DNA from: Fulvivirga marina
Lineage (GTDB): Bacteria > Bacteroidota > Bacteroidia > Cytophagales > Cyclobacteriaceae
Direction: 5' to 3'
Assembly: GCF_016775155.1 (NCBI RefSeq)
Contig: NZ_JAEUGD010000031.1
Location: 248,001-312,000, forward strand
DNA length: 64,000 nt
Position numbers and translations under genes: made by a program. The notes under the pieces are model-generated. The model did not search any database. It saw nothing but the letters and a program-made list of their open reading frames with translations, and had not been told where the DNA came from. Shown piece after piece: positions 1 to 64,000 of the stretch (its first letter is position 1; each line of letters begins with the position of its first letter).

Positions 1-261
1 GTACAGTATTTGTTGAGCAGTGTGAGTTGAAAACGGTGAACTGCAAATGAAGCGATCAGCCTATAAGGTTCTGTACCAATAATTAGGGGACTGCTTCCTC
101 GTTCCTCGTCGCAGTGACGATAATAGACAACGCTAATTTGTGTTTCTTCAAGATCAGAGATTTGACCATTTACAGCCCCCGAATGACCTAAAATAAGATA
201 AGGTGTTCACCCAGACTATGCTGGATCAGTAGCGGATGCTATGACCAGGTGGGGATACCTT
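1..261. other. left-edge stretch without a clear gene
   Basis: No complete gene is visible. The minus strand is open from about 206 down to the window edge, for roughly 66 codons after an in-frame TGA, but it has no ATG start. It could be the end of a damaged gene entering from the left, or chance. I do not recognise the translated stretch. A short repeat unit lies at 217-249. Confidence 0.3.
217..249. repeat. direct repeat copy 1, flanking the XRE unit
   Basis: Matches 942-971 apart from a few substitutions and a 3-nt insertion (tatgctgg-tc-gtagcgga-gct-ccagg). The core is a near-palindrome, tagcg-ga-tgcta. The two copies bracket the small minus-strand ORF and the HTH gene. Its nature (REP-like element or boundary repeat) is unknown. 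Confidence 0.5.
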
Positions 262-414
262 TTAACTATCCAGTTGGTTTAATCTGGAAATTACCTGAAC
301 TAAGAGCTCATTTTGAAGCTTCATTAAACTCAGCAAATTGTGCGTAGCATTCAGGTTCTCAAGCTGTAGTGAAAGAAGTTGATTTATCTCCTCCTGAGAG
401 TATTTTCTATCCAT
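262..414 (-). CDS. small helical protein, divergent from XRE regulator
   Basis: A 50-codon ORF begins with ATG at 414 and has AT-rich sequence upstream. The product is almost entirely helix-forming, rich in Leu, Gln, Asn and Glu, with no signal peptide or membrane segment. Its heptad-like leucine spacing suggests a short coiled coil. It is read away from the HTH gene at 588, with 173 nt between the two starts, so the two may share a control region. I do not recognise a family. The main support is the intact start, the amphipathic composition and the pairing with a small regulator; chance cannot be excluded at this length. Confidence 0.4.
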   Translation of the reverse strand: MDRKYSQEEINQLLSLQLENLNATHNLLSLMKLQNELLVQVISRLNQLDS

Positions 415-587
415 TTCAAAAAAATTTAATTAATTATTAAATGCAAATTAAATAGTCATTACATCTTAATGCATAATATATATTATGTAATACGATGCAA
501 ATATAGCTTAATTCTATGAATTATATACGACATTGAAATGAACTAAATTTGACTGTATCGCTATTAAAATATAGTAATACGATTCAA

Positions 588-803
588 ATGACCTCTAAAA
601 AGCAAATCAACAGAATACGTGTAGTCCTTGCTGAGCAAGACAGAACCAACAAATGGCTGGCTGAAAAAGTAAAGAAAAATAGAACGACTGTTTCTCGCTG
701 GTGTACCAATGACATGCAACCTTCCCTTGAAACTCTTATCAAGATTGCCTCAGTACTAAATGTTGACGTGAGAGAGCTTTTATATCCTACAAAGGAAAAG
801 TGA
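588..803 (+). CDS. XRE-family HTH transcriptional regulator
   Basis: A 71-residue protein that is essentially one Cro/CI-type helix-turn-helix domain. Helices 2-3 lie around WLAEKVKKNRTTVSRWCTND, followed by the usual PSLETLIKIASVLNVDVRELL segment. The frame can be extended to a TTG at 549, but the ATG at 588 starts right before the domain and is preferred. The Trp at the end of the recognition helix and the VxxLL end are typical of small XRE regulators in Bacteroidetes. Its targets are unknown. It probably controls itself and the divergent small ORF at 262-414. The unit lies between two copies of a short repeat, which may point to a small acquired segment. Confidence 0.85.
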   Translation: MTSKKQINRIRVVLAEQDRTNKWLAEKVKKNRTTVSRWCTNDMQPSLETLIKIASVLNVDVRELLYPTKEK

Positions 804-941
804 TTTAATCCAACTGGTTGTAGTTAAACGTAGCGGTCCTACAGGTTAAGATGAAATAGGGTGTACGCACGGACTAATTCATTGATGTTGTCATAATAGA
901 GCGATGATTCATTACCAAATAATTGAGCGGACGCTCAAGTA

Positions 942-971
942 TATGCTGGGTCCGTAGCGGACGCTACCAGG
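942..971. repeat. direct repeat copy 2, with palindromic 12-mers
   Basis: Second copy of the 217-249 repeat. It contains the perfect hairpin tagcg-ga-cgcta at 955-966, and just upstream lies a sister hairpin gagcg-ga-cgctc at 925-936. No T-run follows, so it is not an obvious terminator. Confidence 0.5.
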
Positions 972-1021
972 GGGAGAATCGGTCTTCATCACCTTGATAG
1001 CCAAAGTGAGCAACTTCCTCT

Positions 1022-1939
1022 CTACTTCCTTTTATCATTTATCACATCATTATACTCTATTTCCCATAAGCCTAGATAAGCTTCGCAAAAAGTGACTAAC
1101 AGGTATCGGTACTTTCCCAATATCTTTTTTATGTCCTCAAAAGGAAGTAACCGCTTCTTTATCTCATCGTACACATCATAGTAGATAATTTTTTCATCAT
1201 GATCTGTGTAATTAAAAAATACTAGGTTGTTTGTACCTCTATGGTTTTGTACAAAAAACAGTATTAGTTCCTTAAAGAACCGATTAAGTACATAAAGAAT
1301 TAACTCCTCCTTATCTTCATGTGTAATCATTTCTTCCTTGACTATATAATTTAGCAAACTGTGCGCTTTGACTTGTACATTATAAAGTGCATTCAAAAAA
1401 TGGAAAAGCTCATGACTAATTTTTTTCTCCGCATCTAAAAACAATTTTATAGCTTCATCATCATAGTCCTCTGCAGTAAGAAATATCTTCTCCTCATTAG
1501 TTTTCAAATTAATCACTAGCTTTTGGTTTGTAGAATGTTCAGTTATGTAATCAAGGTGCCTTGATTTGATGTTGTCCAACCTAAAAATGAAGTTATTAAC
1601 ACTAAATTTAACCTTTGAATTAATTTTCGTTTTGAATTTATATATTGGTCTGTCGATGTTATTGATTAATTCATAGGTGAGTTTTTTTACTTTTTCGCTC
1701 CTTTCATCCTTTCGCTTTTCTTTCGAGAGGGTGAATGATCTATAACCGATAGTCGCAGCAACGGTTAACAAGAGAGCATTTAATAAATTAAAAATACTTT
1801 GAATTCGTTCTTGGTTGAAGTCAAAATAGCTACTTAAGAATATTACAGAGACAATTATCAATAGAACATTAAGGAGGATTAGAGTTACTTTAAATCCAGT
1901 TGTAGGGATTAGTTTCGTGAACCTATCAAGTATTTTCAT
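1022..1939 (-). CDS. membrane protein of unknown function (two N-terminal TM helices)
   Basis: A 305-residue protein starting at an ATG. Residues about 16-39 and 48-68 form two hydrophobic helices. A short Lys/Arg/Glu-rich linker follows (KEKRKDERSEKVKK), then a roughly 220-residue cytoplasmic part rich in Leu, Asn, Lys and aromatic residues with no motif I recognise. The positive-inside rule places both termini in the cytoplasm. Base composition is clearly AT-rich, like other accessory genes in the window. It stands alone and converges on the XRE gene. Two-TM proteins with a helical cytoplasmic part occur in several defence and stress systems, but nothing in the sequence shows such a role here. 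Confidence 0.6.
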   Translation of the reverse strand: MKILDRFTKLIPTTGFKVTLILLNVLLIIVSVIFLSSYFDFNQERIQSIFNLLNALLLTVAATIGYRSFTLSKEKRKDERSEKVKKLTYELINNIDRPIYKFKTKINSKVKFSVNNFIFRLDNIKSRHLDYITEHSTNQKLVINLKTNEEKIFLTAEDYDDEAIKLFLDAEKKISHELFHFLNALYNVQVKAHSLLNYIVKEEMITHEDKEELILYVLNRFFKELILFFVQNHRGTNNLVFFNYTDHDEKIIYYDVYDEIKKRLLPFEDIKKILGKYRYLLVTFCEAYLGLWEIEYNDVINDKRK

Positions 1940-2045
1940 GAGCTCAATATATCACGAATTATGAACTAAACGAGAGTTTGCTATATTAAATTACCTTTCA
2001 AGATGTCTTTCAACATCTATGTAAATTGCTATTCAACGTATCCTA

Positions 2046-2306
2046 CTACCCCTGCGACTCATCAAACAATTTCGCCTTCCTGGCAATCTCCTCAGCAGAG
2101 TCCTTTGAGTATTCTATTTTATGTCCTCCTTGCAATAAATAGATTTGCTCCAACAAACGATTCTGCTCTTTCATCAACTGCTTCTGATCTTCCTGATTTT
2201 GAACTATTGTGTTAATTTTCCAATACCATAACATAACTGCACGCAACAGAAGAAATAGCAAAAATGCTACAACCAAAATGGTGATTCCGTAGAAAATTAA
2301 GTCCAT
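2046..2306 (-). CDS. small membrane-anchored coiled-coil protein
   Basis: An 86-residue protein starting at ATG 2306. Residues 3-27 are one strongly hydrophobic helix. A Gln/Glu/Lys/Leu-rich segment follows (about 37-58) that should form a short coiled coil, then a charged tail. This is the look of small membrane scaffold proteins that Bacteroidetes encode in large numbers. No function can be assigned. It is about 100 nt upstream of the 305-aa membrane protein in the same direction and could share a transcript with it. Confidence 0.55.
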   Translation of the reverse strand: MDLIFYGITILVVAFLLFLLLRAVMLWYWKINTIVQNQEDQKQLMKEQNRLLEQIYLLQGGHKIEYSKDSAEEIARKAKLFDESQG

Positions 2307-2680
2307 AATTATTAAGTTTTTAAAACATCCTCAATGTACCAGTTTCACCACCCCCACCCCAACAAACTTTCCCAACGTCACAAATTACTTTCCGAAAGAC
2401 ACCCAATTCGAAAATTTTATGTCCATCTGCACTTTGGCAGTTTATTCAAGATAATGAATTGACAAATAAAGTTTGGGGCTCTTGTGAGGTATGAAAGCAG
2501 AAAACAGGGCTGGTGGTACAGAATAGAGTTTTTCACTATCTGCCATTAGGTATTTTCACCTATAAAATTGGGCAAAAACACCTAATTATGGCGAGTTAAT
2601 TCAAGCTTCCACCAACTCTTTTTATTATTGATATTACTTATAACCCGTGACATTCTTACTCAAGAAAAGTATTTTTGACC
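2307..2680. other. intergenic region with TAGGT/ACCTA inverted half-sites
   Basis: No gene seen. The stretch lies between two divergent genes. TAGGT (2547-2551) and ACCTA (2558-2562) form an inverted repeat with 6 nt between the arms. A further ACCTA lies at 2580-2584. A similar TAGGT/ACCTA pair precedes the other Crp/Fnr gene at 26458, so these may be regulator sites. Confidence 0.35.
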
Positions 2681-3258
2681 ATGACCCGAAATGAAGCTGA
2701 TCTTCAAATAAAAAGTACTCTTCAGAACATCATAGGCAACCACACCGCTGAGATCGAAGATTTTGTCCAAAACCTGTCGGTCATACAGATGCCGAAATCA
2801 GGTTTTCTGGTCAGGGACGAAGATAAATGTTCTAATATCTACTTCATCAATCAGGGAGCCTTCCGCACTTTTCTTCAGGTTGAAGGGCGCGAAACAAATA
2901 CCGAGTTCTTTTTTGAAAATAGTTTTGCAGGGGCTTTTACCAGCTTTTTACTGGATACCCGAACTTCACTCAATATACAGGCGATGGAGCCGGCTGTAGT
3001 TATGGAGATACCTAAGGTGTTGCTGGAAAGGTATTATCAGATCAACCCCTGCTGGTATGCTTTGGGGAAGTATATTTTCGAAAGAGAATTTATAAAAAAA
3101 TGTCAGCGGGAAAGTGACTTTCTAGCAAAGAAAGGTATCTGAATCTGCTGGATCAGTACCCCAATATTGAAGATCGTATTCCCGGGTATCATATTGCCTC
3201 GTTTCTGGGCATACATGCTGAGTCACTGAGCCGCATTAGATCAGGAAAGCTGGCATAG
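2681..3258 (+). pseudogene. Crp/Fnr-family regulator broken by a frameshift
   Basis: From ATG 2681 the first frame gives a cyclic-nucleotide-binding beta-roll (residues about 1-120) and the connecting helix, then a stop at 3140-3142. From 3127 another frame carries on without a break: KERYLNLLDQYPNIEDRIP, then a C-terminal HTH ending HAESLSRIRSGKLA, stop 3256-3258. Together they would be a normal Crp/Fnr protein of about 192 residues. One base is missing around 3120-3130 (gcaaagaaagg). Both halves look well conserved, so the break is recent, a sequencing error, or tolerated. No good slippery heptamer is visible. Such regulators often control the next gene, here the cyclase-family protein 57 nt downstream. 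Confidence 0.75.
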
Positions 3259-3315
3259 ATTAACATAGATCAATGACTATATTGCTTCAACACGCTTTAC
3301 TTTAAACCAAAAACA

Positions 3316-4206
3316 ATGGACAAAAGAGTAAAATTTGATTTTGAATTCTTCTTCACCAATGGTGGCAGCATTAAAGGTGAAGACTTCAGGCTGGATATTG
3401 CAGGTGATGACATCAGCGACAAGGAGCTGGCTGATTATATCACCAAAGATATGAGGTTACTCATGGTCGGTGAAACCAGAATTCTGAACAAGGAAATTAT
3501 CACGGAGCCTCACAAACGAAAACCTATCAACCAAAACACGGGGAAACCGGTACTGATTGACCTTAGCCATACCATAGAGGACGGGTTAGTAACTTATAAA
3601 GGTCTGCCTGCCCCCATAGTTTGTGATTTCCTGAGTCGTGAGGCCTCTAAAGATATTTATGAAGAAGGCACGCAATTCCAGATTGGAAAAATAGAGATGG
3701 TCACCAATACGGGGACCTATATCGACTGTCCTTTCCACCGTTTTGAACATGGCAAAGACTTGTCTGAAGTTACTTTGGAAGCTTTTACTGATCTTGAAGC
3801 CATCGTTATCCGGGTACCCTATACCGAGGCCAAAGCGATTACGAAAGAGCACCTGCAAAACTATGAAGTGAGAAACCGTGCCGTGCTTATACATACGGGT
3901 TGGGATGAGCACTGGAATACCGAAAGCTACTTCGAAGGCAATCCATTCCTGACCCAAGAGGCTGCCGAGTACCTGGTCAGTTGTGATGTAAAGCTTGTGG
4001 GTATCGACTCTCTGAATATTGACGATACCAGTGGTAACAGTCGGCCTGTACATACCGCTTTGCTGGGGGCAGAAATATTGATCGTAGAGCATCTTTGCAA
4101 CCTGCAATTACTACCCAATGATGGCTTTACTTTCAGCGCAATACCTCCTAAATTTAAAGGTGTAGGTACCTTTCCGGTGAGGGCTATGGCGAAGGTGAGA
4201 CAGTAA
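3316..4206 (+). CDS. cyclase-family (kynurenine formamidase-like) metal hydrolase
   Basis: A 296-residue protein. Residues about 78-296 match the cyclase / arylformamidase fold (DLSHTIEDG, NTGTYIDCPFHRF, HTGWDEHW, GIDSLNIDD, FSAIPPKFKGVGTFPVRAMA). These enzymes open or form cyclic amides or act on formamides at a metal site. The usual metal motif HxGTHxDxPxH is here NTGTYIDCPFH: the first His is Asn131 and the second is Tyr135, while Asp137 and His141 remain. About 75 extra residues precede the domain and resemble nothing I know. It has no signal peptide, so it is cytoplasmic. It follows the broken Crp/Fnr gene and may have been its target. The family is secure; the substrate is unknown. Confidence 0.8.
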   Translation: MDKRVKFDFEFFFTNGGSIKGEDFRLDIAGDDISDKELADYITKDMRLLMVGETRILNKEIITEPHKRKPINQNTGKPVLIDLSHTIEDGLVTYKGLPAPIVCDFLSREASKDIYEEGTQFQIGKIEMVTNTGTYIDCPFHRFEHGKDLSEVTLEAFTDLEAIVIRVPYTEAKAITKEHLQNYEVRNRAVLIHTGWDEHWNTESYFEGNPFLTQEAAEYLVSCDVKLVGIDSLNIDDTSGNSRPVHTALLGAEILIVEHLCNLQLLPNDGFTFSAIPPKFKGVGTFPVRAMAKVRQ

Positions 4207-4228
4207 GTCAAAGGTAGTATTTATTTAA

Positions 4229-4247
4229 AATTCGCGATTCGCGAATT
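4229..4247. promoter_or_regulatory. near-perfect palindrome between genes
   Basis: AATTCGCG-att-CGCGAATT sits 19 nt before the start of the gene at 4266 and 22 nt after the preceding stop. No T-run follows, so an operator is as likely as a stem-loop. Confidence 0.35.
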
Positions 4248-4265
4248 GACTCTTTATACAATGCT

Positions 4266-4709
4266 ATGAAAAAGAAATTGCTCATAATTTCTCTAAGCTT
4301 AATACTGGCATACTATGGAAGCTTTCTTGTCTTTGGGAAAAATGCATTGGTCCATAAAATTAAAGAAGACAGTCACTCCAGCTACAATACCTACCGCTGG
4401 ACTACGCATGTCAACTTAGTCAGTAACATGGATCTTACCCCGGAACAGCTGACTGCTTTTAATTCATTATGGCCTTCGTCCAATCTGGATTTAAACTTTA
4501 AGCAGGTCGAAAGTTTTGAGCAGATCCCTGATTTCAACAAGGAGAATACTTATCACTATATTTTAATCATCAACACGAAAGTTTTGCCATGGATAAGTAT
4601 TGAAGAGTGTGAAAAAATAGAGGAGTACGCTGCCTTCTGGCAGATCGATTATGTCTGGTGTTTTTTTACCTGGATAAAAGTGGGTGAAGAAAGTCTGGGT
4701 ATGTCCTGA
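4266..4709 (+). CDS. small exported or membrane-anchored protein, unknown function
   Basis: A 147-residue protein. MKKKLLIISLSLILAYYGSF is an N-terminal hydrophobic helix that acts as signal or anchor. The remainder is a soluble, aromatic-rich domain (WTTHVN, LWPSSN, YHYILIINTK, WQIDYVWCFFTW) with alternating hydrophobic residues that suggest beta strands. I do not recognise the family. It lies 59 nt after the cyclase-family gene and 72 nt before the TPR/cyclase gene, all on the plus strand. Confidence 0.6.
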   Translation: MKKKLLIISLSLILAYYGSFLVFGKNALVHKIKEDSHSSYNTYRWTTHVNLVSNMDLTPEQLTAFNSLWPSSNLDLNFKQVESFEQIPDFNKENTYHYILIINTKVLPWISIEECEKIEEYAAFWQIDYVWCFFTWIKVGEESLGMS

Positions 4710-4781
4710 TATTATTAACTCAAATAATAAACCCGCGTATACAGAACTTAAAAGGCGTTTTACTCGTAAAATGTCTCTGAC

Positions 4782-6692
4782 ATGAAAGCCATTCTTATCC
4801 TGATTTTCTTTGTTTCGTTTCTCTCCCTTTTCGCTCAACAAAGGGACTCGCTGGAATCCGCACTTTCAGGTCAGCATGGCAAAGAAAAGCTGATCACCCT
4901 GCACAGGCTAATAGAACATCTCCACAGTACCGGCGATAAAAAGGAACTGAAGTATGCCAAAGAAGCCAATGAACTGGCTGAAGACATTATCCATAGCACC
5001 AATAAACTAATCACGAAAGACGAGCTTTCTCTGAAGCCGGTCTCTCATTACTATTTAGGCAGGGCTTATTACAATCGGGAACAGTATAGCAAGGCCAAAG
5101 AGTATCTGGATAAAGTACTTCCGGATATTGACCTGATGGACAATGACAAGGCCAGCCAAACCTTGGCCTACCTGGAGCAGCTTGAAGATAAAACGGACGA
5201 TCGCACGGCAGTGGGTACCTTCCTGAAGAAGAATCTGGAAAACATTGACCTTGGTAACAAGGTCTCATCTGCTACGGAAAACATGAGCTTGTCTACCACC
5301 CTCAAGCTGGCCCGCTACCATGAAAAAAACAACAACTATGTAAAGGCTATCGAGCAGTACGAAAAGGCCATCAACCAGTACAAGGATCAGGGGGAGAGTG
5401 AAGAGGTTTATTTCTATATGAACCATGTGGCTTCTCTCTACGAAAAAAGTGGCCAGTATCACACCGCTATCAACTACTATGAAAAGATCAATGATCAGGT
5501 AGGGATCAAAGAAGATACGTTGCAGGTAATGATGAATAAGAAACGTATTGCACAGCTGGAAACGATAGAAAAGGAAGTGTCCAAACTCACCCCTTCTGCG
5601 CTGGACAAAAAGACCAACATTACTCACTTCGCTGCTCCCGAACTTCCTCAGGATAAGTTCAAGCGGCTGGCAGATCAGATGGAGGCTCAGCATGACTTCA
5701 AAAAGTCGTTGGAGTACTATAAAGAATATGTGGCGCTTCAGCGTGCCTATGAAAAGCAGCAACAGGAAAAAGAACTCGCCTTGCTGGAGCAGATCAACTA
5801 CAATGAAAACAAGGAGCGCGAGATCAAACTGCTGCAACAGGAGAAAGAAATTCAGCGCATGCGACTCTCAGAAAACGAAGCTGCCATGGAGCAGGAAGCA
5901 AGGTTTCGCAACATGCTGATCATTGGCACCTCACTACTGGGTGCACTGGCCATAGCCTTGTGGCTGATGTATAACATGAAACGCCGTAACCATAACCGGC
6001 TGCAATCTGCATATCAGGACCTGGAAAGCACCCAGGATCAGCTTTCAGAAGCAGAAAAGAAAATCAGAAACCTGCTGGGCCAGCAGGTTTCCGGTGCGGT
6101 AGCGGATGCGCTCATTACCACGGCTGAAAGTGACAGGATCGATAAGCGCTTTGTCTGCGTTATGTTTTTGGATATCAGAAATTTCACTCCTTTTGTAGAA
6201 AACAAGACGCCCGAAGAGATCATCCAGTTTCAAAATGATGTGTTTGGTTTCATGATCGATATCATCGAGCAACACAATGGCGTGATCAATCAGTTGCTCG
6301 GAGATGGTTTTATGGCCACATTTGGTGCCCCTGTCTCTACCGAACATGACTGCGACAATGCTTTTGAAGCTTCCAAAGAGATTATCCGTGAATTAGAAAT
6401 CCGTGCTGAACAAAATATCTTACCTGCCATACGCGTAGGCATAGGCTTACATGCCGGAGATGTGGTGGTAGGCAATGTGGGCAATGCGCGTCGCAAGCAA
6501 TACTCCATAACCGGAAACCCGGTAATCACCGCTGCCAGAATAGAGCAGCTCACGAAAGAGTTTGGTGTTCAGCTTCTGGTTTCCAGAGAAGTCTATGAAA
6601 ACCTCACTGTCAAACCTGATGTATTGCCTGATTTCAAAGCTGTACACATCAAAGGCAGGTTTGAACCGGTAGAGACCTGGAGTGTGATTTAG
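4782..6692 (+). CDS. TPR / coiled-coil membrane protein with class III nucleotidyl cyclase domain
   Basis: A 636-residue sensor that should make a cyclic nucleotide. Residues 1-18 are a signal peptide. TPR-type helical repeats run to about 325 and should lie in the periplasm. A coiled coil (about 323-377), one TM helix (378-397) and a second coiled coil (405-432) lead to a cytosolic class III cyclase domain (about 455-636). Both metal-binding Asp residues are present: D464 in FLDIRNFT and D508 in LLGDGFMATFG. The usual GD-x-VN-x-AAR motif reads GNPVITAAR, so the Asp and the transition-state Asn are replaced (N579, I582) while R586 stays. This variant looks like a family feature rather than decay, because the rest is intact. 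Nucleotide specificity cannot be told. Several Crp/Fnr proteins in the window are candidate receivers. Confidence 0.85.
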   Translation: MKAILILIFFVSFLSLFAQQRDSLESALSGQHGKEKLITLHRLIEHLHSTGDKKELKYAKEANELAEDIIHSTNKLITKDELSLKPVSHYYLGRAYYNREQYSKAKEYLDKVLPDIDLMDNDKASQTLAYLEQLEDKTDDRTAVGTFLKKNLENIDLGNKVSSATENMSLSTTLKLARYHEKNNNYVKAIEQYEKAINQYKDQGESEEVYFYMNHVASLYEKSGQYHTAINYYEKINDQVGIKEDTLQVMMNKKRIAQLETIEKEVSKLTPSALDKKTNITHFAAPELPQDKFKRLADQMEAQHDFKKSLEYYKEYVALQRAYEKQQQEKELALLEQINYNENKEREIKLLQQEKEIQRMRLSENEAAMEQEARFRNMLIIGTSLLGALAIALWLMYNMKRRNHNRLQSAYQDLESTQDQLSEAEKKIRNLLGQQVSGAVADALITTAESDRIDKRFVCVMFLDIRNFTPFVENKTPEEIIQFQNDVFGFMIDIIEQHNGVINQLLGDGFMATFGAPVSTEHDCDNAFEASKEIIRELEIRAEQNILPAIRVGIGLHAGDVVVGNVGNARRKQYSITGNPVITAARIEQLTKEFGVQLLVSREVYENLTVKPDVLPDFKAVHIKGRFEPVETWSVI

Positions 6693-7018
6693 TATTTTAG
6701 TGATCGGTATTTGGTAATGGGCTTCTTATAAGTAAGTTCGAAGTCGGGGGACTGGAGACCGAAGAAGTGACAGTTGACTGGTAAACAGTGAACGAGGTGT
6801 AAAGAATCTGGATTTTGAATATTTCTACGACACTAACTATCCCCATGAGGGGATTATAGGGGTGTTTAAAGCGGTAAACAGTTAACAACTATTTCATTGG
6901 TCTCCATGGTGTGAAAATATTGAGCATTGTAGGAAACAGCCTCCGGATTGGAGCTATTGAGGCTATTGATAGCGCATCTGTAGTTGACAGTAAGCCCGTA
7001 GCTTGAAAGAGGCATAGA
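6693..7018. other. intergenic region between convergent genes
   Basis: About 325 nt between the 3' ends of the cyclase gene and the gene at 7019. I see no ORF with coding character, no RNA gene and no clear hairpin with a T-run. Confidence 0.4.
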
Positions 7019-7489
7019 TCAATTGTCTGAGACAATCTCCAGTTTCAATTTTCCGGCTACAGATTTCATTTCAGCTGTAAAAGAATCGTAGTCAATGCTT
7101 CTTGACAATTCGATGGTCTTCCCATTGTCATACTCAAGTGATCCGATATACTCATTATAGCTCACCTGTCTTGATCTACTTCTTGAGTTTGCCATGTAGG
7201 CATTTTTCTCCTTACGGACTATTATTCTATTCAGGGTTTGAAAATTGACCAAATCTTTTTTCACACTGATCCACAGGAATTTGAACGAATCGTTGATCTC
7301 TTTTTTATCATTATCAACCGTTAAATCATATTTGGTAGAAAATGCAATGAGGTTTGCCACCACCAAAATAAGGTCAAAAAATCCTGTTTTATTATTAACC
7401 AGGTTATAGATGATCAATACTGCACTCCCCAGCGCCAACGTCCACCTGAGTCCAGCTGAAAAATAGTAATCAACAAACCTCGTTTTCAT
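7019..7489 (-). CDS. small membrane protein with PH-like cytoplasmic part, unknown function
   Basis: A 156-residue protein. Residues about 12-29 and 36-50 form two TM helices. A beta-rich region follows (YDLTVDNDKKEINDSFKFLW, then ISVKKDLVNFQTLNRIIVRK). This layout, two helices and then a bacterial PH-like domain, is common in small Bacteroidetes membrane proteins; the gene at 12444 has the same layout. Function unknown. It is a single gene, convergent with the cyclase gene. Confidence 0.6.
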   Translation of the reverse strand: MKTRFVDYYFSAGLRWTLALGSAVLIIYNLVNNKTGFFDLILVVANLIAFSTKYDLTVDNDKKEINDSFKFLWISVKKDLVNFQTLNRIIVRKEKNAYMANSRSRSRQVSYNEYIGSLEYDNGKTIELSRSIDYDSFTAEMKSVAGKLKLEIVSDN

Positions 7490-7910
7490 CTAAATAGAAT
7501 TAAAAATTACAGTCTATAGATCTTCAAACTTAATCAAATATTTGCAATCTGATATGGTGAGGCCGAAATGTCCCTTTGAGAAAACTACAGAGGTGCTTTT
7601 CTAACTAGTAAAGTGCCGTTATGGAGACTGGATCCGGACGTAGAACACCCTCCAGCCTGCGGCCACCTCCCTAGGGAGGATTAGGGCCGTGCAAGAAATA
7701 TGGAATGCCAACTTTTTTAGAATTGCTTCCCTGCAGAGTCTCTTGTAGAGCTTGTAGAGGACTCTGCGTCAGTACGAACCACTTTTCTTCACCTACCTTA
7801 ATCTTATCGCGTAAAAAGCACCTCCGCAAGCGACATCAAGATTTATATTACCCAAACCTGATTCTCACCCATACAATGAGTTTTTCCTTCAGGGGGCCAG
7901 CCAGTCCTAA
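7490..7910. other. intergenic region with two strong inverted repeats
   Basis: No credible gene. It contains a perfect 14-bp palindrome cctccctagggagg at 7666-7679. It also contains a hairpin with 8-bp arms (gcagagtc 7733-7740, gactctgc 7760-7767) whose loop carries a tandem 9-mer, cttgtagag twice (7742-7759). Neither has a convincing T-run. The region lies downstream of galT and could hold its transcription end. Confidence 0.4.
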
Positions 7911-8945
7911 TTATTGAAATGACTGGTAAATGGTTATCAACCGCTGCGCACTTTCCTCTGGGGTTATATCCCTTTGAGGGGTACCCAACATTTCAAAACC
8001 CACCATAAATTTCTTAACAGTTGCTGATCGCAATAATGGCGGATAAAAATGCATATGAAAGTGCCACTCCGGATGCTCTTTACCATCAGTTGGTGCCTGG
8101 TGAATACCGGAAGAGTATGGAAAAGACACCTCAAATAATCCGTCATAGGTCTGGGTAATCTGCCTGAGTGCTCTGGCAAAATCTTCCCTTTCCTCCTCGC
8201 TCATTTCACCCATATGCGATATTGTCCTTTTGCTCACTATCATAGTCTCAAAAGGCCAAACTGCCCAAAAAGGAACCAGTACAACAAAGTGATCTGTTTC
8301 TATTACTATGCGCTCATTTTTCTGTAGTTCTCTGTTGAGATAGTCACCCAGTAAAGTGCGGCCATGCCTCTCAAAATATTGTTGCTGCATGACCATTTCC
8401 TTTGCAGGCTCATTAGGTACATTCTCCGTTGCCCAGATCTGGCCATGAGGATGGGGGTTACTACACCCCATCATCTCACCTCTGTTTTCAAAGATCTGAA
8501 CATATTTGATCTCGGACCTGGCTCCCAGTTCCATATATTGCTCCACCCAAATGTCTACCACCTTTTTAATATCATCAATAGCCATTTGAGATAACGTCAG
8601 GCCATGATCAGGTGAAAAGCAAACGACCCGACATATGCCCTGTTCTGATTTGGCTGTGAACAGGTCATCTTCAAACGAAACCTGCACATCGCTAAGCAGC
8701 GCAGGGAAATCATTGTCAAATACATAGACCTCTTTGTAATCCGGATTTGCTACACCTCCAACCCTCTCATTACCTGGACACAGGTAACATCCGGGATCGT
8801 ACTGCACTGGTGATTTACCTTCTTTCTTCTCTGTCTTACCCTGCCACGGCCGCTTCGCCCGGTGAGGAGATACCAGCAGCCACTCACCTGTTAAAGGGTT
8901 GTACCTTCTATGCGAAGTGGTATTTAGTTTGGTTACATTCGTCAT
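7911..8945 (-). CDS. galT: galactose-1-phosphate uridylyltransferase
   Basis: A 344-residue cytosolic enzyme of the Leloir pathway. It moves UMP from UDP-glucose to galactose-1-phosphate. The family motifs are intact: CYLCPGN (zinc-binding Cys pair), the HIT-type active site [10 protein letters not shown], and HFHMHFYPP near the C-terminus. Length is normal. It starts 6 nt after the end of galK on the minus strand, so it is the last gene of a symporter-galK-galT operon. No galE is seen in the window. Assignment is secure. Confidence 0.95.
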
Positions 8946-8951
8946 GAGCCT

Positions 8952-10124
8952 TTAGTTGTTTATATGTTCTGAAATAAAAAGCTCACTGGTACCAGCGGCA
9001 GACGCTACTTCATAAATCTCAGGCTTGATCTCAAATCGCTGCTGATAAGCATCACTAATAGCCTGGGCAAACTCATCTTTATAGGCTTTCTCTACAATGT
9101 TGATGGAGCAACCACCAAAGCCTCCTCCCATCATTCTGGCACCAACGATCTGAGGTTTGTTGATGGTAAATCCTATGAGAAAATCCAGTTCAGGACAACT
9201 CACTTTATATTTCAGAGCAAGTCCATAGTGCGAATCATAAAGGTTTTTACCAAAACCCGCTAAATCCCCTTTTTGTAACTGCTCACAACTTTCTAGTACG
9301 CGTAAATTTTCTTCAATAACAAACTCACACCGGTTGAAAACATCCTCCCCAAGTTCGGAAAGCAGATGTTGTAACATCGTAAGCTTAACATCTCTAAGGC
9401 TCTCAACTTCAGGATAATGTGCTTTAATGACCTCCACCCCACGAAAACATTCTTCTTTTCTTGTATTGTAAGCAGAGGTAGCCAGGGAATGGCTCACGCG
9501 TGAGTTGCAGAGCATAATACAGTAGTCATCGAGCTTTAGAGGAAAGTAATAATGCTCCAGAGACCGACAGTCTAGCCGCAAGGCATTATCCTTCTTACCC
9601 ATCACATTGATGAACTGGTCCATAATACCACATTGCACGCCCACAAACTCGTTCTCCGCTTTTTGTCCCATTTTTATGATCTCTAATGGATCAATACCTA
9701 ATGAGAACAGCTCATTTACCGAGAAGATCAGACCACATTCTACCGATGCCGATGACGAAAGGCCTGCCCCGATGGGGATATTTCCTCCAAAAACGATATT
9801 GAAACCCTGGACGTCATACCCTTTCTTTTGGATCTGGTCTACTGCTCCAATGATATAGTTTGCCCATGACTTGTCTGATGGTTGAATATTATCCAGATCA
9901 AAAGTGGCTGTTTCATCGAAGTACGTCGAGTAGACATTACAGGTCCGGGTGCCATTTCCAGATATGGCAAAATAAGTCTCTTTATTGATTGCCGCCGGTA
10001 GTACGTAACCACCGTTGTAATCTGTGTGTTCTCCAATCAGATTGATTCTTGCCGGAGATCTCACCAATAAATCCGGCTGGCCATAAATATTTATAAATGC
10101 TTTTTGAATTTCGTGTGCTTCCAT
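8952..10124 (-). CDS. galK: galactokinase
   Basis: A 390-residue GHMP-family kinase that phosphorylates alpha-D-galactose with ATP. Visible motifs are RSPARINLIGEHTDYNGGYV (substrate and N-terminal signature), GNIPIGAGLSSSASVE (ATP loop) and ARMMGGGFGGCSI (C-terminal motif 3). The ATG at 10124 shares bases with the stop of the symporter gene (TAATG), pointing to translational coupling; a TTG two codons upstream is less likely. It lies between the symporter and galT in one operon. Assignment is secure. Confidence 0.95.
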   Translation of the reverse strand: MEAHEIQKAFINIYGQPDLLVRSPARINLIGEHTDYNGGYVLPAAINKETYFAISGNGTRTCNVYSTYFDETATFDLDNIQPSDKSWANYIIGAVDQIQKKGYDVQGFNIVFGGNIPIGAGLSSSASVECGLIFSVNELFSLGIDPLEIIKMGQKAENEFVGVQCGIMDQFINVMGKKDNALRLDCRSLEHYYFPLKLDDYCIMLCNSRVSHSLATSAYNTRKEECFRGVEVIKAHYPEVESLRDVKLTMLQHLLSELGEDVFNRCEFVIEENLRVLESCEQLQKGDLAGFGKNLYDSHYGLALKYKVSCPELDFLIGFTINKPQIVGARMMGGGFGGCSINIVEKAYKDEFAQAISDAYQQRFEIKPEIYEVASAAGTSELFISEHINN

Positions 10125-11689
10125 TACCAAAATATGATGTATAAAACTGCAAGTATTAACATGATACCCATGGCTGAAGCGTTGAACCAGGGTGAAGTTG
10201 AGAAGAGTCCTTTCTCCAGATTAATGGCTTTCGGGGACACCTTACCGGCACTGAGAGAAACCACAACCATTAATGCAGAAAGCATAAGAAACACTACGCC
10301 CATTTGGTCAAGAAATGGCATGGACGGAAACACAAGATCAACAATGATACTAAACGGTACTGAGGCAATGGCTGTCCACAATGCTCCACTTGCTGAGGCT
10401 CGTTTCCAAAACAAGCCAAACATAAACAGCACCACAATGCCAGGGCTGACATACCCTGTATATTTTTGTATAAACTGGAATACTTGCTCTTCACCTCCTA
10501 ATAAAGGCTGAGCCACAACTACTGCGGTAAACATGGCCAGCAGACCTACGATACGGCCAACGGTGACCAAATGGCTTTCAGAAACTTCTTTCTTGAGTGA
10601 TGGTTTGTAAAGGTCCATGGTAAAGATCGTAGCGGTACTATTCATCATGGAGCTAAGCGAAGACAGGGCCGCTGCGATCAGGGCCGCAAAAGCCAACCCT
10701 TTGATACCGGTAGGTACCAGGTTGGCCAACAGCCACGGGTAAGCAGCATCATACCTTTGAATATCGGCACCTAACACAAAAGCCGCAATACCAGGGATCA
10801 CCACTACCATAGGTATGAGTAATTTAAGGTACCCCGCAAAGGCCAACCCTTTTTGGGCCTCACCAATACTCTTAGCCGCCAATGCTCTTTGTATAATGTA
10901 CTGATTACATCCCCAATAGCTCAGGTTTGCAATCCACATTCCTCCTACAAGCACAGATATTCCCGGAAGGTCTTTATAAAAAGGGTTATCCGGTGAAAGG
11001 ATCATATCAAACTTCTCAGGAGCCTTTTCAAATAGAAGAGAAAGGCCTTTTAAAGCTCCGGCACCATCACTAACCGCATCAAGTGCCAGGTAAGTGGTGA
11101 TCAGCCCACCGAAAATCAAGAAGACTACCTGCACAACGTCGGTCCAGGCTACGGCTTTCAGACCTCCATAGATGGAGTAAGCTACGGCCATTACTGCCAA
11201 GCCTATAATTGATTGCCACATGGTGATGCCCAGCACAACTGTTAGGGCTAAAGATGAAAGATAGAGCACGGTGGAAAGGTTAACGAAAGTGTATAAAAAC
11301 ACCCAGAACACTGCAAGTACCGTTCTTATCCGCCCATCGTAACGCTGCTCGAGTAACTGTGGCAATGTAAAAATGCCTTTCTTTAAAAACACGGGGAGAA
11401 AAAACTTGGCTACAATCAGCAGGGTAAGTGCTGCCATCCATTCGTATGTGGCTATACCCAAACCAAGGGCAAAGCCAGATCCTGACATGCCAATGAATTG
11501 CTCTGCAGAAATGTTAGAGGCAATCAGAGATGCTCCGATGGCCCACCAAGGCAGTGATTTGCCAGCCAGAAAGTAATCGCTGGAATCTTTGGTATGCCCC
11601 TTTTTTTCCCGACTGACCCAAAACCCAATAAAGATGATCAGGCAGCCATAGGCAACGAAAATAATGATGTCAATGGTCGATAGGTTCAT
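10124..11689 (-). CDS. sodium:solute symporter (SGLT-type), probably galactose
   Basis: A 521-residue inner-membrane protein with about 14 hydrophobic helices and typical SSS-family signatures: GKSLPWWAIGASLIASNISAEQFIGMSG near the start, SIYGGLKAVAWTDVVQ in the middle, and ALIAAALSSLSSMMNSTATIFTMD later. The family moves sugars, vitamins or amino acids with Na+. Its place directly before galK and galT, sharing bases with galK, argues for galactose or a close sugar. Its own start overlaps the 3' end of the decayed aldose epimerase by 20 nt, so the operon once began with that gene. Confidence 0.9.
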   Translation of the reverse strand: MNLSTIDIIIFVAYGCLIIFIGFWVSREKKGHTKDSSDYFLAGKSLPWWAIGASLIASNISAEQFIGMSGSGFALGLGIATYEWMAALTLLIVAKFFLPVFLKKGIFTLPQLLEQRYDGRIRTVLAVFWVFLYTFVNLSTVLYLSSLALTVVLGITMWQSIIGLAVMAVAYSIYGGLKAVAWTDVVQVVFLIFGGLITTYLALDAVSDGAGALKGLSLLFEKAPEKFDMILSPDNPFYKDLPGISVLVGGMWIANLSYWGCNQYIIQRALAAKSIGEAQKGLAFAGYLKLLIPMVVVIPGIAAFVLGADIQRYDAAYPWLLANLVPTGIKGLAFAALIAAALSSLSSMMNSTATIFTMDLYKPSLKKEVSESHLVTVGRIVGLLAMFTAVVVAQPLLGGEEQVFQFIQKYTGYVSPGIVVLFMFGLFWKRASASGALWTAIASVPFSIIVDLVFPSMPFLDQMGVVFLMLSALMVVVSLSAGKVSPKAINLEKGLFSTSPWFNASAMGIMLILAVLYIIFW

Positions 11690-12220
11690 TACATTTTTTG
11701 TTTGTTTGTAAATTGATTAAAGAATCTGGCATAGAAAATTTGTTACTAGCTTCTATACCAAAAGCAAGACATAACATAGCTCCAGGGGCAAGAGTTATGA
11801 GTCCAAATTCATTATTAAAAACGTTTACAGAGCACTTTACCGGTTCAACTGCAATATTGTTTCTATTATATAAAGGTAATACCTGAAAGAAATTGTACCC
11901 CTCAGTTCCCGTTTGTTGCCAAATGTCAACAGCCATTTTCAACGTAGGGTAAGCCAAGGTAAACGCTGCCTTACCAGTATCATTTAATTGAAAAGTACCA
12001 TCGGACTACTACTTTTCAACCCGACGAAAATCGTAGAATTTTCCGTCTTCTGCAAACTCTATGCTGGGTATCATGTCCTGAAGTACTAATTGCTTATCGG
12101 TATGGAGCCTGATGTACATTTCACCTGTAGAAGGGTATGTATTAAAACCGGGTTTCTGCCGTCTCCAATCAGTATTTCATAGTCGTCAAATTGTTGCTAC
12201 TCACTTTTATCTTGTTGGGA
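11670..12220 (-). pseudogene. aldose 1-epimerase (mutarotase) remnant
   Basis: The last 95 codons (from 11957) read like the C-terminus of a Bacteroidetes aldose epimerase: YPTLKMAVDIWQQTGTEGYN, then NIAVEPVKCSVNVFNNEFGL and ITLAPGA. Going upstream in the same frame, the similarity continues (TGEMYIRLHTDKQLVLQDMI and IEFAEDGKFYDFRRVEK), but two adjacent TAG codons interrupt it near 12006-12011. Further upstream the frame shifts and the N-terminal half is missing. The gene would have supplied alpha-galactose to the galK downstream. Its 3' end still overlaps the symporter start, so the operon layout has been kept. Family call is from memory of the pattern. Confidence 0.65.
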
Positions 12221-12443
12221 AAGGAAGACAGCTTGATCAGCCCCATTCGGCTTAAGCACTTGTTAGCAATTGGTAATCGGCTAATTGCTTGCCACTAATA
12301 ATGCATCAGGAATCTGACCGTTAATAATAAAGTAAATGATGGAGATTTTGAATTAATGAATGCTTAAGCAGACATTCAGGAATGGGGGAATTTGGACAGG
12401 ATAAGCTATAGCAAGTTATCACTGTCCATGAACCAGATGAAAA

Positions 12444-12854
12444 TTACAAAGAAGTATCAGGCACTGGTTTTAGCTTGTTATTGATAAACGTTAAAAAATC
12501 TTCTAATTCTATTGGCTCGATCATATGCACTGGAATTCTTAATTTCTTCGATTTTGGTCCTTCATTATAATGTAAAAATACCTTCTTAGGGTTTACCTCT
12601 TCTACTTTGGTAATATCACTGAACTTAATAAACCTGGTAGAAGAAAGTAGGCTTAGCTTTATTTCTAAATGGTCCTTTTCAATTTTAATCAAGTCTTTAT
12701 CTTTTTGATTATAAGCCACTACCAAGTGGAGTATTGCCACTGCAACCATCTCAACACGGCCAGCAAATACGAGTATTATAGAAGCTACTAAAAAGAAGTA
12801 TCCCAGATTTGTTTGTTTTTGGGTAAATTTCTTACTGGTTTTAATTGATTTCAT
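12444..12854 (-). CDS. small membrane protein with PH-like part, unknown function
   Basis: A 136-residue protein. Two hydrophobic helices (about 18-32 and 34-49) are followed by a beta-rich domain (LIKIEKDHLEIKLSLLSSTR, FIKFSDITKVEEVNPKKVFL), as in the gene at 7019. The N-terminus is Lys-rich, placing it in the cytoplasm. Function unknown. It is a single gene; the next minus-strand gene upstream starts at 13323, about 185 nt away. Confidence 0.55.
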   Translation of the reverse strand: MKSIKTSKKFTQKQTNLGYFFLVASIILVFAGRVEMVAVAILHLVVAYNQKDKDLIKIEKDHLEIKLSLLSSTRFIKFSDITKVEEVNPKKVFLHYNEGPKSKKLRIPVHMIEPIELEDFLTFINNKLKPVPDTSL

Positions 12855-13038
12855 TTATTTTTTGTTCGTTCGTTAACCCCCAATGGTAAAGATCATCAGG
12901 GTTTGAAAATCTTGTTAAAAACTCCAAGTAAGGAGTATCAATGCCATTAAGTTTAAAGGCTTGATTCTATCCCCTCCTCAGCCTAAACCCCTCCTTTAAG
13001 AAAGAATGACTTCTGAATGATAGTTTTATAGGGCCACT

Positions 13039-13323
13039 TTAGGCTTTGTTGTTGATAAACTCGTCTTTTTTTAATTTGTCCAAAACTTTACGGGCACCCA
13101 TTGCCCCAATTAGCCCAATAGGAACAAGGATTCCCGAGGATATTAAGAAAACCATTGCACCTGACTTTACCTTACCTATTTTAATCAGCCCTATTCCGAT
13201 AATGTTGAACAGAACGATTATTCCAAAGAAATATGGAATAAATGGGTACTCTGGCTCAATGGATACAATCAAGGCTAACACACAATGGATACCAAGCCCT
13301 AAAACCATTTGGTTGTTAATCAT
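13039..13323 (-). CDS. small three-TM membrane protein, unknown function
   Basis: A 94-residue protein made of three hydrophobic helices (about 5-22, 27-46, 54-75) and a Lys-rich tail (KVLDKLKKDEF). No family is recognised. It may share a transcript with the downstream gene at 12444. A strong 14-bp stem-loop (13376-13407) lies 53 nt before its start and could control it. Confidence 0.5.
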   Translation of the reverse strand: MINNQMVLGLGIHCVLALIVSIEPEYPFIPYFFGIIVLFNIIGIGLIKIGKVKSGAMVFLISSGILVPIGLIGAMGARKVLDKLKKDEFINNKA

Positions 13324-13769
13324 AATTACTTGTTATTAAATTAGTTATATGAACTTATAGATATGGGGGGGGCTGCAATGATAGGAAAACTTATTTTCCT
13401 ATCATTGTAAATTTTAAGCATTAAGAATATAATTATCAAGGGGTTAAGCAAAAAGGCCTGTGCCACTCGCTCCCTAACCATGAATGGGTTTAAGGAGGAA
13501 CCTTAGAGGTTGACTTTGATGTAGTAAGTGTAAAATGATAAACTTATTTGGCTTGGGTGGATAAGACAATCAGGTAGGATTGATGTTATCACAAGCAAAA
13601 GAAATGCAATTTTTTAGCTTCATTTTTTGTAAATTATATATTGAGCCCATAACGACTTGATCCATAAAAAGTCGTGAGGGGTTGGGTTAAAAAGAAAAGG
13701 ATTCGTAACTCTCCGGTCTTGGCTCCCAATACTCAGTACCAATATCTTAATAACTTAAACTTCACAGGT
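13324..13769. other. intergenic region between divergent genes
   Basis: About 445 nt without a supported gene. It holds the stem-loop at 13376-13407 and a G8 run beside it (13365-13372). The plus-strand frame is open from 13674, but those codons have no good start and precede the preferred ATG at 13770. Confidence 0.4.
13376..13407. promoter_or_regulatory. perfect 14-bp stem-loop
   Basis: Left arm 13376-13389 (caatgataggaaaa), loop ctta, right arm 13394-13407, with no mismatch. It lies between divergent genes, so it is not at the end of any seen gene. It is either an operator or a leader hairpin for the minus-strand gene starting at 13323. Confidence 0.5.
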
Positions 13770-14396
13770 ATGAAATGGATGTATCAAATTGCTCAAAAAT
13801 CGAAAGCTGCTATAGCTCTGGCCATTGTTTTCTTCATCATGCTTTTGACCAACATCGTGGATAAAAGTCACTTTTCAGCGCTTCAGAAGGCCTTCACGAC
13901 AGTATATGAAGACAGGCTGGTGGTAGAAAACTATATTTATAAGTTATCAGTTCTCTTTAACCAGAAAAAGATGCTGATTGAGAAAAATGGGGACGCCTCA
14001 ACCCAGCACGACAACTCTATACAACAGCTTATATGGAAATATGGGAAAACCCAACTAACTTCAGATGAGGCCATATATTTCAAAAAGCTACAAGCAGATA
14101 TTCAGCAACTCAACATGCTGGAACAGCAATACATTTCCATGCCTGAACCTCACCTGATCAGTAGAATTGAGCAACAGCATAAAAACATATCAACCCATTT
14201 GGGGGTGTTATCAGATATTCAACTTACAGAAACCAGAAGGATACTTAAAAACTCTGACCAGCTTATAGCCAGTAGTAATTTCAATTCATATCTGGAAATC
14301 AGCTCCATTATTGTTATCGGACTTATTATTCAGGCTTTAATCTATACTTCTAAGTCCATAAGACCCCGGTTCAGACAAAATAGTCAACTGAATTAA
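13770..14396 (+). CDS. stand-alone MCP-type four-helix-bundle membrane protein
   Basis: A 208-residue protein. The ATG at 13770 follows cacagg and begins MKWMYQIAQKSKAAIALAIV; the open frame extends to 13674 without a better start. Two TM helices (about 10-28 and 180-200) flank a periplasmic segment of about 150 residues rich in Gln, Leu and Glu, with the pattern of the 4HB ligand-binding domain of methyl-accepting chemotaxis proteins (YEDRLVVENYIYKLS, LISRIEQQHKNI). After the second helix only about 12 residues remain, so there is no HAMP or signalling domain. Such minimal 4HB proteins occur in Bacteroidetes. Partner and ligand are unknown. Confidence 0.7.
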   Translation: MKWMYQIAQKSKAAIALAIVFFIMLLTNIVDKSHFSALQKAFTTVYEDRLVVENYIYKLSVLFNQKKMLIEKNGDASTQHDNSIQQLIWKYGKTQLTSDEAIYFKKLQADIQQLNMLEQQYISMPEPHLISRIEQQHKNISTHLGVLSDIQLTETRRILKNSDQLIASSNFNSYLEISSIIVIGLIIQALIYTSKSIRPRFRQNSQLN

Positions 14397-14414
14397 CGCT
14401 GAGATTTTCAGTGG

Positions 14415-15101
14415 TTATTCACTCAGCGATTCCAGTTCTATGCGGTTCTCCAATTCTGGATAAAAAGTAATTATGAAACCATAATTATGAAAAGACTGGC
14501 TCATTTTAGTACTGTCCCTAACAAGGTCATGCTTTACACTCAAAAATTCTTCCGTTTGCCCCTGTTCATCCACCATCACAAAGGTTGAAGCGGTTTCAAT
14601 GTAAGGATCTTCAATAAATTGGCTCAATTTCAACTGCTTGAACCGAACCTCCGAGGCAACTGAAGTGATATCAACCACATTCGCCTTTTCTTCAAAGCTA
14701 GTACAGTCCATGCACACAAGCCACTTGCTCTGAGATATCAAACGATATTTTAAGGGTATTTCCTGACCGGTCAATCCTTCAAAGCCATCAGCATCTGTAA
14801 AAGTCAAAGTATCGCCATTAGCAGTCTTTACTTTCATCACTGTAGTGAGATAATCGGCAGGCATGACTAATTCCTCCTCCACGGATATAACTATGGCATC
14901 AACTTCAATATATGTTGAATCAGAGCCTTCATTTTCCTTCTTTGATATACTGGGCTGATCCTCTTCCGTTTTGGGCTTTTTAGAGGTTTCACTTACCAAT
15001 AAACTATCATCCACTATTTCGTTTTTCTCAGAAGTATTTTGTTTACTGCATGAGAGGCTGACCATGGTCAGTATTAATAAAATGTAATAAACAGGTTTCA
15101 T
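14415..15101 (-). CDS. lipoprotein of unknown function
   Basis: A 228-residue protein with a type II signal peptide ending in the lipobox LSCS, so Cys18 should be lipidated. A low-complexity Glu/Ser/Lys linker (about 20-62) leads to a beta-rich domain (VDAIVISVEEELVMPADYLT, IPLKYRLISQSKWLVCMDCT). The residues CMDC form a CxxC pair, perhaps a disulfide or metal site. I do not recognise the family. It is convergent with the 4HB gene, with 18 nt between the two ends. Confidence 0.6.
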   Translation of the reverse strand: MKPVYYILLILTMVSLSCSKQNTSEKNEIVDDSLLVSETSKKPKTEEDQPSISKKENEGSDSTYIEVDAIVISVEEELVMPADYLTTVMKVKTANGDTLTFTDADGFEGLTGQEIPLKYRLISQSKWLVCMDCTSFEEKANVVDITSVASEVRFKQLKLSQFIEDPYIETASTFVMVDEQGQTEEFLSVKHDLVRDSTKMSQSFHNYGFIITFYPELENRIELESLSE

Positions 15102-15175
15102 TCACTTATTGTATTGAAGGTTATTAACCAGGTAAAACTAATAGCTTATTGCCATCAAATGAAAGAAATATTGGA

Positions 15176-17149
15176 TTAGCCCCAGTTTATTTCTTCCCGG
15201 CTCGCTATCTCCCTTTTTCGCTCCTCCCAAGTGCTGAAGACTTCTTCGGGGCTCATGTGTTTAAGTTGCTTCCATTTTATCATGGTATCCAGATAATAGT
15301 TTCCCCTGACCTCGTCAAAAAATGTAAAGGTATCACTTAGAAGCTCCTGTAGGTTATCAAACCTCTTTACCTCAGACTCCTGGGCCAATGACTTAAGCTG
15401 GTCTTCCATACTGAGTTCAAATAAAATCAGGGATCTTAGTACATGAAAAACCACCTCCTCTTCATTACCCTTCAGCACAGCCAGACGAACCCTTAGCATT
15501 ACAGGTGAAGAATACATCCCGCCTGATTGGTCTTCTGCAATAACCGTCAAAGCTTCCAGTCCCTCTATTGAAGGTTTAATGATATCGCTCTGATGCAGCA
15601 GGCACCGCTCTTGGTACTCTATATAATGCAGAAAAACGGAGGCATTAGCTTCTACAAGGTTTATATGGTCCTTATAGCATAAGGTAGCCTGGTTGCGGTA
15701 GTTTATTCCTAGTGCATCATTGTTTTCTGAGAAGTAAATATCAGAGATGGCCTCCAGTGCCATAGCTTTATAGTAAACTTCAAACGATGCATCACCCACC
15801 TGATCGATCAATCGTTGAAAGTGAGATATGGCCGTCTCCAGGAGATCGACACAACTATAAAATATCCCTTCGTTATGAAAAAAATGCCCAATCTCTGTCA
15901 GTTGCACCCGGGTAGTCTTTTGTTTCTGCCACTTCTTGGCTTCACCGAGCCAGTACAAGTAATCCTTTTCCGGGAAGAGACTGGTATCCATTTTATACCA
16001 CTCCATATGCTCTCTTAGCCTTTTGAAAGCCATAGCAATAGTCAGCTGAACTGCATATTTTTTATCAGCAAACGACATGGCCAGCGCTCTGAATTTTATT
16101 AACTCACTCCCCCTAAGTTTATGCCATTTTGCATATCGACCCTGAACCTCAGCCTCCGACTGTCCTTCTTGTTTCTCACTTTTCCTTTTCTCATAGGGTA
16201 TGTGGATCAGTTGCAGGTATAAAAACCAGTCGCCTTCAGCGGGATCAAGGGCAATGGATGTATTGATAAATTCAAGTGCTCGATACCAGCTTTTATCATC
16301 AAAATACCGGTATTCGGCCAACATATTGTTGAGTATGGCCAGCTGCTGGTAATTTTCCTGCTGATCTTCGTGAACCGCCAGCATATTGGACTGAACTGCT
16401 CTTTCAGCCTCATTAAAATAATACTCTACCTTGCTATCCTTATTTGCTATAGCATTTTCAAGCAATATCATATAAGCCCGGCTGTAAACATCCCACTGCA
16501 TTTGCTCCACGAGCATGCTCATCTTTTCCGCAATGGGAAGCAATAAAGATACACCGACATCAGTAAGTTTTCCACAGGCAAAGTCATAATCCATTTGACT
16601 GAATAGGGAAAGGTATCCATCGTACGCAAGCTTTTCCTTTTCAGCAGAAGTAGCTGACCCCATATACTTTACATATAATTTGTCCAAGCCTTCCAAATCC
16701 CAGCGTCCTGCCAGCCTTTCTATACGGCTATAAGCTAAGCCTTTTTCAGCATCTTCATCGTCGAGAAAATAATTATTAACCTGCACGTAATCTACATTAC
16801 CCGTGAGGTCGTGATCGGGTGTAAATTGAAAGTGCTCCTCATCAAAGTAATACGCCCAAAAATAAACATGAAAATTGTCTTCGACCTTATGCTGTTTTTG
16901 ATGTTTTATCAGCTGGATATACTTCTTCTCATCCAGGTATTCAAAATAGCTGCTGGTACGGCCAAGTTCATCATCCTGATACCTTTCTACAGCATAAACC
17001 GGGAATTTTATAAAGGGAATATTCTTCACCGTCAGGTTGGTTTGCCCAGCCCCTTTCAGTTCACTAATATATTCATTGATTTTATCACTACGATCAGAAA
17101 CGGCTACCACGCTCCTTTTACCTTCAAAGTGGGATTCAACTATCTGCAT
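15176..17149 (-). CDS. large helical (TPR-like) protein, unknown function
   Basis: A 657-residue protein with no signal peptide or TM helix. The first 150 residues are mixed alpha/beta (NIPFIKFPVYAVERYQDDEL). From about 190 on it is almost all helix, with spacing and motifs like degenerate TPRs (RALEFINTSIALDPAEGDWF, YYKAMALEAISDIYFSENND). It is likely a cytosolic protein-binding scaffold. It is the second gene of a two-gene unit: the gene at 17174 ends 24 nt before it starts. No known system matches this pair. Confidence 0.65.
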   Translation of the reverse strand: MQIVESHFEGKRSVVAVSDRSDKINEYISELKGAGQTNLTVKNIPFIKFPVYAVERYQDDELGRTSSYFEYLDEKKYIQLIKHQKQHKVEDNFHVYFWAYYFDEEHFQFTPDHDLTGNVDYVQVNNYFLDDEDAEKGLAYSRIERLAGRWDLEGLDKLYVKYMGSATSAEKEKLAYDGYLSLFSQMDYDFACGKLTDVGVSLLLPIAEKMSMLVEQMQWDVYSRAYMILLENAIANKDSKVEYYFNEAERAVQSNMLAVHEDQQENYQQLAILNNMLAEYRYFDDKSWYRALEFINTSIALDPAEGDWFLYLQLIHIPYEKRKSEKQEGQSEAEVQGRYAKWHKLRGSELIKFRALAMSFADKKYAVQLTIAMAFKRLREHMEWYKMDTSLFPEKDYLYWLGEAKKWQKQKTTRVQLTEIGHFFHNEGIFYSCVDLLETAISHFQRLIDQVGDASFEVYYKAMALEAISDIYFSENNDALGINYRNQATLCYKDHINLVEANASVFLHYIEYQERCLLHQSDIIKPSIEGLEALTVIAEDQSGGMYSSPVMLRVRLAVLKGNEEEVVFHVLRSLILFELSMEDQLKSLAQESEVKRFDNLQELLSDTFTFFDEVRGNYYLDTMIKWKQLKHMSPEEVFSTWEERKREIASREEINWG

Positions 17150-17173
17150 TACATGACAAAATTATATAGATGC

Positions 17174-17716
17174 TTATTTGACCTCCATCCATTTACTCTC
17201 CTCTCCAAACTCACCATCATCAGAAAAAAGTTCGGGTAAAACAAGATATGTACCTTCCAATGGTTCTGAAAGCTCTCCTGATTTTTTGTTTACAATATAA
17301 TGACGGAAAGCAGTTTTATTATTGGTATTGACATAATAATGATCATCATCTTCGTAAATTTCATGATTCATAAATGGGAAGGGTAATTTTAAAAGCCCCT
17401 TCAGATAAATTATAGCTTTCCTCTGCTCTTTATCAGGTACAAAGAAGTTATTTTGATAAAACCAGTCGTCGAAAGGTGAAACCTTCCTGCTCATTAAGCA
17501 AACAGATATATCATACTCCAGATACCTGCTTTCCGGAATATAACGGATTAGCCTTCTGAATTTCACTCTCACTTCCTGTTGGTTTGACCAAACAGAAGCC
17601 TCGTAATCTTCAGGTAGTATCCTGAACTCATTCTGCTTCTCCGATACTAAATCCCAAGCCATTTGTATGAGCACCTGTCTGCCTTTCGACAGCAAGCTGT
17701 TAATATCTTCCTCCAT
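17174..17716 (-). CDS. soluble protein of unknown function, operon with TPR-like protein
   Basis: A 180-residue cytosolic protein starting at ATG 17716. It is rich in aromatic and acidic residues (EDDDHYYVNTNNKTAFRHYI, DDWFYQNNFFVPDKEQRKA) and has no signal peptide. I do not recognise the family. It is the first gene of the two-gene unit with the 657-aa helical protein, which suggests the two proteins bind each other. Confidence 0.6.
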   Translation of the reverse strand: MEEDINSLLSKGRQVLIQMAWDLVSEKQNEFRILPEDYEASVWSNQQEVRVKFRRLIRYIPESRYLEYDISVCLMSRKVSPFDDWFYQNNFFVPDKEQRKAIIYLKGLLKLPFPFMNHEIYEDDDHYYVNTNNKTAFRHYIVNKKSGELSEPLEGTYLVLPELFSDDGEFGEESKWMEVK

Positions 17717-18139
17717 ATTTCATTTAGCCTTTTGAAAAATAAAATAAGTGATCCGCATCGACGGACTAGACAGGGGTTTCAGTTAAATACCCAATCATAA
17801 GTTATTATAATGCAGATCATTAAATACACAACAACAGGATTTTATAAAATTCTACACTCCTCATTGCCTATTCACATGAATTTCTGGGTATAGGTAAGTT
17901 TAATGGTACATACTGCATAACTTATATCCCCAAAACTACCTCTTGGAACAAACTGATAAAACACTAGTTTTTGGGTTTTAAAGAAATCACTAGAAATGGT
18001 GACAACACCGAATCTTGTCTACAAAAGAGCCTCAAAAAGTACAGTACTTTTTGGAAGTGGATTAGGTAAGTGAACCTATATAGGTCAGGTTGTATCAAAG
18101 CTCCTAGGCCTCGATACAACCATAACACTACCCGGCTAA
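17717..18139. other. intergenic region, holds the terminator of the M23-like gene
   Basis: About 420 nt without a supported ORF. Apart from the hairpin at 18088-18121 and the promoter space for the gene starting at 17716, I see nothing specific. Confidence 0.4.
18088..18121 (-). terminator. stem-loop after the M23-like lipoprotein gene
   Basis: Nine-base arms ggttgtatc (18088-18096) and gatacaacc (18113-18121) match perfectly around a 16-nt loop. It lies 18 nt beyond the stop of the minus-strand gene. The U-tract is weak, so this is a probable terminator or a 3' stability hairpin. Confidence 0.55.
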
Positions 18140-19462
18140 TTAATTGCCATTAACTTCGAATTCCACAATTCTTGTATAGTTATCAACCCCGGGATCGGTC
18201 ACTAATAAGGCCACATACCTTGTTGTAAGGTTCACAGCATAAGTATTACTATTAGCTTGTCCACTGTTGTTGGCATTTACAATAGTGTACCATGGTCCGG
18301 TAAATGAATTACTATACTGGATCTGGTAAGCGCGTGTATTTGATGAAGTAGGTTCACCTACACTACCTGCGTGGAACACTTTAAACTCTTTGATGTTACG
18401 CAGCGATCCCAGGTCAAGGGTCATCCAGGATGTCCTCGTGCTTCCATTGCTTACCCATTTGGTACTGCCTGTATAGCCACCATCATAAGCCTTATTACAA
18501 TCATATTGGCTGCTATATGCAGAGCTTCTGTCACAGTTTATTGCACTTCTGGCCCAATTGGTCATTGTTCCGCCTCCCCCAATGTCAGGGCAGTTAACCA
18601 CACTTGAGCCTAAGCCACCCAATATACCAATGCGGGTATTTTGTGTAGCCGGAGGGTTTACATCATAGCATGGCCAGTTGAGATAGTTATAAACTTCGAT
18701 ATGAAGATGGCAACTTCCCCAGCAAGTATTTCCACTTGTACTACCTGTGGAGAAGGTTGTACCAATTTTTACCGGTCCGCTAAGATTCAATACCGTACCT
18801 ACACTATAAACCACATCACTAGCCAGGTGCGCATATAAAATCCACCCCAACTGATATTCTATTCCATTATATACACCTATAATTTCCCATTTCTGTGTAT
18901 ATCCTCCCTGACTGTACGAACCACTTTTACAGGCATAACCAAACTCCAGGAGCTTGGCTTTTAATGCCTGAGGAGCCTGACCTCCGGGGTACTGTATAGC
19001 ATTTACATCCAGGTATACATCTTTATAGCAGGAGATAAAATTGCCAAAGTCTGCTACAGAATTGCCATTATCCAGCCAGAAGTCTCCCGACCAGTCGCCA
19101 TACCAGTATATGCCATGTGACGGTGGTCCCCAATAACTGGTGGTCTCAGTTTTACCACTGTAAGGACTATTTACTGAAACTGCCAGACCGTAGGGGTTAT
19201 CAGTCCTACCTGTAAGTGATTTTGTATCTCCTTTGTAAAAGTCACTCTCCACACTTTCAATGATCAGGTCTTCATGAATAGGTGCCTTTGGCTTGACATT
19301 TCCTTCATCTGATCTGTCTCCCGGAAGCACGGAAGTGTAGCCATCCATAAAATCGCCCGGTTGCTCACGATCCAGACCGGATTCATTTTCTTGCTCACTA
19401 CATGCCAGTAGCATGAATGAGACAAGCATTACTGTAATTCCACTTTGAAATAGATTCTTCAT
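18140..19462 (-). CDS. secreted lipoprotein, M23 peptidase-like domain plus F5/8 discoidin domain
   Basis: A 440-residue lipoprotein (lipobox LLACS, Cys21). Residues about 85-280 look like an M23-type metallopeptidase: WGPPSHGIYWYGDWSGDFW at the first metal position, YAHL at 210-213, and CHLHIE at 251-256 (the HxH motif). M23 enzymes cut peptide bridges in cell walls or proteins with zinc. The first motif is not the usual HxxxD: His116 and Asp123 lie seven apart. The C-terminus (about 302-440) is an F5/8 type C domain that should bind sugars (KAYDGGYTGSTKWVSNG, WMTLDLGSLRNIKEFKVFHA). Many Cys residues suggest disulfides, in line with export. It is probably a surface enzyme; activity is uncertain. 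Confidence 0.65.
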   Translation of the reverse strand: MKNLFQSGITVMLVSFMLLACSEQENESGLDREQPGDFMDGYTSVLPGDRSDEGNVKPKAPIHEDLIIESVESDFYKGDTKSLTGRTDNPYGLAVSVNSPYSGKTETTSYWGPPSHGIYWYGDWSGDFWLDNGNSVADFGNFISCYKDVYLDVNAIQYPGGQAPQALKAKLLEFGYACKSGSYSQGGYTQKWEIIGVYNGIEYQLGWILYAHLASDVVYSVGTVLNLSGPVKIGTTFSTGSTSGNTCWGSCHLHIEVYNYLNWPCYDVNPPATQNTRIGILGGLGSSVVNCPDIGGGGTMTNWARSAINCDRSSAYSSQYDCNKAYDGGYTGSTKWVSNGSTRTSWMTLDLGSLRNIKEFKVFHAGSVGEPTSSNTRAYQIQYSNSFTGPWYTIVNANNSGQANSNTYAVNLTTRYVALLVTDPGVDNYTRIVEFEVNGN

Positions 19463-19776
19463 AATAATAGTGTTGGTTTAGTTGAAAATAAAATTTTGAC
19501 AATCAGTCAAATGGTTTGCGGTAATAACCTCCAACTAAACAAGGAATAACTGACAATATTTAGAAAAAAAGTACTAGGACATTACTAGTACTCCCCCAAG
19601 AAAAACTTGTCAAAAGGGAAAAAAGGACTCCTAAATATTAATAAGAATTACATCCTCATGCATTTTCTGTCTTATGATAGATACGGGTAAGGAACGCCGG
19701 GCAAAATAATAGAATAGTCCCGTAATTGTTATCGCTTTGTAAACCATTAACCTAAACACCCCCCCACACTGCCAAA
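19463..19776. other. divergent promoter region
   Basis: About 310 AT-rich nt between the starts of the M23-like lipoprotein gene and a TPR-HTH gene. Promoters for both must lie here. I found no exact TAnnTTTG box or inverted repeat. A C-rich tract (acacccccccacac) lies just before the plus-strand start. Confidence 0.4.
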
Positions 19777-21486
19777 ATGAAATTAACTTACATGCTATGT
19801 TTGTTGTTTATAGTTTCAAATCATGTTACAGGTCAAACTCAGAAAGACAGTCTTTTGACCGTATTGCCAACTGCTAGTGATACCGGCAAGGTATTGATCT
19901 ATCAGGAACTCGCTCGGCTCTATAGCCATGGTTCTACGGACTCAGCACTCTACTACACTAACCTGGCTCTTGCCCAAAGTGAAAAAGCTGACTATGAAAG
20001 TGGGAAAATTCGATCATACTGGATATTAGGGCTGTTATACTCCAACCAGGGTGACTTTCCTAAATCTATAGAGTACTGCAAAAAAACACTAACTGTATTG
20101 AAGGATAGCCTTCAGATAAGCAGCGTACTCAATAATCTTGGCGCGGCTTATTTTGATATGGGGGCATGGGATGAGGGTATAAAATATTCCTTGCAGTCAT
20201 TAAAGATCAAAGAAAGGCACAACGCTACTAAAAGGCAGTTGGCCTCAGCTTACCAAAACCTGGGGGCGTGCTACCAAACCATTGGTGACTTTAATACTGC
20301 ACTGACCTATGCCAATGATGCCTATAACTTGTACGGGGAAATCGATAATAAACTTAAGCAAGGAGATGTAATGATGAATATAGCTCTCATCTATCAGGAA
20401 CAAAATGATATACCCAAAGCAAGGGAGGCATTTGCCAAAACCATAGACATACAAAAAGAGATCCAGAATCTCAAGGGCTTATCTAACACATACTGTGGTG
20501 TTGGAGCCCTGATGCATCAACAAAAAGAATATGACAGTGCCTTATTTTTTCTTGAACAATCCCTCAGCCTGGCCAACTCAGTACAAAACTACCATTACAT
20601 CATCATGTCTACGGTTAACGTTGCCAGTGTTTGGTTTGATAAGGGCAATTACCAAAAGTCTATAGCCCTTGCGCGGTCTGCCATTACAGGACTTGATTCG
20701 CTACCCGCCCTAAGGTTGTTGAGAGATGCTTATGAAATTCAGGCCAGATCATACGATAAATTGGCAATGACCAGCCAAGCGCTGGACAGTTATAAGCATT
20801 TCTTCAGTTACCGCGATAGTCTGCTCAATAAAGAAAAGCTTCAGGACATCCATGACATGAAACTTCGCTATGAGACTGAAAAAAAAGAAATAGTAATGGC
20901 CCAGTTAAAAGCTGAAATTATGACAAAGAAGGCTCAGGCCAGAACCTCTGCTTTTATGGCTCTGCTCAGTTTTCTGGGTATTATTGCCCTAATTTATATC
21001 TTAGATCTTAGATCAAAACTGCACAAACAGCATCTGACGCAATTAGAAATAGAAAAAAAACAAAAGCAATATGAATTGGAGATGAAGGAACAGGAGCTTT
21101 CCGGACTAAGCATGAATATGCTGGTAAAAACCAATACGCTCAAACTGATCAAAGAAAAAATCTCCACCGGTAATGGCTCTTACAATGCTGAAGCCATTAA
21201 AGCCATTGATAATAACCTGAAGTTTGACAAAGAATGGGATGTTTTCAAACTACATTTTGAAAAGGTACATCAAGGCTTCTTCGATCGTCTTTCAAAGACT
21301 TGTCCCAATATTACTCCTAATGAGCAGAGGTTATGTGCCTATTTGAAAATGAATTTTTCAACGAAAGAGGTCTCCAGGATCGCCAATGTATCGGTAAGCG
21401 CTATCGACAAATCGAGGCAGAGACTGAGAAAAAAACTAAATATTGACTCAAAGGAAAACCTGGTATCATTTATTCAGGGGATATAA
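19777..21486 (+). CDS. TPR - transmembrane - HTH signalling protein
   Basis: A 569-residue protein. A signal peptide (1-19) is followed by about seven TPRs (30-345; for example YQNLGACYQTIGDFNTALTY and ALIYQEQNDIPKAREAFAKT), one TM helix (about 388-407), a Lys/Glu coiled coil (about 415-440) and a C-terminal region. This ends in a LuxR-like helix-turn-helix (NEQRLCAYLKMNFSTKEVSR, SAIDKSRQRLRKKLNIDSKE). The TPRs should be outside the inner membrane and the HTH inside, making a one-protein sensor that acts on DNA from the membrane. The two genes that follow on the other strand have the same design. Ligand and targets are unknown. Confidence 0.8.
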   Translation: MKLTYMLCLLFIVSNHVTGQTQKDSLLTVLPTASDTGKVLIYQELARLYSHGSTDSALYYTNLALAQSEKADYESGKIRSYWILGLLYSNQGDFPKSIEYCKKTLTVLKDSLQISSVLNNLGAAYFDMGAWDEGIKYSLQSLKIKERHNATKRQLASAYQNLGACYQTIGDFNTALTYANDAYNLYGEIDNKLKQGDVMMNIALIYQEQNDIPKAREAFAKTIDIQKEIQNLKGLSNTYCGVGALMHQQKEYDSALFFLEQSLSLANSVQNYHYIIMSTVNVASVWFDKGNYQKSIALARSAITGLDSLPALRLLRDAYEIQARSYDKLAMTSQALDSYKHFFSYRDSLLNKEKLQDIHDMKLRYETEKKEIVMAQLKAEIMTKKAQARTSAFMALLSFLGIIALIYILDLRSKLHKQHLTQLEIEKKQKQYELEMKEQELSGLSMNMLVKTNTLKLIKEKISTGNGSYNAEAIKAIDNNLKFDKEWDVFKLHFEKVHQGFFDRLSKTCPNITPNEQRLCAYLKMNFSTKEVSRIANVSVSAIDKSRQRLRKKLNIDSKENLVSFIQGI

Positions 21487-21680
21487 TGAACAAGCCTCTA
21501 TTAGTAAAGTCTCTCGCAGGGAGTTCTTTACACAAAGAGTGGTTCCTTATATGTCCAAAACTGATCTCATTCATACTGATACCTCAATTGGTACAGAACA
21601 ATTTTCGAAAAGCTCTGCCGGGAGCCAGGAGGCTGAGTTGCCAATGTATATGCAACTAATACAAGTGGGGCAATCACCAC

Positions 21681-23348
21681 TTATCCATGTGATATTTTGG
21701 CATGCACACTATCTAAGATCTCCTCCACGGTCTCGTTCTCTTTCAGATCTAGCTTCTTTTTTAGGCGGTGCCGGGATTTTTTAACACTTTCTGGAGTAAT
21801 ACCTAAAACAGAGGCGGTTTCCTTGATGGTCAGCTTCATTTTTATTAAGGTTGCCTGACGTATCTCTGCCGTGGTTAAATTCGGGTAATGATACCTTAAC
21901 GATGCTATGAAATTAGGATACACGTCTTCAAAAGCTTTTTTAAAGTTCTCCCAGTCATCATCTGTAACTATATTAAACTGAAGGACCTTATTGAACTTTT
22001 GAATTTTCACATCATGGGTTGCATTCTCTTTAAAAATTTTCAGTTCCTTATTGACCTTTTCCACCAGCTCAGTTTTCTCCTTCAGGTTACGTATGCTATA
22101 ATTGAGCAACTGCCTTTTACTGTCAAGGCGCTTTTTCATTAATAGATAACGGCGATTAAAAATGAGAAAACCAATGATCAACAACGATACTAAAACACCT
22201 ATCATTGCATTTCTCTTTAATAGATTCGTTTTGTGGCGCTGATCTATTAGCTCCATATTAAGCTTATGTTTCAGCCTCTCCATGGCCTTCACATTTTCCA
22301 GGTTCTTCAAACTATCATGAAGGGTCATATATTTGGACTGATATTCATAAGCTTTCTCATAATCCCCCAAGGCATGAAATGCCTCGTTCAAGCGTTTGTA
22401 GCCATCAGATATGTCATGTTTTGAACCTGAAAGCCTAGCAAAATGTAGAGCCTTTTCTGCTGATGCCAATGCCTCCTCAGGGTGCTTTTTTTTCATATAT
22501 ATAGCACTAATTGCACAATGAGCACGTGAAAGAAGAATGATGCTTTCCTTTTTGGAGGCATACTCAAGAGCATATTTTTGAGCCTCCAATGCCTTATCAA
22601 GTTCCCCCTCTTTAAAGTAAATCTTGCCCATGGCATTATATACACTACCCAACCTTATTTCAATATTTTCCTCCTCTGCTATACTGAAAGCTTTACTATA
22701 ATATTCCAAAGCAAGTTCGTTATTGCCCTGCTCTGCATAAATGTAACCGATATTTTCCAGCAGCAGCCCTACCATGTATGGGTTCTGCTCTGATTCCCAC
22801 AAGCTGAGTGACTCTTTGTAATATTCGAGAGCCTCTTTATCCTGATCGAGTGATTCATGAACAAGCCCTAGAAAGTTGTAACATTTTGCCATTCTAGCCA
22901 GGTCATTATTTTCTTTGCTCTTTTCCAGTGCGTCATACAAATAGTTCAGAGCTTTCGGGCTATTTCCGGAATGGTCATAATAGTATGCCAGTAAAAAATC
23001 TATTTCAATAAGCCCAGTGGTATAGCCAATTTCTCTTGATATTTCCGTTGCTTCATCCGTATATTTAAAAACATCACCCGTAGCAGTATATGTCTGTATA
23101 TTGGCCATTTCAATTAACGCATTTACCCTGCTGGTGTCTTTCTTTGACAATTTTTTCAATACCAGATTCAGGCTATCAAGCTCACGCACATACTTTTGAG
23201 AAACAACCGTATGACCTAAAAAGCAACAGACCAATATCGCAAGTATGAACTTGGTACTGATAATTTTACTCAACAAATACTTGAATTCTAAGAGGTTAGA
23301 TAGTGTAGAACATATGCTATTTGGATGGAGCTTAATCAATGAGTTCAT
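21681..23348 (-). CDS. TPR - transmembrane - HTH signalling protein, tandem copy A
   Basis: A 555-residue protein built like its neighbours: a hydrophobic signal/anchor at about 34-50, TPRs at about 75-345 (FNFLGLVHESLDQDKEALEY), one TM helix at about 370-388 followed by a basic stretch, a coiled coil, and a C-terminal HTH (TTAEIRQATLIKMKLTIKET, ITPESVKKSRHRLKKKLDL). It is nearly identical to the gene at 23719 over the last 110 residues and clearly similar throughout, so the pair arose by tandem duplication. The N-terminal 30 residues before the signal helix are unusually long; a later start is possible. Convergent with the gene at 19777. Confidence 0.8.
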   Translation of the reverse strand: MNSLIKLHPNSICSTLSNLLEFKYLLSKIISTKFILAILVCCFLGHTVVSQKYVRELDSLNLVLKKLSKKDTSRVNALIEMANIQTYTATGDVFKYTDEATEISREIGYTTGLIEIDFLLAYYYDHSGNSPKALNYLYDALEKSKENNDLARMAKCYNFLGLVHESLDQDKEALEYYKESLSLWESEQNPYMVGLLLENIGYIYAEQGNNELALEYYSKAFSIAEEENIEIRLGSVYNAMGKIYFKEGELDKALEAQKYALEYASKKESIILLSRAHCAISAIYMKKKHPEEALASAEKALHFARLSGSKHDISDGYKRLNEAFHALGDYEKAYEYQSKYMTLHDSLKNLENVKAMERLKHKLNMELIDQRHKTNLLKRNAMIGVLVSLLIIGFLIFNRRYLLMKKRLDSKRQLLNYSIRNLKEKTELVEKVNKELKIFKENATHDVKIQKFNKVLQFNIVTDDDWENFKKAFEDVYPNFIASLRYHYPNLTTAEIRQATLIKMKLTIKETASVLGITPESVKKSRHRLKKKLDLKENETVEEILDSVHAKISHG

Positions 23349-23718
23349 TTAAATTTAAATAAAGAATAAGTTATGTCTCTAACACACTTTATTGAAAAAA
23401 CCAACTCAAGGGTAAATAGGCAATTATTAGCATTAAATTCAAATAAAATAGTACTAATATTATTCGCTATTTTGAAATACCAAGCCCTCTACTACCTATT
23501 TATCAAGTTTTTTCGCACAATACAAGAAAAACATTTAGCATAAGAAAATGGTTTACTCATATCTTGGTCAATTATGCAGCAATCACAATAAAAGGTATTG
23601 CATTTCATAGACAAGTATTTCAAAGCGCTAACAAACGAGATAAAAGCTAAGAGAAAACTGGCGTCTGCTTTTTATAACATAATAAAAGTTACACTCCCAG
23701 TTCTCCATATTAACTCCG
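23349..23718. other. spacer between tandem TPR-HTH copies
   Basis: About 370 AT-rich nt with no ORF. The part just upstream of the start at 23348 (around 23400-23450, ttagcattaaat...) resembles the part upstream of the other copy (25440-25480). The promoter was therefore probably duplicated with the gene. Confidence 0.45.
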
Positions 23719-25386
23719 CTAATCATTAGAAATACTGGCGTTCAAATTGTTTAATACCTCATCAACAGACTTATTTTCACTCAGTTCAAGCTTCTTTTTT
23801 AAGCGATGTCGCGATTTTTTTACACTTTCCGGTGTGATCCCTAAAATTGATGCGGTCTCTTTTATGGTCAGTTTCATTTTAATTAAAGCCGCCTGACGTA
23901 TCTCTGCTGTAGTCAGATTAGGATAATGGTACCTTAATGAAGCTAAAAAATTCGGATAAACATCTTCAAAGGCCTTCTTAAAGTTCTCCCAATCATCATC
24001 TGTAACAATGTTGAACTGTAGCACCTTGTTGAACTTTTTGATTTTCACATCATGGGTTGCATTCTGTTTGAAAATTTGCAACTCTCTGTTAACATTTTCT
24101 ACAAGCTTTGACTTTTCTTCCAGACTGCGAATACTATAATTCAACAACTGCCTTTTACTATCGAGTTTCTTTTTTATTATTAAATAACGACGGTTAAAGA
24201 TGAGCATACCAATGATCAGCAACGCAACCAAAACACCAATCAAAGCATTTCTCCTCAATACATTTGCTTTGTGTTGCTCATTTACAAGCTCAATTTCATG
24301 TTTATACTTCAAGTGTTCTATTGCCTGCACATTCTCCAGGTTGCTCAAGCTATCGTGCAAAGCCAGGTACTTTGATTGGTATTCATAAGCGTGCTGGTAA
24401 TCACCTAATTGTTGAAGAGAAGTGTACAAACGTTGATAGCTTTCCAACATTTCATGTTTTGAATTTGACAACCTGGCGAGATACAGAGCCTTTTCTGCCA
24501 TGGCAAAAGCCTCCTGTGATTGATCATTGACCAAATAGACTTCACTCAAACTACCGTACACCTCCGATTGCAGCCTTGTACTTTCTATTTTTATGGCATA
24601 CTCCAATGCAGATTGTTGATACTCTAATGCTTTGTCAAAGTCCTTATCCTGATAATAGAATTCTCCCAAAGAATTGTATAAAGTCCCAAGACGTCGGTCC
24701 AAATTATTTGCTTTAGCTAAATTGAAAGCTTGGTTATAATATTCTAGCGCTTGTTTGTTATCTCCTTTAGTAAAATAAATGCCTCCTATATTTTCCAGTA
24801 TCAAGGCTTCCATATTCGGATTTTTCTGTTGTTCCCAATATGTGAGGGATTTATTATAATGAGTTAATGCCTCGGGGTACTGGCCCGAAGATTTATGAAT
24901 GTACCCCAAAAAATTATGACAATTGGCCTCTAAGCCTCCATCCTGTATTTTTATGGATATATCGAGGGCTTTGTACAAATACTCCAATGCATTTACATAA
25001 CGTCCTGAATTATCAAAGTAGTACCCAAGCACAAAACAAGACTCAATTATGCCGGACTGATAATCCAGTCTTTCAGATAACTCCAATGCCCATTTAGCAT
25101 ATTTTAGTGTCTCTCCGGTAGGCTTGAAAGTCTGCAGCCTCGCCATGTTGATAAGTGCATTAACCCTATTTGTATCTTCCTCAGGTAATACCTCCAAAAC
25201 TTTGCTTATACTATCTATTTCTTGCTCGTACTTTTGTGAAGCAGCCATATGACCGTAAAAAGAACCTAGCAACATCAGAAATACAAACTTAACCTTGATG
25301 ATTTTTCTTAACCAACACTTTACTTCTGATAGACAACATAATGCAGCACAATCACTGCTTTGAAAGAGCTTAATCAATAAATTCAT
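23719..25386 (-). CDS. TPR - transmembrane - HTH signalling protein, tandem copy B
   Basis: A 555-residue protein, the same length as copy A. Layout: long N-terminus, signal/anchor helix (about 33-50), TPRs (75-345; CHNFLGYIHKSSGQYPEALT), TM helix (about 370-388), coiled coil, and HTH (SILGITPESVKKSRHRLKKK). The DNA-binding end is almost the same as in copy A, while the TPR part has drifted. That fits two sensors of different signals acting on the same or similar sites. No other gene is in the transcript. Confidence 0.8.
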   Translation of the reverse strand: MNLLIKLFQSSDCAALCCLSEVKCWLRKIIKVKFVFLMLLGSFYGHMAASQKYEQEIDSISKVLEVLPEEDTNRVNALINMARLQTFKPTGETLKYAKWALELSERLDYQSGIIESCFVLGYYFDNSGRYVNALEYLYKALDISIKIQDGGLEANCHNFLGYIHKSSGQYPEALTHYNKSLTYWEQQKNPNMEALILENIGGIYFTKGDNKQALEYYNQAFNLAKANNLDRRLGTLYNSLGEFYYQDKDFDKALEYQQSALEYAIKIESTRLQSEVYGSLSEVYLVNDQSQEAFAMAEKALYLARLSNSKHEMLESYQRLYTSLQQLGDYQHAYEYQSKYLALHDSLSNLENVQAIEHLKYKHEIELVNEQHKANVLRRNALIGVLVALLIIGMLIFNRRYLIIKKKLDSKRQLLNYSIRSLEEKSKLVENVNRELQIFKQNATHDVKIKKFNKVLQFNIVTDDDWENFKKAFEDVYPNFLASLRYHYPNLTTAEIRQAALIKMKLTIKETASILGITPESVKKSRHRLKKKLELSENKSVDEVLNNLNASISND

Positions 25387-25683
25387 TTTAGTTTATAGAA
25401 AAGAATAAGTTGTGTTACCAACACCCTTCACGGGGAAACCACTTCAAAGGTAAGTAGGTAATCGTTAGCATTAAATGCATACAAAGCACAGCGAATAATT
25501 GTCTACCTTTTTGTCAACCAAAACCTCCCCCTTTTTGTCTACCAAGGTCAGTTGCACAATATCAGGAGAAGGTTTAGCATTGAAGTATGGTCAATCTACC
25601 CCCTAAGTCTGACGGTTACCTCACCCAGGGATCATACCACCCAGGACTACACGTAAATGATACTAAAACAAAAGCAATAGAAC

Positions 25684-26094
25684 ATGCTCAATCAATACCT
25701 GGCTGCAAAAGAATACCTGCACATTGACTACGATGAAGGCAGCCAAGCGCTTTTTGTTACTTGGTTGGCGCCTGCAAAGCCAGAATTTTTTAAAACAGGC
25801 ATGATAGAAGTAACACGCTCTTTAAGGCATTTCAATACAACGAAGGTAATTTGGGACACTCGCAAATTGGGCATCCTACCTTTAGAAACGCAGAATTGGC
25901 TCGCAAATATTTGGATATATGAAGCTATAAAATCCGGATATATGTATGCTGCATTTTACACACCTAAGGATTTTCATGCTGAACTGGCATCCGGTAAGAC
26001 AATGAACACTTGTATAAACAACTGTGCAAATGCAAGAAGAGCAGCCTTTTTTGACACCCTGGAACAAGCAAAAGAGTGGATTCAACAATTTTAA
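25684..26094 (+). CDS. SpoIIAA/STAS-like small protein
   Basis: A 136-residue cytosolic protein. The pattern DEGSQALFVTWLAPAKPEFF, then TGMIEVTRSLRHFNTTKVIW and DTRKLGILPLETQNW, fits the SpoIIAA-like (STAS/Sec14-like) fold seen in many Bacteroidetes proteins of 130-150 residues. It ends EQAKEWIQQF, a common last helix in that family. The gene at 51183 belongs to the same group. Role unknown; these are usually stress- or surface-associated. A 30-residue membrane peptide follows 22 nt downstream. Confidence 0.55.
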   Translation: MLNQYLAAKEYLHIDYDEGSQALFVTWLAPAKPEFFKTGMIEVTRSLRHFNTTKVIWDTRKLGILPLETQNWLANIWIYEAIKSGYMYAAFYTPKDFHAELASGKTMNTCINNCANARRAAFFDTLEQAKEWIQQF

Positions 26095-26116
26095 AATAAC
26101 CAAAATCAATTCAATA

Positions 26117-26209
26117 ATGGTACCAAAAGAGAACCTGGGATTGCTTTCCTTTTTAATCCCTGTCGTAGGTGTTATAATAGCTGTTCTACTTTTCCTGATA
26201 TTAGGCTGA
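26117..26209 (+). CDS. 30-residue membrane peptide
   Basis: Starts at ATG 26117 and encodes a short polar head (MVPKENLG) and one hydrophobic helix (LLSFLIPVVGVIIAVLLFLI) ending in Gly. It follows the SpoIIAA-like gene by 22 nt. The frame is open further upstream inside that gene, but those codons are a shadow of it. A single-helix peptide of this type could be a small regulator or a toxin; nothing more can be said. Confidence 0.4.
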   Translation: MVPKENLGLLSFLIPVVGVIIAVLLFLILG

Positions 26210-26425
26210 GCCGATACCTTAAGACCAGCTGCCAACAATTAAATTAAACCATAAATTACCAACAGCTATGGAGAAAAAGTTTAGAATGTCTAAATCCTGA
26301 AAGTGGTTATTGCCCCTAAATTGAGGGTAAACCAAACAATAAGACTTTTCTAGTGTCAGTATGCTTTAATAGCTTCAAAACTTTAGTAAAAGGTGGGGTT
26401 TTGAGCTGTAATACCTAGCTTTGAT

Positions 26426-26444
26426 ATAGGTTTTCCATACCTAT
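26426..26444. promoter_or_regulatory. inverted repeat before Crp/Fnr gene
   Basis: Arms ATAGGT (26426-26431) and ACCTAT (26439-26444) are separated by 7 nt, 13 nt before the start codon. A TAGGT-N6-ACCTA pair precedes the other Crp/Fnr gene at 2681. Possibly autoregulatory. Confidence 0.35.
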
Positions 26445-26457
26445 CAACCGCCTCCCC

Positions 26458-27021
26458 ATGCAGGACATATTCAGAGAACATATAGAAAAAGTTATACCCC
26501 TAACAGATGAAGAGTTTGCATTTGTGTTTTCCCATTTCAGTTATCAGCGCTACAAAAAGCGACAATATCTTATCCGGGAAGATGACCATGTAGAGCATGC
26601 ATACTTCGTGGTTTCAGGGCTTTTGAAATTGGAGTATACTGACTTATCGGCAAAGCGGCATATCGTATCATTTGCTATGGAGGACTGGTGGGAAACTGAT
26701 TTTATGGCATACTTTAATGGCACAAAGGCTACCATGTCACTACAGTGCATTGAAGATACAGATGTACTTTGCCTTTCACTGGCAGATTATCACAAGCTAT
26801 GCAGCGGTCTCAAAAAGATGGAGCGCTTCTTTCTTAAAAAATCAAACTCAGGGCACATTGCCTCACAACAGCGTATATTATCATTTCTTACCTCCAATGC
26901 CAAAGAAAGATATGACCAGCTACTTCAACAATACCCTTCCTTATTTCAAAGAGTACCGAAAACTTTACTTGCTGCTTATTTAGGTATTTCGCGAGAAACC
27001 CTAAGCAGGCTTTCTTATTAG
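26458..27021 (+). CDS. Crp/Fnr-family transcriptional regulator
   Basis: A 187-residue protein. The N-terminal cyclic-nucleotide-type beta-roll (RQYLIREDDHVEHAYFVVSG, LKLEYTDLSAKRHIVSFAME) has lost the usual Arg-containing phosphate cassette, as in most Bacteroidetes members. A dimer helix and a C-terminal HTH follow (KTLLAAYLGISRETLSRL), ending at the HTH itself. It may sense something other than cAMP. A perfect TGTGA-N6-TCACA site lies 12 nt after its stop, and ridA follows, so control of ridA is a reasonable guess. Confidence 0.85.
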   Translation: MQDIFREHIEKVIPLTDEEFAFVFSHFSYQRYKKRQYLIREDDHVEHAYFVVSGLLKLEYTDLSAKRHIVSFAMEDWWETDFMAYFNGTKATMSLQCIEDTDVLCLSLADYHKLCSGLKKMERFFLKKSNSGHIASQQRILSFLTSNAKERYDQLLQQYPSLFQRVPKTLLAAYLGISRETLSRLSY

Positions 27022-27032
27022 TTTATGTAATC

Positions 27033-27048
27033 TGTGATGTTTGTCACA
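27033..27048. promoter_or_regulatory. Crp-type operator TGTGA-N6-TCACA
   Basis: TGTGA at 27033-27037 and TCACA at 27044-27048 with exactly 6 nt between them, the textbook Crp/Fnr spacing. It lies between the Crp/Fnr gene and ridA, 87 nt before the ridA start. Binding by the neighbouring regulator is inferred. Confidence 0.55.
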
Positions 27049-27134
27049 CAACAAAAAGTGGTTGCTTGTCCACCTTTACATCGTAAAATTTATGAATCTG
27101 TTATGCTCATAAGCGTAACATTAATAATAGGTCA

Positions 27135-27524
27135 ATGGATAAACGAATAATTAACCCATGGAAATGGCAGGACGAACGTAGCTATGCGCAGGCTATTGAA
27201 GTAAAACGGGCTGAAAGTACACTTTACTGTTCTGGGCAAACAGCGGTAAATGCTGATGGCCAATCAAGCACTGGTGATATGAGAGACCAACTCACAGAGG
27301 CTATACAGAACTTAGAGCAGGTTATTGATGAAGCAGGGTTTGAATGCAAAAACATTGTAAGGCTAAATGTATTTACCACATCTTCCGATGAGCTTTTTTC
27401 CTGCTTTGACATTTTTCAGGATTGGGTAACGAAACATGATATCAAACAAGCGAGCACTTTATTAGAGGTAAAAGGTTTGTTTGAAACTCTTAAGGTTGAA
27501 CTTGAAGCTACTGTAGTAAAATAA
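27135..27524 (+). CDS. RidA family protein (enamine/imine deaminase)
   Basis: A 129-residue RidA/YjgF-type protein. Members form trimers and hydrolyse reactive 2-aminoacrylate-type enamines. Family features are YAQAIEVKRAESTLYCSGQTAVN, a central DQLTEAIQNLEQVIDEAGF helix, and the VRLNVFTT strand. The conserved Arg of the active site, usually in a CRxxV motif near the end, is not seen in the terminal sequence STLLEVKGLFETLKVELEAT. That points to a RidA subfamily with another function. It stands 113 nt after the Crp/Fnr gene, behind the TGTGA-N6-TCACA site. Confidence 0.85.
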   Translation: MDKRIINPWKWQDERSYAQAIEVKRAESTLYCSGQTAVNADGQSSTGDMRDQLTEAIQNLEQVIDEAGFECKNIVRLNVFTTSSDELFSCFDIFQDWVTKHDIKQASTLLEVKGLFETLKVELEATVVK

Positions 27525-27564
27525 TTGCCCGAAAACTCGATGAACCGGTTATCTCATGCATCAC

Positions 27565-28116
27565 CTATGTGGTAGCCGGTTTAGAGACCATCACTTGTTC
27601 TCTTAACTGATTTCTGGCTTGCATCAGGCAGAATTGTGAGTCATTTAAAGAAATACCCAATATTTTGGAGATTTTCATATGCCCATACCCTTCTATTGCA
27701 TACAGGTTGAAAACCATCCTGTTTATTGGTGAGAGGGAACGAATGGCTTCAATGGGCTTACCGGTAAGCTGTTCATGGCTCATGTTATTGTCATGATCTT
27801 TACTGATCCCTTTAATTTTATGGTAGTGTTCAACACATATATTTATCAAAATTAGTTTGAACTGTTCCTTCAGTAACAACATGGTATCCGTGTCCCCATT
27901 TCTGTGAATTTGATTCAGTTTATTTAACAGTTTTAGAAAACCTTTATTTACAAGGTCAACACATTGTTCTTCCACATCAGCATACCGGTAACAAACGCTC
28001 ATAGCAAAGCCATGGAGCTGACGATACAGTTCCTTCTGACATTGACGATCATTATTAAGGCATCCATTTAGTATAAAAGTAATATTCCGGCCGGTCATAT
28101 ATGGTTTGGATAGCAT
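27565..28116 (-). CDS. ECF-type RNA polymerase sigma factor
   Basis: A 183-residue protein with the length and layout of sigma-70 family ECF factors. Region 2 is at about 15-75 (CQKELYRQLHGFAMSVCYRY, EEQCVDLVNKGFLKLLNKLN). Region 4 is at about 122-172 (IRSLSPINRMVFNLYAIEGY, HMKISKILGISLNDSQFCLM). No anti-sigma gene is next to it. Residue 7 (MTGRNI) is a possible alternative start. Its targets are unknown. Confidence 0.8.
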   Translation of the reverse strand: MLSKPYMTGRNITFILNGCLNNDRQCQKELYRQLHGFAMSVCYRYADVEEQCVDLVNKGFLKLLNKLNQIHRNGDTDTMLLLKEQFKLILINICVEHYHKIKGISKDHDNNMSHEQLTGKPIEAIRSLSPINRMVFNLYAIEGYGHMKISKILGISLNDSQFCLMQARNQLREQVMVSKPATT

Positions 28117-28221
28117 AATATTCCAATCAGTTAAGTGGGGCGGGATATCTTAACCGGTCAGGTGTAATTCAAGCGCATACCTGCATGGGGTACATGCAGG
28201 TATTATTAAACTTATGTCAGC

Positions 28222-29088
28222 TTAGTTATTACTATATATTCCTTTCAAAAACCCAGAAAGTGACTCTGGCTTATGACCTAGTATCTCTTCCAGGGTGCCC
28301 TCTGTATTTTCGAAATCATTGTTTTTTATTCCAGCTGCAAATAACACAGACATGTATACAATACCTTCAGGCAAGCCAAACTGTTTCAATGTGTCCTCAA
28401 ACTCCTTCGGGTCAGGGCTATTATAAGTTACTTCTTTGCCGGAAAGGGCGGATAATTCACGAGCAATATCTGAAAAAGACACTGCCTCTGCACCTGTAAG
28501 GTAGAAGGTTTTGTTTTCAACCCCTTCACCTGTTAAAACCCTGGCCGTGCCTTCTGCCAGGTCTGCTCTTGTGGCAAAGGCAACTTTACCTTCTCCGGCA
28601 GGAAAATAAACCCCCGTTTCAAACACCTTCTCTCCCAAAAACATCGGGATTACATCATAGTAAAGTGTATTTCGCAGAAATGTATAAGTAAACCCGCTGT
28701 CCTTAATGTAGGCCTCAGTTTGAAAATGATCTTCCAGTAAAGGCTTTAGTGGTGAAGTATTAATATCTTTCATAGCCACACTGGTATAGAATATGTGCTT
28801 AACACCAGATTTCTTTGCTGCATCAACAGCATTTTTGTGTTGTTGCAACCGGTTGTTAAAATCACTGGATGAAATCAACAGAAGCTTTTCAACTCCCTGA
28901 AAAGCAGCTTCCATAGAGGCCGGATCGTGATAATCTCCAATTCGAATGTCAATACCTTGGGCTTCCAAGTCTTTCGCTTTTTCGGCGTTACGAACCATAC
29001 CTGCAATTTGTGATGCAGGCACTGACTTTAATAGGTTTTCTATAACCAATCTCCCTAAGTGCCCGGAGGCTCCAGTTACTAAAATCAT
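28222..29088 (-). CDS. NmrA/SDR-type NAD(P)H:quinone oxidoreductase, QorB-like
   Basis: A 288-residue atypical SDR protein. It starts with the dinucleotide site VTGASGHLGRLVIENLL and continues with IRIGDYHDPASMEAAFQGVE and LLLISSSDFNNRLQQHKNAV, the pattern of E. coli QorB. QorB-type proteins reduce quinones and are linked to thiol and quinone stress. It lies 65 nt after the DsbA-type gene in the same direction, so both probably come from the promoter facing the HxlR gene. Confidence 0.85.
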   Translation of the reverse strand: MILVTGASGHLGRLVIENLLKSVPASQIAGMVRNAEKAKDLEAQGIDIRIGDYHDPASMEAAFQGVEKLLLISSSDFNNRLQQHKNAVDAAKKSGVKHIFYTSVAMKDINTSPLKPLLEDHFQTEAYIKDSGFTYTFLRNTLYYDVIPMFLGEKVFETGVYFPAGEGKVAFATRADLAEGTARVLTGEGVENKTFYLTGAEAVSFSDIARELSALSGKEVTYNSPDPKEFEDTLKQFGLPEGIVYMSVLFAAGIKNNDFENTEGTLEEILGHKPESLSGFLKGIYSNN

Positions 29089-29153
29089 AATAATTATTGT
29101 TAAATGTATCTATTTACTTTTTGTTAAAGGTTAAACAAATGAACCCTATATGG

Positions 29154-29873
29154 TTACTTACACTCATTAGGTGTGCATGCCGCACCACTTGAGACTTCTG
29201 TATCTACATGCTCTTGCTGCCGGTGGCTATAAGCGGTCTGCAACATATGGGTAAAGTCAGCCACAGGCATTGCTCCGCTATATAGAGCCTTTCTGTCGGT
29301 CACGAACGAGGGAACCCCTCTAACCCCCAAATCCTGAGCTACTGAGATATCCTCTCCTACTTCAGAAGCGTAATCTGTGCTTGCCAATATTGTTTTTACC
29401 GTTTCCTCATCCAGTCCCACTTCCTGAGCTATTTTAAGCAGTATAGTATGGTCCTCAATGTTTTCACCATTGGTAAAATGGGCCTGAAAAAGCCTTTCTT
29501 CAGTTTGATCCGCTAAACTGACTGACTTTGAATACTGGATCAGGCGATGAGCATCATAGGTATTTGCCCAAGCTAGCTTGTCCATGTTATAAGTAAGGCC
29601 TGCATTACTTGCCATGGCAGTTACATGTTCATTCATTTGTTTTGCCTGCTCTGCCGTAGTACCCAGGTGCTCCGCCAGTGCCTGGTTGTTATCTTTTCCG
29701 GGCTTGTGCTTGGCTTGTGGCATGATTTGAAAACTTCTCCAAATCACTTCTATCTCTTCTTTATGAGGAAATTGTGATAAGGCCGTCTCAAAATTGCGCT
29801 TACCTATGTAACAAAACGGGCAGGCTATATCTGACCATATTTCAACTTGAATTTTATCTTGTAGTGCAGCCAT
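29154..29873 (-). CDS. DsbA-family (FrnE-like) oxidoreductase
   Basis: A 239-residue cytosolic thioredoxin-fold protein. The active site is CPFC at residues 18-21 (WSDIACPFCYIGKRNFE). The large helical insert holds the FrnE pattern (ANTYDAHRLIQYSK, LFQAHFTNGENIEDH), and the cis-Pro loop is GVRGVPSFV. The C-terminus ends ACTPNECK with two more Cys, possibly a second redox pair. FrnE-like proteins help against oxidative and disulfide stress. It is the first gene of a dsbA-qorB unit, divergent from the HxlR gene. Confidence 0.9.
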   Translation of the reverse strand: MAALQDKIQVEIWSDIACPFCYIGKRNFETALSQFPHKEEIEVIWRSFQIMPQAKHKPGKDNNQALAEHLGTTAEQAKQMNEHVTAMASNAGLTYNMDKLAWANTYDAHRLIQYSKSVSLADQTEERLFQAHFTNGENIEDHTILLKIAQEVGLDEETVKTILASTDYASEVGEDISVAQDLGVRGVPSFVTDRKALYSGAMPVADFTHMLQTAYSHRQQEHVDTEVSSGAACTPNECK

Positions 29874-29945
29874 ACTTAGTATTTTATCTATTTGAATCTT
29901 TTATGACGGGTGTAATTCATCTTGCTCAGGTATCACCCTCTATAT

Positions 29946-29953
29946 CAAAAGTA
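29946..29953 (-). promoter_or_regulatory. -7 box of the dsbA-qorB promoter
   Basis: On the minus strand this reads TACTTTTG, a match to the Bacteroidetes -7 consensus TAnnTTTG. It lies 73 nt before the DsbA start. A TTG at 29972-29970 could be the -33 element; it overlaps the half-site ggttaccaa (29964-29972), which copies an arm of the 34-bp palindrome. Confidence 0.5.
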
Positions 29954-29981
29954 CGGTCATATAGGTTACCAAGATATATTT

Positions 29982-30015
29982 GTTACCTTTTGGTAACTAG
30001 TTACCAAAAGGTAAC
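29982..30015. promoter_or_regulatory. 34-bp perfect palindrome, probable HxlR operator
   Basis: Both halves match without error over 34 bases. Each half contains gttacc-ttttggtaac-type arms, giving two nested inverted repeats centred on ctag (29997-30000). An extra half-site lies at 29964-29972. The block sits in the divergent promoter region between the HxlR gene and dsbA-qorB. Dimeric HxlR proteins bind such sites next to or over promoters. Role inferred, symmetry seen. Confidence 0.8.
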
Positions 30016-30031
30016 CATCAATATTTTTACT

Positions 30032-30039
30032 TATTTTTG
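30032..30039 (+). promoter_or_regulatory. -7 box of the HxlR promoter
   Basis: TATTTTTG fits the Bacteroidetes TAnnTTTG consensus. The right arm of the palindrome (to 30015) covers where the -33 element should be, so binding there would block this promoter. Confidence 0.5.
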
Positions 30040-30149
30040 TAAGCCCGATAACTTGCAACTTAATAGCTCTTATATCCATTGTTATTAGAAACAGCTTATC
30101 AGTGAATTCAAATAGGTTGATAAGCAATAAGTAGCATTAAAGCCTTTAT

Positions 30150-30509
30150 ATGAAGAAAAAGAAAGCACCAGAACGCCCCACTCAATGTAGGGTTTTGATA
30201 CAGGGGGTAAGAGATACTCAGGATTTATTGAACGGCAAATGGAAAACACCGATCATTGGCGCCTTGTACTACCGAGGCAAGATGAGATTTATGGAATTGC
30301 GCAGGGAACTGGATGGCATTGCACCCAAAATGTTGTCGCAAGAACTTAAAGACCTGGAAATGAACCATCTTGTAACCCGTACGGTTCACAACACTATGCC
30401 TATTACAGTGGAATACGAGCTCACCGAGCAGGGAAAGAGCCTGAACTCGATTATCGATGCCATGGGTAGATGGGGCATCAAGTACAGGGAGCAAATGTTA
30501 AGGGCATAG
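30150..30509 (+). CDS. HxlR-family winged-helix regulator, probably redox-sensing
   Basis: A 119-residue protein with the HxlR domain: DLLNGKWKTPIIGALYYRGK, MRFMELRRELDGIAPKMLSQ, LKDLEMNHLVTRTVH, and VEYELTEQGKSLNSIIDAMG. The only Cys is residue 13, near the N-terminus, where YodB, HypR and QorR types keep the Cys that senses quinones or disulfide stress. Together with the divergent DsbA and QorB genes and the palindrome between them, this suggests a repressor released by thiol oxidation or quinones. Domain secure; signal inferred. Confidence 0.9.
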   Translation: MKKKKAPERPTQCRVLIQGVRDTQDLLNGKWKTPIIGALYYRGKMRFMELRRELDGIAPKMLSQELKDLEMNHLVTRTVHNTMPITVEYELTEQGKSLNSIIDAMGRWGIKYREQMLRA

Positions 30510-30523
30510 ATTCTATTTTATAG

Positions 30524-31471
30524 TTACCTAAAAACTGCCTTTAAGAAGTTAACCGTGTATTTCCATGTAGGTTCAAACCATGGGTGTACCAGCCAAAAAG
30601 AATGAGGTGTACCCTCTAGGGTATGTACCTTGTTGTAAATATGATATTCATCTAAAACTTTAATCATATCATCTCGACCTGCGTGGAACCTCGACTGGGC
30701 ACTATTGATGAACAGGGTTGGTGGTGTTGTCCGGCCAACATACTCCAGGGGTGAAGCCTCTTTCCATACTTCCGGAATTTCATTTTTGTACCCTCCCAAC
30801 CACTTGGCTGCATACTTACCTTCTTCTGCTTCAGGATGCACGAACGAAACAATGCCATCAATATTAACGATGGCCTGTATAGTGCTCGAATGTTCTAAAT
30901 ACCCTTCATCTCCTTCCAGTTTCTTTAGTGCACCGGTTACTCCCAGCAGTGTAGCCAGCTGTGCTCCTGCTGAGCATCCTAATACGGCAATTTTGTTAGT
31001 ATCAAGTTGGTACGTTTCTGTATGTGCTCGCATCCAGCGAACAGCGGCTTTAAGATCATATATGGCGGCCGGATACTGCGCTTCAGGACTCAACCTGTAC
31101 TCCGGAACCACCGCTACATACCCGTTAGCCGCCAAATGCTGCGCCATTGGCACCTGATTGGCCTTTTCACCTGAGCTCCATCCTCCGCCAAAAATCAGTA
31201 GTACACCAGGGTACTTTTTATCACCTTTCAGAGCGGGATGAAAGATATCCAAAGTAAGGTCACGCCCAACATTTGCGTATGGTACATCATAGTTCTCCTC
31301 AATACCATCAGTTTTTTTGGGGGAGATTGGGGCTATCTCCGGGTAATGTTTTTTGAGTTTAAGATATGCACTTCGGATAGAGTACGAGGTATCACGCGGG
31401 TAGTCAGCCTGCTGGGCCTTAACCTTAATGATGATAATCAGCAATAGTAAGGTATAGTAATACTTTTTCAT
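30524..31471 (-). CDS. secreted alpha/beta-hydrolase, probable carbohydrate esterase of the pectin locus
   Basis: A 315-residue exported enzyme (signal peptide 1-19). It has an alpha/beta-hydrolase fold with oxyanion motif FGGGW (94-98), nucleophile Ser167 in GCSAG, a probable acid at Asp267/268 and His290 in EGTPHSFW. Such BD-FAE-type esterases remove acetyl or feruloyl groups from plant polymers. Its ATG overlaps the stop of the Gfo/Idh/MocA gene (ATGA), so it is the last gene of the pectin operon. It converges on the HxlR gene with 14 nt between. The exact ester is unknown. Confidence 0.8.
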   Translation of the reverse strand: MKKYYYTLLLLIIIIKVKAQQADYPRDTSYSIRSAYLKLKKHYPEIAPISPKKTDGIEENYDVPYANVGRDLTLDIFHPALKGDKKYPGVLLIFGGGWSSGEKANQVPMAQHLAANGYVAVVPEYRLSPEAQYPAAIYDLKAAVRWMRAHTETYQLDTNKIAVLGCSAGAQLATLLGVTGALKKLEGDEGYLEHSSTIQAIVNIDGIVSFVHPEAEEGKYAAKWLGGYKNEIPEVWKEASPLEYVGRTTPPTLFINSAQSRFHAGRDDMIKVLDEYHIYNKVHTLEGTPHSFWLVHPWFEPTWKYTVNFLKAVFR

Positions 31472-32532
31472 CGAGGCTGATAATGTATGGTACGACGCTC
31501 TTCATTACTTTGCATGGCCAGTTCTATTATCCGTATAGTGTTCCTTGCCTGTTGTGGTGTAACCTGAAGTTCAGACTTACCGGCAATGGCCTGATAAATG
31601 TTTTCATAGTAAGTAGCATAGTTACCGTTCTCACTTTCCACAACTTCCCTGTAGTCTCCCTGCTCATCCTGATAGTTGATGGTACCCCATTGACTCTCTG
31701 ATTCTTTCCCCCAATCCTGGTCCGCCAGTGATTTCTTTGCTTCGTCAAGTGTAGCCTCCTGAACGTCAAGGCCATACTTAACAAAGGACCCCTTGGTTCC
31801 CAGCAAAATGTATTTGGGCAACGGCTCTTTGACCAGCATACCTGATTTGATAGTCACCTTGATACTTGCGTAATGCAAAATCAGCTCAAAGTTATCAATG
31901 ATGTAGCTGTTATCGCGCTGTATGTTCATAAAGCAGGTAATGGCATCTGGTAAGCCAAAAAGTACCTGCGCCTGATCGATCAGGTGCGAACCGAGGTCAT
32001 ACAACAGACCCGTGCCAAGGGAGCCTTCTTCTTTCCAGGTATCTGGTTTAATAAAATTCCTGAAGCGGTCGAAGTGGCTCTCAAATTCTACTAAACGGCC
32101 TAGTTTACCACTTTCCAGTACTTTTTTCACTGTCAAAAAATCACTGTCCCACCTGCGGTTTTGATAGACTGAAAGTACTTTTTGTTTTTCCTCGCCCAGC
32201 TTTATCAATTCATCTGCCTCTGCCGAGGTAACAGTAAATGGCTTTTCCACCACCACATGTTTACCGGCCAACAATGAGGCATGGGCCAGTGAATAATGTG
32301 CACTATTGGGAACAGCCAGTACTACAAGATCTATCTCAGGGTCATTGATAATATCCAGGGTGTTGGATACAATTTTAGCCTGGGGATACCTGCTTTTCGC
32401 AATTTTGATATTCTCTTCCCTTGTTTCCCTTATTTTGACCAAGCCCAGGCCCTGCACGTGATCTATCAAGGGTGCATGGAATACACGCCCGCCCATGCCA
32501 TAGCCTATTAATCCTACTTTTATATTCTTCAT
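31468..32532 (-). CDS. Gfo/Idh/MocA-family oxidoreductase
   Basis: A 354-residue cytosolic dehydrogenase from ATG 32532 (an upstream ATG at 32565 gives 11 extra residues that do not fit the family). The NAD(P) site is MKNIKVGLIGYGMGGRVFHA. The active-site lysine is in HVVVEKPFTVTSAEADEL, and the C-terminal sheet domain follows (SHFDRFRN, TGLLYDLGSHLIDQAQ). Family members oxidise or reduce sugars and sugar acids. Inside a pectin locus it may act on a galacturonate- or rhamnose-derived product. It shares 4 nt with the next gene. Confidence 0.85.
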   Translation of the reverse strand: MKNIKVGLIGYGMGGRVFHAPLIDHVQGLGLVKIRETREENIKIAKSRYPQAKIVSNTLDIINDPEIDLVVLAVPNSAHYSLAHASLLAGKHVVVEKPFTVTSAEADELIKLGEEKQKVLSVYQNRRWDSDFLTVKKVLESGKLGRLVEFESHFDRFRNFIKPDTWKEEGSLGTGLLYDLGSHLIDQAQVLFGLPDAITCFMNIQRDNSYIIDNFELILHYASIKVTIKSGMLVKEPLPKYILLGTKGSFVKYGLDVQEATLDEAKKSLADQDWGKESESQWGTINYQDEQGDYREVVESENGNYATYYENIYQAIAGKSELQVTPQQARNTIRIIELAMQSNEERRTIHYQPR

Positions 32533-32634
32533 GTTTGTGTGTCTGTTTGATAAGTTACAGCCCATTGACTGTTTATCGGATACAATCGTGAAAAGTTGTT
32601 TTTCCCGGGAAGTTATTTCGCTTTACAAGATATG

Positions 32635-33453
32635 TCATTCCTTTAGAAGAGCATTTTCAGACTTTATATCCTTTAACCCTTCGAAAATGAGTTGTGCTAC
32701 GGCTTTCGCGCCCTCCGGCTGAAAATGGGTATTATCACTTTCCCCTTCCGGATACGCTTCATATTTACCGGCAGGAAGGTTCATAAAATAATTTTGGGTC
32801 ACATACTCCCTTCCTTTGGCTGTAAAGGCATCAATTGAGCGCTGGGTAAGGTCTATTACCTGTACACCGTATTCCTTAGCCACATCTTTTGCAGCCTGAG
32901 GGTAGTCGCCATGTACATTTCCCAATTGGCCATCCTTCCAGGGGTAGTTCCTGTTTACCGGGGTAAGCAATATTGGTATGGCTCCTTTTTGAAATGTTTG
33001 CGTAATATAGAGGCGCAGGAACTCTTTATACCCTTCAATATTGACATAACGCTCCGGTTTGTTTTCAGCGGCGTCGTTATGACCAAACTGTATTAATACA
33101 ATGTCATTTTTTTTCAGGTTATCATAGACACTGCGCCATCTTCCTTCCTGAAAAAATGTGCGTGTGCTTCTTCCTCCCCTGGCCCTGTCGTCTACCTCCA
33201 CGCTATCTCCACGGACTATATGTTTTACTTTTTTAAGACTATCGGCTGTCATAAATTGTTGAAATACCTGTCCCCACCCAGTCATAGGATAGCGGGTCTT
33301 CATATAGTCCTTCCCTTCATCATAATTATCACTGTAATCCGCCACAGTAGAATCTCCAATCAGGTATATGGTAACTATTTCCTGTTTTGCCAAAAAAGAT
33401 GTTGCCAGCAGGCCAAGGGTAATGACCAGTATTATTCTTTCCTTGATGTTCAT
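32635..33453 (-). CDS. rhamnogalacturonan acetylesterase (SGNH, CE12-like), copy 1
   Basis: A 272-residue exported SGNH hydrolase. All four blocks are present: Ser35 in IGDST, Gly94 in GGRST, Asn126 in GHND, and Asp240/His243 in DNTHFQPEG. CE12 enzymes take acetyl groups off rhamnogalacturonan I. An N-terminal hydrophobic stretch (about 8-22) is the signal peptide. It follows a second CE12 gene after 6 nt. The family call is firm; the substrate fits the locus. Confidence 0.9.
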   Translation of the reverse strand: MNIKERIILVITLGLLATSFLAKQEIVTIYLIGDSTVADYSDNYDEGKDYMKTRYPMTGWGQVFQQFMTADSLKKVKHIVRGDSVEVDDRARGGRSTRTFFQEGRWRSVYDNLKKNDIVLIQFGHNDAAENKPERYVNIEGYKEFLRLYITQTFQKGAIPILLTPVNRNYPWKDGQLGNVHGDYPQAAKDVAKEYGVQVIDLTQRSIDAFTAKGREYVTQNYFMNLPAGKYEAYPEGESDNTHFQPEGAKAVAQLIFEGLKDIKSENALLKE

Positions 33454-33459
33454 GTCAGG

Positions 33460-34200
33460 TCAGTCTTTTAAGTATTGAACTAATTCAGGTAACTCCTCCC
33501 TCACTTCCTCTATCACCAGGTCGCATACCCTAAAAGCTCCGTATGGAGAAAGATGGGTATTATCTGTTCTTCCATCAGGTAACGATGAATACTCTCCGGG
33601 CTTTATATGCAGAAAAAGTTGCTTTGAACTTTCTGCACCATAATTGATAAGCAGTTCCCCGGTTTTTTCCTCAAGGTCAAGTAATGGTACTTTTTCTTCT
33701 TTGGCTACCTGGCGCACCACCTCCGGATATTTCCCATGGGTATCGACAAGCTTCCCTCTTTCATCAAATTTTCTACGTACAATAGGCGTTGCCAGCACAG
33801 GTTTTCCTCCTTTAGCACGGGTATCTGCGATGTATTTCTTCAGGTTGGCCCGGTATGCTGTATCGGGATCGGCATAGCGGTTGGGATCTTTTATCTTTTG
33901 ATCATTATGCCCAAACTCTATAATCACATAATCACCTGGGTGAATGAGTGACAGCACTTTGTTCCAGCGGCCCTCGCCCATAAAGCTCTTAGTACTGCGA
34001 CCGTTTACAGCATGATTTTCTATACGCACCCCGTTTTCAAAATATAACGGAAATACCTGCCCCCATCCTTTTTCAGGGTTCCCATTCTTAAAAGGTTTAT
34101 TGGCTACGGTAGAGTCGGCCACTAGAAATATGGTGATCTCATCATCCTGCATCAAAAAGGCGAGCGGGCTAAACAAGAGTAACAGTATGAATGTCTTCAT
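33460..34200 (-). CDS. rhamnogalacturonan acetylesterase (SGNH, CE12-like), copy 2
   Basis: A 246-residue exported SGNH hydrolase (signal peptide about 1-17). Catalytic blocks: Ser30 in VADST (Ala replaces the usual Gly before Asp-Ser), Gly67 in NGRST, Asn99 in GHND, and Asp213/His216 in DNTHLSPYG. It is shorter than and clearly different from copy 1, so the two probably remove different acetyl groups rather than being a recent duplication. Confidence 0.9.
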   Translation of the reverse strand: MKTFILLLLFSPLAFLMQDDEITIFLVADSTVANKPFKNGNPEKGWGQVFPLYFENGVRIENHAVNGRSTKSFMGEGRWNKVLSLIHPGDYVIIEFGHNDQKIKDPNRYADPDTAYRANLKKYIADTRAKGGKPVLATPIVRRKFDERGKLVDTHGKYPEVVRQVAKEEKVPLLDLEEKTGELLINYGAESSKQLFLHIKPGEYSSLPDGRTDNTHLSPYGAFRVCDLVIEEVREELPELVQYLKD

Positions 34201-34242
34201 TTTTTAATATTAAGGTTTCAGATAGATTGGCATCGGTCTATT

Positions 34243-35907
34243 TTACTGAAGCTTTACTGCCTTCTTTTTTACTTCACTACCTATCTGAATCTGCTCCTGA
34301 TCAATTTCCCTTTTATTAAAATGAATATTTTCAGAAGCGTTACCCAATACACGGACTGCTGGCTCTTTACCTCTCTCATAGTCCAGCTTATCGATATTCA
34401 CATGCGTACCGTTATAAATGGTAAGTACATTACCTTTCTCCCGTATCACCTTCACATGCTTAAAAGTTATCTGATCTGAGTCTATTATTGTAATACCATT
34501 TTTTGCCTCAAGTATGGCATTTTCCAGAGTCACATTTTTAAGTTTCATTTCAGGAAGCCCTTGGAATAAAGCCGCTGTGCCCGATCCGGTAGCCGTGATG
34601 TCTTTCATAAATATGTTTCTAAACGCAGGGGTCTCTTCAGTTACAGGTATCGGTTGATGGTCTGTTTGTGCTGCTTCCTGCCCCTCTTCCAGAATAGGTG
34701 ATTGGCCTCCGTAGAACATATTAAACCTTATAGCTTCCGCCGGAATATCTATCATATCAATTTGGGAGATATAAATGTTTTCAACAATTCCGCCACGGCC
34801 TCGGGTACTTTTAAACCTCAAACCGATATCGGTACCCATAAAGGTGCAGTTGGAAATGTGTATATTTTTCACTCCTCCTGACATTTCACTACCTACCACA
34901 AAGCCCCCATGCCCATGATACACTATATTGTTTTTAATAATTACATTCTCCGTCGGTATACCACGTTTACGACCATCTGCATTCTTACCTGACTTAATAC
35001 ACATGGCATCGTCACCTACATCGAAAGTATTGTTGTAGATCAATACATTTTTGCTAGACTCCAGATCGAGTCCATCACCGTTTTGCGAATACCAGGGGTT
35101 ACGGACGGTTAAATTTCTGATGATCACATCTTCACACATCAACGGATGAATGTTCCATGCCGGGGAATTCTGGAAAGTAGGCCCATCCAGTAACACGCGT
35201 TTACAGTTGATAAAGCTTACCATAACGGGCCTCAGAAAATCTTTAACCGCCTCAAATTCTTCTCGAGTTTTGAAGGGAGGTACGTTAAAATTATGCACTA
35301 GCTCATTGGCCTTTGCATAGGCCTCTGACGGATACCAGACCTTACCATCATCACTTAAAACGCCTCCTGACTTGATCAGCCTCTCCCATTGTGAGGGGGC
35401 CATTTTACCTATTTTTACCAACCTCCAGGCATCTCCCGAACCATCAATAACTCCTTTGCCTGTTATAGCTATGTTTTCAAGATCTCTTCCATAAATGGGA
35501 GACTGACAACGGTAGGTATCTAACCCTTCAAAGCTTGTCCCGATCAGTGGGTACTTGCTCTTATCTTTGCTAAAAACAATCAAGGCTCCCTGCTCAACAT
35601 GCAGGTTTATATTGCTTTTGAAAACAATGGGACCTGTCAGCCATATCCCTCGGGGCACAATAAGTTTGCCCCCCCCTTTTTCAACAAGTGCGTCAATGGC
35701 CCTTGTAAAAGCACTCGTATTGTCAAATATACCATTACCCACTGCATCGTAGTCCTTTATATTCGTGGTATGATCAGGAAAAGAAGGGGTAGCCACTTTA
35801 GGCATATCAAACTCAACTCCTGCATATATGTTATCTTCCTGACTTCTTCCCTGATGGAATGAAAGTACTAATAATAGCATGAATGCCTTAAATATATTCT
35901 TTCGCAT
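34243..35907 (-). CDS. GH28 polygalacturonase
   Basis: A 554-residue exported right-handed beta-helix enzyme (signal peptide 1-22). GH28 motifs are in order: NGDGLD (276-281), the GDD acid pair (298-300), GHGG (332-335) and RFK (364-366). It hydrolyses alpha-1,4 bonds between galacturonates. The 170-220 region holds an insert (WERLIKSGGVLSDDGKVWYP) seen in long Bacteroidetes GH28 proteins of pectin loci, which often act from chain ends. It lies 52 nt after the GH43 gene and 42 nt before the CE12 gene. Confidence 0.95.
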   Translation of the reverse strand: MRKNIFKAFMLLLVLSFHQGRSQEDNIYAGVEFDMPKVATPSFPDHTTNIKDYDAVGNGIFDNTSAFTRAIDALVEKGGGKLIVPRGIWLTGPIVFKSNINLHVEQGALIVFSKDKSKYPLIGTSFEGLDTYRCQSPIYGRDLENIAITGKGVIDGSGDAWRLVKIGKMAPSQWERLIKSGGVLSDDGKVWYPSEAYAKANELVHNFNVPPFKTREEFEAVKDFLRPVMVSFINCKRVLLDGPTFQNSPAWNIHPLMCEDVIIRNLTVRNPWYSQNGDGLDLESSKNVLIYNNTFDVGDDAMCIKSGKNADGRKRGIPTENVIIKNNIVYHGHGGFVVGSEMSGGVKNIHISNCTFMGTDIGLRFKSTRGRGGIVENIYISQIDMIDIPAEAIRFNMFYGGQSPILEEGQEAAQTDHQPIPVTEETPAFRNIFMKDITATGSGTAALFQGLPEMKLKNVTLENAILEAKNGITIIDSDQITFKHVKVIREKGNVLTIYNGTHVNIDKLDYERGKEPAVRVLGNASENIHFNKREIDQEQIQIGSEVKKKAVKLQ

Positions 35908-35959
35908 ACTGATTGTCTCCTTGTTGTTTGATAATCTGGTCTAATTATTCTATGGCCTA

Positions 35960-37603
35960 TTACAAAGGTGCTACCCTAAACCAGTCATAATCCGCATATC
36001 CTGAATCATTGATTTTATCCTGTCTGATAGCGAAAATTCCAACTTTAGCACCTATCCAACGCCCGGGTACTGCTGTGAACGCTTCTCCTACAGCTTTAAA
36101 CTTTTTCCCTTTCTCGCTATAACTAAACTGACATTTGGCATCAGCACGAACTTCTACCCTAAAGTAGGCTTCGTTACCTTTGAGTTTTGTGATAATCTCC
36201 TGTTTTTCTCTATTGCCGTGTCTTACGTCTTTTGCTATTGTAAACACTACATAGAGTCCATCTTCCTTGCTAGCCAGGCTGATGTGTGCATAGTCTTCAC
36301 CCATGATCAGCAGACCAGTCTGCTCATTCTCCAACTCTTCATTGGGGTAGAATGTTAGCTTAGTTGTAACAGCAAACTCTTTGGCGGGAAACTTCTGAAG
36401 TAACAGATTAGGTGCTCCCCACAAGCTCTTTGCATCCTCTGGCAATTGATCTGTATAAAGTCTTAGATAACCATCTGCAGCATTGGGAAATGCCCAGCTT
36501 GCTTTTGGGTTGGCATGCCATTGCCATTGTACCCCCAGTTTGTTGAGCCCGAATTCATCGCTGTCCGGAGGGGTTTGTCTGGGGTAACTCTTACCCACAT
36601 TCGGCTTTTTATAAACCATTACGGGCTGACCTTTACCGTCGCCATCCCTATCTTCTCCGATCACCGGCCAGTCGTTTTTCCACTCCATGGGTTGCAAATG
36701 TACGATACGGCCATAAGCCTCCTTATCCTGAAAGTGTGCAAACCAGCACTCTCCTGACTCCAGTTCTACCCAACCTCCCTGGTGCGGTCCATTAATGGCT
36801 GTTTTACCCTGATCCATCACAATACAGTCTTCATAGGGACCATATACATTTTTGGAACGCAGCACAGTCTGCCAACCAGTGGGCACTCCTCCTGCCGGAG
36901 CAAAAATGTAGTAGTAGCCGTTTCTTTTATAAAATTTCGGGCCTTCTATCGTTGGGTGGTTTTCATGGCCATCAAATACAATGGTGCCTTCATCTAGTAG
37001 CTTGGTACCATCCGGGTTCATTTTATTGACTACCAGTACACTTTTTATTCCTGCCCGGCTGCCCGCAAAGGCATGTACAAGCCATGCTTTGCCATCATCA
37101 TCCCAAAGTGGACATGGGTCTATAAGGCCTTTCCCCTCCTGCACCAAAACAGGAGCTTCCCATGGTCCTTCAGCCTTTTTTGATTTTACCATGTAGATGC
37201 CAAAATCAGGATCACCATAGTAGATGTAAAATTCGTTGTTATGAAAACGAATAGAGGGCGCCCATACACCATTCCCATGCTGAGGCTTTGAAAAATGATC
37301 CAATGGAGCCTGGCGATCAAGCGCGTAACCTATCAGCTCCCAGTTTACAAGGTCTTTCGAGTGTAGTATAGGGAGGCCAGGAATAGCATTGAAGCTTGAG
37401 GCTGTCATATAAAAATCATCTCCCACTTTGCAAATGTCGGGGTCTGAATAGTCAGCATAAAGTATTGGGTTTTTATAGGTTCCATTCCCCTGATCTGCCA
37501 CCCATACTTCTGACAGTTCAGTATTTTGAGCCTGGGCTTTATGGCCTGTAACAAAGATGATCACACAAAAGAGTATGGGTTTCAATAATTTGTTGGTTTT
37601 CAT
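35960..37603 (-). CDS. GH43 glycoside hydrolase (arabinosidase/xylosidase type)
   Basis: A 547-residue exported enzyme from ATG 37603; an upstream ATG at 37630 would run into the preceding gene. Signal peptide about 1-25. The five-blade propeller has all three acids of GH43: YSDPD (base), LIDPCP (pKa modulator) and TIEGPK (acid). From about 350 a C-terminal beta-sandwich follows (LGVQWQWHANPKASWAFP, GLLIMGEDYAHISLASKEDG), common in GH43 beta-xylosidases and arabinofuranosidases. It should trim side chains of pectin. It lies 7 nt after the pectinesterase gene. Confidence 0.9.
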   Translation of the reverse strand: MKTNKLLKPILFCVIIFVTGHKAQAQNTELSEVWVADQGNGTYKNPILYADYSDPDICKVGDDFYMTASSFNAIPGLPILHSKDLVNWELIGYALDRQAPLDHFSKPQHGNGVWAPSIRFHNNEFYIYYGDPDFGIYMVKSKKAEGPWEAPVLVQEGKGLIDPCPLWDDDGKAWLVHAFAGSRAGIKSVLVVNKMNPDGTKLLDEGTIVFDGHENHPTIEGPKFYKRNGYYYIFAPAGGVPTGWQTVLRSKNVYGPYEDCIVMDQGKTAINGPHQGGWVELESGECWFAHFQDKEAYGRIVHLQPMEWKNDWPVIGEDRDGDGKGQPVMVYKKPNVGKSYPRQTPPDSDEFGLNKLGVQWQWHANPKASWAFPNAADGYLRLYTDQLPEDAKSLWGAPNLLLQKFPAKEFAVTTKLTFYPNEELENEQTGLLIMGEDYAHISLASKEDGLYVVFTIAKDVRHGNREKQEIITKLKGNEAYFRVEVRADAKCQFSYSEKGKKFKAVGEAFTAVPGRWIGAKVGIFAIRQDKINDSGYADYDWFRVAPL

Positions 37604-37610
37604 ATGCACT

Positions 37611-38585
37611 TTAGTTCTCCACATTATCATTAATTTTTTGGTTGGGATTCCAATCTTTGAATATCTTTTCTAAAGTAAATTTCCCGAGTTCATCTGCATT
37701 CAGCTGGTGGGACCATTCCACTCGCTCACCCTTTGTTGCTCCAAGGCCTGATGAATTATATTCGGCATAGAAAGTTGTACTTTCTGCCTCAGGTTTGGTC
37801 CAATTGTGCCACCCTTTAGGCTTTATGTGCTTGCCCATTTCACAATTGATAAATACGGTTTGAGCATATGGACGCCAGGGTCTGCCGAGGTACACACTTT
37901 GATCGGGAGCATTCCCTGTTAATTTGCAGTTGATAAATACAAACCCGTAGTCCGCAGTTTGCTCTGTAGATGCCGCAGTGATGTAGCTACCTCCTTTTTT
38001 TGAAAATATCACGCAGTTCTCAAACACGGCCGTTGACCATCCGAAAATGAAATCTGTAGTGCCTTCAATGTAACAGTCTTTATAATATTGTCTGCTATTT
38101 TTACCATGAGGGTAAAGAGTATCCTGAAAGCCCAGAAAGCGGCAGTTTTCAAATATCACCTTATCTCCATCGATACGTACTGCCACAGCCTGCCCTACAG
38201 GGCCTGAGGAATTTTCGAAGGTAATATTACGTGCTGTAAAGCCCTCTCCAAAAACAAAGAAGCCTGATGACCCTGAGGTACCTATTTCTTCTCCAAATCT
38301 GTTGGTCTTTGATGCGTAATCGTCATAGGTGATGATGGTCTTGCTGACGTCTTCCCCTATGAAAGTAACATTGGTTTTGGAGGCTGGAAGGATCAGTTTT
38401 TCCTTATACCGCCCACTTTTAATCAGGATGCGGGTTTCATTCTTTCTCAAATCGGGCACCGAATTGATCGCTTCTTGTATGGTTTTGAAATCACCACTTC
38501 CATCGCCAGATACAACAAAATCGTAATCTGCTCCAAATAGGGATGCAGAGACAAATAAAAAAAAGCTGTTAAGGATCAATTTCAT
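37611..38585 (-). CDS. pectin methylesterase (CE8)
   Basis: A 324-residue exported beta-helix enzyme (signal peptide 1-19). It removes methyl esters from homogalacturonan, opening it to pectate lyases. Visible motifs are GSSGFFVFGEGF, QAVAVRIDG (Gln132), GFQDTLY (acid/base Asp155), DFIFG (nucleophile Asp178) and LGRPWRPYAQ. Length is normal. It is packed tightly: 3 nt after the GH105 gene and 7 nt before the GH43 gene. Confidence 0.95.
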   Translation of the reverse strand: MKLILNSFFLFVSASLFGADYDFVVSGDGSGDFKTIQEAINSVPDLRKNETRILIKSGRYKEKLILPASKTNVTFIGEDVSKTIITYDDYASKTNRFGEEIGTSGSSGFFVFGEGFTARNITFENSSGPVGQAVAVRIDGDKVIFENCRFLGFQDTLYPHGKNSRQYYKDCYIEGTTDFIFGWSTAVFENCVIFSKKGGSYITAASTEQTADYGFVFINCKLTGNAPDQSVYLGRPWRPYAQTVFINCEMGKHIKPKGWHNWTKPEAESTTFYAEYNSSGLGATKGERVEWSHQLNADELGKFTLEKIFKDWNPNQKINDNVEN

Positions 38586-38588
38586 TTC

Positions 38589-39935
38589 TTACTGGCCTTT
38601 TACAACTTTATCATACTCCAGAGAGGCCATAATAAATGGACCAACGGCTTTAGGATCGTTATCTCGTTTTTTCTCGTTGATGTAGTACTCGTAAGTACCA
38701 CTTCTATAAGGATCACCTCCAAGACCTGCTACCGCACATACCTGGGTTATGCTAATGGCACCGTCAGGCTCCGTTTTGATGAGATTTTTAAGCAGCCCTT
38801 GGTAAGCCTTTTTTCCATTTTCGGCAAACTCCTGATCCAGATACCCTTTCTCAACACCCTTTAATAAAAAGTAAGCAAACATGGATGACGCCGATGCTTC
38901 GAGGTAATTACCCTCCTTACTTCCCATATTCACCACTTGGTACCACAAGCCAGTAGAATCCTGAAACTTGACAAGGCCAGCAGCCATTTTATTGGCAATA
39001 TCCGTGATCATTTGCCGTTTGGAATGATCTTCAGGTATATAATCCAATACATCAACCAAAGCCATGGCAAACCAGCCCATACCACGCCCCCAGAAATTTG
39101 GAGAGAGTCCGGTTTCCTTATCAGCCCACTGCTGTTCCCTGCTTTCATCCCAGCCATGGTAGTAAAGTCCGGTTTCAGGATCATAAGCATATTTATCGAT
39201 CAGGTAGATCTGGTTAGCAACATCATCAAAAAGTGCAGGTTCATCAAAACTTTCGGCATATTTGGCCAGAAATGGCGATCCCATATAGATACCGTCAAGC
39301 CACATTTGATGTGGATATCTCTTCTTATGCCAAAAGCCACCTTCGCTAGTACGTGGATGCTCCTTCATCTGATCCCTCAATGTCTGAATAGCCTTCTTGT
39401 AATTTTCTTTACCTGTTTCTTTGTAAAGATCTATAAGAAATTTGCCCGGGTTTACTCTATCGATATTGTAGTCGCTTTGTTTATAGGTTTTTATCTGACC
39501 TTCAGCATTGATCATGGAGTCTGCATAAGCCACAGCATAGTTGTAATAAGCTTTATCACCTGTGGCGTTCCAAAGCTTCAGAAAGGCTGTACAAACGAGG
39601 CCATTGGTGTATTCCCATTTAGGCTTTGGCCTGAAATCCAGGTATTGTGGATCAGGGGTTCTTTTTATTTCCGAATTTGCCATTCTTACGGCTATTTCCA
39701 CTCCACTGGCATTTGAGCTTACAGTAGTCGCAGGAATCTCGGCTTTAACCTCCTCTGTAGCTTTTCCATCCTTTTGACCGGAACAAGCTGCTAGTAAAAT
39801 TCCCGATAATAAAATGATAGCCATGGGGCTAAACAGCCTGGCGTCGCAAATTGAACACGATTTGCTGCCTTGGGGTAGAACATTACATTCTTTCTGCATA
39901 AGTTGTTTTTTTCTGTTTTTTGATATTTCTATCAC
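38589..39935 (-). CDS. GH105 unsaturated rhamnogalacturonyl/galacturonyl hydrolase, lipoprotein
   Basis: An (alpha/alpha)6-barrel enzyme of about 448 residues that cleaves the unsaturated uronic acid left by pectate lyases. Family stretches: LKLWNATGDKAYYNYAVAYA, GGFWHKKRYPHQMWLDGIYM, NFWGRGMGWFAMALVDVLDY. A lipobox LLAAC lies about 51 residues from the GTG at 39935, which shares bases with the stop of the lyase gene (GTGA). The ATG at 39899 would shorten the leader and is the alternative. Lipidation puts it on the membrane facing the periplasm or outside. Confidence 0.9.
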   Translation of the reverse strand: MIEISKNRKKQLMQKECNVLPQGSKSCSICDARLFSPMAIILLSGILLAACSGQKDGKATEEVKAEIPATTVSSNASGVEIAVRMANSEIKRTPDPQYLDFRPKPKWEYTNGLVCTAFLKLWNATGDKAYYNYAVAYADSMINAEGQIKTYKQSDYNIDRVNPGKFLIDLYKETGKENYKKAIQTLRDQMKEHPRTSEGGFWHKKRYPHQMWLDGIYMGSPFLAKYAESFDEPALFDDVANQIYLIDKYAYDPETGLYYHGWDESREQQWADKETGLSPNFWGRGMGWFAMALVDVLDYIPEDHSKRQMITDIANKMAAGLVKFQDSTGLWYQVVNMGSKEGNYLEASASSMFAYFLLKGVEKGYLDQEFAENGKKAYQGLLKNLIKTEPDGAISITQVCAVAGLGGDPYRSGTYEYYINEKKRDNDPKAVGPFIMASLEYDKVVKGQ

Positions 39936-41254
39936 TTGACTATTTGGTTTAAGTAAACTTCTATGTTGGTGTACGATTTATCCAGGCTATACTCAGTGGC
40001 ATCATGACCATCTTCGGGGTTTAAGCCTTGTTTGGCTTCCCATTTATCGGGCATTCCATCTTTATCAGTATCCCCAGGAGCTTTTTTTGCCTTGAGCTCT
40101 GGCCATCCTCCTACATCTTTTTGAGAGTCAATAATGCCATTGCTAATGCCCGCGGTGCCTTTTCTCACCTCTTCTACAATTCTCTTATCCACGGCATCCC
40201 TGCAATGACTGGCTCCTGCCTGGGAAAGCACGGTTTCATAGGCCTCTTCAGCTGTTTGCATAGCTATGGGTATAGTTTCAAAAGGCACTTCTACTTTGGT
40301 ACTTTCTGGGTTCTCGCATTGTATGCCTCCTGCCCAATTATTATAGGTTACCTGTTCACTCCCTTCCACATAATTTCCATGCACAAAAAACTTCCCGTAG
40401 GGTTCGCTGGGGTTTACTATTCTTTCTTTTATAGTGTGTTTGGTGGCCGGACCTGGTTTATAATAATTGTTCACCATGTTATAACTCCCCTTTTCACCTC
40501 CATATACACTGTTATAACCCCAGTTATAAATTACATTGTTTCTAAAGTCAGTAAGTTCTCCCGGACTATTGGGTGTGGTAGAAGACCCACTGAACCGAGG
40601 GTTACGACTGCTATGGTGCGCCAAAAGGTTATGATGGAAAGTGGCTTTCTCTCCACCCCATATTCCGCCATAACCATGGGCTCCTTTCTTGTGAACGGAA
40701 TTACTTAAACTTTCAGAAATAATGCACCACTGCATTGTAAAGTCAGAATTCCTATAAAAAGAGGCACATTCATCGGTTGACCAGCTAATTGAGCAATGAT
40801 CAACGATAACATTTTTAGTTCCTCTTCCTTTGAAAGCATCGTCTTCGACATGCTTCTCATCTCCTAACCTGAAGCGCATATAGCGGATAATCACGTTATC
40901 AGCACTAACCCTTACCGGGTAGTTTTTGACGCATATACCATCTCCCTGTGCAGACTGCCCTGCTATGGTGATATCTCCGTTATCTACAGGCAGGACAGAG
41001 TCAAGCGAAATATTGCCGGAAACAGCGAAGGTAATAATACGAGGGCCTTTGGCTTCAATAGCTTCTCGCAGACTTCCAGGGCCTGAGTCGTTCAGGTTGG
41101 TTACGATTAAAATCCGGCCTCCACGCCCTCCTGTAGTATACTTCCCAAAGCCTTCCGCTCCCGGAAATGCCAGCTGCTGGGCATTTAATGAAAGGGCCGA
41201 TAAAATCCCTGTAAAGAAAACTGTTGTCAATACTTTTGATACACCCCAATTCAT
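39932..41254 (-). CDS. pectate lyase (PL1 family), secreted
   Basis: A 440-residue exported beta-helix lyase (signal peptide 1-25). It begins FPGAEGFGKYTTGGRGGRIL, the start of PL1-type Bacteroidetes lyases, and carries DHCSISWSTDECASFY, GGIWGGEKATFHHNLLAHHS and SRNPRFSG (catalytic Arg region). The C-terminus (PGDTDKDGMPDKWEAKQGLN) is a short calcium-binding-type repeat. It cuts demethylated pectin by beta-elimination and leaves unsaturated ends, the substrate of the GH105 enzyme that follows. The gene at 41328 is a paralogue. Confidence 0.92.
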   Translation of the reverse strand: MNWGVSKVLTTVFFTGILSALSLNAQQLAFPGAEGFGKYTTGGRGGRILIVTNLNDSGPGSLREAIEAKGPRIITFAVSGNISLDSVLPVDNGDITIAGQSAQGDGICVKNYPVRVSADNVIIRYMRFRLGDEKHVEDDAFKGRGTKNVIVDHCSISWSTDECASFYRNSDFTMQWCIISESLSNSVHKKGAHGYGGIWGGEKATFHHNLLAHHSSRNPRFSGSSTTPNSPGELTDFRNNVIYNWGYNSVYGGEKGSYNMVNNYYKPGPATKHTIKERIVNPSEPYGKFFVHGNYVEGSEQVTYNNWAGGIQCENPESTKVEVPFETIPIAMQTAEEAYETVLSQAGASHCRDAVDKRIVEEVRKGTAGISNGIIDSQKDVGGWPELKAKKAPGDTDKDGMPDKWEAKQGLNPEDGHDATEYSLDKSYTNIEVYLNQIVK

Positions 41255-41300
41255 CTATGCTGCCTTTTCTAAAACATTTACTTTATAGAAGCTTGCTTAT

Positions 41301-41322
41301 CTGGAGGCAGTAGTGCCTCCAG
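41301..41322. other. intercistronic stem-loop between two lyase genes
   Basis: ctggaggca (41301-41309), loop gtag, tgcctccag (41314-41322): a perfect 9-bp stem, 6 nt past the stop of the upstream lyase gene. There is no T-run on the minus strand after it, so it may be a processing or stability hairpin rather than a terminator. Confidence 0.5.
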
Positions 41323-41327
41323 TTTAT

Positions 41328-42848
41328 TTATTTCTGTCCTTCAATAATCTCTGAAACCAAACTGTTTAAATAAACTTCTATGTTTTCGTAGCCTGTACTT
41401 AAATCATGACCGTTAGCTTCAAATTTTGAGGGATCCAGTCCCATTTGAGCTTTCCATGCATCAGGAATTCCATCTCCTGAAGTATCTAATGGAGCATCTT
41501 TGGAGTTCAACACTGGCCATCCCCCCACATCACTTTGGGTATCAATGATACCGTTGGTGCTACCATTAGAACCTTCGTAGGTATAACTTCCATTTTTGAC
41601 ATCATTAATAATATGCTCATCCACTGCATCTCTTACCAAAGACATACCTCCATAAGTCAACACTTTTTCATAGGCTATTTCAGCAGTATGAGTATTAACA
41701 TTGTTATTTATATCGAGTGGGATACTTAATCGCATGTTTTTTTTGTCCTCTTCCGAGACCGTACCATAGCTTCCATGGAAGTGGGGGTAAACCCCGTAAG
41801 TCCAATTATCGTTGGTAGCTTGTGTACGGCCGTGTACGTAGTTGCCATCAATAAAAAATTTACCCCAGATATCATATACATCCGTGCCTTCTACCTTATT
41901 CTTATCAATGGCTACAATTCGATCATTTTTAGAATCCGAAGTAGCGGAACCGGCTTTGTAGTAGCAGTTAACAATATTGACATTCATGGCTTCTCCTCCA
42001 TAGGTACTGTTTCCGCCCCAGTTATAAAGCACATTGTTTCTTAGATCAACCAGATCTGTAAGAGCGAAGGCATCTCCTCCTGTCTCTCCCAACCTTGGGT
42101 TCCGGCTATCATGGTGTGCTAGCAGGTTGTGATGAAATGAAGCATACTTGCCTCCCCAGATACCTCCATAACCATGGGAGCCTTTATCGTGAACAGAATT
42201 CCTCAGACTTTCTCCTATGATACACCATTGAACTGTGGTATTCTCATTGGCATAAAACGATACACATTCGTCTGTTGACCAACTCATGGAGCAGTGGTCA
42301 ACAATGATATTTTTATGGAAGCGTCCACCCAAAGCATCCCCCTCTGCCTGGGCCTCATCTCCCATCCTAAACCTGACGAAACGAATAATTACATTGTCAG
42401 CAGCGACAGATACAGGATAATTTTTAAGGGTAATTCCATCTCCCGGGGCTGTTTGTCCTGCTATGGTCAGATCTCCATTGCGTATTTTCAGTTCCGAGTT
42501 CAGAGCGATCGTTCCTGAGACTTTAAAGAGTACATATCTAGGGCCACTTGCCTCGATGGCCGCTCTTAAACTTCCCACCCCGGCATCATTCAGGTTAGTC
42601 ACATAGAATACTTTACCTCCTCTGCCTCCGGTAGTGTTCCTCCCAAAACCTTCGGCTCCTTCAAAAGCATAAGCTGCTTCATTTACCGGAAGTGAATCCT
42701 GTACTTCGACAGTGGTATCAGGCTCTGTAACGGAGGTAGTATCCAACCTCGTGTCTGGTCCCAGATCAGAATCGTCACTTCCACAATTGACAAGAAAAAT
42801 GAAAAAAGACAGGGCGAAAAACAAGTATAGTTTATTGAATGATCTCAT
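41328..42848 (-). CDS. pectate lyase (PL1 family), lipoprotein
   Basis: A 506-residue paralogue of the next gene. A lipobox (LVNCGSDD) and a Thr/Asp/Glu-rich linker (about 23-55) tether the lyase to the membrane, probably at the cell surface. The catalytic part has the same blocks: FEGAEGFGRNTTGGRGGKVF, DHCSMSWSTDECVSFY, GGIWGGKYASFHHNLLAHHD, SRNPRLGE. An extra loop at about 300-380 (DKNKVEGTDVYDIWGKFFID, WTYGVYPHFHGSYGTVSEED) sets it apart. A surface-tethered and a secreted lyase together suggest outside cutting followed by periplasmic work. Confidence 0.92.
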   Translation of the reverse strand: MRSFNKLYLFFALSFFIFLVNCGSDDSDLGPDTRLDTTSVTEPDTTVEVQDSLPVNEAAYAFEGAEGFGRNTTGGRGGKVFYVTNLNDAGVGSLRAAIEASGPRYVLFKVSGTIALNSELKIRNGDLTIAGQTAPGDGITLKNYPVSVAADNVIIRFVRFRMGDEAQAEGDALGGRFHKNIIVDHCSMSWSTDECVSFYANENTTVQWCIIGESLRNSVHDKGSHGYGGIWGGKYASFHHNLLAHHDSRNPRLGETGGDAFALTDLVDLRNNVLYNWGGNSTYGGEAMNVNIVNCYYKAGSATSDSKNDRIVAIDKNKVEGTDVYDIWGKFFIDGNYVHGRTQATNDNWTYGVYPHFHGSYGTVSEEDKKNMRLSIPLDINNNVNTHTAEIAYEKVLTYGGMSLVRDAVDEHIINDVKNGSYTYEGSNGSTNGIIDTQSDVGGWPVLNSKDAPLDTSGDGIPDAWKAQMGLDPSKFEANGHDLSTGYENIEVYLNSLVSEIIEGQK

Positions 42849-42904
42849 AGAGTGTGTAATAATTTTAGAGTGACCTAACTAATAAAAAGCCTATTGACAA
42901 TTAT

Positions 42905-42953
42905 GAAAAAGAAGAAAATTTGAGGTGCAACCCTTGTCAAAAGGCCGCACCTC
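42905..42953 (-). terminator. rho-independent terminator after the SusCD-lipoprotein genes
   Basis: On the minus strand GAGGTGC (42953-42947) pairs with GCACCTC (42928-42922), with inner CCTT/AAGG pairing, and a T-rich tract follows (42921-42905). It separates the glycan-binding genes from the enzyme genes, so enzyme expression is by readthrough or from a further promoter at about 42850-42900. Confidence 0.7.
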
Positions 42954-42979
42954 GTACATATGAAGAAGAAAAAATCAAA

Positions 42980-44620
42980 CTATAGTCCTGGCCTCCACCT
43001 GGGATCTCCTGCACTGTTCGCTGCCGAAAACGCTCTATCCTTTATGTTGTAATTAACATTCTCCCTGTCTTCCCAAAGATCATCTGCTGTACCACTGTAT
43101 ATAAATGACGGGAAGCCCGCTATGTCATTTGATGCAAAAGAAAAGTCAGAAGTACTCCAGGTGTTAATGATATCAAAGGTAGTGGACCCCAAGCCTTGAA
43201 CACCTTTGACTGCATAAACTTCGGAGCCACTCATGTCCCAGCCGGGTCCCCAAATAGTGTTATGGATTTTTATACCTCCAGTCACATTATCATTGCCCGC
43301 TGTTCCTCTCCACCTGAACATCTGTCGTCCTGCTTCCGGAGCCTGATCAATAGTACAACTCTCTATAGTGATGGAACCAGAATTTGATCTGCTTGCCAGA
43401 AAGTATTGACATTTTGAGAATGTAGAGTTTTGCAACAGAATATCTCCGGCAGTCCACCCGTCTGTATCAACATAAAATACTGCATATCCATTAATACTGT
43501 CTACTACGGAATTCACTATAGAATACTTGTCTATGGTACCAATACCGCCCTTAATACGGGTAATACCTCGCTGAGAATGGATTTGACATCCATCAAATTT
43601 AATTTCTCCTATGGTACCTGATACAGAAATATTGAATATATAGCTTCCGGAAAAATCTCCATGGATGGCTACATTTTTAAATACCAATGAATCTATATTG
43701 GCTCCATCAACTATATCAAAATTGCCACTTGCAGAATTGATTTTTGGCAAGGCAGGTGTAAAACCATAACCACTTACGATAAGTACAGAACTATTAAAAT
43801 TATACCCATTGGCCTGATACACCCTTCCGGGCTCCACAATCACTACGGCACCATCTTCAATATCGCCGAGTGTATCTGCCAGAATATTCTCATTTTCAAC
43901 CCCTGAAAGGTCATAGACAGGACGATCCCCAAAATCCAAAGATGGCTTAGTGGTATATATTTCCCATCCTCTGAGGGTCTCACCTGAGTAAATTGCAACC
44001 TGATATGTGGTGCTAGGAGTTAAACTATTGACAATTGCCTCATTGGCATCAATCTGACCTTGAGTTAAATTAATTTCAAATAATGGATTTTCAAGCCGGA
44101 GATCATTAGCTGCGTATACTTTCACCCCATCAATTAAATCTCCGGAGGTGGACCAGAATACTCTGGCCCTGGTATCTGTGACATCAAACTGAAGGTTAGG
44201 TACGCCTTGATTTGAGGGGTATTTTTGTGTCCTTACTGATCCCAGGTCAGATACCTTACTATCGTACTGTGCGTCTAGGGCATGAGCCGTGGCCCGAACC
44301 TGATAGATGGTGTACCATAGCAACTCTTCGCCTACAGACACTTCATTGATCTCGACATAGCTGGTATCCGAATCAAATGTATAGTCTATTGTTTTAAATG
44401 TATCACGGCTTACCTCTAGTGTATAAGAAACGGCTTCCTTGAGTTTACCTATGTCTGCAATGATTGTATTGCCTTCTGAATACAGTTTTTCATTCAGAAC
44501 CGGTCTGAACAACCTTGTTTTTTCAAATACCTCCTCATCATCTTTACAAGCAAAAATTGACAGCATGCCCAATAGGAGAATACCCGATGTTTTATAAATA
44601 TTTGACTTGATACTTTTCAT
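42980..44620 (-). CDS. surface lipoprotein with FN3-like and beta-helix (DUF4957/DUF5123-type) domains
   Basis: A 546-residue lipoprotein from ATG 44620 (an upstream start would overlap susD). Lipobox IFACKDDEE. Two Ig/FN3-like domains (about 45-235; AVSYTLEVSRDTFKTIDYTF, VPNLQFDVTDTRARVFWSTS) precede a right-handed beta-helix (about 240-546; IKFDGCQIHSQRGITRIKGG, ITIESCTIDQAPEAGRQMFR). Proteins of this build follow susCD in pectin loci and are thought to bind pectin at the surface. No catalytic motif is visible. It lies 22 nt after susD, in the same transcript. Confidence 0.8.
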   Translation of the reverse strand: MKSIKSNIYKTSGILLLGMLSIFACKDDEEVFEKTRLFRPVLNEKLYSEGNTIIADIGKLKEAVSYTLEVSRDTFKTIDYTFDSDTSYVEINEVSVGEELLWYTIYQVRATAHALDAQYDSKVSDLGSVRTQKYPSNQGVPNLQFDVTDTRARVFWSTSGDLIDGVKVYAANDLRLENPLFEINLTQGQIDANEAIVNSLTPSTTYQVAIYSGETLRGWEIYTTKPSLDFGDRPVYDLSGVENENILADTLGDIEDGAVVIVEPGRVYQANGYNFNSSVLIVSGYGFTPALPKINSASGNFDIVDGANIDSLVFKNVAIHGDFSGSYIFNISVSGTIGEIKFDGCQIHSQRGITRIKGGIGTIDKYSIVNSVVDSINGYAVFYVDTDGWTAGDILLQNSTFSKCQYFLASRSNSGSITIESCTIDQAPEAGRQMFRWRGTAGNDNVTGGIKIHNTIWGPGWDMSGSEVYAVKGVQGLGSTTFDIINTWSTSDFSFASNDIAGFPSFIYSGTADDLWEDRENVNYNIKDRAFSAANSAGDPRWRPGL

Positions 44621-44642
44621 TGTATAATCTTTTAAGTTCTTA

Positions 44643-46442
44643 TTAGAAGCCATAGCCATCGTTTTGCAATACCCCCTGGCTATTGTCTATACCAATGGTT
44701 GGTATCGGGAAGATATAGCGAACAGGTTGTGTGTACCTAGCCCAATCCCTGGTGATCCACTCCTCGTAACTACCAGGCTGATTTAAATCAATCATGGCCT
44801 CAATCCAGTCCATTTGTCTCCAGTTATCGATATCGGGCGGAGCAGCTTTGGTATATAGGTCGTAGATGACCAAGGTTCCATCCGGTTCATTCCTTACATA
44901 CAGATACTGTGGTAGTTCACCACTGTCTACCTCATCCACCATTTTTTTCAACCCTGCAACAGTCTCCTGCACCTTTTCGGCATAAAGGTTCCAACGAATA
45001 AGCTCATATTTTCTGATCATTTCGCCCCCAAACTCCCAGGCTCTTTCATCCACAATGGCATCGAAAAACGACTCTTTGCTAGCTGAAACAGTATTGATAT
45101 AACTGTCAACTTTCTCCGTCCATACTGAATCCGGGAAAGCTCTTTGTCTTACCCTACGCAGCATTTCCTGCGCTTGCCCTGTTGGTCCATTCAGTTCGTT
45201 TTCAGCTTCTGCGTACATCAGTAAAACATCAGCATACCGCATCATGGGCCAGTTAATACCTGTTCCCTTTGAAGTGTTTGATCCTGGTGCTTTCTCTAAA
45301 TAGGCCCGGCTCCATTTACCTTGAGAAATACCCTTATCATTGAGACTTACCAATTCCTGGGGTTCCAAATCATCTTTAGTCGGGGTTTCGTTAGGGTACT
45401 TATAAAGAGCACAGGTTACATCTCTTCGCTGATCTGCCCCATCAAAAGAATAGAAGTAAGTAAGCGGTATTTTCATGTAGTTATTCCCTGATCCATAAGG
45501 CCCGCTATAAACTCCGACACCTATATTCCAGCCTACATCACCTTCGCCAATGGCAAAAGGCACTTCAAAAAGTACATCCGCATTAACAGGATTTATAAAT
45601 TTTGACTGATTTAAGAAGACTTGTCGGTAATCTTGAGGCAATTCGCGGTCTTTGAGCTGTATCAGTTTAGAAGTAAATTGACGTGCCGTATCATAATAGG
45701 CCAAGTAGTCCGAAGCTCTATCCATGGTCATGTCCGGTTTCAAAAACCAACCTCCTCTTTGTAAAGACAAGCGGGCGATCATTCCCAACGTGTATTCACG
45801 GTTTACCTGCTCGATGCCATAGGGTGCTTCATCAGCCCAATACATACCGCTCTCTGCTTCGACCATATCATGGATCACGGAAGATAGGATTACATTACGA
45901 TCCTCTTTAGGTTTATTAAATTCCACACCTACTTTAGGAGCCTCTTTTACAAAAGGCACATCACCAAAGTAGAAGATCAGCATGCTATACCAGTAAGCGC
46001 GCAAGGTGTATGCCTCCCCCAGCAGGTGACTCATATCAGCAGCAAGCACATGGTCATCTGACTTGTAAGCATCGCTGGCCAGGATACCCTCTATAGCTAT
46101 ATTGGCATCCCTGATAGCTTTGTATCCAATATCCCACACATAATCAAGATCGCCATTGTTTTCCTGAGCATTAAGGTCCCAAATTTGGTAACGGGCTCCG
46201 TCTTTACCCCAACCACTGCTATGCTCAATATCAGTATTCCCGGTCATATTATTTGATAAACGCGACCTGAAACCATCGTGACTGAAATGTACATAAATGG
46301 CATTTACACCTCTTCGTGCATCCTCCGCATTTGAGAACACATATTCACTATCAAAGGTTGACAGCGAGTCCGGTTCCAGATAGTCTTCGCAAGAGGTTGC
46401 TATCAAGGTTACCACACTCAATATTAAATATCTAAATTTCAT
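44643..46442 (-). CDS. SusD/RagB-type glycan-binding lipoprotein
   Basis: A 599-residue outer-membrane lipoprotein (lipobox ATSCEDYLEPDSL). SusD features: an N-terminal TPR-type helical core (AEDARRGVNAIYVHFSHDGF, LLGEAYTLRAYWYSMLIFYFGDVPF) and a C-terminal part with RYADVLLMYAEAENELNG and ERAWEFGGEMIRKYELIRWN. It forms the lid of the SusC channel and binds pectin fragments. It follows susC after 23 nt. Assignment is secure. Confidence 0.95.
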   Translation of the reverse strand: MKFRYLILSVVTLIATSCEDYLEPDSLSTFDSEYVFSNAEDARRGVNAIYVHFSHDGFRSRLSNNMTGNTDIEHSSGWGKDGARYQIWDLNAQENNGDLDYVWDIGYKAIRDANIAIEGILASDAYKSDDHVLAADMSHLLGEAYTLRAYWYSMLIFYFGDVPFVKEAPKVGVEFNKPKEDRNVILSSVIHDMVEAESGMYWADEAPYGIEQVNREYTLGMIARLSLQRGGWFLKPDMTMDRASDYLAYYDTARQFTSKLIQLKDRELPQDYRQVFLNQSKFINPVNADVLFEVPFAIGEGDVGWNIGVGVYSGPYGSGNNYMKIPLTYFYSFDGADQRRDVTCALYKYPNETPTKDDLEPQELVSLNDKGISQGKWSRAYLEKAPGSNTSKGTGINWPMMRYADVLLMYAEAENELNGPTGQAQEMLRRVRQRAFPDSVWTEKVDSYINTVSASKESFFDAIVDERAWEFGGEMIRKYELIRWNLYAEKVQETVAGLKKMVDEVDSGELPQYLYVRNEPDGTLVIYDLYTKAAPPDIDNWRQMDWIEAMIDLNQPGSYEEWITRDWARYTQPVRYIFPIPTIGIDNSQGVLQNDGYGF

Positions 46443-46465
46443 ATCTCTTTAAATTTTTGCGACAG

Positions 46466-49400
46466 TTAAAAAGTAATATTCACACCTACTGTATATGATC
46501 TGCTTCTGGGATATGATGAGTAGTCAACACCAGGGGTCAACGCAGAATAAGTGCTACTTCTTGTGGTGCTCACCTCAGGGTCAAAACCTGAATAGTTGGT
46601 CCATAGCGCCAAGTTATAGCCTGTTGCATATACCCTGACCTGAGACATTTTGACTTTAGAAATCAGATTAGCGGGTAATGAATAACCAAGAGTTAATGTA
46701 TTGAGCCTGATAAAAGACCCGTCTTCAACCGCCCAGTCTGTAAGCACTGCGGTTGCTGTACCAAACGAATTATTACCACTCCAGATACTCTTGCCCTGGT
46801 TCAGCGTTCTCAGTTGTTCAAGGTCTGTCACTACTTCTCCCGGAGTGCCTGTGTACGAGCCGTCCACATCAATGTAAGTAAAACGATTATCAGGCCCCAT
46901 GGTATTCAGCATGTTACCATAAGTGGTACGGTAGTTTTGATTATACTCAATTTTTCCGGTGTTATAGATGTCATTACCATAAGACCAGTTGAAGAATATA
47001 GAGGCATCAAAACCTTTATACCTGGCATTAAAACCAAAACCTCCCTGTGCTTTAGGAAGTGCATTGCCTATTACCTTTCTATCATCACTATTGATCTCTC
47101 CGTTTCCATCCACATCTTTTATTTTCATATAGCCGGGTCTCAAAGCATTCACTCCAATGGTACCACTATTGTCCACTACTCCCTCCTTAAGTATATAGGT
47201 ATCAGTTGCTTCATCATATCTCTCAAAGTCATCGACCGTGTACATGCCATCGTTTTCATAACCATATATCAAACCGATGGTCTCTCCAACCCTTAAAAGG
47301 AAATCGTTTCTGTCTTTCAGGTCAGTGCTGGCCCAATTAGACTGAAAAAACCTTTCATCCGTACCATCCAGAGCTTCGATCTTTCCTCTGTTCAGTCCAA
47401 AGTTAACGTTAGCGGATAGAGAGAACTCATTGTTATCAATGATATAACCTTCCAGTCCTAATTCAACACCACGGTTGGAGGTGCTTCCAATGTTGTCCCA
47501 CTGCGTTTTGAACCCTGAAATTGGTGAGATTGCCTTATCCAGCAAAAGGTCATTGGTAGTATTGTAGTATGCATCAAAACTACCGGTGATCCTTGCTTTG
47601 AAAAGGGAGAAGTCAATACCTGCATTTCTACTTACGGTTGTTTCCCAGATCAGGAATGGATTATACAGTACCTTCGAAGAAGGTGAATAATAGGTATTGT
47701 ACTCGTTACCAAACCCAGGGCCATTGTCGTTGGAAGGTGAAAAAAGGAATCTTGATGCTGTTCTGTCGACTTTATCGTTACCAATCTCGCCATAGCTCAC
47801 CCTTAACTTCAGCTGATCTACGAAAGTCACTCCAGACATAAATGCCTCTTCAGAAACCTTCCACCCCAGGGCTACGGCAGGGAAGAACCCAACACGGTTA
47901 CCCTTAGCAAATTTGCTGTTGGCGTCTCTTCTGAAAGTAGCAGTCAATAAAAAACGATCATCCCATTGGTAATTAACTCTACCAAAAAATGAAAGTTTGT
48001 TGTCCTCGGTAAACTCTTCGGATGAGTAGAATAGCTGTCCTTCGCCCAGTTGCATATTGGCAAACATTTCTTCCGGAGTTATAGATATTCTAAACTCTTC
48101 CTGACGTACAAAGGAGCTTTTACCTCCGTTTGAATTAATCTCCTGACCTACCAAAAGATCCAGCTTGTGGCGGCCCAGATCTTTAAAGTTGTACCCTACG
48201 GTATTATACCATCTGTATGACCAGTTTTGTCGTTCTTCTATGGTTCCCAAAGGCAAACTACTTCCTTCCTTTTGAGACTCTCCGGTCAGTGGCCCATAGA
48301 ACCTGAGTCTTTCTCTGAACTTGCTTTGACCATTAGCCACGGTGGTAAAGGTGAGGTTATTGGTAGCTTTCCAGGTCAACCCGGCATTAAAAGCATAATT
48401 TTTATCTGTCTGCTTGCGCCAGTCTTGCTCAGCCAACTCAGTTGGGTTGATCATACTCAGCAGAAATGACTGGTAATCATCACTGGCATCGATTGCATTA
48501 AGGTCTATATCAAGTTCGTCGGCAATACCATTGACAGGACGCGTAGCAATGGCATCTTTAACGCGGAGCTGAGAGCTCCCTGATGTCCCCGATCCGTTTG
48601 TAATTGAATAAGTTATTCTTGACCCAAAATCAAATGACAGCTTATCGGAAATATTTTGATTCAACTTCAGGTTTGCAACGTTTCTTTCATACCCGGAGCC
48701 GGAGATCAGGCCATCTTCATTGTTATTGGTAAGGCTGAGGGAAATCCTGGTATTCTCAGAACCACCACTAAGGCTGACATTATGATACTGAGAGAACTGG
48801 CCACCACCAAAAAGCTCATCCTGCCAATCAGTTCCTTGTTTTCTTTTATACAATTCAAGGTCATCGTACTTACCAAAATACTTTTCAAAGTTTTCAACAT
48901 CGGCTTCAGACTTTAGCTTGGCTGTTTCATAGTTGGCCATTACATAGTCATAAGGAGACAAAACTTCATATTTCCGGTTTTCCGGCAGGTGTTTGTATTT
49001 ACCGAAGCCATTATAATTAACCGATACTCTTCCTGCCTTTGGCTTTTTGGTGTTGATGATGATCACACCATTAGCAGCACTGGCACCGTAAATGGCTGTT
49101 GCTGCCGCATCTTTCAGTACGTCTATACTGGCTATGTCCGTGGGCGGGATATCTCGTATACTGCTCATAATAAAGCCATCCACTACGTATAAAGGAGAGT
49201 TATCCTGGGTTACGGACCCTCCTCCTCTAACACGGATTACTATTTCAGCATCGGGCGAGCCATCGGTAGTCTGCACCCTAACTCCAGGCAAACGGCCGGT
49301 AATAGCTTCCGCTGCACTAGCTACTGGTATTTTTTGTAAGGTTTCGGCTGAGACTGAAGCCACCGATCCGGTAAGGTCAGATCTCTTCATAGTCCCATAG

Positions 49401-49759
49401 CCAACATCTACAATTTCCACTTCGGCCAGCTGTGTGACATCCTCTTCCATCGTAATGTTAAATGATGTCTGGTTTCCAACGCTTACCTCCTGGGCTTTCA
49501 TACCAATAAAAGAAAATACCAGCACAGCATCTTCTTTCACATTAATTTTAAATGCGCCACCTATATCGGTGACCGTACCATTGGAAGTACCCTTTTCAAT
49601 AACGGATACACCCGGTAACATCTCACCATCTGCGGCCTTAACTGTTCCGGTGACGGTAACGCCGCTTTGTGCGTAACCGCTAACAGAGCCAAAAATGGCT
49701 ATGCCTGTAAGGACCAGAGCTGTTAATGAATTCTTAAATAGGAGAGTAGTTTTACTCAT
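46466..49759 (-). CDS. SusC/RagA-type TonB-dependent outer-membrane transporter
   Basis: A 1097-residue protein: signal peptide (about 1-30), carboxypeptidase-D-like domain (GTVKAADGEMLPGVSVIEKG), TonB box region (VEIVDVGYGTMKRSDLTGSV), plug (VASAAEAITGRLPGVRV, SPLYVVDGF, SIDVLKDAAATAIYGASAAN) and a 22-strand barrel ending YPRSRSYTVGVNITF with a C-terminal Phe. It imports pectin oligosaccharides with SusD. It is the first gene of the pectin locus and starts 40 nt from a LacI-type operator. Confidence 0.95.
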   Translation of the reverse strand: MSKTTLLFKNSLTALVLTGIAIFGSVSGYAQSGVTVTGTVKAADGEMLPGVSVIEKGTSNGTVTDIGGAFKINVKEDAVLVFSFIGMKAQEVSVGNQTSFNITMEEDVTQLAEVEIVDVGYGTMKRSDLTGSVASVSAETLQKIPVASAAEAITGRLPGVRVQTTDGSPDAEIVIRVRGGGSVTQDNSPLYVVDGFIMSSIRDIPPTDIASIDVLKDAAATAIYGASAANGVIIINTKKPKAGRVSVNYNGFGKYKHLPENRKYEVLSPYDYVMANYETAKLKSEADVENFEKYFGKYDDLELYKRKQGTDWQDELFGGGQFSQYHNVSLSGGSENTRISLSLTNNNEDGLISGSGYERNVANLKLNQNISDKLSFDFGSRITYSITNGSGTSGSSQLRVKDAIATRPVNGIADELDIDLNAIDASDDYQSFLLSMINPTELAEQDWRKQTDKNYAFNAGLTWKATNNLTFTTVANGQSKFRERLRFYGPLTGESQKEGSSLPLGTIEERQNWSYRWYNTVGYNFKDLGRHKLDLLVGQEINSNGGKSSFVRQEEFRISITPEEMFANMQLGEGQLFYSSEEFTEDNKLSFFGRVNYQWDDRFLLTATFRRDANSKFAKGNRVGFFPAVALGWKVSEEAFMSGVTFVDQLKLRVSYGEIGNDKVDRTASRFLFSPSNDNGPGFGNEYNTYYSPSSKVLYNPFLIWETTVSRNAGIDFSLFKARITGSFDAYYNTTNDLLLDKAISPISGFKTQWDNIGSTSNRGVELGLEGYIIDNNEFSLSANVNFGLNRGKIEALDGTDERFFQSNWASTDLKDRNDFLLRVGETIGLIYGYENDGMYTVDDFERYDEATDTYILKEGVVDNSGTIGVNALRPGYMKIKDVDGNGEINSDDRKVIGNALPKAQGGFGFNARYKGFDASIFFNWSYGNDIYNTGKIEYNQNYRTTYGNMLNTMGPDNRFTYIDVDGSYTGTPGEVVTDLEQLRTLNQGKSIWSGNNSFGTATAVLTDWAVEDGSFIRLNTLTLGYSLPANLISKVKMSQVRVYATGYNLALWTNYSGFDPEVSTTRSSTYSALTPGVDYSSYPRSRSYTVGVNITF

Positions 49760-49799
49760 AATGTAGAGAGGTTTAAGTGTTTCTATTCTTGCTTAAATG

Positions 49800-49813
49800 T
49801 GCAATCGATTGCA
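49800..49813. promoter_or_regulatory. LacI-type operator upstream of susC
   Basis: TGCAATCGATTGCA is a perfect 14-bp palindrome with the central CG typical of LacI-family sites. It lies 40 nt before the susC start, between susC and the divergent lacI gene. Confidence 0.75.
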
Positions 49814-49977
49814 TGTTAATAAAAATCTCAGGCACCTCAAAACAAAAGTTAACAATTTTATAATAATACCATCTTAAATACTGTTAAAGACAGTTTTTTC
49901 AATATTATCTATCACCAACTTCCTAAGGCCTCAAAATTTATCCTAGGGAAAAATGCAGGCTTTTTTCACAAATTGTG

Positions 49978-49987
49978 CAAACGTTTG
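49978..49987. promoter_or_regulatory. LacI-type operator in the lacI promoter
   Basis: CAAACGTTTG is a perfect core inside TGCAAACGTTTGTC, close to the site at 49800-49813. It ends 2 nt before a TAAATTTG -7 box, so binding would block the regulator's own promoter. Confidence 0.7.
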
Positions 49988-49989
49988 TC

Positions 49990-49997
49990 TAAATTTG
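49990..49997 (+). promoter_or_regulatory. -7 box of lacI-type gene
   Basis: TAAATTTG fits the Bacteroidetes TAnnTTTG consensus, 74 nt before the regulator's ATG. The LacI-type operator abuts its upstream side. Confidence 0.55.
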
Positions 49998-50071
49998 CTC
50001 CAATGCCGTATATTCCATACTATAATTATAATCTATCAAGTTGAAAGTTACAGCGCTATAAATAATGAGCC

Positions 50072-51109
50072 ATGGCAACAAAGACTACCATTCATGATAT
50101 CGCTTCTTTTCTCAATGTAACGGCCTCAACGGTTTCGAGAGCACTGAACAACAATCCCCGCATCAGTGAAAACACCCGCAAGGCCGTGCTAAAAGCAGCT
50201 AAACAGCTCAATTACCAACCTAATAATATAGCCGCAGCACTCAGAAATGGTAAAAGCAATCTCATTGGGGTAATTGTACCCACTGCAGACAGGGCATTTT
50301 TTTCATCTGTAGTTAGAGGTATAGAAGAGATTGCCAACAGATTGGGTTATAAAATCATTATATGTCAATCTTATGATGATTACAGTAAAGAAATACAAAC
50401 GGTTGAAGCTCTGGCCAATGCCCGGGTAGATGGAATTATAGCCTCTATTGGTAAAGAAACCGTAAACTTTGACCATTATAACGACCTTCTTAAAAAGGGA
50501 ATTCCCATTGTATTATTTGACCGGACCACAGATCAATTAGCAGTAAACCAGGTCATGATCGATGACTATCAGGGAGCCTATGACGCAGTAAGTCATCTGG
50601 TTGATGAAGGTTGCCAACGAATCGCCCACTTTACCAGCCCTGTCAAAATAAGCATATATAAAGAACGTCTGAGGGGATATACAGATGCCCTGAAGGATCA
50701 TGGGATACCATTTGATGATAACCTGGTGATAGAAAGCAACCTGCAACTTGAAGGGGGCAGACAAAGCATGCTACAGCTATTGGAGTTAAACAAGATGCCT
50801 GATGCTATATTTTCTGCCAGTGACTATGGCGCTATGGGGGCCATGCAAGTGCTGAAAGAAAAGAAGATAAAAATCCCTCAACAAGTGGCTCTTGTCGGCT
50901 TTGCCAATGAACCCTTTACTTCATTTACCGACCCAACTTTAACAACGGTAGACCAACTCAGTCTGGCTATGGGCCATGTTACAGCCGAACTCTTTTTCGA
51001 TCAGCTAAACAGCCTGGATAAACAAATACCTCAACGCACTCAGAAGACCGTACTACAACCCCAACTGATTATTAGACAGTCATCGCTGAGATCTTCTGGT
51101 AGAGTGTAA
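50072..51109 (+). CDS. LacI-family transcriptional regulator of the pectin locus
   Basis: A 345-residue protein. N-terminal LacI HTH (TIHDIASFLNVTASTVSRAL, with the hinge helix PNNIAAALRNGKSN), then a periplasmic-binding-like sensor domain (VVRGIEEIANRLGYKIIICQ, VDGIIASIGKE, VALVGFANEPFTSFTDPTLT). Members bind CG-centred palindromes and let go when a sugar binds. It is divergent from susC, and matching operators lie at 49800 and 49978. Most pectin loci in gut Bacteroides use hybrid two-component sensors instead, so a LacI regulator is notable. The inducer is probably a galacturonate-derived sugar. Confidence 0.92.
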   Translation: MATKTTIHDIASFLNVTASTVSRALNNNPRISENTRKAVLKAAKQLNYQPNNIAAALRNGKSNLIGVIVPTADRAFFSSVVRGIEEIANRLGYKIIICQSYDDYSKEIQTVEALANARVDGIIASIGKETVNFDHYNDLLKKGIPIVLFDRTTDQLAVNQVMIDDYQGAYDAVSHLVDEGCQRIAHFTSPVKISIYKERLRGYTDALKDHGIPFDDNLVIESNLQLEGGRQSMLQLLELNKMPDAIFSASDYGAMGAMQVLKEKKIKIPQQVALVGFANEPFTSFTDPTLTTVDQLSLAMGHVTAELFFDQLNSLDKQIPQRTQKTVLQPQLIIRQSSLRSSGRV

Positions 51110-51155
51110 TCAACACATAAAAAGGTTCTCCCCCAGCAACCCTTGGTAAACAAGC

Positions 51156-51176
51156 GGGCTGATTAAACATCAGCCC
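51156..51176. terminator. stem-loop between convergent genes
   Basis: gggctgat (51156-51163), loop taaac, atcagccc (51169-51176): a perfect 8-bp stem between the lacI-type gene and the minus-strand gene at 51183. The T-run is poor on both sides, so it is a probable bidirectional end signal only. Confidence 0.5.
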
Positions 51177-51182
51177 TATAAG

Positions 51183-51620
51183 CTACAACTCGTTACTAAA
51201 AGACTCCCTGAGCCATTCTTTTGCAGATTCTTCATCCCTAAAATTGCCGACCTGCATTTGCTCATCATTTTTGATAGCATCATTATAAGTTTCAGAGGCC
51301 ATGGAAGCAAGTGCAAATTCATCCTCCGATAAAATAAATGCCACATGCTTAACTCCTGCTGCCAAAGCCCGGGGGCTCCAGTCATTCACAGCCCACATGC
51401 TGTCTTCTTCCATAATGGCATCACTCAACCGCAGGTCAGGCACCCAGGCTATTTTTCCTTGTTCTTTCTTTTTTTCTATCAGCAGCTCCAGGCCCTTGTT
51501 CAGAAATTCCCTATGCTCATGGCTTAGCTCAAACCCAATATGTCTGGCTATTAAACAAGGTACTGAAGGGTCATATTCGATTCTTGACTTTCCCATGGTA
51601 TAAATGGTTGTAACGCTCAT
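51183..51620 (-). CDS. SpoIIAA/STAS-like small protein
   Basis: A 145-residue cytosolic protein starting at ATG 51620 (19 more codons upstream are open but precede the domain). The pattern SRIEYDPSVPCLIARHIGFE, LSHEHREFLNKGLELLIEKK, VPDLRLSDAIMEEDSMWAVN, and a last helix ESAKEWLRESFSNE fits the same group as the gene at 25684. Such proteins bind partners through a STAS-like fold. Role unknown; convergent with lacI. Confidence 0.55.
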   Translation of the reverse strand: MSVTTIYTMGKSRIEYDPSVPCLIARHIGFELSHEHREFLNKGLELLIEKKKEQGKIAWVPDLRLSDAIMEEDSMWAVNDWSPRALAAGVKHVAFILSEDEFALASMASETYNDAIKNDEQMQVGNFRDEESAKEWLRESFSNEL

Positions 51621-52269
51621 CTTGTTTTTATTTAAATTGTGAAAAATAGATTTATAAAGCATACTCACGCTACCCAAAACTTACCTCTAACAAACCTAAC
51701 TTACGAAGTTGACGGCTTGCTTCAGTTATTACGAACCATGTAATCACATTCATAAAAGTATGAAAACCATATATCCGTGCTCCTGACTCAAGCAGCATTT
51801 GGGCAAATCAACAAGATAGAATATGGGGATCTATCCTTTTTAATCAGGACTAAATAACCAGTAACTTTATAAGTACATAAGAGTTACTTTAAAATGGGGC
51901 CTTCAAATATACTCATTACTTTTCGAGACTCCGAAGTATCAGTACCATATTTAGCTTACCGGTGAATTAGCCAAGCTAGCATTTCATACCTGTCTCTTAG
52001 CTCACCCCTTGATTCCAGGTATTGAATAGTAGATTGGGTAAGCAGTAAAATATAATGAAAGCACTGATGCGCTCCTGCCAGGTGGAGTCTACTTTCACGG
52101 AGAGTTTTGTACCCGTGCTTTCCAGCGACTTCTGCAAAGAGTGTATTATAGAACTACTGTTTTTTTCCGTCCCTTTTTTCTTTTGTACAGCATCATTATT
52201 TCGAGTAACCTGAGTTCCGAAAGCATTAATGACAACAAACGCTGGTAGAAGAGGTTTTATCCAACCTAA
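51621..52269. other. long intergenic stretch
   Basis: About 650 nt without a supported gene. On the minus strand 51997-52269 is open for 91 codons in the same frame as the lipoprotein gene that stops at 52270, but it has no ATG. I recognise nothing in its translation. The remainder is AT-rich with no clear hairpin. Confidence 0.4.
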
Positions 52270-52896
52270 TCAGTCTAGAGCGTTTTCTAAATCTTGTGGA
52301 AGCATCTTCGGGTTGAGCAAGTCCTTTACTTTATAAGCCACAACCGGTTGGCAGTTGCCATGCAGAGCAACACGGATATGGGCATTCAGTCTTTCACTGA
52401 TATTTGCTTTTTCAGCCCACGCTCCTCGTTTTGCCAAATCCAGCGAGGTTGCCGGATATGGTCCGTACCTCAACTCTGTAAGCACCAAAAAGAACTTCTG
52501 ATCATCGCTCAAATTATGGTTTCTCCAGTCTTCGAATGGGCCCCTATAATCAGGAAGGTCGGCCTGATAGTCTTTGGCGTAGGAGTGTTTGAGGCTACTC
52601 AAGGCAGCATTCCAGGAAGCCCTCGCTGCAGGATACAGTTCCTTAAGTTCCGAAGGCAGGCTTCCATATCTGGACTTAATTTCATTGAGATCATCAATAA
52701 TCCTCCCAGTAGCATGTTCATTGAAGATTTTAACTCCAAAGTCACAATCAGAATACCCTGTAGTTACCGCCTTATGATCTGGTGTCCCCGATTGGCTATT
52801 GGGTGGTCTCCCCCCTGAAGATTGATCATTTACTTTACAGCTACCCCAAGGTAGTATGATGCATATGACTAAAAGGAATTTCAAAGATCTCTTCAT
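52270..52896 (-). CDS. lipoprotein of unknown function
   Basis: A 208-residue lipoprotein from ATG 52896 (upstream ATG at 52932 adds 12 residues before the signal). Signal MKRSLKFLLVICIILPWGSC, so Cys20 should carry the lipid. A Ser/Gly/Pro-rich linker (SSGGRPPNSQSGTPDHK) leads to a helical domain with Trp and Tyr (LPSELKELYPAARASWNAAL, LVLTELRYGPYPATSLDLAK). No family recognised. It stands alone on the minus strand, divergent from the peptide precursor gene. Confidence 0.6.
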   Translation of the reverse strand: MKRSLKFLLVICIILPWGSCKVNDQSSGGRPPNSQSGTPDHKAVTTGYSDCDFGVKIFNEHATGRIIDDLNEIKSRYGSLPSELKELYPAARASWNAALSSLKHSYAKDYQADLPDYRGPFEDWRNHNLSDDQKFFLVLTELRYGPYPATSLDLAKRGAWAEKANISERLNAHIRVALHGNCQPVVAYKVKDLLNPKMLPQDLENALD

Positions 52897-53328
52897 GATC
52901 TGAATTTTATAGGTGAAATTGACTATTACCAATTTAGCACTTCTATTTTTAATTATTCAAGGTAGCGTTGCGAAGAAACAAACTACTCAACACCCGGATC
53001 AAAATCCAAACTCTATTCATCTGACTGACCGTACCATCTTTTAAGAAAGCTATCAGGAAAGGGCCCTTTTTAGTTTTACCTCACTAAAGCACATTATGGT
53101 ACGGGTATTTTGGGTAACGCGCAAATTGTAAATAGACCACAAAAGTGTAGACATTCGCTTTTAACACCATACTTTTTTGTGCTATAGCATAGGTTTGTAC
53201 TTGGATTTCGTGCAACAATAAAGTATTTTAAAACTAAATAAACCACTGATCAGAAAGCAGAGTTTGGAGAGCGAAGCATGCAAAAGTTAAAACAATAGTG
53301 CAAGTATAATTACAAAACCAAAAGACTG
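52897..53328. other. divergent promoter region of lipoprotein and peptide precursor
   Basis: About 430 AT-rich nt. TAGGTTTG at 53190-53197 fits the Bacteroidetes -7 consensus on the plus strand and would give a leader of about 125 nt before the precursor gene. No other gene or repeat was found. Confidence 0.4.
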
Positions 53329-53514
53329 ATGAAAAAACATAATCTAAACCTGAACGCCTTAAAAGTACAAAGCTTTATAACCAACCTTAATGACCAGGAT
53401 GCCCATACCATCTATGGTGGTGCAACCATTGAGTCCTGTATTATATGCGAAGAGCCGGCCCCGACCGTTGGCTGTCCGGTTGAAACTTTCTACACCGCTT
53501 GTGGAAAGTGCTAA
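53329..53514 (+). CDS. GG-leader peptide precursor, class I lanthipeptide-like
   Basis: A 61-residue precursor. The leader (MKKHNLNLNALKVQSFITNL, then NDQDAHTIYGG) has the LNxLKVQSFxTxL pattern of Bacteroidetes natural-product precursors of the pinensin-type lanthipeptide group and ends in Gly-Gly at 30-31. The core of 30 residues is rich in Cys (37, 40, 49, 58, 61) and has five Ser/Thr (33, 36, 46, 53, 56), so five thioether rings are possible on paper. Dehydratase, cyclase and peptidase-transporter genes are not in the window. It lies alone, about 830 nt before a sensor kinase on the same strand. The leader match is strong; modification is inferred. Confidence 0.8.
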   Translation: MKKHNLNLNALKVQSFITNLNDQDAHTIYGGATIESCIICEEPAPTVGCPVETFYTACGKC

Positions 53515-54055
53515 GATTTTAAGGCAATTCGGTTTGAAGAGAACCATCCTGAAAAAGGATCTGATTTCAAGCTCTTTTTCAATTAACTCCTGAAAGAGAG
53601 ATGGAAAGAAACGGTCGGGGATTTCATGCAAAAGCTGATCTGTAACTTCAATAGTTTTGAGAGAAAAGCCTTTCGCCTTATCAAAAAAGAATATTGGTTC
53701 TCCTATAGATTTAGAGATGTGACACCTCATTATATCCCTTGTTTTATACACAAATAACTGCAAGTGATCGATAAGGTATTTACAAGAAGTGCTACGAAAG
53801 TGATAATCTATACAATTAATGGGTTTATCCACTACACATACCAAACCTAAACAAAGGTGCTGAAGAACCATCCCTCCATTTTATTGACCTAAAGCTCTTT
53901 TGAGGCTCTTTATAAGAGTTTAGCAACAATACACTATCCGCTTGACTATGGTTTAGTTTGTGAAAATCGCACCCCAATATTAACCTTTCAGGTGAAATAA
54001 CCTGAGCATTTGCAAATGTTGCAACAACCGTAAAAAACATAAACAGAACTCTCAT
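53359..54055 (-). pseudogene. possible frameshifted gene for an exported protein
   Basis: On the minus strand, ATG 54055 opens a frame of 76 codons with a good signal peptide (MRVLFMFFTVVATFANA), then a polar segment (SPERLILGCDFHKLNHSQAD) and a stop at 53825. A second minus frame is open from 53871 to 53359 and looks protein-like as far as about 53520 (IEVTDQLLHEIPDRFFPSLF, QELIEKELEIRSFFRMVLFK); beyond that it runs antisense through the peptide precursor. One frameshift near 53830-53870 would join them. It may be a decayed gene. Alternatively only the first 76 codons (53825-54055) are real, as a small exported protein. Confidence 0.35.
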
Positions 54056-54098
54056 TGTGCCTGATCAAAGATACTCTCTGTTGAGCTTATGGTTTCAC

Positions 54099-54129
54099 AA
54101 AAAAGCCCAGATCTTTTCAACCCGGGCTT
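54099..54129 (-). terminator. terminator-like hairpin with T6 on the minus strand
   Basis: On the minus strand AAGCCC (54129-54124) pairs with GGGCTT (54108-54103), and TTTTTT runs over 54104-54099. No gene on the minus strand ends here. It lies 43 nt before the start of the minus-strand ORF at 54055, so it may attenuate that gene or end an unseen short RNA. Confidence 0.45.
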
Positions 54130-54344
54130 CAAGATTAAACTTATGAAGTATTTATAAGTAATTGCCTGTTTTAAAAGTTTTTAATGACAGAATTATGCAT
54201 TAAATTAAATAAGAATTGACCCTGTTGAGGTTCCGACCAAAACTTATAGCATGATAGCAGGAGTTTGCCTCAGGCAGATGTTGCATTTTACTTCTTAGGA
54301 AGGTTAAAAGATTATAGCTTCTAAGCACGGAGTCTTTACTTGAA

Positions 54345-57300
54345 ATGAGCAAAATATACCATATCATATATTTATTGCTTGCTTGTATTCAGGCAACGAC
54401 TTCCATGGCTCAGTTTTCGCTGGAAAAAATCAAATTCAGCAGACCTAATGAAAGCACCAAGCTTTATAACTCCACCATTACTTCTATTTTGCAGGATTCG
54501 CGAGGGTTCATGTGGATAGGTACATCGGATGGGTTGAACCGGTTCGATGGCTATGAATACACCGTATATCGCAACAACTCTAACGACTCTAGTACACTAC
54601 TACGAAATTCGATTCTAAGCCTTTACGAAGATAGTGAAGGCTTGCTTTGGGTGAGCACCTCCAACGGCGGCCTGCATACCTACGACCGGGAGCAGGACAG
54701 CTTCAGCCGTATTGAAGCTTATTCGTACAACTGCGAGGTCAGTCAGATCACAGAAGATGCTGACAATAATCTCTGGATTGCAGGTATACAATGGCCCACA
54801 GCCTTTGCTGCAAAGCTCGACCGTACCACAGGAGAGTGGCTGCATTACAATATCTTTTCTTCAAAAACCACAATATCTGCTTTCATCCCCGAGACTGAAA
54901 ATATTTTTTGGTTAGGGGTAAATAGTACGGGCTTTTTCAAATGGAATGCAAATGACAACTCAACCATAAGTTATCAACCGGATGACTCGGACCCCAACAG
55001 TATTATTAGCAAAGATTTTCATCAAGCCATCAAAGATACCCGGGGAAACATCTGGATAGCTACAAAGCATGGACTGAGCAAAATGGAAACTTCCACTGAT
55101 AACTTCACGAACTATACCGTACAATCCGGTGATCCGTCAACCGGCCTACGTGTAAACAATATTCTCACCCTTTGCCAGGACGAAAATTATATCTGGATCG
55201 GAACCGAAAATGGAGGGCTTAGCCGGCTTGATACCCGGACCAACAAAATCAGAACATTTATCAACAACAAATATGACGAGAGTTCGGTGGTTGATAATTC
55301 CATACACGCACTTTACAGAGACTTACATGGTCGCATCTGGGTAGGTACTTATTCCAGAGGACTATGTGTATATGACAAATTAAAATACAAGTTTTCTGAG
55401 CTAGATGTTCACCTGGAAAATAATGTTGTCAATGCAATCAGGCAGGATTCGAAAAAACGTATTTGGATTGGCACTGAAGACGGTGTTGTAATGAAAGACC
55501 GGGATAAGACACAACATTTTCCACATGTAAGTCCCAAAGACGGGTTTAGCACCGATCCGGTAATATGTATCTATGAAGATAGGCAACATCAAATGTGGTT
55601 TGGTACGTGGGGCAAGGGAGTAAGCCGGTATGATGAGAAAAAGGGTAGGTTTATCAATTACTTCCCGGATCAAAATGACCCCGGAAGCCTTTCTGATCCC
55701 AATGTATTTTCTATCCATGAGGAATCTCGAAAGCACCGGATGCTCTTAGGCACCTATGGAGGAATCAATGTACTGACAGACAAGAATAAAGGCATTTTCA
55801 AAAAACACACCACAGATATTGAGGTTAACAATTACATCCGTACGATATACGAAGACAGCCGGCAGACCATTTGGGTAGGCACCATAGATGAACTAACCTG
55901 GTTTAACCCCGATACGGGCGAAATAACCCGATTCGGAGAGCATCTAAACAATGGTACCGAGCTGGTAGGCGGGCTGGTGGGCTGCATTACCGAAGACCGA
56001 AAAGGACGAGTCTGGGTGGGAACCACTGAGGGCTTACACCTGATCATTGATAATGAGTTTATAAAAAAGTATACTACAGAACAAGGACTCTCCAACAATG
56101 TTATCAACGGCATACTTGAAGATGACAACGGCAACCTCTGGCTAAGTACCAATGATGGCATTGTCCGGTTTAACCCTGAAAACAATTCTTTTAAGCAGTA
56201 TGATACCAGCGATGGCTTGCTAAGCAATAACTTTAAATCTAACTCCTGTTTTAAAAACCAAGAGGGGTGGCTGTTTTTCGGAGGTACGGGAGTGAATGTA
56301 TTCCATCCGGACAGTCTCAAGGATAACCCGCATACTCCACCCGTTTACATTACAGACCTAAAGCTTTTTAACCGTACCGTCTCCATTGGAGATGACACCA
56401 AAATACTGAAGCACAGCATTACGGAAACCCGGGAAATCTCTTTACCCCATAAATACAATTTCTTTTCTATCAATTATGTCGGTCTTAATTACACATCAAC
56501 CAATAAAAATAAGTATGCCTACAAGCTGGAAGGCTTTGACAGGGACTGGAACTACGTAGAAGACCAGCGTACGGCTACCTTCACCAACCTGGATGCAGGC
56601 ACATACACTTTCAAAGTAAAAGCCTGCAACAATGATCAACTTTGGAATGAAGAGGGGGCTGCGTTAATTATTAACATATTGCCTGCCTGGTGGCAAACCT
56701 GGTGGGCAAAGCTGATTGGTGCTAGCTTGTTGATAGGTGCTACTATTCTGTATTATAGAATTAGAATGAGTAGCATCAAAAAACGCAACAGGCTACTAAA
56801 AATAATGGTGGATGAAAGGACAAAAGCGCTTGTTGCCAGTCAACGTACCATTGAAGAGCAGAATGAAGAGATAAAACAACAGAATGAATGGCTGGAAAGT
56901 GAAGTAAAAAGCCGGACAAAGGTCCTGGTAGATTATAGTCAACAGTTGGAGCAATTCACATTCCTGGCGGCTCATAACCTGCGCGCACCCATTGCCAGAA
57001 TACTGGGCCTCGGCCGACTGCTAAAGCTAACCGAAGGTAACAATATCGAAGAAACAAAGGAGATATCAAACAAGCTTGTGAAAGCCACCAAAGAATGTGA
57101 CCAGGTGGTAAAAGATCTCTCACTTATCCTGGACATTAAGAAAAACAATACCTCTATAATCAGTAATATTAATATCAGTGAAGAGCTGGAATTAATAAAA
57201 GTACACCTGGACAAGGAAATTGAGGAGACCCACACCAGGTTTGAAGAGGACTTTTCTGCTTGCCTAAGCATCAATACAGTTAAGCCTTACTTTGAAAGTA

Positions 57301-57641
57301 TTTTGATCAACCTCATTAGCAATGCCATAAAATACAGGCACCCGGACAGGGCGCCTGTAATTAAAGTTAGTACTGAGGTCAAAGGAGATTATATATGCCT
57401 GTCAATAACTGACAATGGCATTGGAATTGATCTTTCCATGGCTGGAGACAAACTCTTCACTTTGTATTCTCAGTTCCATGAACATGCTCAGGGAAAAGGC
57501 ATGGGGTTGTACCTCGTCAAAACACAAGCCGTTACGCTTGGCGGCTATGTCGAAGTAGACAGCGAAGAGGACAAAGGCACAACTTTCCGCGTGTACTTCA
57601 AAGCCAAACAGAAAGTAAAAGAAAAACATACGCCTCTTTGA
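54345..57641 (+). CDS. propeller sensor histidine kinase (two-component, no receiver)
   Basis: A 1098-residue membrane kinase. Signal peptide (1-22); a two-component regulator propeller of many WIGT/DGLNRF-type repeats (about 30-690; DSRGFMWIGTSDGLNRFDGY, GRVWVGTTEGLHLIID); a Y_Y_Y domain (about 715-780; YKLEGFDRDWNYVED); one TM helix (787-805); coiled coil (815-865); and a histidine-kinase core with phospho-site His877 in FLAAHNLRAPIARILG and ATP-site boxes SNAIKYRHPDR, TDNGIGID and GKGMGLYLV. It ends after the ATPase domain: no receiver and no AraC HTH, so it is not a complete hybrid sensor of the Bacteroides type. A separate regulator must exist, and none is adjacent. Signal unknown; the pectin locus has its own LacI regulator. 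Confidence 0.9.
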   Translation: MSKIYHIIYLLLACIQATTSMAQFSLEKIKFSRPNESTKLYNSTITSILQDSRGFMWIGTSDGLNRFDGYEYTVYRNNSNDSSTLLRNSILSLYEDSEGLLWVSTSNGGLHTYDREQDSFSRIEAYSYNCEVSQITEDADNNLWIAGIQWPTAFAAKLDRTTGEWLHYNIFSSKTTISAFIPETENIFWLGVNSTGFFKWNANDNSTISYQPDDSDPNSIISKDFHQAIKDTRGNIWIATKHGLSKMETSTDNFTNYTVQSGDPSTGLRVNNILTLCQDENYIWIGTENGGLSRLDTRTNKIRTFINNKYDESSVVDNSIHALYRDLHGRIWVGTYSRGLCVYDKLKYKFSELDVHLENNVVNAIRQDSKKRIWIGTEDGVVMKDRDKTQHFPHVSPKDGFSTDPVICIYEDRQHQMWFGTWGKGVSRYDEKKGRFINYFPDQNDPGSLSDPNVFSIHEESRKHRMLLGTYGGINVLTDKNKGIFKKHTTDIEVNNYIRTIYEDSRQTIWVGTIDELTWFNPDTGEITRFGEHLNNGTELVGGLVGCITEDRKGRVWVGTTEGLHLIIDNEFIKKYTTEQGLSNNVINGILEDDNGNLWLSTNDGIVRFNPENNSFKQYDTSDGLLSNNFKSNSCFKNQEGWLFFGGTGVNVFHPDSLKDNPHTPPVYITDLKLFNRTVSIGDDTKILKHSITETREISLPHKYNFFSINYVGLNYTSTNKNKYAYKLEGFDRDWNYVEDQRTATFTNLDAGTYTFKVKACNNDQLWNEEGAALIINILPAWWQTWWAKLIGASLLIGATILYYRIRMSSIKKRNRLLKIMVDERTKALVASQRTIEEQNEEIKQQNEWLESEVKSRTKVLVDYSQQLEQFTFLAAHNLRAPIARILGLGRLLKLTEGNNIEETKEISNKLVKATKECDQVVKDLSLILDIKKNNTSIISNINISEELELIKVHLDKEIEETHTRFEEDFSACLSINTVKPYFESILINLISNAIKYRHPDRAPVIKVSTEVKGDYICLSITDNGIGIDLSMAGDKLFTLYSQFHEHAQGKGMGLYLVKTQAVTLGGYVEVDSEEDKGTTFRVYFKAKQKVKEKHTPL

Positions 57642-57707
57642 AGATAACGTATAGCTATAATTTTCATGCCCAAAACTTTAGATGTTATACCCAAACCTGC
57701 TCCTCAA

Positions 57708-57727
57708 AATACCCAAGGTTGGGTATT
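57708..57727. promoter_or_regulatory. inverted repeat between sensor kinase and two-gene unit
   Basis: AATACCCAA-GG-TTGGGTATT has perfect 9-base arms. The arm atacccaa also occurs at 57687-57694. No T-run follows, and the 2-nt spacer is too tight for a hairpin. It is more like an operator, 162 nt before the gene at 57890. Confidence 0.45.
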
Positions 57728-57889
57728 GACAGACAGATTTCCTTAAGCTAGCTTTAGAAATTCGGAAAATAAATCGTACTACTGGGAAAGTTTTGCAAAT
57801 AGATTTTACTAACTATTAATATGATTGTAGTGTCACACTATATATAATAACCACATTACTTTTAAAGTTTTATAACGAAATACCTGTAA

Positions 57890-58846
57890 ATGGAAAGAAT
57901 TCTCCTTTCAACATATCTTCTTAAGATAAGAGACAATAGCAGCAACGACCAAATCCTCAGTCACTTTAATGGCACTGATGATTTCATAGATTTTTTTGAC
58001 AACTTTTTAAATCATATTTACGAAAATATAGGTGCAGTTTCAGAAGCTTCTGACAATTCAACTAAACACTTAACCTTAGACACACCTCATAGCCTAAACA
58101 GAAATGATAGAACAGCTTATGGTTTCTTTTCTTCAGGGATCAGTGGCGATCAATACAAAATTAAAGATGTGCAAACACAAAATGAGTTGCTAAGCGTTGA
58201 ACGGAACCATGCAGCGTATAGGGACATTTTTTTTTATGTATCAATGCCAAGAAATAGAGACAGTGCAGCCTTAGTGCTTCAAAGAAAATCAAAATTTGGA
58301 ATTAAAGGGCTTTTAGATAAATCGTTAAACCGCTATCTAAAAGAGCGGGGGTATCAAATTTATAAGGTTCATGTTAACAATATCCTCCATGGTCAAGTTT
58401 ACAGACATATGATGACCAATGGGAAGCTAAACAAAGTTGATTTAATTAAAAGAAGAATTCCAGCATCTATAGAGCAGTATTATCAAAATGGAGGGAATCT
58501 GAATCAAATACCAGGAACATTAAAAACCTCAATGATGTCCCCCAAGGGACTCCCGCAAACCTTTAAAGAATTTGTTGATCGTTTATTTACAAACCCAAGG
58601 AGGGAACGGATCGAGATTGCCGGAATTGACGATGAATTTGATGAAGTTGAATTTGAATTAGAGCTTGATGGGAAGAAAAAAAGCTTTTATGTGGCTCAAA
58701 GACATAAAATTCAACCCGATATTGATGTAACCAATGACTTAGAGTTTGAAAATGGTCAACCAACCACAGCATCCCTTCTTGCTCAATCTATTGAATTAGT
58801 TCGGGATATAATTAACATTAACCCTAACCATGTTGTCCAGAATTAA
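57890..58846 (+). CDS. soluble protein of a two-gene unit, possible defence component
   Basis: A 318-residue cytosolic protein with no signal or TM segment. A mixed N-terminal part holds YRDIFFYVSMPRNRDSAALV and LQRKSKFGIKGLLDKSLNRY, a pattern I associate with several uncharacterised bacterial families of about 300 residues found near defence genes. The C-terminal part is acidic (IDDEFDEVEFELELDGKKKS). No catalytic motif is apparent. It is clearly AT-rich compared with the sensor kinase gene before it. The next gene, a four-TM protein, starts 17 nt inside its end. Such pairing of a soluble partner with a small multi-TM protein resembles anti-phage pairs such as Kiwa, but no homology is claimed. 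Confidence 0.55.
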   Translation: MERILLSTYLLKIRDNSSNDQILSHFNGTDDFIDFFDNFLNHIYENIGAVSEASDNSTKHLTLDTPHSLNRNDRTAYGFFSSGISGDQYKIKDVQTQNELLSVERNHAAYRDIFFYVSMPRNRDSAALVLQRKSKFGIKGLLDKSLNRYLKERGYQIYKVHVNNILHGQVYRHMMTNGKLNKVDLIKRRIPASIEQYYQNGGNLNQIPGTLKTSMMSPKGLPQTFKEFVDRLFTNPRRERIEIAGIDDEFDEVEFELELDGKKKSFYVAQRHKIQPDIDVTNDLEFENGQPTTASLLAQSIELVRDIININPNHVVQN

Positions 58847-59366
58847 CATAGGTAAGATCATTATTGATCATTTCAGAACACTTAGAAGGCTTGGCAGCAA
58901 ATCAAAGAAGATATATTTTTGGGACTTTATTCTCTTCATTGTTTTACCGATTTTAATTGCTGCAATTTCTATATTTCTAGACTTTGATTTGAGCAAGCAT
59001 GTTAACAATTTAATTGCAGCCATCTCCATTTTTGGAGGTTTTCTTTTCAATTTACTAGCCATTATTTATAGTCAAATTGATAAAATTCGAACTGATGCAG
59101 ATTTTGAAGATAATGAATTAAAAAAAGTCTTTGTAAAAGAAATTCATATTAATATATCATTCAATATTGTATTATCCATATTTTTAGTTTTAACATTGCT
59201 ATTATATTCAGCGGAATTTAATTTTGGGTACGGCTACATATACCTTAAGCAATCCTTATTGGCAATAAACTGCTTCCTACTTGTACTGTTTGGGTTAACT
59301 CTTCTAATGGTACTAAATCGCGTACACATTTTACTTAAAAAAGATTTAGAAACCAAAAAAAACTAA
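58830..59366 (+). CDS. four-TM membrane protein of the two-gene unit
   Basis: A 178-residue protein with four TM helices (about 31-50, 59-80, 107-127, 138-162). A basic N-terminus (FRTLRRLGSKSKK), a charged central loop (DKIRTDADFEDNELKKVFVK) and a Lys-rich tail put both ends and the loop in the cytoplasm. No enzyme motif. It overlaps the preceding gene by 17 nt, so the two are made together. Size and topology suit a membrane effector. The family is not recognised. Confidence 0.6.
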   Translation: MLSRINIGKIIIDHFRTLRRLGSKSKKIYFWDFILFIVLPILIAAISIFLDFDLSKHVNNLIAAISIFGGFLFNLLAIIYSQIDKIRTDADFEDNELKKVFVKEIHINISFNIVLSIFLVLTLLLYSAEFNFGYGYIYLKQSLLAINCFLLVLFGLTLLMVLNRVHILLKKDLETKKN

Positions 59367-59478
59367 GCCTCTCACATCTATTCACTGGTTTAAAAAGCAA
59401 CTCACAACTGGAATGACGATGTAATGAGCGAGGTTACTTGGAAACACGACAACCTTCATATCTCCAAGCATGTACCTC

Positions 59479-61479
59479 CTAAAAATGACAACTCACCCCT
59501 ATATTCACACTCCTTCCAGGCCTGAGTATACCACCCCAGTCCAGCGGATGGCGATAAGCAACGTCAAAGATGTTGTCTATCCCTAGCTGCCATTTGATCG
59601 CATACTCTCCCAGCAACTGCTGATAGACTACTTTAGCATTAAAAACATGATAATCATCCGAAGGCATCTCTCCAGACCATTTATTCTCCTGGTCACGACC
59701 GTCCACAAACTCATACCCTACTTCCGCCCCAAAAGTCTTGTACTTATACATCAGTACATTGGTCAATCCCAGGGGTACCAGCATAGGCAGCTTATCTCCT
59801 CCCTTCAATTCTCCCAAGGTATATTCTGCCACTCCGTTATAAACTATATTATCTGTTACCTTCACTGTCCAATCTGAATTGAGGCCAGTCACCCATGCAT
59901 GGCTCAGGTTTTCATAAACTTTTACTCCCCGTGCTCCCAAGGTCATGGCATCAATAGTTTCGTCAACCCGTCCAACTATGTAACCCTTAAAATAGTAGCC
60001 AAAAGCCTTGAAATTTACCTGAAAGCCATCTTTTTTCAGATATAAGCCTGAGGTAAACTGCCATGCTTTTTCATTGTCCAGGGATGGGTCTCCTACATAA
60101 TCATAGCCATCCTGACTGTTAAACAAGAAGAACCCAAACTGCTCAGTAACTGTAGGAAACCGTTCGGCGTAAGCACCAGTAAACTCTGCCTGCCAATATT
60201 GGCCGGCAGGCACCATAAGCGTACTGCTAAAGTTTAATGCGGTTCTTACATCAGACCCATCATACTCGTAGTCCAAAACCTCCAATTGAGCCATACCTAT
60301 TTTACTCTTAATCTCGTTATGAGCTACATCTACCCGCAATGAGTTACTCCATATCCACCGTCCAAATGGAATACGATCCTGCAGGAATAGTCCACCGGCT
60401 GTTCGTACAGCATCAGGCCAGGTAAGCATGAACATCGAAACTCCCTCATTCGGATACATGGTCATTTCAGCCCGTACATCGTTACGGAAAAATTCTGTTC
60501 TGGCTTTTAAGAAATGAGAGCCTAGCTTCCAGTCCGTATCCATATTGAGACCATAGGTATTGCTCCAACCGGGCATATCCATTCTGATGATCACATCACG
60601 TTGCGAATCGTCCATTTCGTGCGTGATATTATTACCGTATGCCATAATATTAAGCTTTTTCCATTGCTCCGACAGATTTTCCTGCTCAAAGCCCAGCTTA
60701 TAGATGCGAGCTTTTGCAAAAGCCACATCCATCGGCAAAGCAGGGTAACCAATATCCCAGGCATCATCCCATATGAAACCAAAAATGAGCTTTTTATCTT
60801 CAGCAAGCCTATAATTCCCATTCAACGCATGGTTCATTTTTTCATATTGAGAGAAGTTGACCTCCTGGTGATGCCCATCCTTATAAATACCATGATGGCG
60901 ATAAACTCCTGAATACCGTAACCCCAGATTGTTGCTGCTATAATCTAAATTATAAAAAGCATTATAGCCCTGCGAAATGCTCTGATAATTTAAGCCTGCG
61001 GCACCTTTCAATGATTTATTTACCCTCATTTCAGGCTGCTTAAGCCTCAGGTTTACTGAGCCTCCTACGGTGGAGCCATGCTTACTACCTTCCGCCCCTG
61101 TAGTTACTTCCAGTTTTTCCATATTTACAGTCTCCACATAGGCACTCACGGGGTCCATTCGGTCGGTACAAGCACCAAAAAGCTTCATACCGTCTATTGT
61201 CAGGTTAATTTGCCCGCCCGACATTCCGTTGATCATAGGCTCCATGGCAAAATTTCCTCTACGCACCAGGTTAATGGAGCTGTTTTTCTCCAGGATTTGC
61301 TCAACAGCCACAAATTGCTGATCGTGAATAGCATGGTCTGCTGCGGTATCCTTGCCAACATAGATTTGTATCTCGTCAAGGTGCATCGTTTTCAAATATC
61401 CCTGTTCCTGCTCGGCAGTTTGTGCCACTACTCTGGCAGCGCTGATCAGGATAATCAAGATTATATATGAATATCTCAT
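59479..61479 (-). CDS. TonB-dependent receptor, probable copper receptor (OprC/NosA-like)
   Basis: A 666-residue outer-membrane receptor from ATG 61479 (signal MRYSYIILIILISAARVVAQ; an ATG at 61533 gives an 18-residue extension across a hairpin). Plug: LVRRGNFAMEPMINGMSGGQ, LTIDGMKLFGACTDRMDPVS, VTTGAEGSKHGSTVGGSVNL. It carries CTDRM (Cys104, Met108) and HEM (His287, Met289), spaced as CxxxM and HxM are in the copper receptor OprC. The barrel ends in Phe. Upstream genes encode a Met/His-rich lipoprotein and a CxxxC protein, which supports copper uptake. No SusD partner is present. Substrate inferred from motifs. Confidence 0.85.
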   Translation of the reverse strand: MRYSYIILIILISAARVVAQTAEQEQGYLKTMHLDEIQIYVGKDTAADHAIHDQQFVAVEQILEKNSSINLVRRGNFAMEPMINGMSGGQINLTIDGMKLFGACTDRMDPVSAYVETVNMEKLEVTTGAEGSKHGSTVGGSVNLRLKQPEMRVNKSLKGAAGLNYQSISQGYNAFYNLDYSSNNLGLRYSGVYRHHGIYKDGHHQEVNFSQYEKMNHALNGNYRLAEDKKLIFGFIWDDAWDIGYPALPMDVAFAKARIYKLGFEQENLSEQWKKLNIMAYGNNITHEMDDSQRDVIIRMDMPGWSNTYGLNMDTDWKLGSHFLKARTEFFRNDVRAEMTMYPNEGVSMFMLTWPDAVRTAGGLFLQDRIPFGRWIWSNSLRVDVAHNEIKSKIGMAQLEVLDYEYDGSDVRTALNFSSTLMVPAGQYWQAEFTGAYAERFPTVTEQFGFFLFNSQDGYDYVGDPSLDNEKAWQFTSGLYLKKDGFQVNFKAFGYYFKGYIVGRVDETIDAMTLGARGVKVYENLSHAWVTGLNSDWTVKVTDNIVYNGVAEYTLGELKGGDKLPMLVPLGLTNVLMYKYKTFGAEVGYEFVDGRDQENKWSGEMPSDDYHVFNAKVVYQQLLGEYAIKWQLGIDNIFDVAYRHPLDWGGILRPGRSVNIGVSCHF

Positions 61480-61497
61480 AACCTTAGATTTTATCTT

Positions 61498-61521
61498 CCC
61501 AGGCACTAAACTGTGCCTGGG
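61498..61521. other. intercistronic stem-loop before the receptor gene
   Basis: cccaggcac (61498-61506), loop taaact, gtgcctggg (61513-61521): a perfect 9-bp GC-rich stem between the lipoprotein stop (61533) and the receptor ATG at 61479. No T-run follows. It supports the start at 61479 and may lower receptor expression or protect the upstream message. Confidence 0.55.
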
Positions 61522-61532
61522 AGATATGATCA

Positions 61533-62375
61533 TTAAAATTCAAGGTAGAATGCAGCATCAGTCAGCACAACTTCGCCCCCTTGCGCTATAGTAAGCCATA
61601 TGGCCCAATCACCGCTCATACTGAAATTTACACTTCCTGCATAGCGTCCATTGCCTTTTCCTATGGGATCTACATTGTTTGGAGAGCCATGACCCATGCT
61701 CGGCATTTCCGGTTCAATGCTTATAGTGAGACCATCAACCGCTTCATAAGTCATCATATCTAATTGTTTGTATACGTAAACCTCGAAGTCATTTACTCCT
61801 ATGGCTGGCTTGCCTTCAGGTAAATGGTAAGCAAAGAAGTATCTCTGGTTGTTGATCACCTTTTTGAATAATGTCTGGTATTTGACGTCCTGAGCCTGGT
61901 AAGTTGCCTCTTTTGAAATAACAGGAACTTCAAAATCAAATGCAATCTCTTGTCCGTTTTCCAACCCTGCTACTTTTACACTAAGCGTCCATTTACCCAT
62001 ATCACCACTCGGCATAGTGAATATAACCGCTCCTTGCTGCAGCCCCCTACGCTCCTCACTTACATACGGCTGAATAGTGGGTGCACTATGCGAATGTTCT
62101 GTCATATCCATCATTGGCATTATGGTGATGGTTGCGTTTTCAATCAGCATATTATCAGATGCTTTTTTCAGCAAGAAGTACAGTTGATTGTAACCTGAAA
62201 AAGCTTGCTCATTGCTGTAAACCTGTACTATCAGATCAGTGTCGGTCACCTCCTCATGTAATAGTTCAAGGTCCGAGATATCAACCGTTATTTTAGGGTC
62301 ATCGTCTTCAGAGCAAGCCGAAAACAATACAATGGTAAAAGCAATAAGAAATAATTGTTTAAAAAGTATTTTCAT
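61533..62375 (-). CDS. Met/His-rich lipoprotein with repeated YtkA-like domains
   Basis: A 280-residue lipoprotein (lipobox FSACSEDDD, Cys21). Two beta-sandwich repeats align with each other: ATITIMPMMDMTEHSHS (82-97) and LTISIEPEMPSMGHGS (216-231), each with Met and His positioned like copper ligands (M86, M88, M89, M91, H94, H96; M224, M227, H229). Each repeat ends in a GxW strand (GDMGKWTLSV, SGDWAIWLTI). YtkA/FixH-type domains fit. It is probably the surface partner or first binder for the TonB receptor that follows in the same operon. Confidence 0.75.
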   Translation of the reverse strand: MKILFKQLFLIAFTIVLFSACSEDDDPKITVDISDLELLHEEVTDTDLIVQVYSNEQAFSGYNQLYFLLKKASDNMLIENATITIMPMMDMTEHSHSAPTIQPYVSEERRGLQQGAVIFTMPSGDMGKWTLSVKVAGLENGQEIAFDFEVPVISKEATYQAQDVKYQTLFKKVINNQRYFFAYHLPEGKPAIGVNDFEVYVYKQLDMMTYEAVDGLTISIEPEMPSMGHGSPNNVDPIGKGNGRYAGSVNFSMSGDWAIWLTIAQGGEVVLTDAAFYLEF

Positions 62376-62612
62376 GTCAATTCAGTTCGATTTTTCTACG
62401 GCCATAACCTGTCCCCAAACTTGTCTGGGCACAGAATAGCCAAGGTTCAAAACTTCAGCAGTGAGATTCCTTTATTCATACTGATGAGTATGACCTTTGT
62501 ATTATGGCCAATTATGTATTTCTATATTTATTAAGTTGAAGTATTAGGCATAGCTCTCCCCTTAAGGCTTGATAAACAAGCTATTTTATGGAGAAAAAAG
62601 CTATGGAATCAC

Positions 62613-62990
62613 CTAAACTATAGGGGGATGAAAAATTTCAGAAAGGAAATGAAAGTTGTATAAGTTGTTAACCTCGCCAAAATGCTGCAGCGGTTCTTCA
62701 GCGAAAGTATTAAACGTAAATGTAGCCAGCGCTGTAACAGCTAATGCTAAGGATACCTGCCGTAGCTCTGCAGTTTGATCTTCCTGCTGCTTCTTGGCTT
62801 TTTTTAATTTTTTTGCGAGATAACACTTTCCGTTACACTTCAGCTCAGGCTTATCTTTGTTAATACAAAATACCTTTGCTATAAAGTCTTTATTGACCTG
62901 ATAGTCAAGCCAAATAACAGGCAACGCAAGGGAATATAATAACGAGCCCAATATCGTTATCCATAAAATGCCTTGTTTTAACCGCTTCAC
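62613..62990 (-). CDS. small membrane protein with CNGKCYL motif
   Basis: A 125-residue protein starting with GTG at 62990. N-terminal TM helix (about 8-27), then VNKDFIAKVFCINKDKPELK followed by CNGKCYLAKKLKKAKKQQED: Cys42, Cys52 and Cys56 make a possible metal or redox site. A second weak hydrophobic part (about 80-95) and the end HFLSEIFHPPIV follow. I recall short Bacteroidetes proteins with this Cys motif next to TonB-receptor/lipoprotein pairs; function is unproven. It lies about 240 nt before the lipoprotein gene in the same direction and may be the first gene of the copper cluster. Confidence 0.6.
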   Translation of the reverse strand: MKRLKQGILWITILGSLLYSLALPVIWLDYQVNKDFIAKVFCINKDKPELKCNGKCYLAKKLKKAKKQQEDQTAELRQVSLALAVTALATFTFNTFAEEPLQHFGEVNNLYNFHFLSEIFHPPIV

Positions 62991-63184
62991 GTTAAGAGTT
63001 GATCTTTATTTACTGGCAAAGATATACCCTTTAGCCAAATAAATCATGAGTTAGGTCATATCTACCTTTATTTTAGTTCAAAAAAACTCTCCAACTCCCA
63101 ATGATCGCACATCTCACCAATTAACAAAAATTGGAGACCACTAATGCCTTCTTCCCTACTAAATGCTAAAATACTTTGCGGTAA

Positions 63185-63433
63185 CTATTTTGATTCATCG
63201 ATATCCGGAAGGGAGTCAAATTCTCTTCTTTTACGCTCAAACCATTCCTGCATTTTCGCAGTATCCTTCATCAACTCCTTCATCCCTTCCATTGCTTTAA
63301 GGTGTACCTCATCACCCTTTTGAAACATTTCAGTTCCATGTTTTTTGCTTATTTCAGCAATTTCTTCAAAGGTATCAGCGCGGAACTCCAGGTCGCAAGC
63401 TCCACCAAGCTGTCTACATGTCATCTTCTTCAT
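63185..63433 (-). CDS. DUF1059-family small protein
   Basis: An 82-residue cytosolic protein. It begins MKKMTCRQLGGACDLEFRAD, the DUF1059 pattern (C-x-x-L-G-x-x-C-x-x-x-F/L), and continues TFEEIAEISKKHGTEMFQKG with a helical tail of Met, Lys and Glu. The two Cys (6 and 13) may bind metal or form a disulfide. The remainder of the family is just as poorly understood. It is a single gene. Confidence 0.8.
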   Translation of the reverse strand: MKKMTCRQLGGACDLEFRADTFEEIAEISKKHGTEMFQKGDEVHLKAMEGMKELMKDTAKMQEWFERKRREFDSLPDIDESK

Positions 63434-63906
63434 AGTTCAAAAATTTTATCATTGGTCTGACTCTTCTGTTATTCCTGATTTGAATTCATCACCTTTCTTA
63501 AATCTGGAGCAGAGCTCCCTAAACAAATTCAGGAGTATTTACAATCTTATCAACCCCCTTAGGTATATTTCACCGTCCGACATTTTGATCATGCATTTCT
63601 TAATGATGTCGAAAATTTTCCATTTAATTCTCCTTTTAGAATAACACCTCTTTTGGCACAATGTTAGAAATTGCAATTCCATATGTATTTGCAAATACTG
63701 GTAACGATAGTTCATAAGGACTTTTTATATACTCCAAGTAAAATCAGCAAGCATTAGTACTCATGTAAACACAGCTTATAATGTGTGTATGATCAGGGCT
63801 CAATGGCAAAACATGTAACTGGTAGATGGTAAGAAAATGGGTATATTTAGAATAACATCATGCCAGTACTTAATCTGGTATAGTCTTAGACGAGAGTTAG
63901 ACCTCA
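63434..63906. other. intergenic region between DUF1059 gene and Crp/Fnr gene
   Basis: About 470 AT-rich nt in the divergent space between two genes. No ORF with coding character, no RNA gene and no good palindrome was found. The promoters of both neighbours should lie here. Confidence 0.4.
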
Positions 63907-64000
63907 ATGGAAACTTTACAGTATATATTAGATATTGATCCGAATGCAAGGGAGAAGGTCTTTAAAAAGGGACATGTATTGCAGCGGGAAGGAGATATAA
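63907..64000 (+). CDS. Crp/Fnr-family regulator, N-terminal end only
   Basis: The window ends after 31 codons. The reading METLQYILDIDPNAREKVFK, KGHVLQREGDI fits the first strands of the cyclic-nucleotide-binding beta-roll (xGHVLQREGD is typical). It is the third Crp/Fnr-type gene in the window. The DNA-binding part is outside, so the assignment rests on the pattern alone. Confidence 0.6.
   Translation, partial: METLQYILDIDPNAREKVFKKGHVLQREGDI

Follow-up and report, generated by a model that had tools for sequence, protein, structure and literature searches.

At positions 53329-53514 (+) of the window, i.e. the whole stretch of 64,000 nucleotides analysed here, lies a pinensin-type precursor gene, a frame of 61 aa that is intact from its start to its stop codon (53512-53514, +). 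It encodes a 31-aa leader peptide, MKKHNLNLNALKVQSFITNLNDQDAHTIYGG (53329..53421, +), whose residues 6-31 match the NF038180 leader_pinensin model and which ends in GG (53416-53421, +; cleavage predicted after 53421), followed by a 30-aa core peptide, ATIESCIICEEPAPTVGCPVETFYTACGKC (53422..53511, +), a predicted LanB/LanC substrate. An earlier, sequence-only reading had described a GG-leader, Cys-rich precursor at this place, with five Cys and five Ser/Thr in a core of 30 residues; the frame is present as described and the counts are borne out, with no Cys in the leader and with every Ser/Thr of the core preceding a Cys by 2-6 residues. In the NCBIfam search, NF038180 is the sole match of the peptide at E up to 1, with 37.9 bits over a cut-off of 24; no Pfam family matches the peptide, and neither the plasmid nor the phage collections that we queried with it returned a match. 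Of the precursor models that had been suggested for checking it, the lanthipeptide model is the one that recognises the leader, while the GG-Bacteroidales natural-product precursor model, which we take to be TIGR04149, gave no match at E up to 1. An HMM built from ten other leaders of the same genome, with the window gene excluded, scores it at 40.1 bits and the runner-up among the 1816 frames of the window at 6.1; of 2000 shuffles, 1495 received a score, the highest being 6.7 bits. As the NCBIfam score is well over its cut-off and the HMM score far above those of the other frames and the shuffles, a chance match is ruled out, and the window gene is a genuine peptide precursor. Its core is unlike the PTHT..C..C core of the pinensins, for which Chitinophaga sp. 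YR627 served as reference, and the gene is therefore a member of the leader family, not a pinensin.

Both neighbours of the gene lie outside the system. To the left, 52270..52896 (-) encodes a lipoprotein-like small protein with a lipobox recognised by eye, a DNA match in two sister species (G001 and G014) and nothing in Pfam at E up to 0.001, and to the right, 54345..57641 (+) encodes a propeller-type sensor histidine kinase (Pfam: Reg_prop, Y_Y_Y and HATPase_c). Elsewhere in the window we observe two adjacent 555-aa TPR proteins (21681-25386), whose weak sigma-70 region 4-like end stays under the Pfam cut-off and which are apparently tandem regulators, and a carbohydrate-use region (32635-49759) with a GDSL lipase, GH28, GH43, a SusD protein and, judged by eye, a large outer-membrane receptor-like protein. 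Bacteroidota promoters follow a -33/-7 pattern, which has one match in the window, away from the precursor, with a shuffle mean of 2.79; a lone TAGGTTTG seen by eye at 53190-53197 was not accepted as evidence of a promoter. Rfam gave no family over threshold on the whole window.

The gene had further been described as an orphan, with no LanB, LanC or C39 gene around it. This holds locally, as the genome's over-cut-off matches to these families sit on contigs C63 and C58 and the window on C25, but not genome-wide: in the 6.78 Mb of the host genome (G000), which by kinship belongs to the genus Fulvivirga, NF038180 scores over cut-off at 14 places on 10 contigs, and a LanB/LanC/C39 set is present on contigs other than that of the window. 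Some of the other precursors are found near the enzymes or the transporter and most are dispersed; most of the 14 leaders lie away from the enzymes, so that a precursor without enzymes beside it is nothing unusual here. Among 14 control genomes, none had an NF038180 match over cut-off, and weak matches (E up to 10) occurred in eight.

For 12 precursors of the host genome, comprising 11 of the 14 over cut-off and one on C55 (17 bits, under cut-off), the mean pairwise identity is 50% in the leaders and 19% in the cores, the latter equal to that of shuffled cores (19%). In all 12, Cys are confined to the cores, which carry 2-9 of them each and contain Ser/Thr and Cys in similar numbers. Left out of this set were C63:1136953, which has no GG, and two broken family copies, one on C38 without an in-frame start and one on C1 without GG or a Cys core; a weak leader match at C63:1136747 is interrupted by a stop (TAG). 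Repeats with a spacing of ~230 bp and a run of unknown bases adjoin a precursor on C54 (L034:524-1480), and ~71 bp of the repeat unit are found again in locus L126 of G014. Five dispersed precursor regions, together with the central locus described below, are syntenic with G014. Fifteen precursor pairs from sister species (10 G000-G014 and 5 G001-G014), hand-picked by similarity and checked for position in part only, gave a pooled pN/pS of 0.064/0.50 in the leaders and 0.080/0.62 in the cores, a ratio of ~0.13 for both that we give raw because several pairs approach saturation at silent sites; four of these pairs begin a few codons upstream of the ATG and one (L018-L129) is divergent. Given the low pN/pS in the cores, the paired cores of the sister species look maintained, as would be expected under purifying selection.

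The sequence-only reading had proposed a lanthipeptide-like precursor that uses enzymes from elsewhere in the genome, or else has another purpose, and had suggested a genome-wide search for LanB, LanC, a C39 transporter and further precursors, all of which are indeed present elsewhere; a leader-model match and modification genes, whose absence was to count against it, were both looked for and found. A search of the genome at E up to 0.01 gives a single match each for PF14028, the elimination part of LanB, and PF05147 (LANC_like), both on C63, and Peptidase_C39 has one match over cut-off, on C58, with a second one on C37 under cut-off (18.5 bits). The corresponding proteins score over cut-off for PF04738 (129.6 bits), PF14028 (155.9 bits) and LANC_like (204.8 bits), and the domains identified on the proteins of the system comprise Lant_dehydr_N, Lant_dehydr_C, LANC_like, HlyD, a LuxR-type response regulator, a TPR histidine kinase and a C39-ABC transporter. 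LanB is split into LanB-N and LanB-C, and LanC is a separate protein in which C287, C337 and H338, presumably the Zn ligands, are invariant in five sequences. The genome hence holds the class I enzymes, a LanB with its glutamylation and elimination parts and a separate LanC. A class II LanM was not found in it: the only LANC_like protein is this separate LanC, and the LanM model TIGR03897 reached 258.8 against a cut-off of 304, with an alignment restricted to positions 546-931 of the 932 in the model. The window gene, for its part, is not a LanA beside LanB and LanC, as it lies on C25, the enzymes on C63 and the transporter on C58.

G014, a relative from the same genus whose genome is complete, has in one stretch the transporter, no fewer than three precursors, a kinase/regulator, HlyD, LanB, LanB-C and LanC, and a fourth leader-like frame is also seen there. 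The outermost matching pieces of the C58 and C63 ends of the host genome lie ~140 bp apart there, so that its own central locus, to which the window gene does not belong, is probably continuous and was split in assembly. In G014 itself, lanC is spread over two frames that overlap (419 and 251 aa; L117:16005-17947), by a true frameshift or an error in sequencing, even though 21 leader matches are retained in this genome.

LanC proteins of this kind extend ~220-230 residues beyond the catalytic domain. A model of residues 426-651 of the Fulvivirga kasyanovii LanC (L185:6874-7551), built from 25 sequences, has a pLDDT of 89.6. Compared by VIA-align, it matches PqqD (5sxy; Z 8.6, 94 residues, 2.5 A), TbiB1 with its leader (5v1v; Z 8.6, 87 residues, 2.9 A), lasso B1 with its leader (6jx3; Z 8.2, 85 residues, 2.6 A), MccB (Z 8.2), NisB (Z 8.1) and MibB (Z 7.8), all placed on the last ~100 residues of LanC, where a Z near 8 can also reflect a common arrangement; higher scores were obtained for 3dee, a putative transcription regulator (Z 10.6, the top score), a TglHI chain (9.9) and 8hkr (9.4). 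Foldseek likewise led to PqqD, with a weak best E of 0.023 and a probability of 1.00, and the Pfam PqqD family matched 2 of the 25 members at E up to 1 (best E 2.1e-5). From the model, we take this C-terminal domain to have an RRE (PqqD-like) fold, which may bind the leader, and protein lengths suggest that such a domain is general in the pinensin-type LanC group, Chitinophaga and Pedobacter included.

Among 58 relatives (the host genome included), the leader was found in 13 and PF14028 (LanB-C) in 15, and all 13 fall within these 15; the two with a LanB and no leader are G024 and G055. At E up to 0.01, leader matches number 14 in the host genome, 22 in G001, 32 in G002, 21 in G014, 21 in G033 and 110 in G027, and seven further relatives have one each. 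Family-wide, with up to 20 candidates scored in each genome, the leader occurs in at least 21 of 390 genomes. A search of genome contigs with the LanB alignment returned 289 relatives, with F. kasyanovii and F. imtechensis among the names, of which the best 80 were kept, giving 76 loci; 49 of these were submitted and 48 named genomes searched for leaders at E up to 0.001. All but one of the 48 have a leader, 27 of them exactly one, the exception being an Acidobacteria MAG with LanB and zero leaders at this threshold. F. imtechensis has 31 leaders and F. kasyanovii 22 (strain JCM 16186), and high counts are also found in the Acidobacteriota MAG MO_135.B14 (44), a Cyclobacteriaceae MAG (40) and an Aminicenantes MAG (10), where contamination may play a part in the MAG counts.

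We placed 46 of the 48 named genomes and four further rows in a LanB tree, a quick one in which several long branches meet. On it, 6 changes are required to account for the 12 of 50 rows that have six precursors or more, no fewer than 4 of them being forced by the starred branches, and a single LanB origin of all many-precursor genomes was rejected on these grounds. A clade of 17 rows, including Chitinophaga sp. YR627, has single precursors only, and the LanB of the host genome belongs to a different subclade from the Chitinophaga-type LanB.

Both flanks of the window gene are conserved in G001 and G014, and the interval between them measures 1.4 kb here, ~8.7 kb in G014 and ~17 kb in G001. 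As the best leader match in the syntenic intervals of G014 and G001, at 7.8 bits (E 0.4), is not convincing, we rejected a positional ortholog of the window gene, and no other ortholog was found in these two genomes. The closest sequences to the window peptide are G014:C1:3088975 (49% identity over residues 1-55), which lies ~150 kb from the syntenic place, and G001:C324:17596 (50% over residues 1-46). With no leader in the syntenic intervals and the nearest relatives elsewhere, the window gene looks like a lineage-specific member of the family; since the alignments reach 15 to 24 residues into the core, its core and those of its nearest relatives may still have a distant common origin.

Upstream of many of the precursors we observe a structured RNA. 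The word AGTAGG occurs in 19 of 73 precursor upstream regions against 2 of 233 upstream regions of other genes, across several genomes, and Rfam identifies the element as DUF805b (RF02914), with 9 above-threshold matches among 20 hand-chosen loci, most of which were selected for carrying AGTAGG. In 20 genomes, with up to 150 candidates scored in each, 72 of the DUF805b matches listed reach 26 bits, and at least 24 of these, against 0.007 expected by a rough estimate, are followed by a leader match at a distance of 24-54 nt; the same holds for at least 14 of the 48 listed matches over the family cut-off. The 24 cases are a lower bound because only 113 leader matches were compared (14/14 of the host genome, 18/21 of G014, 18/22 of G001, 28/32 of G002, 16/21 of G033, 12/110 of G027 and 7/7 of the others). 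Examples are found at L060:1443-1477, L107:1666-1700(-), L061:1612-1644(-), L057:1433-1468 and, on the same contig as the window, G000:C25:208137-208169. All 14 control genomes had some DUF805b match at E up to 1, and none had one over cut-off. In 25 distinct copies, taken from 25 of 30 loci after exclusion of five weak matches, both helices of the pseudoknot keep their pairing through changes on both sides: the outer pair of helix 2 forms in 23 of 25 copies, in five standard pair types, and in helix 1 the innermost pair forms in 25 of 25, in three types, with a weaker fourth pair (19/25). The window gene itself has no DUF805b, as Rfam at 52900-53600 returned two chance-like sub-threshold matches, neither of them to this family.

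DUF805b is also found upstream of other small GG-type peptides. In two genomes it is followed by peptides of 33 and 36 aa with an HCSNCGHC end (L155 and L161), which look like another precursor family. It also precedes a family of proteins that look secreted, resemble one another at the start and measure 292-294 aa (L159, L162, L167, L168, L179 and L181), and the gene of one such ~293-aa protein lies between two precursors on C65 of the host genome. We found no literature on DUF805 as an RNA motif, judging by titles and the openings of abstracts. Its link to the precursors suggests for this orphan RNA a function that can be put to the test; if the link is true, the RNA would be a regulator of secreted peptide genes.

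With a probability of about 0.8, we read the window gene as a class I, pinensin-leader lanthipeptide precursor, one of a dispersed library that is modified in trans by a single distant machinery and exported by C39. Its leader would be recognised by RRE-type domains of the distant split LanB and of the fusion of LanC with a PqqD-like domain, the Ser/Thr of its core would be dehydrated and then joined to Cys as thioether rings, and the leader would be removed after GG, the product being exported by the C39 peptidase/ABC transporter and the HlyD adaptor of the central locus; within such a library, the leader would be common and the cores free to differ. Recognition in trans, ring formation, cleavage, export and a biological role are what we infer for this system. 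That the frame arose by chance, for example as the antisense of the longer, 170-aa frame at 53359-53871 (-), has a negligible probability in view of the HMM scores, which were obtained without the window gene and leave the next frame and the best shuffle far behind; that longer frame matches nothing in Pfam at E up to 0.001 and was rejected as a real gene.

The broken copies in the same genome (C63:1136747, C38 and C1) mean that the window gene could be inactive, and an unexpressed or decaying lineage-specific relic between two unrelated genes would also fit the lack of a convincing precursor at the syntenic position in G014 and G001 and of DUF805b upstream. We consider this unlikely, as the frame is intact, the leader and its GG are complete and match NF038180 well over cut-off, and each Ser/Thr is shortly followed by a Cys. 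Rather less probable still is that the peptide is exported by C39 with its Cys left as thiols or disulfides, in the style of unmodified double-glycine bacteriocins, and that LanB and LanC act only on the precursors borne by the cluster; a GG leader alone suffices for C39 processing, but the leader here is of the pinensin type, it occurs only where LanB-C does in the 13 leader-bearing genomes among the 58 relatives, and the cores carry Ser/Thr and Cys in similar numbers.

Beyond the window gene, the modified-in-trans library can be drawn more broadly, as a picture to which we give even odds: a promiscuous split-LanB/LanC-RRE set would serve from 14 to 110 dispersed precursors, with cores that are under selection in a repertoire that turns over between species; the layout would have been gained or lost several times in one LanB subclade (in Bacteroidota, and in Acidobacteriota and Aminicenantes if the MAGs are clean); and part of the library would stand under a shared 5'-UTR DUF805b pseudoknot. 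Leader-guided promiscuity is known mainly from the class II enzyme ProcM. Should the picture be true, there is in nature a class I system that modifies dozens of cores with no likeness to one another, with nothing but the leader as its guide, a property sought in LanB/LanC enzymes by peptide engineers. Mining centred on gene clusters would overlook the majority of the products: in the available text of PMC12565237, antiSMASH on F. kasyanovii 48LL gave two RiPP clusters among 16, as compared with the 22 leaders of strain JCM 16186.

Among known systems, pinensins A and B of Chitinophaga share with the present one the class I assignment, the GG leader of NF038180, the split LanB and a LanC of over 600 aa, as well as a C39-type start, recognised by eye, beside LanB in Chitinophaga sp. 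YR627. In contrast to the 14 mostly dispersed leaders found here, a single leader match was obtained in each of the examined genomes of Chitinophaga, Pedobacter and Chryseobacterium, and the precursor beside their LanB has, with the exception of L215, a PTHT..C..C-type core, whereas the cores here are Cys-rich and unrelated. YR627, which carries the pinensin core according to the available text of PMC9248904, has a precursor with an HPTHT core, unlike that of the window gene. Pedobacter lusitanus NL19 (PedA15 and others) likewise produces class I lanthipeptides within Bacteroidota and has several precursors in one strain. Cleavage of PedA15.2 by LahT150 is mentioned in the available text of PMC12328550. 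The RODEO survey, in its available text (PMC7268733), includes pinensin in class I family I 17 and notes the split LanB; its Bacteroidetes LxLxKx5L/GG leaders share with ours the leader style, the GG end and the C39 protease, but the precursors of which this text speaks lie inside gene clusters, and it describes no unclustered class I precursors, while most of those here are dispersed. By titles and the openings of abstracts, in a search whose coverage mostly stops short of subscription papers, we found no dispersed class I precursors in the literature, which hints that this layout may be new to it.

The closest likeness in layout is to the prochlorosins of the marine cyanobacteria Prochlorococcus and Synechococcus, in which the leader is conserved, the core hypervariable and the precursor genes partly remote. 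Both systems have many precursors for one modification set, 29 for one synthetase in the prochlorosins (available text of PMC12328550) and, here, 14 leaders on 10 contigs that would share one enzyme set, with leaders conserved and cores no more alike than shuffled ones. A prochlorosin-like layout in class I, with one machinery and many dispersed substrates, is our best reading. The prochlorosins are modified by a class II LanM, ProcM, whereas the system described here relies on class I enzymes, LanB and a separate LanC, and its host belongs to Bacteroidota, with high precursor counts also in Acidobacteriota and Aminicenantes MAGs.
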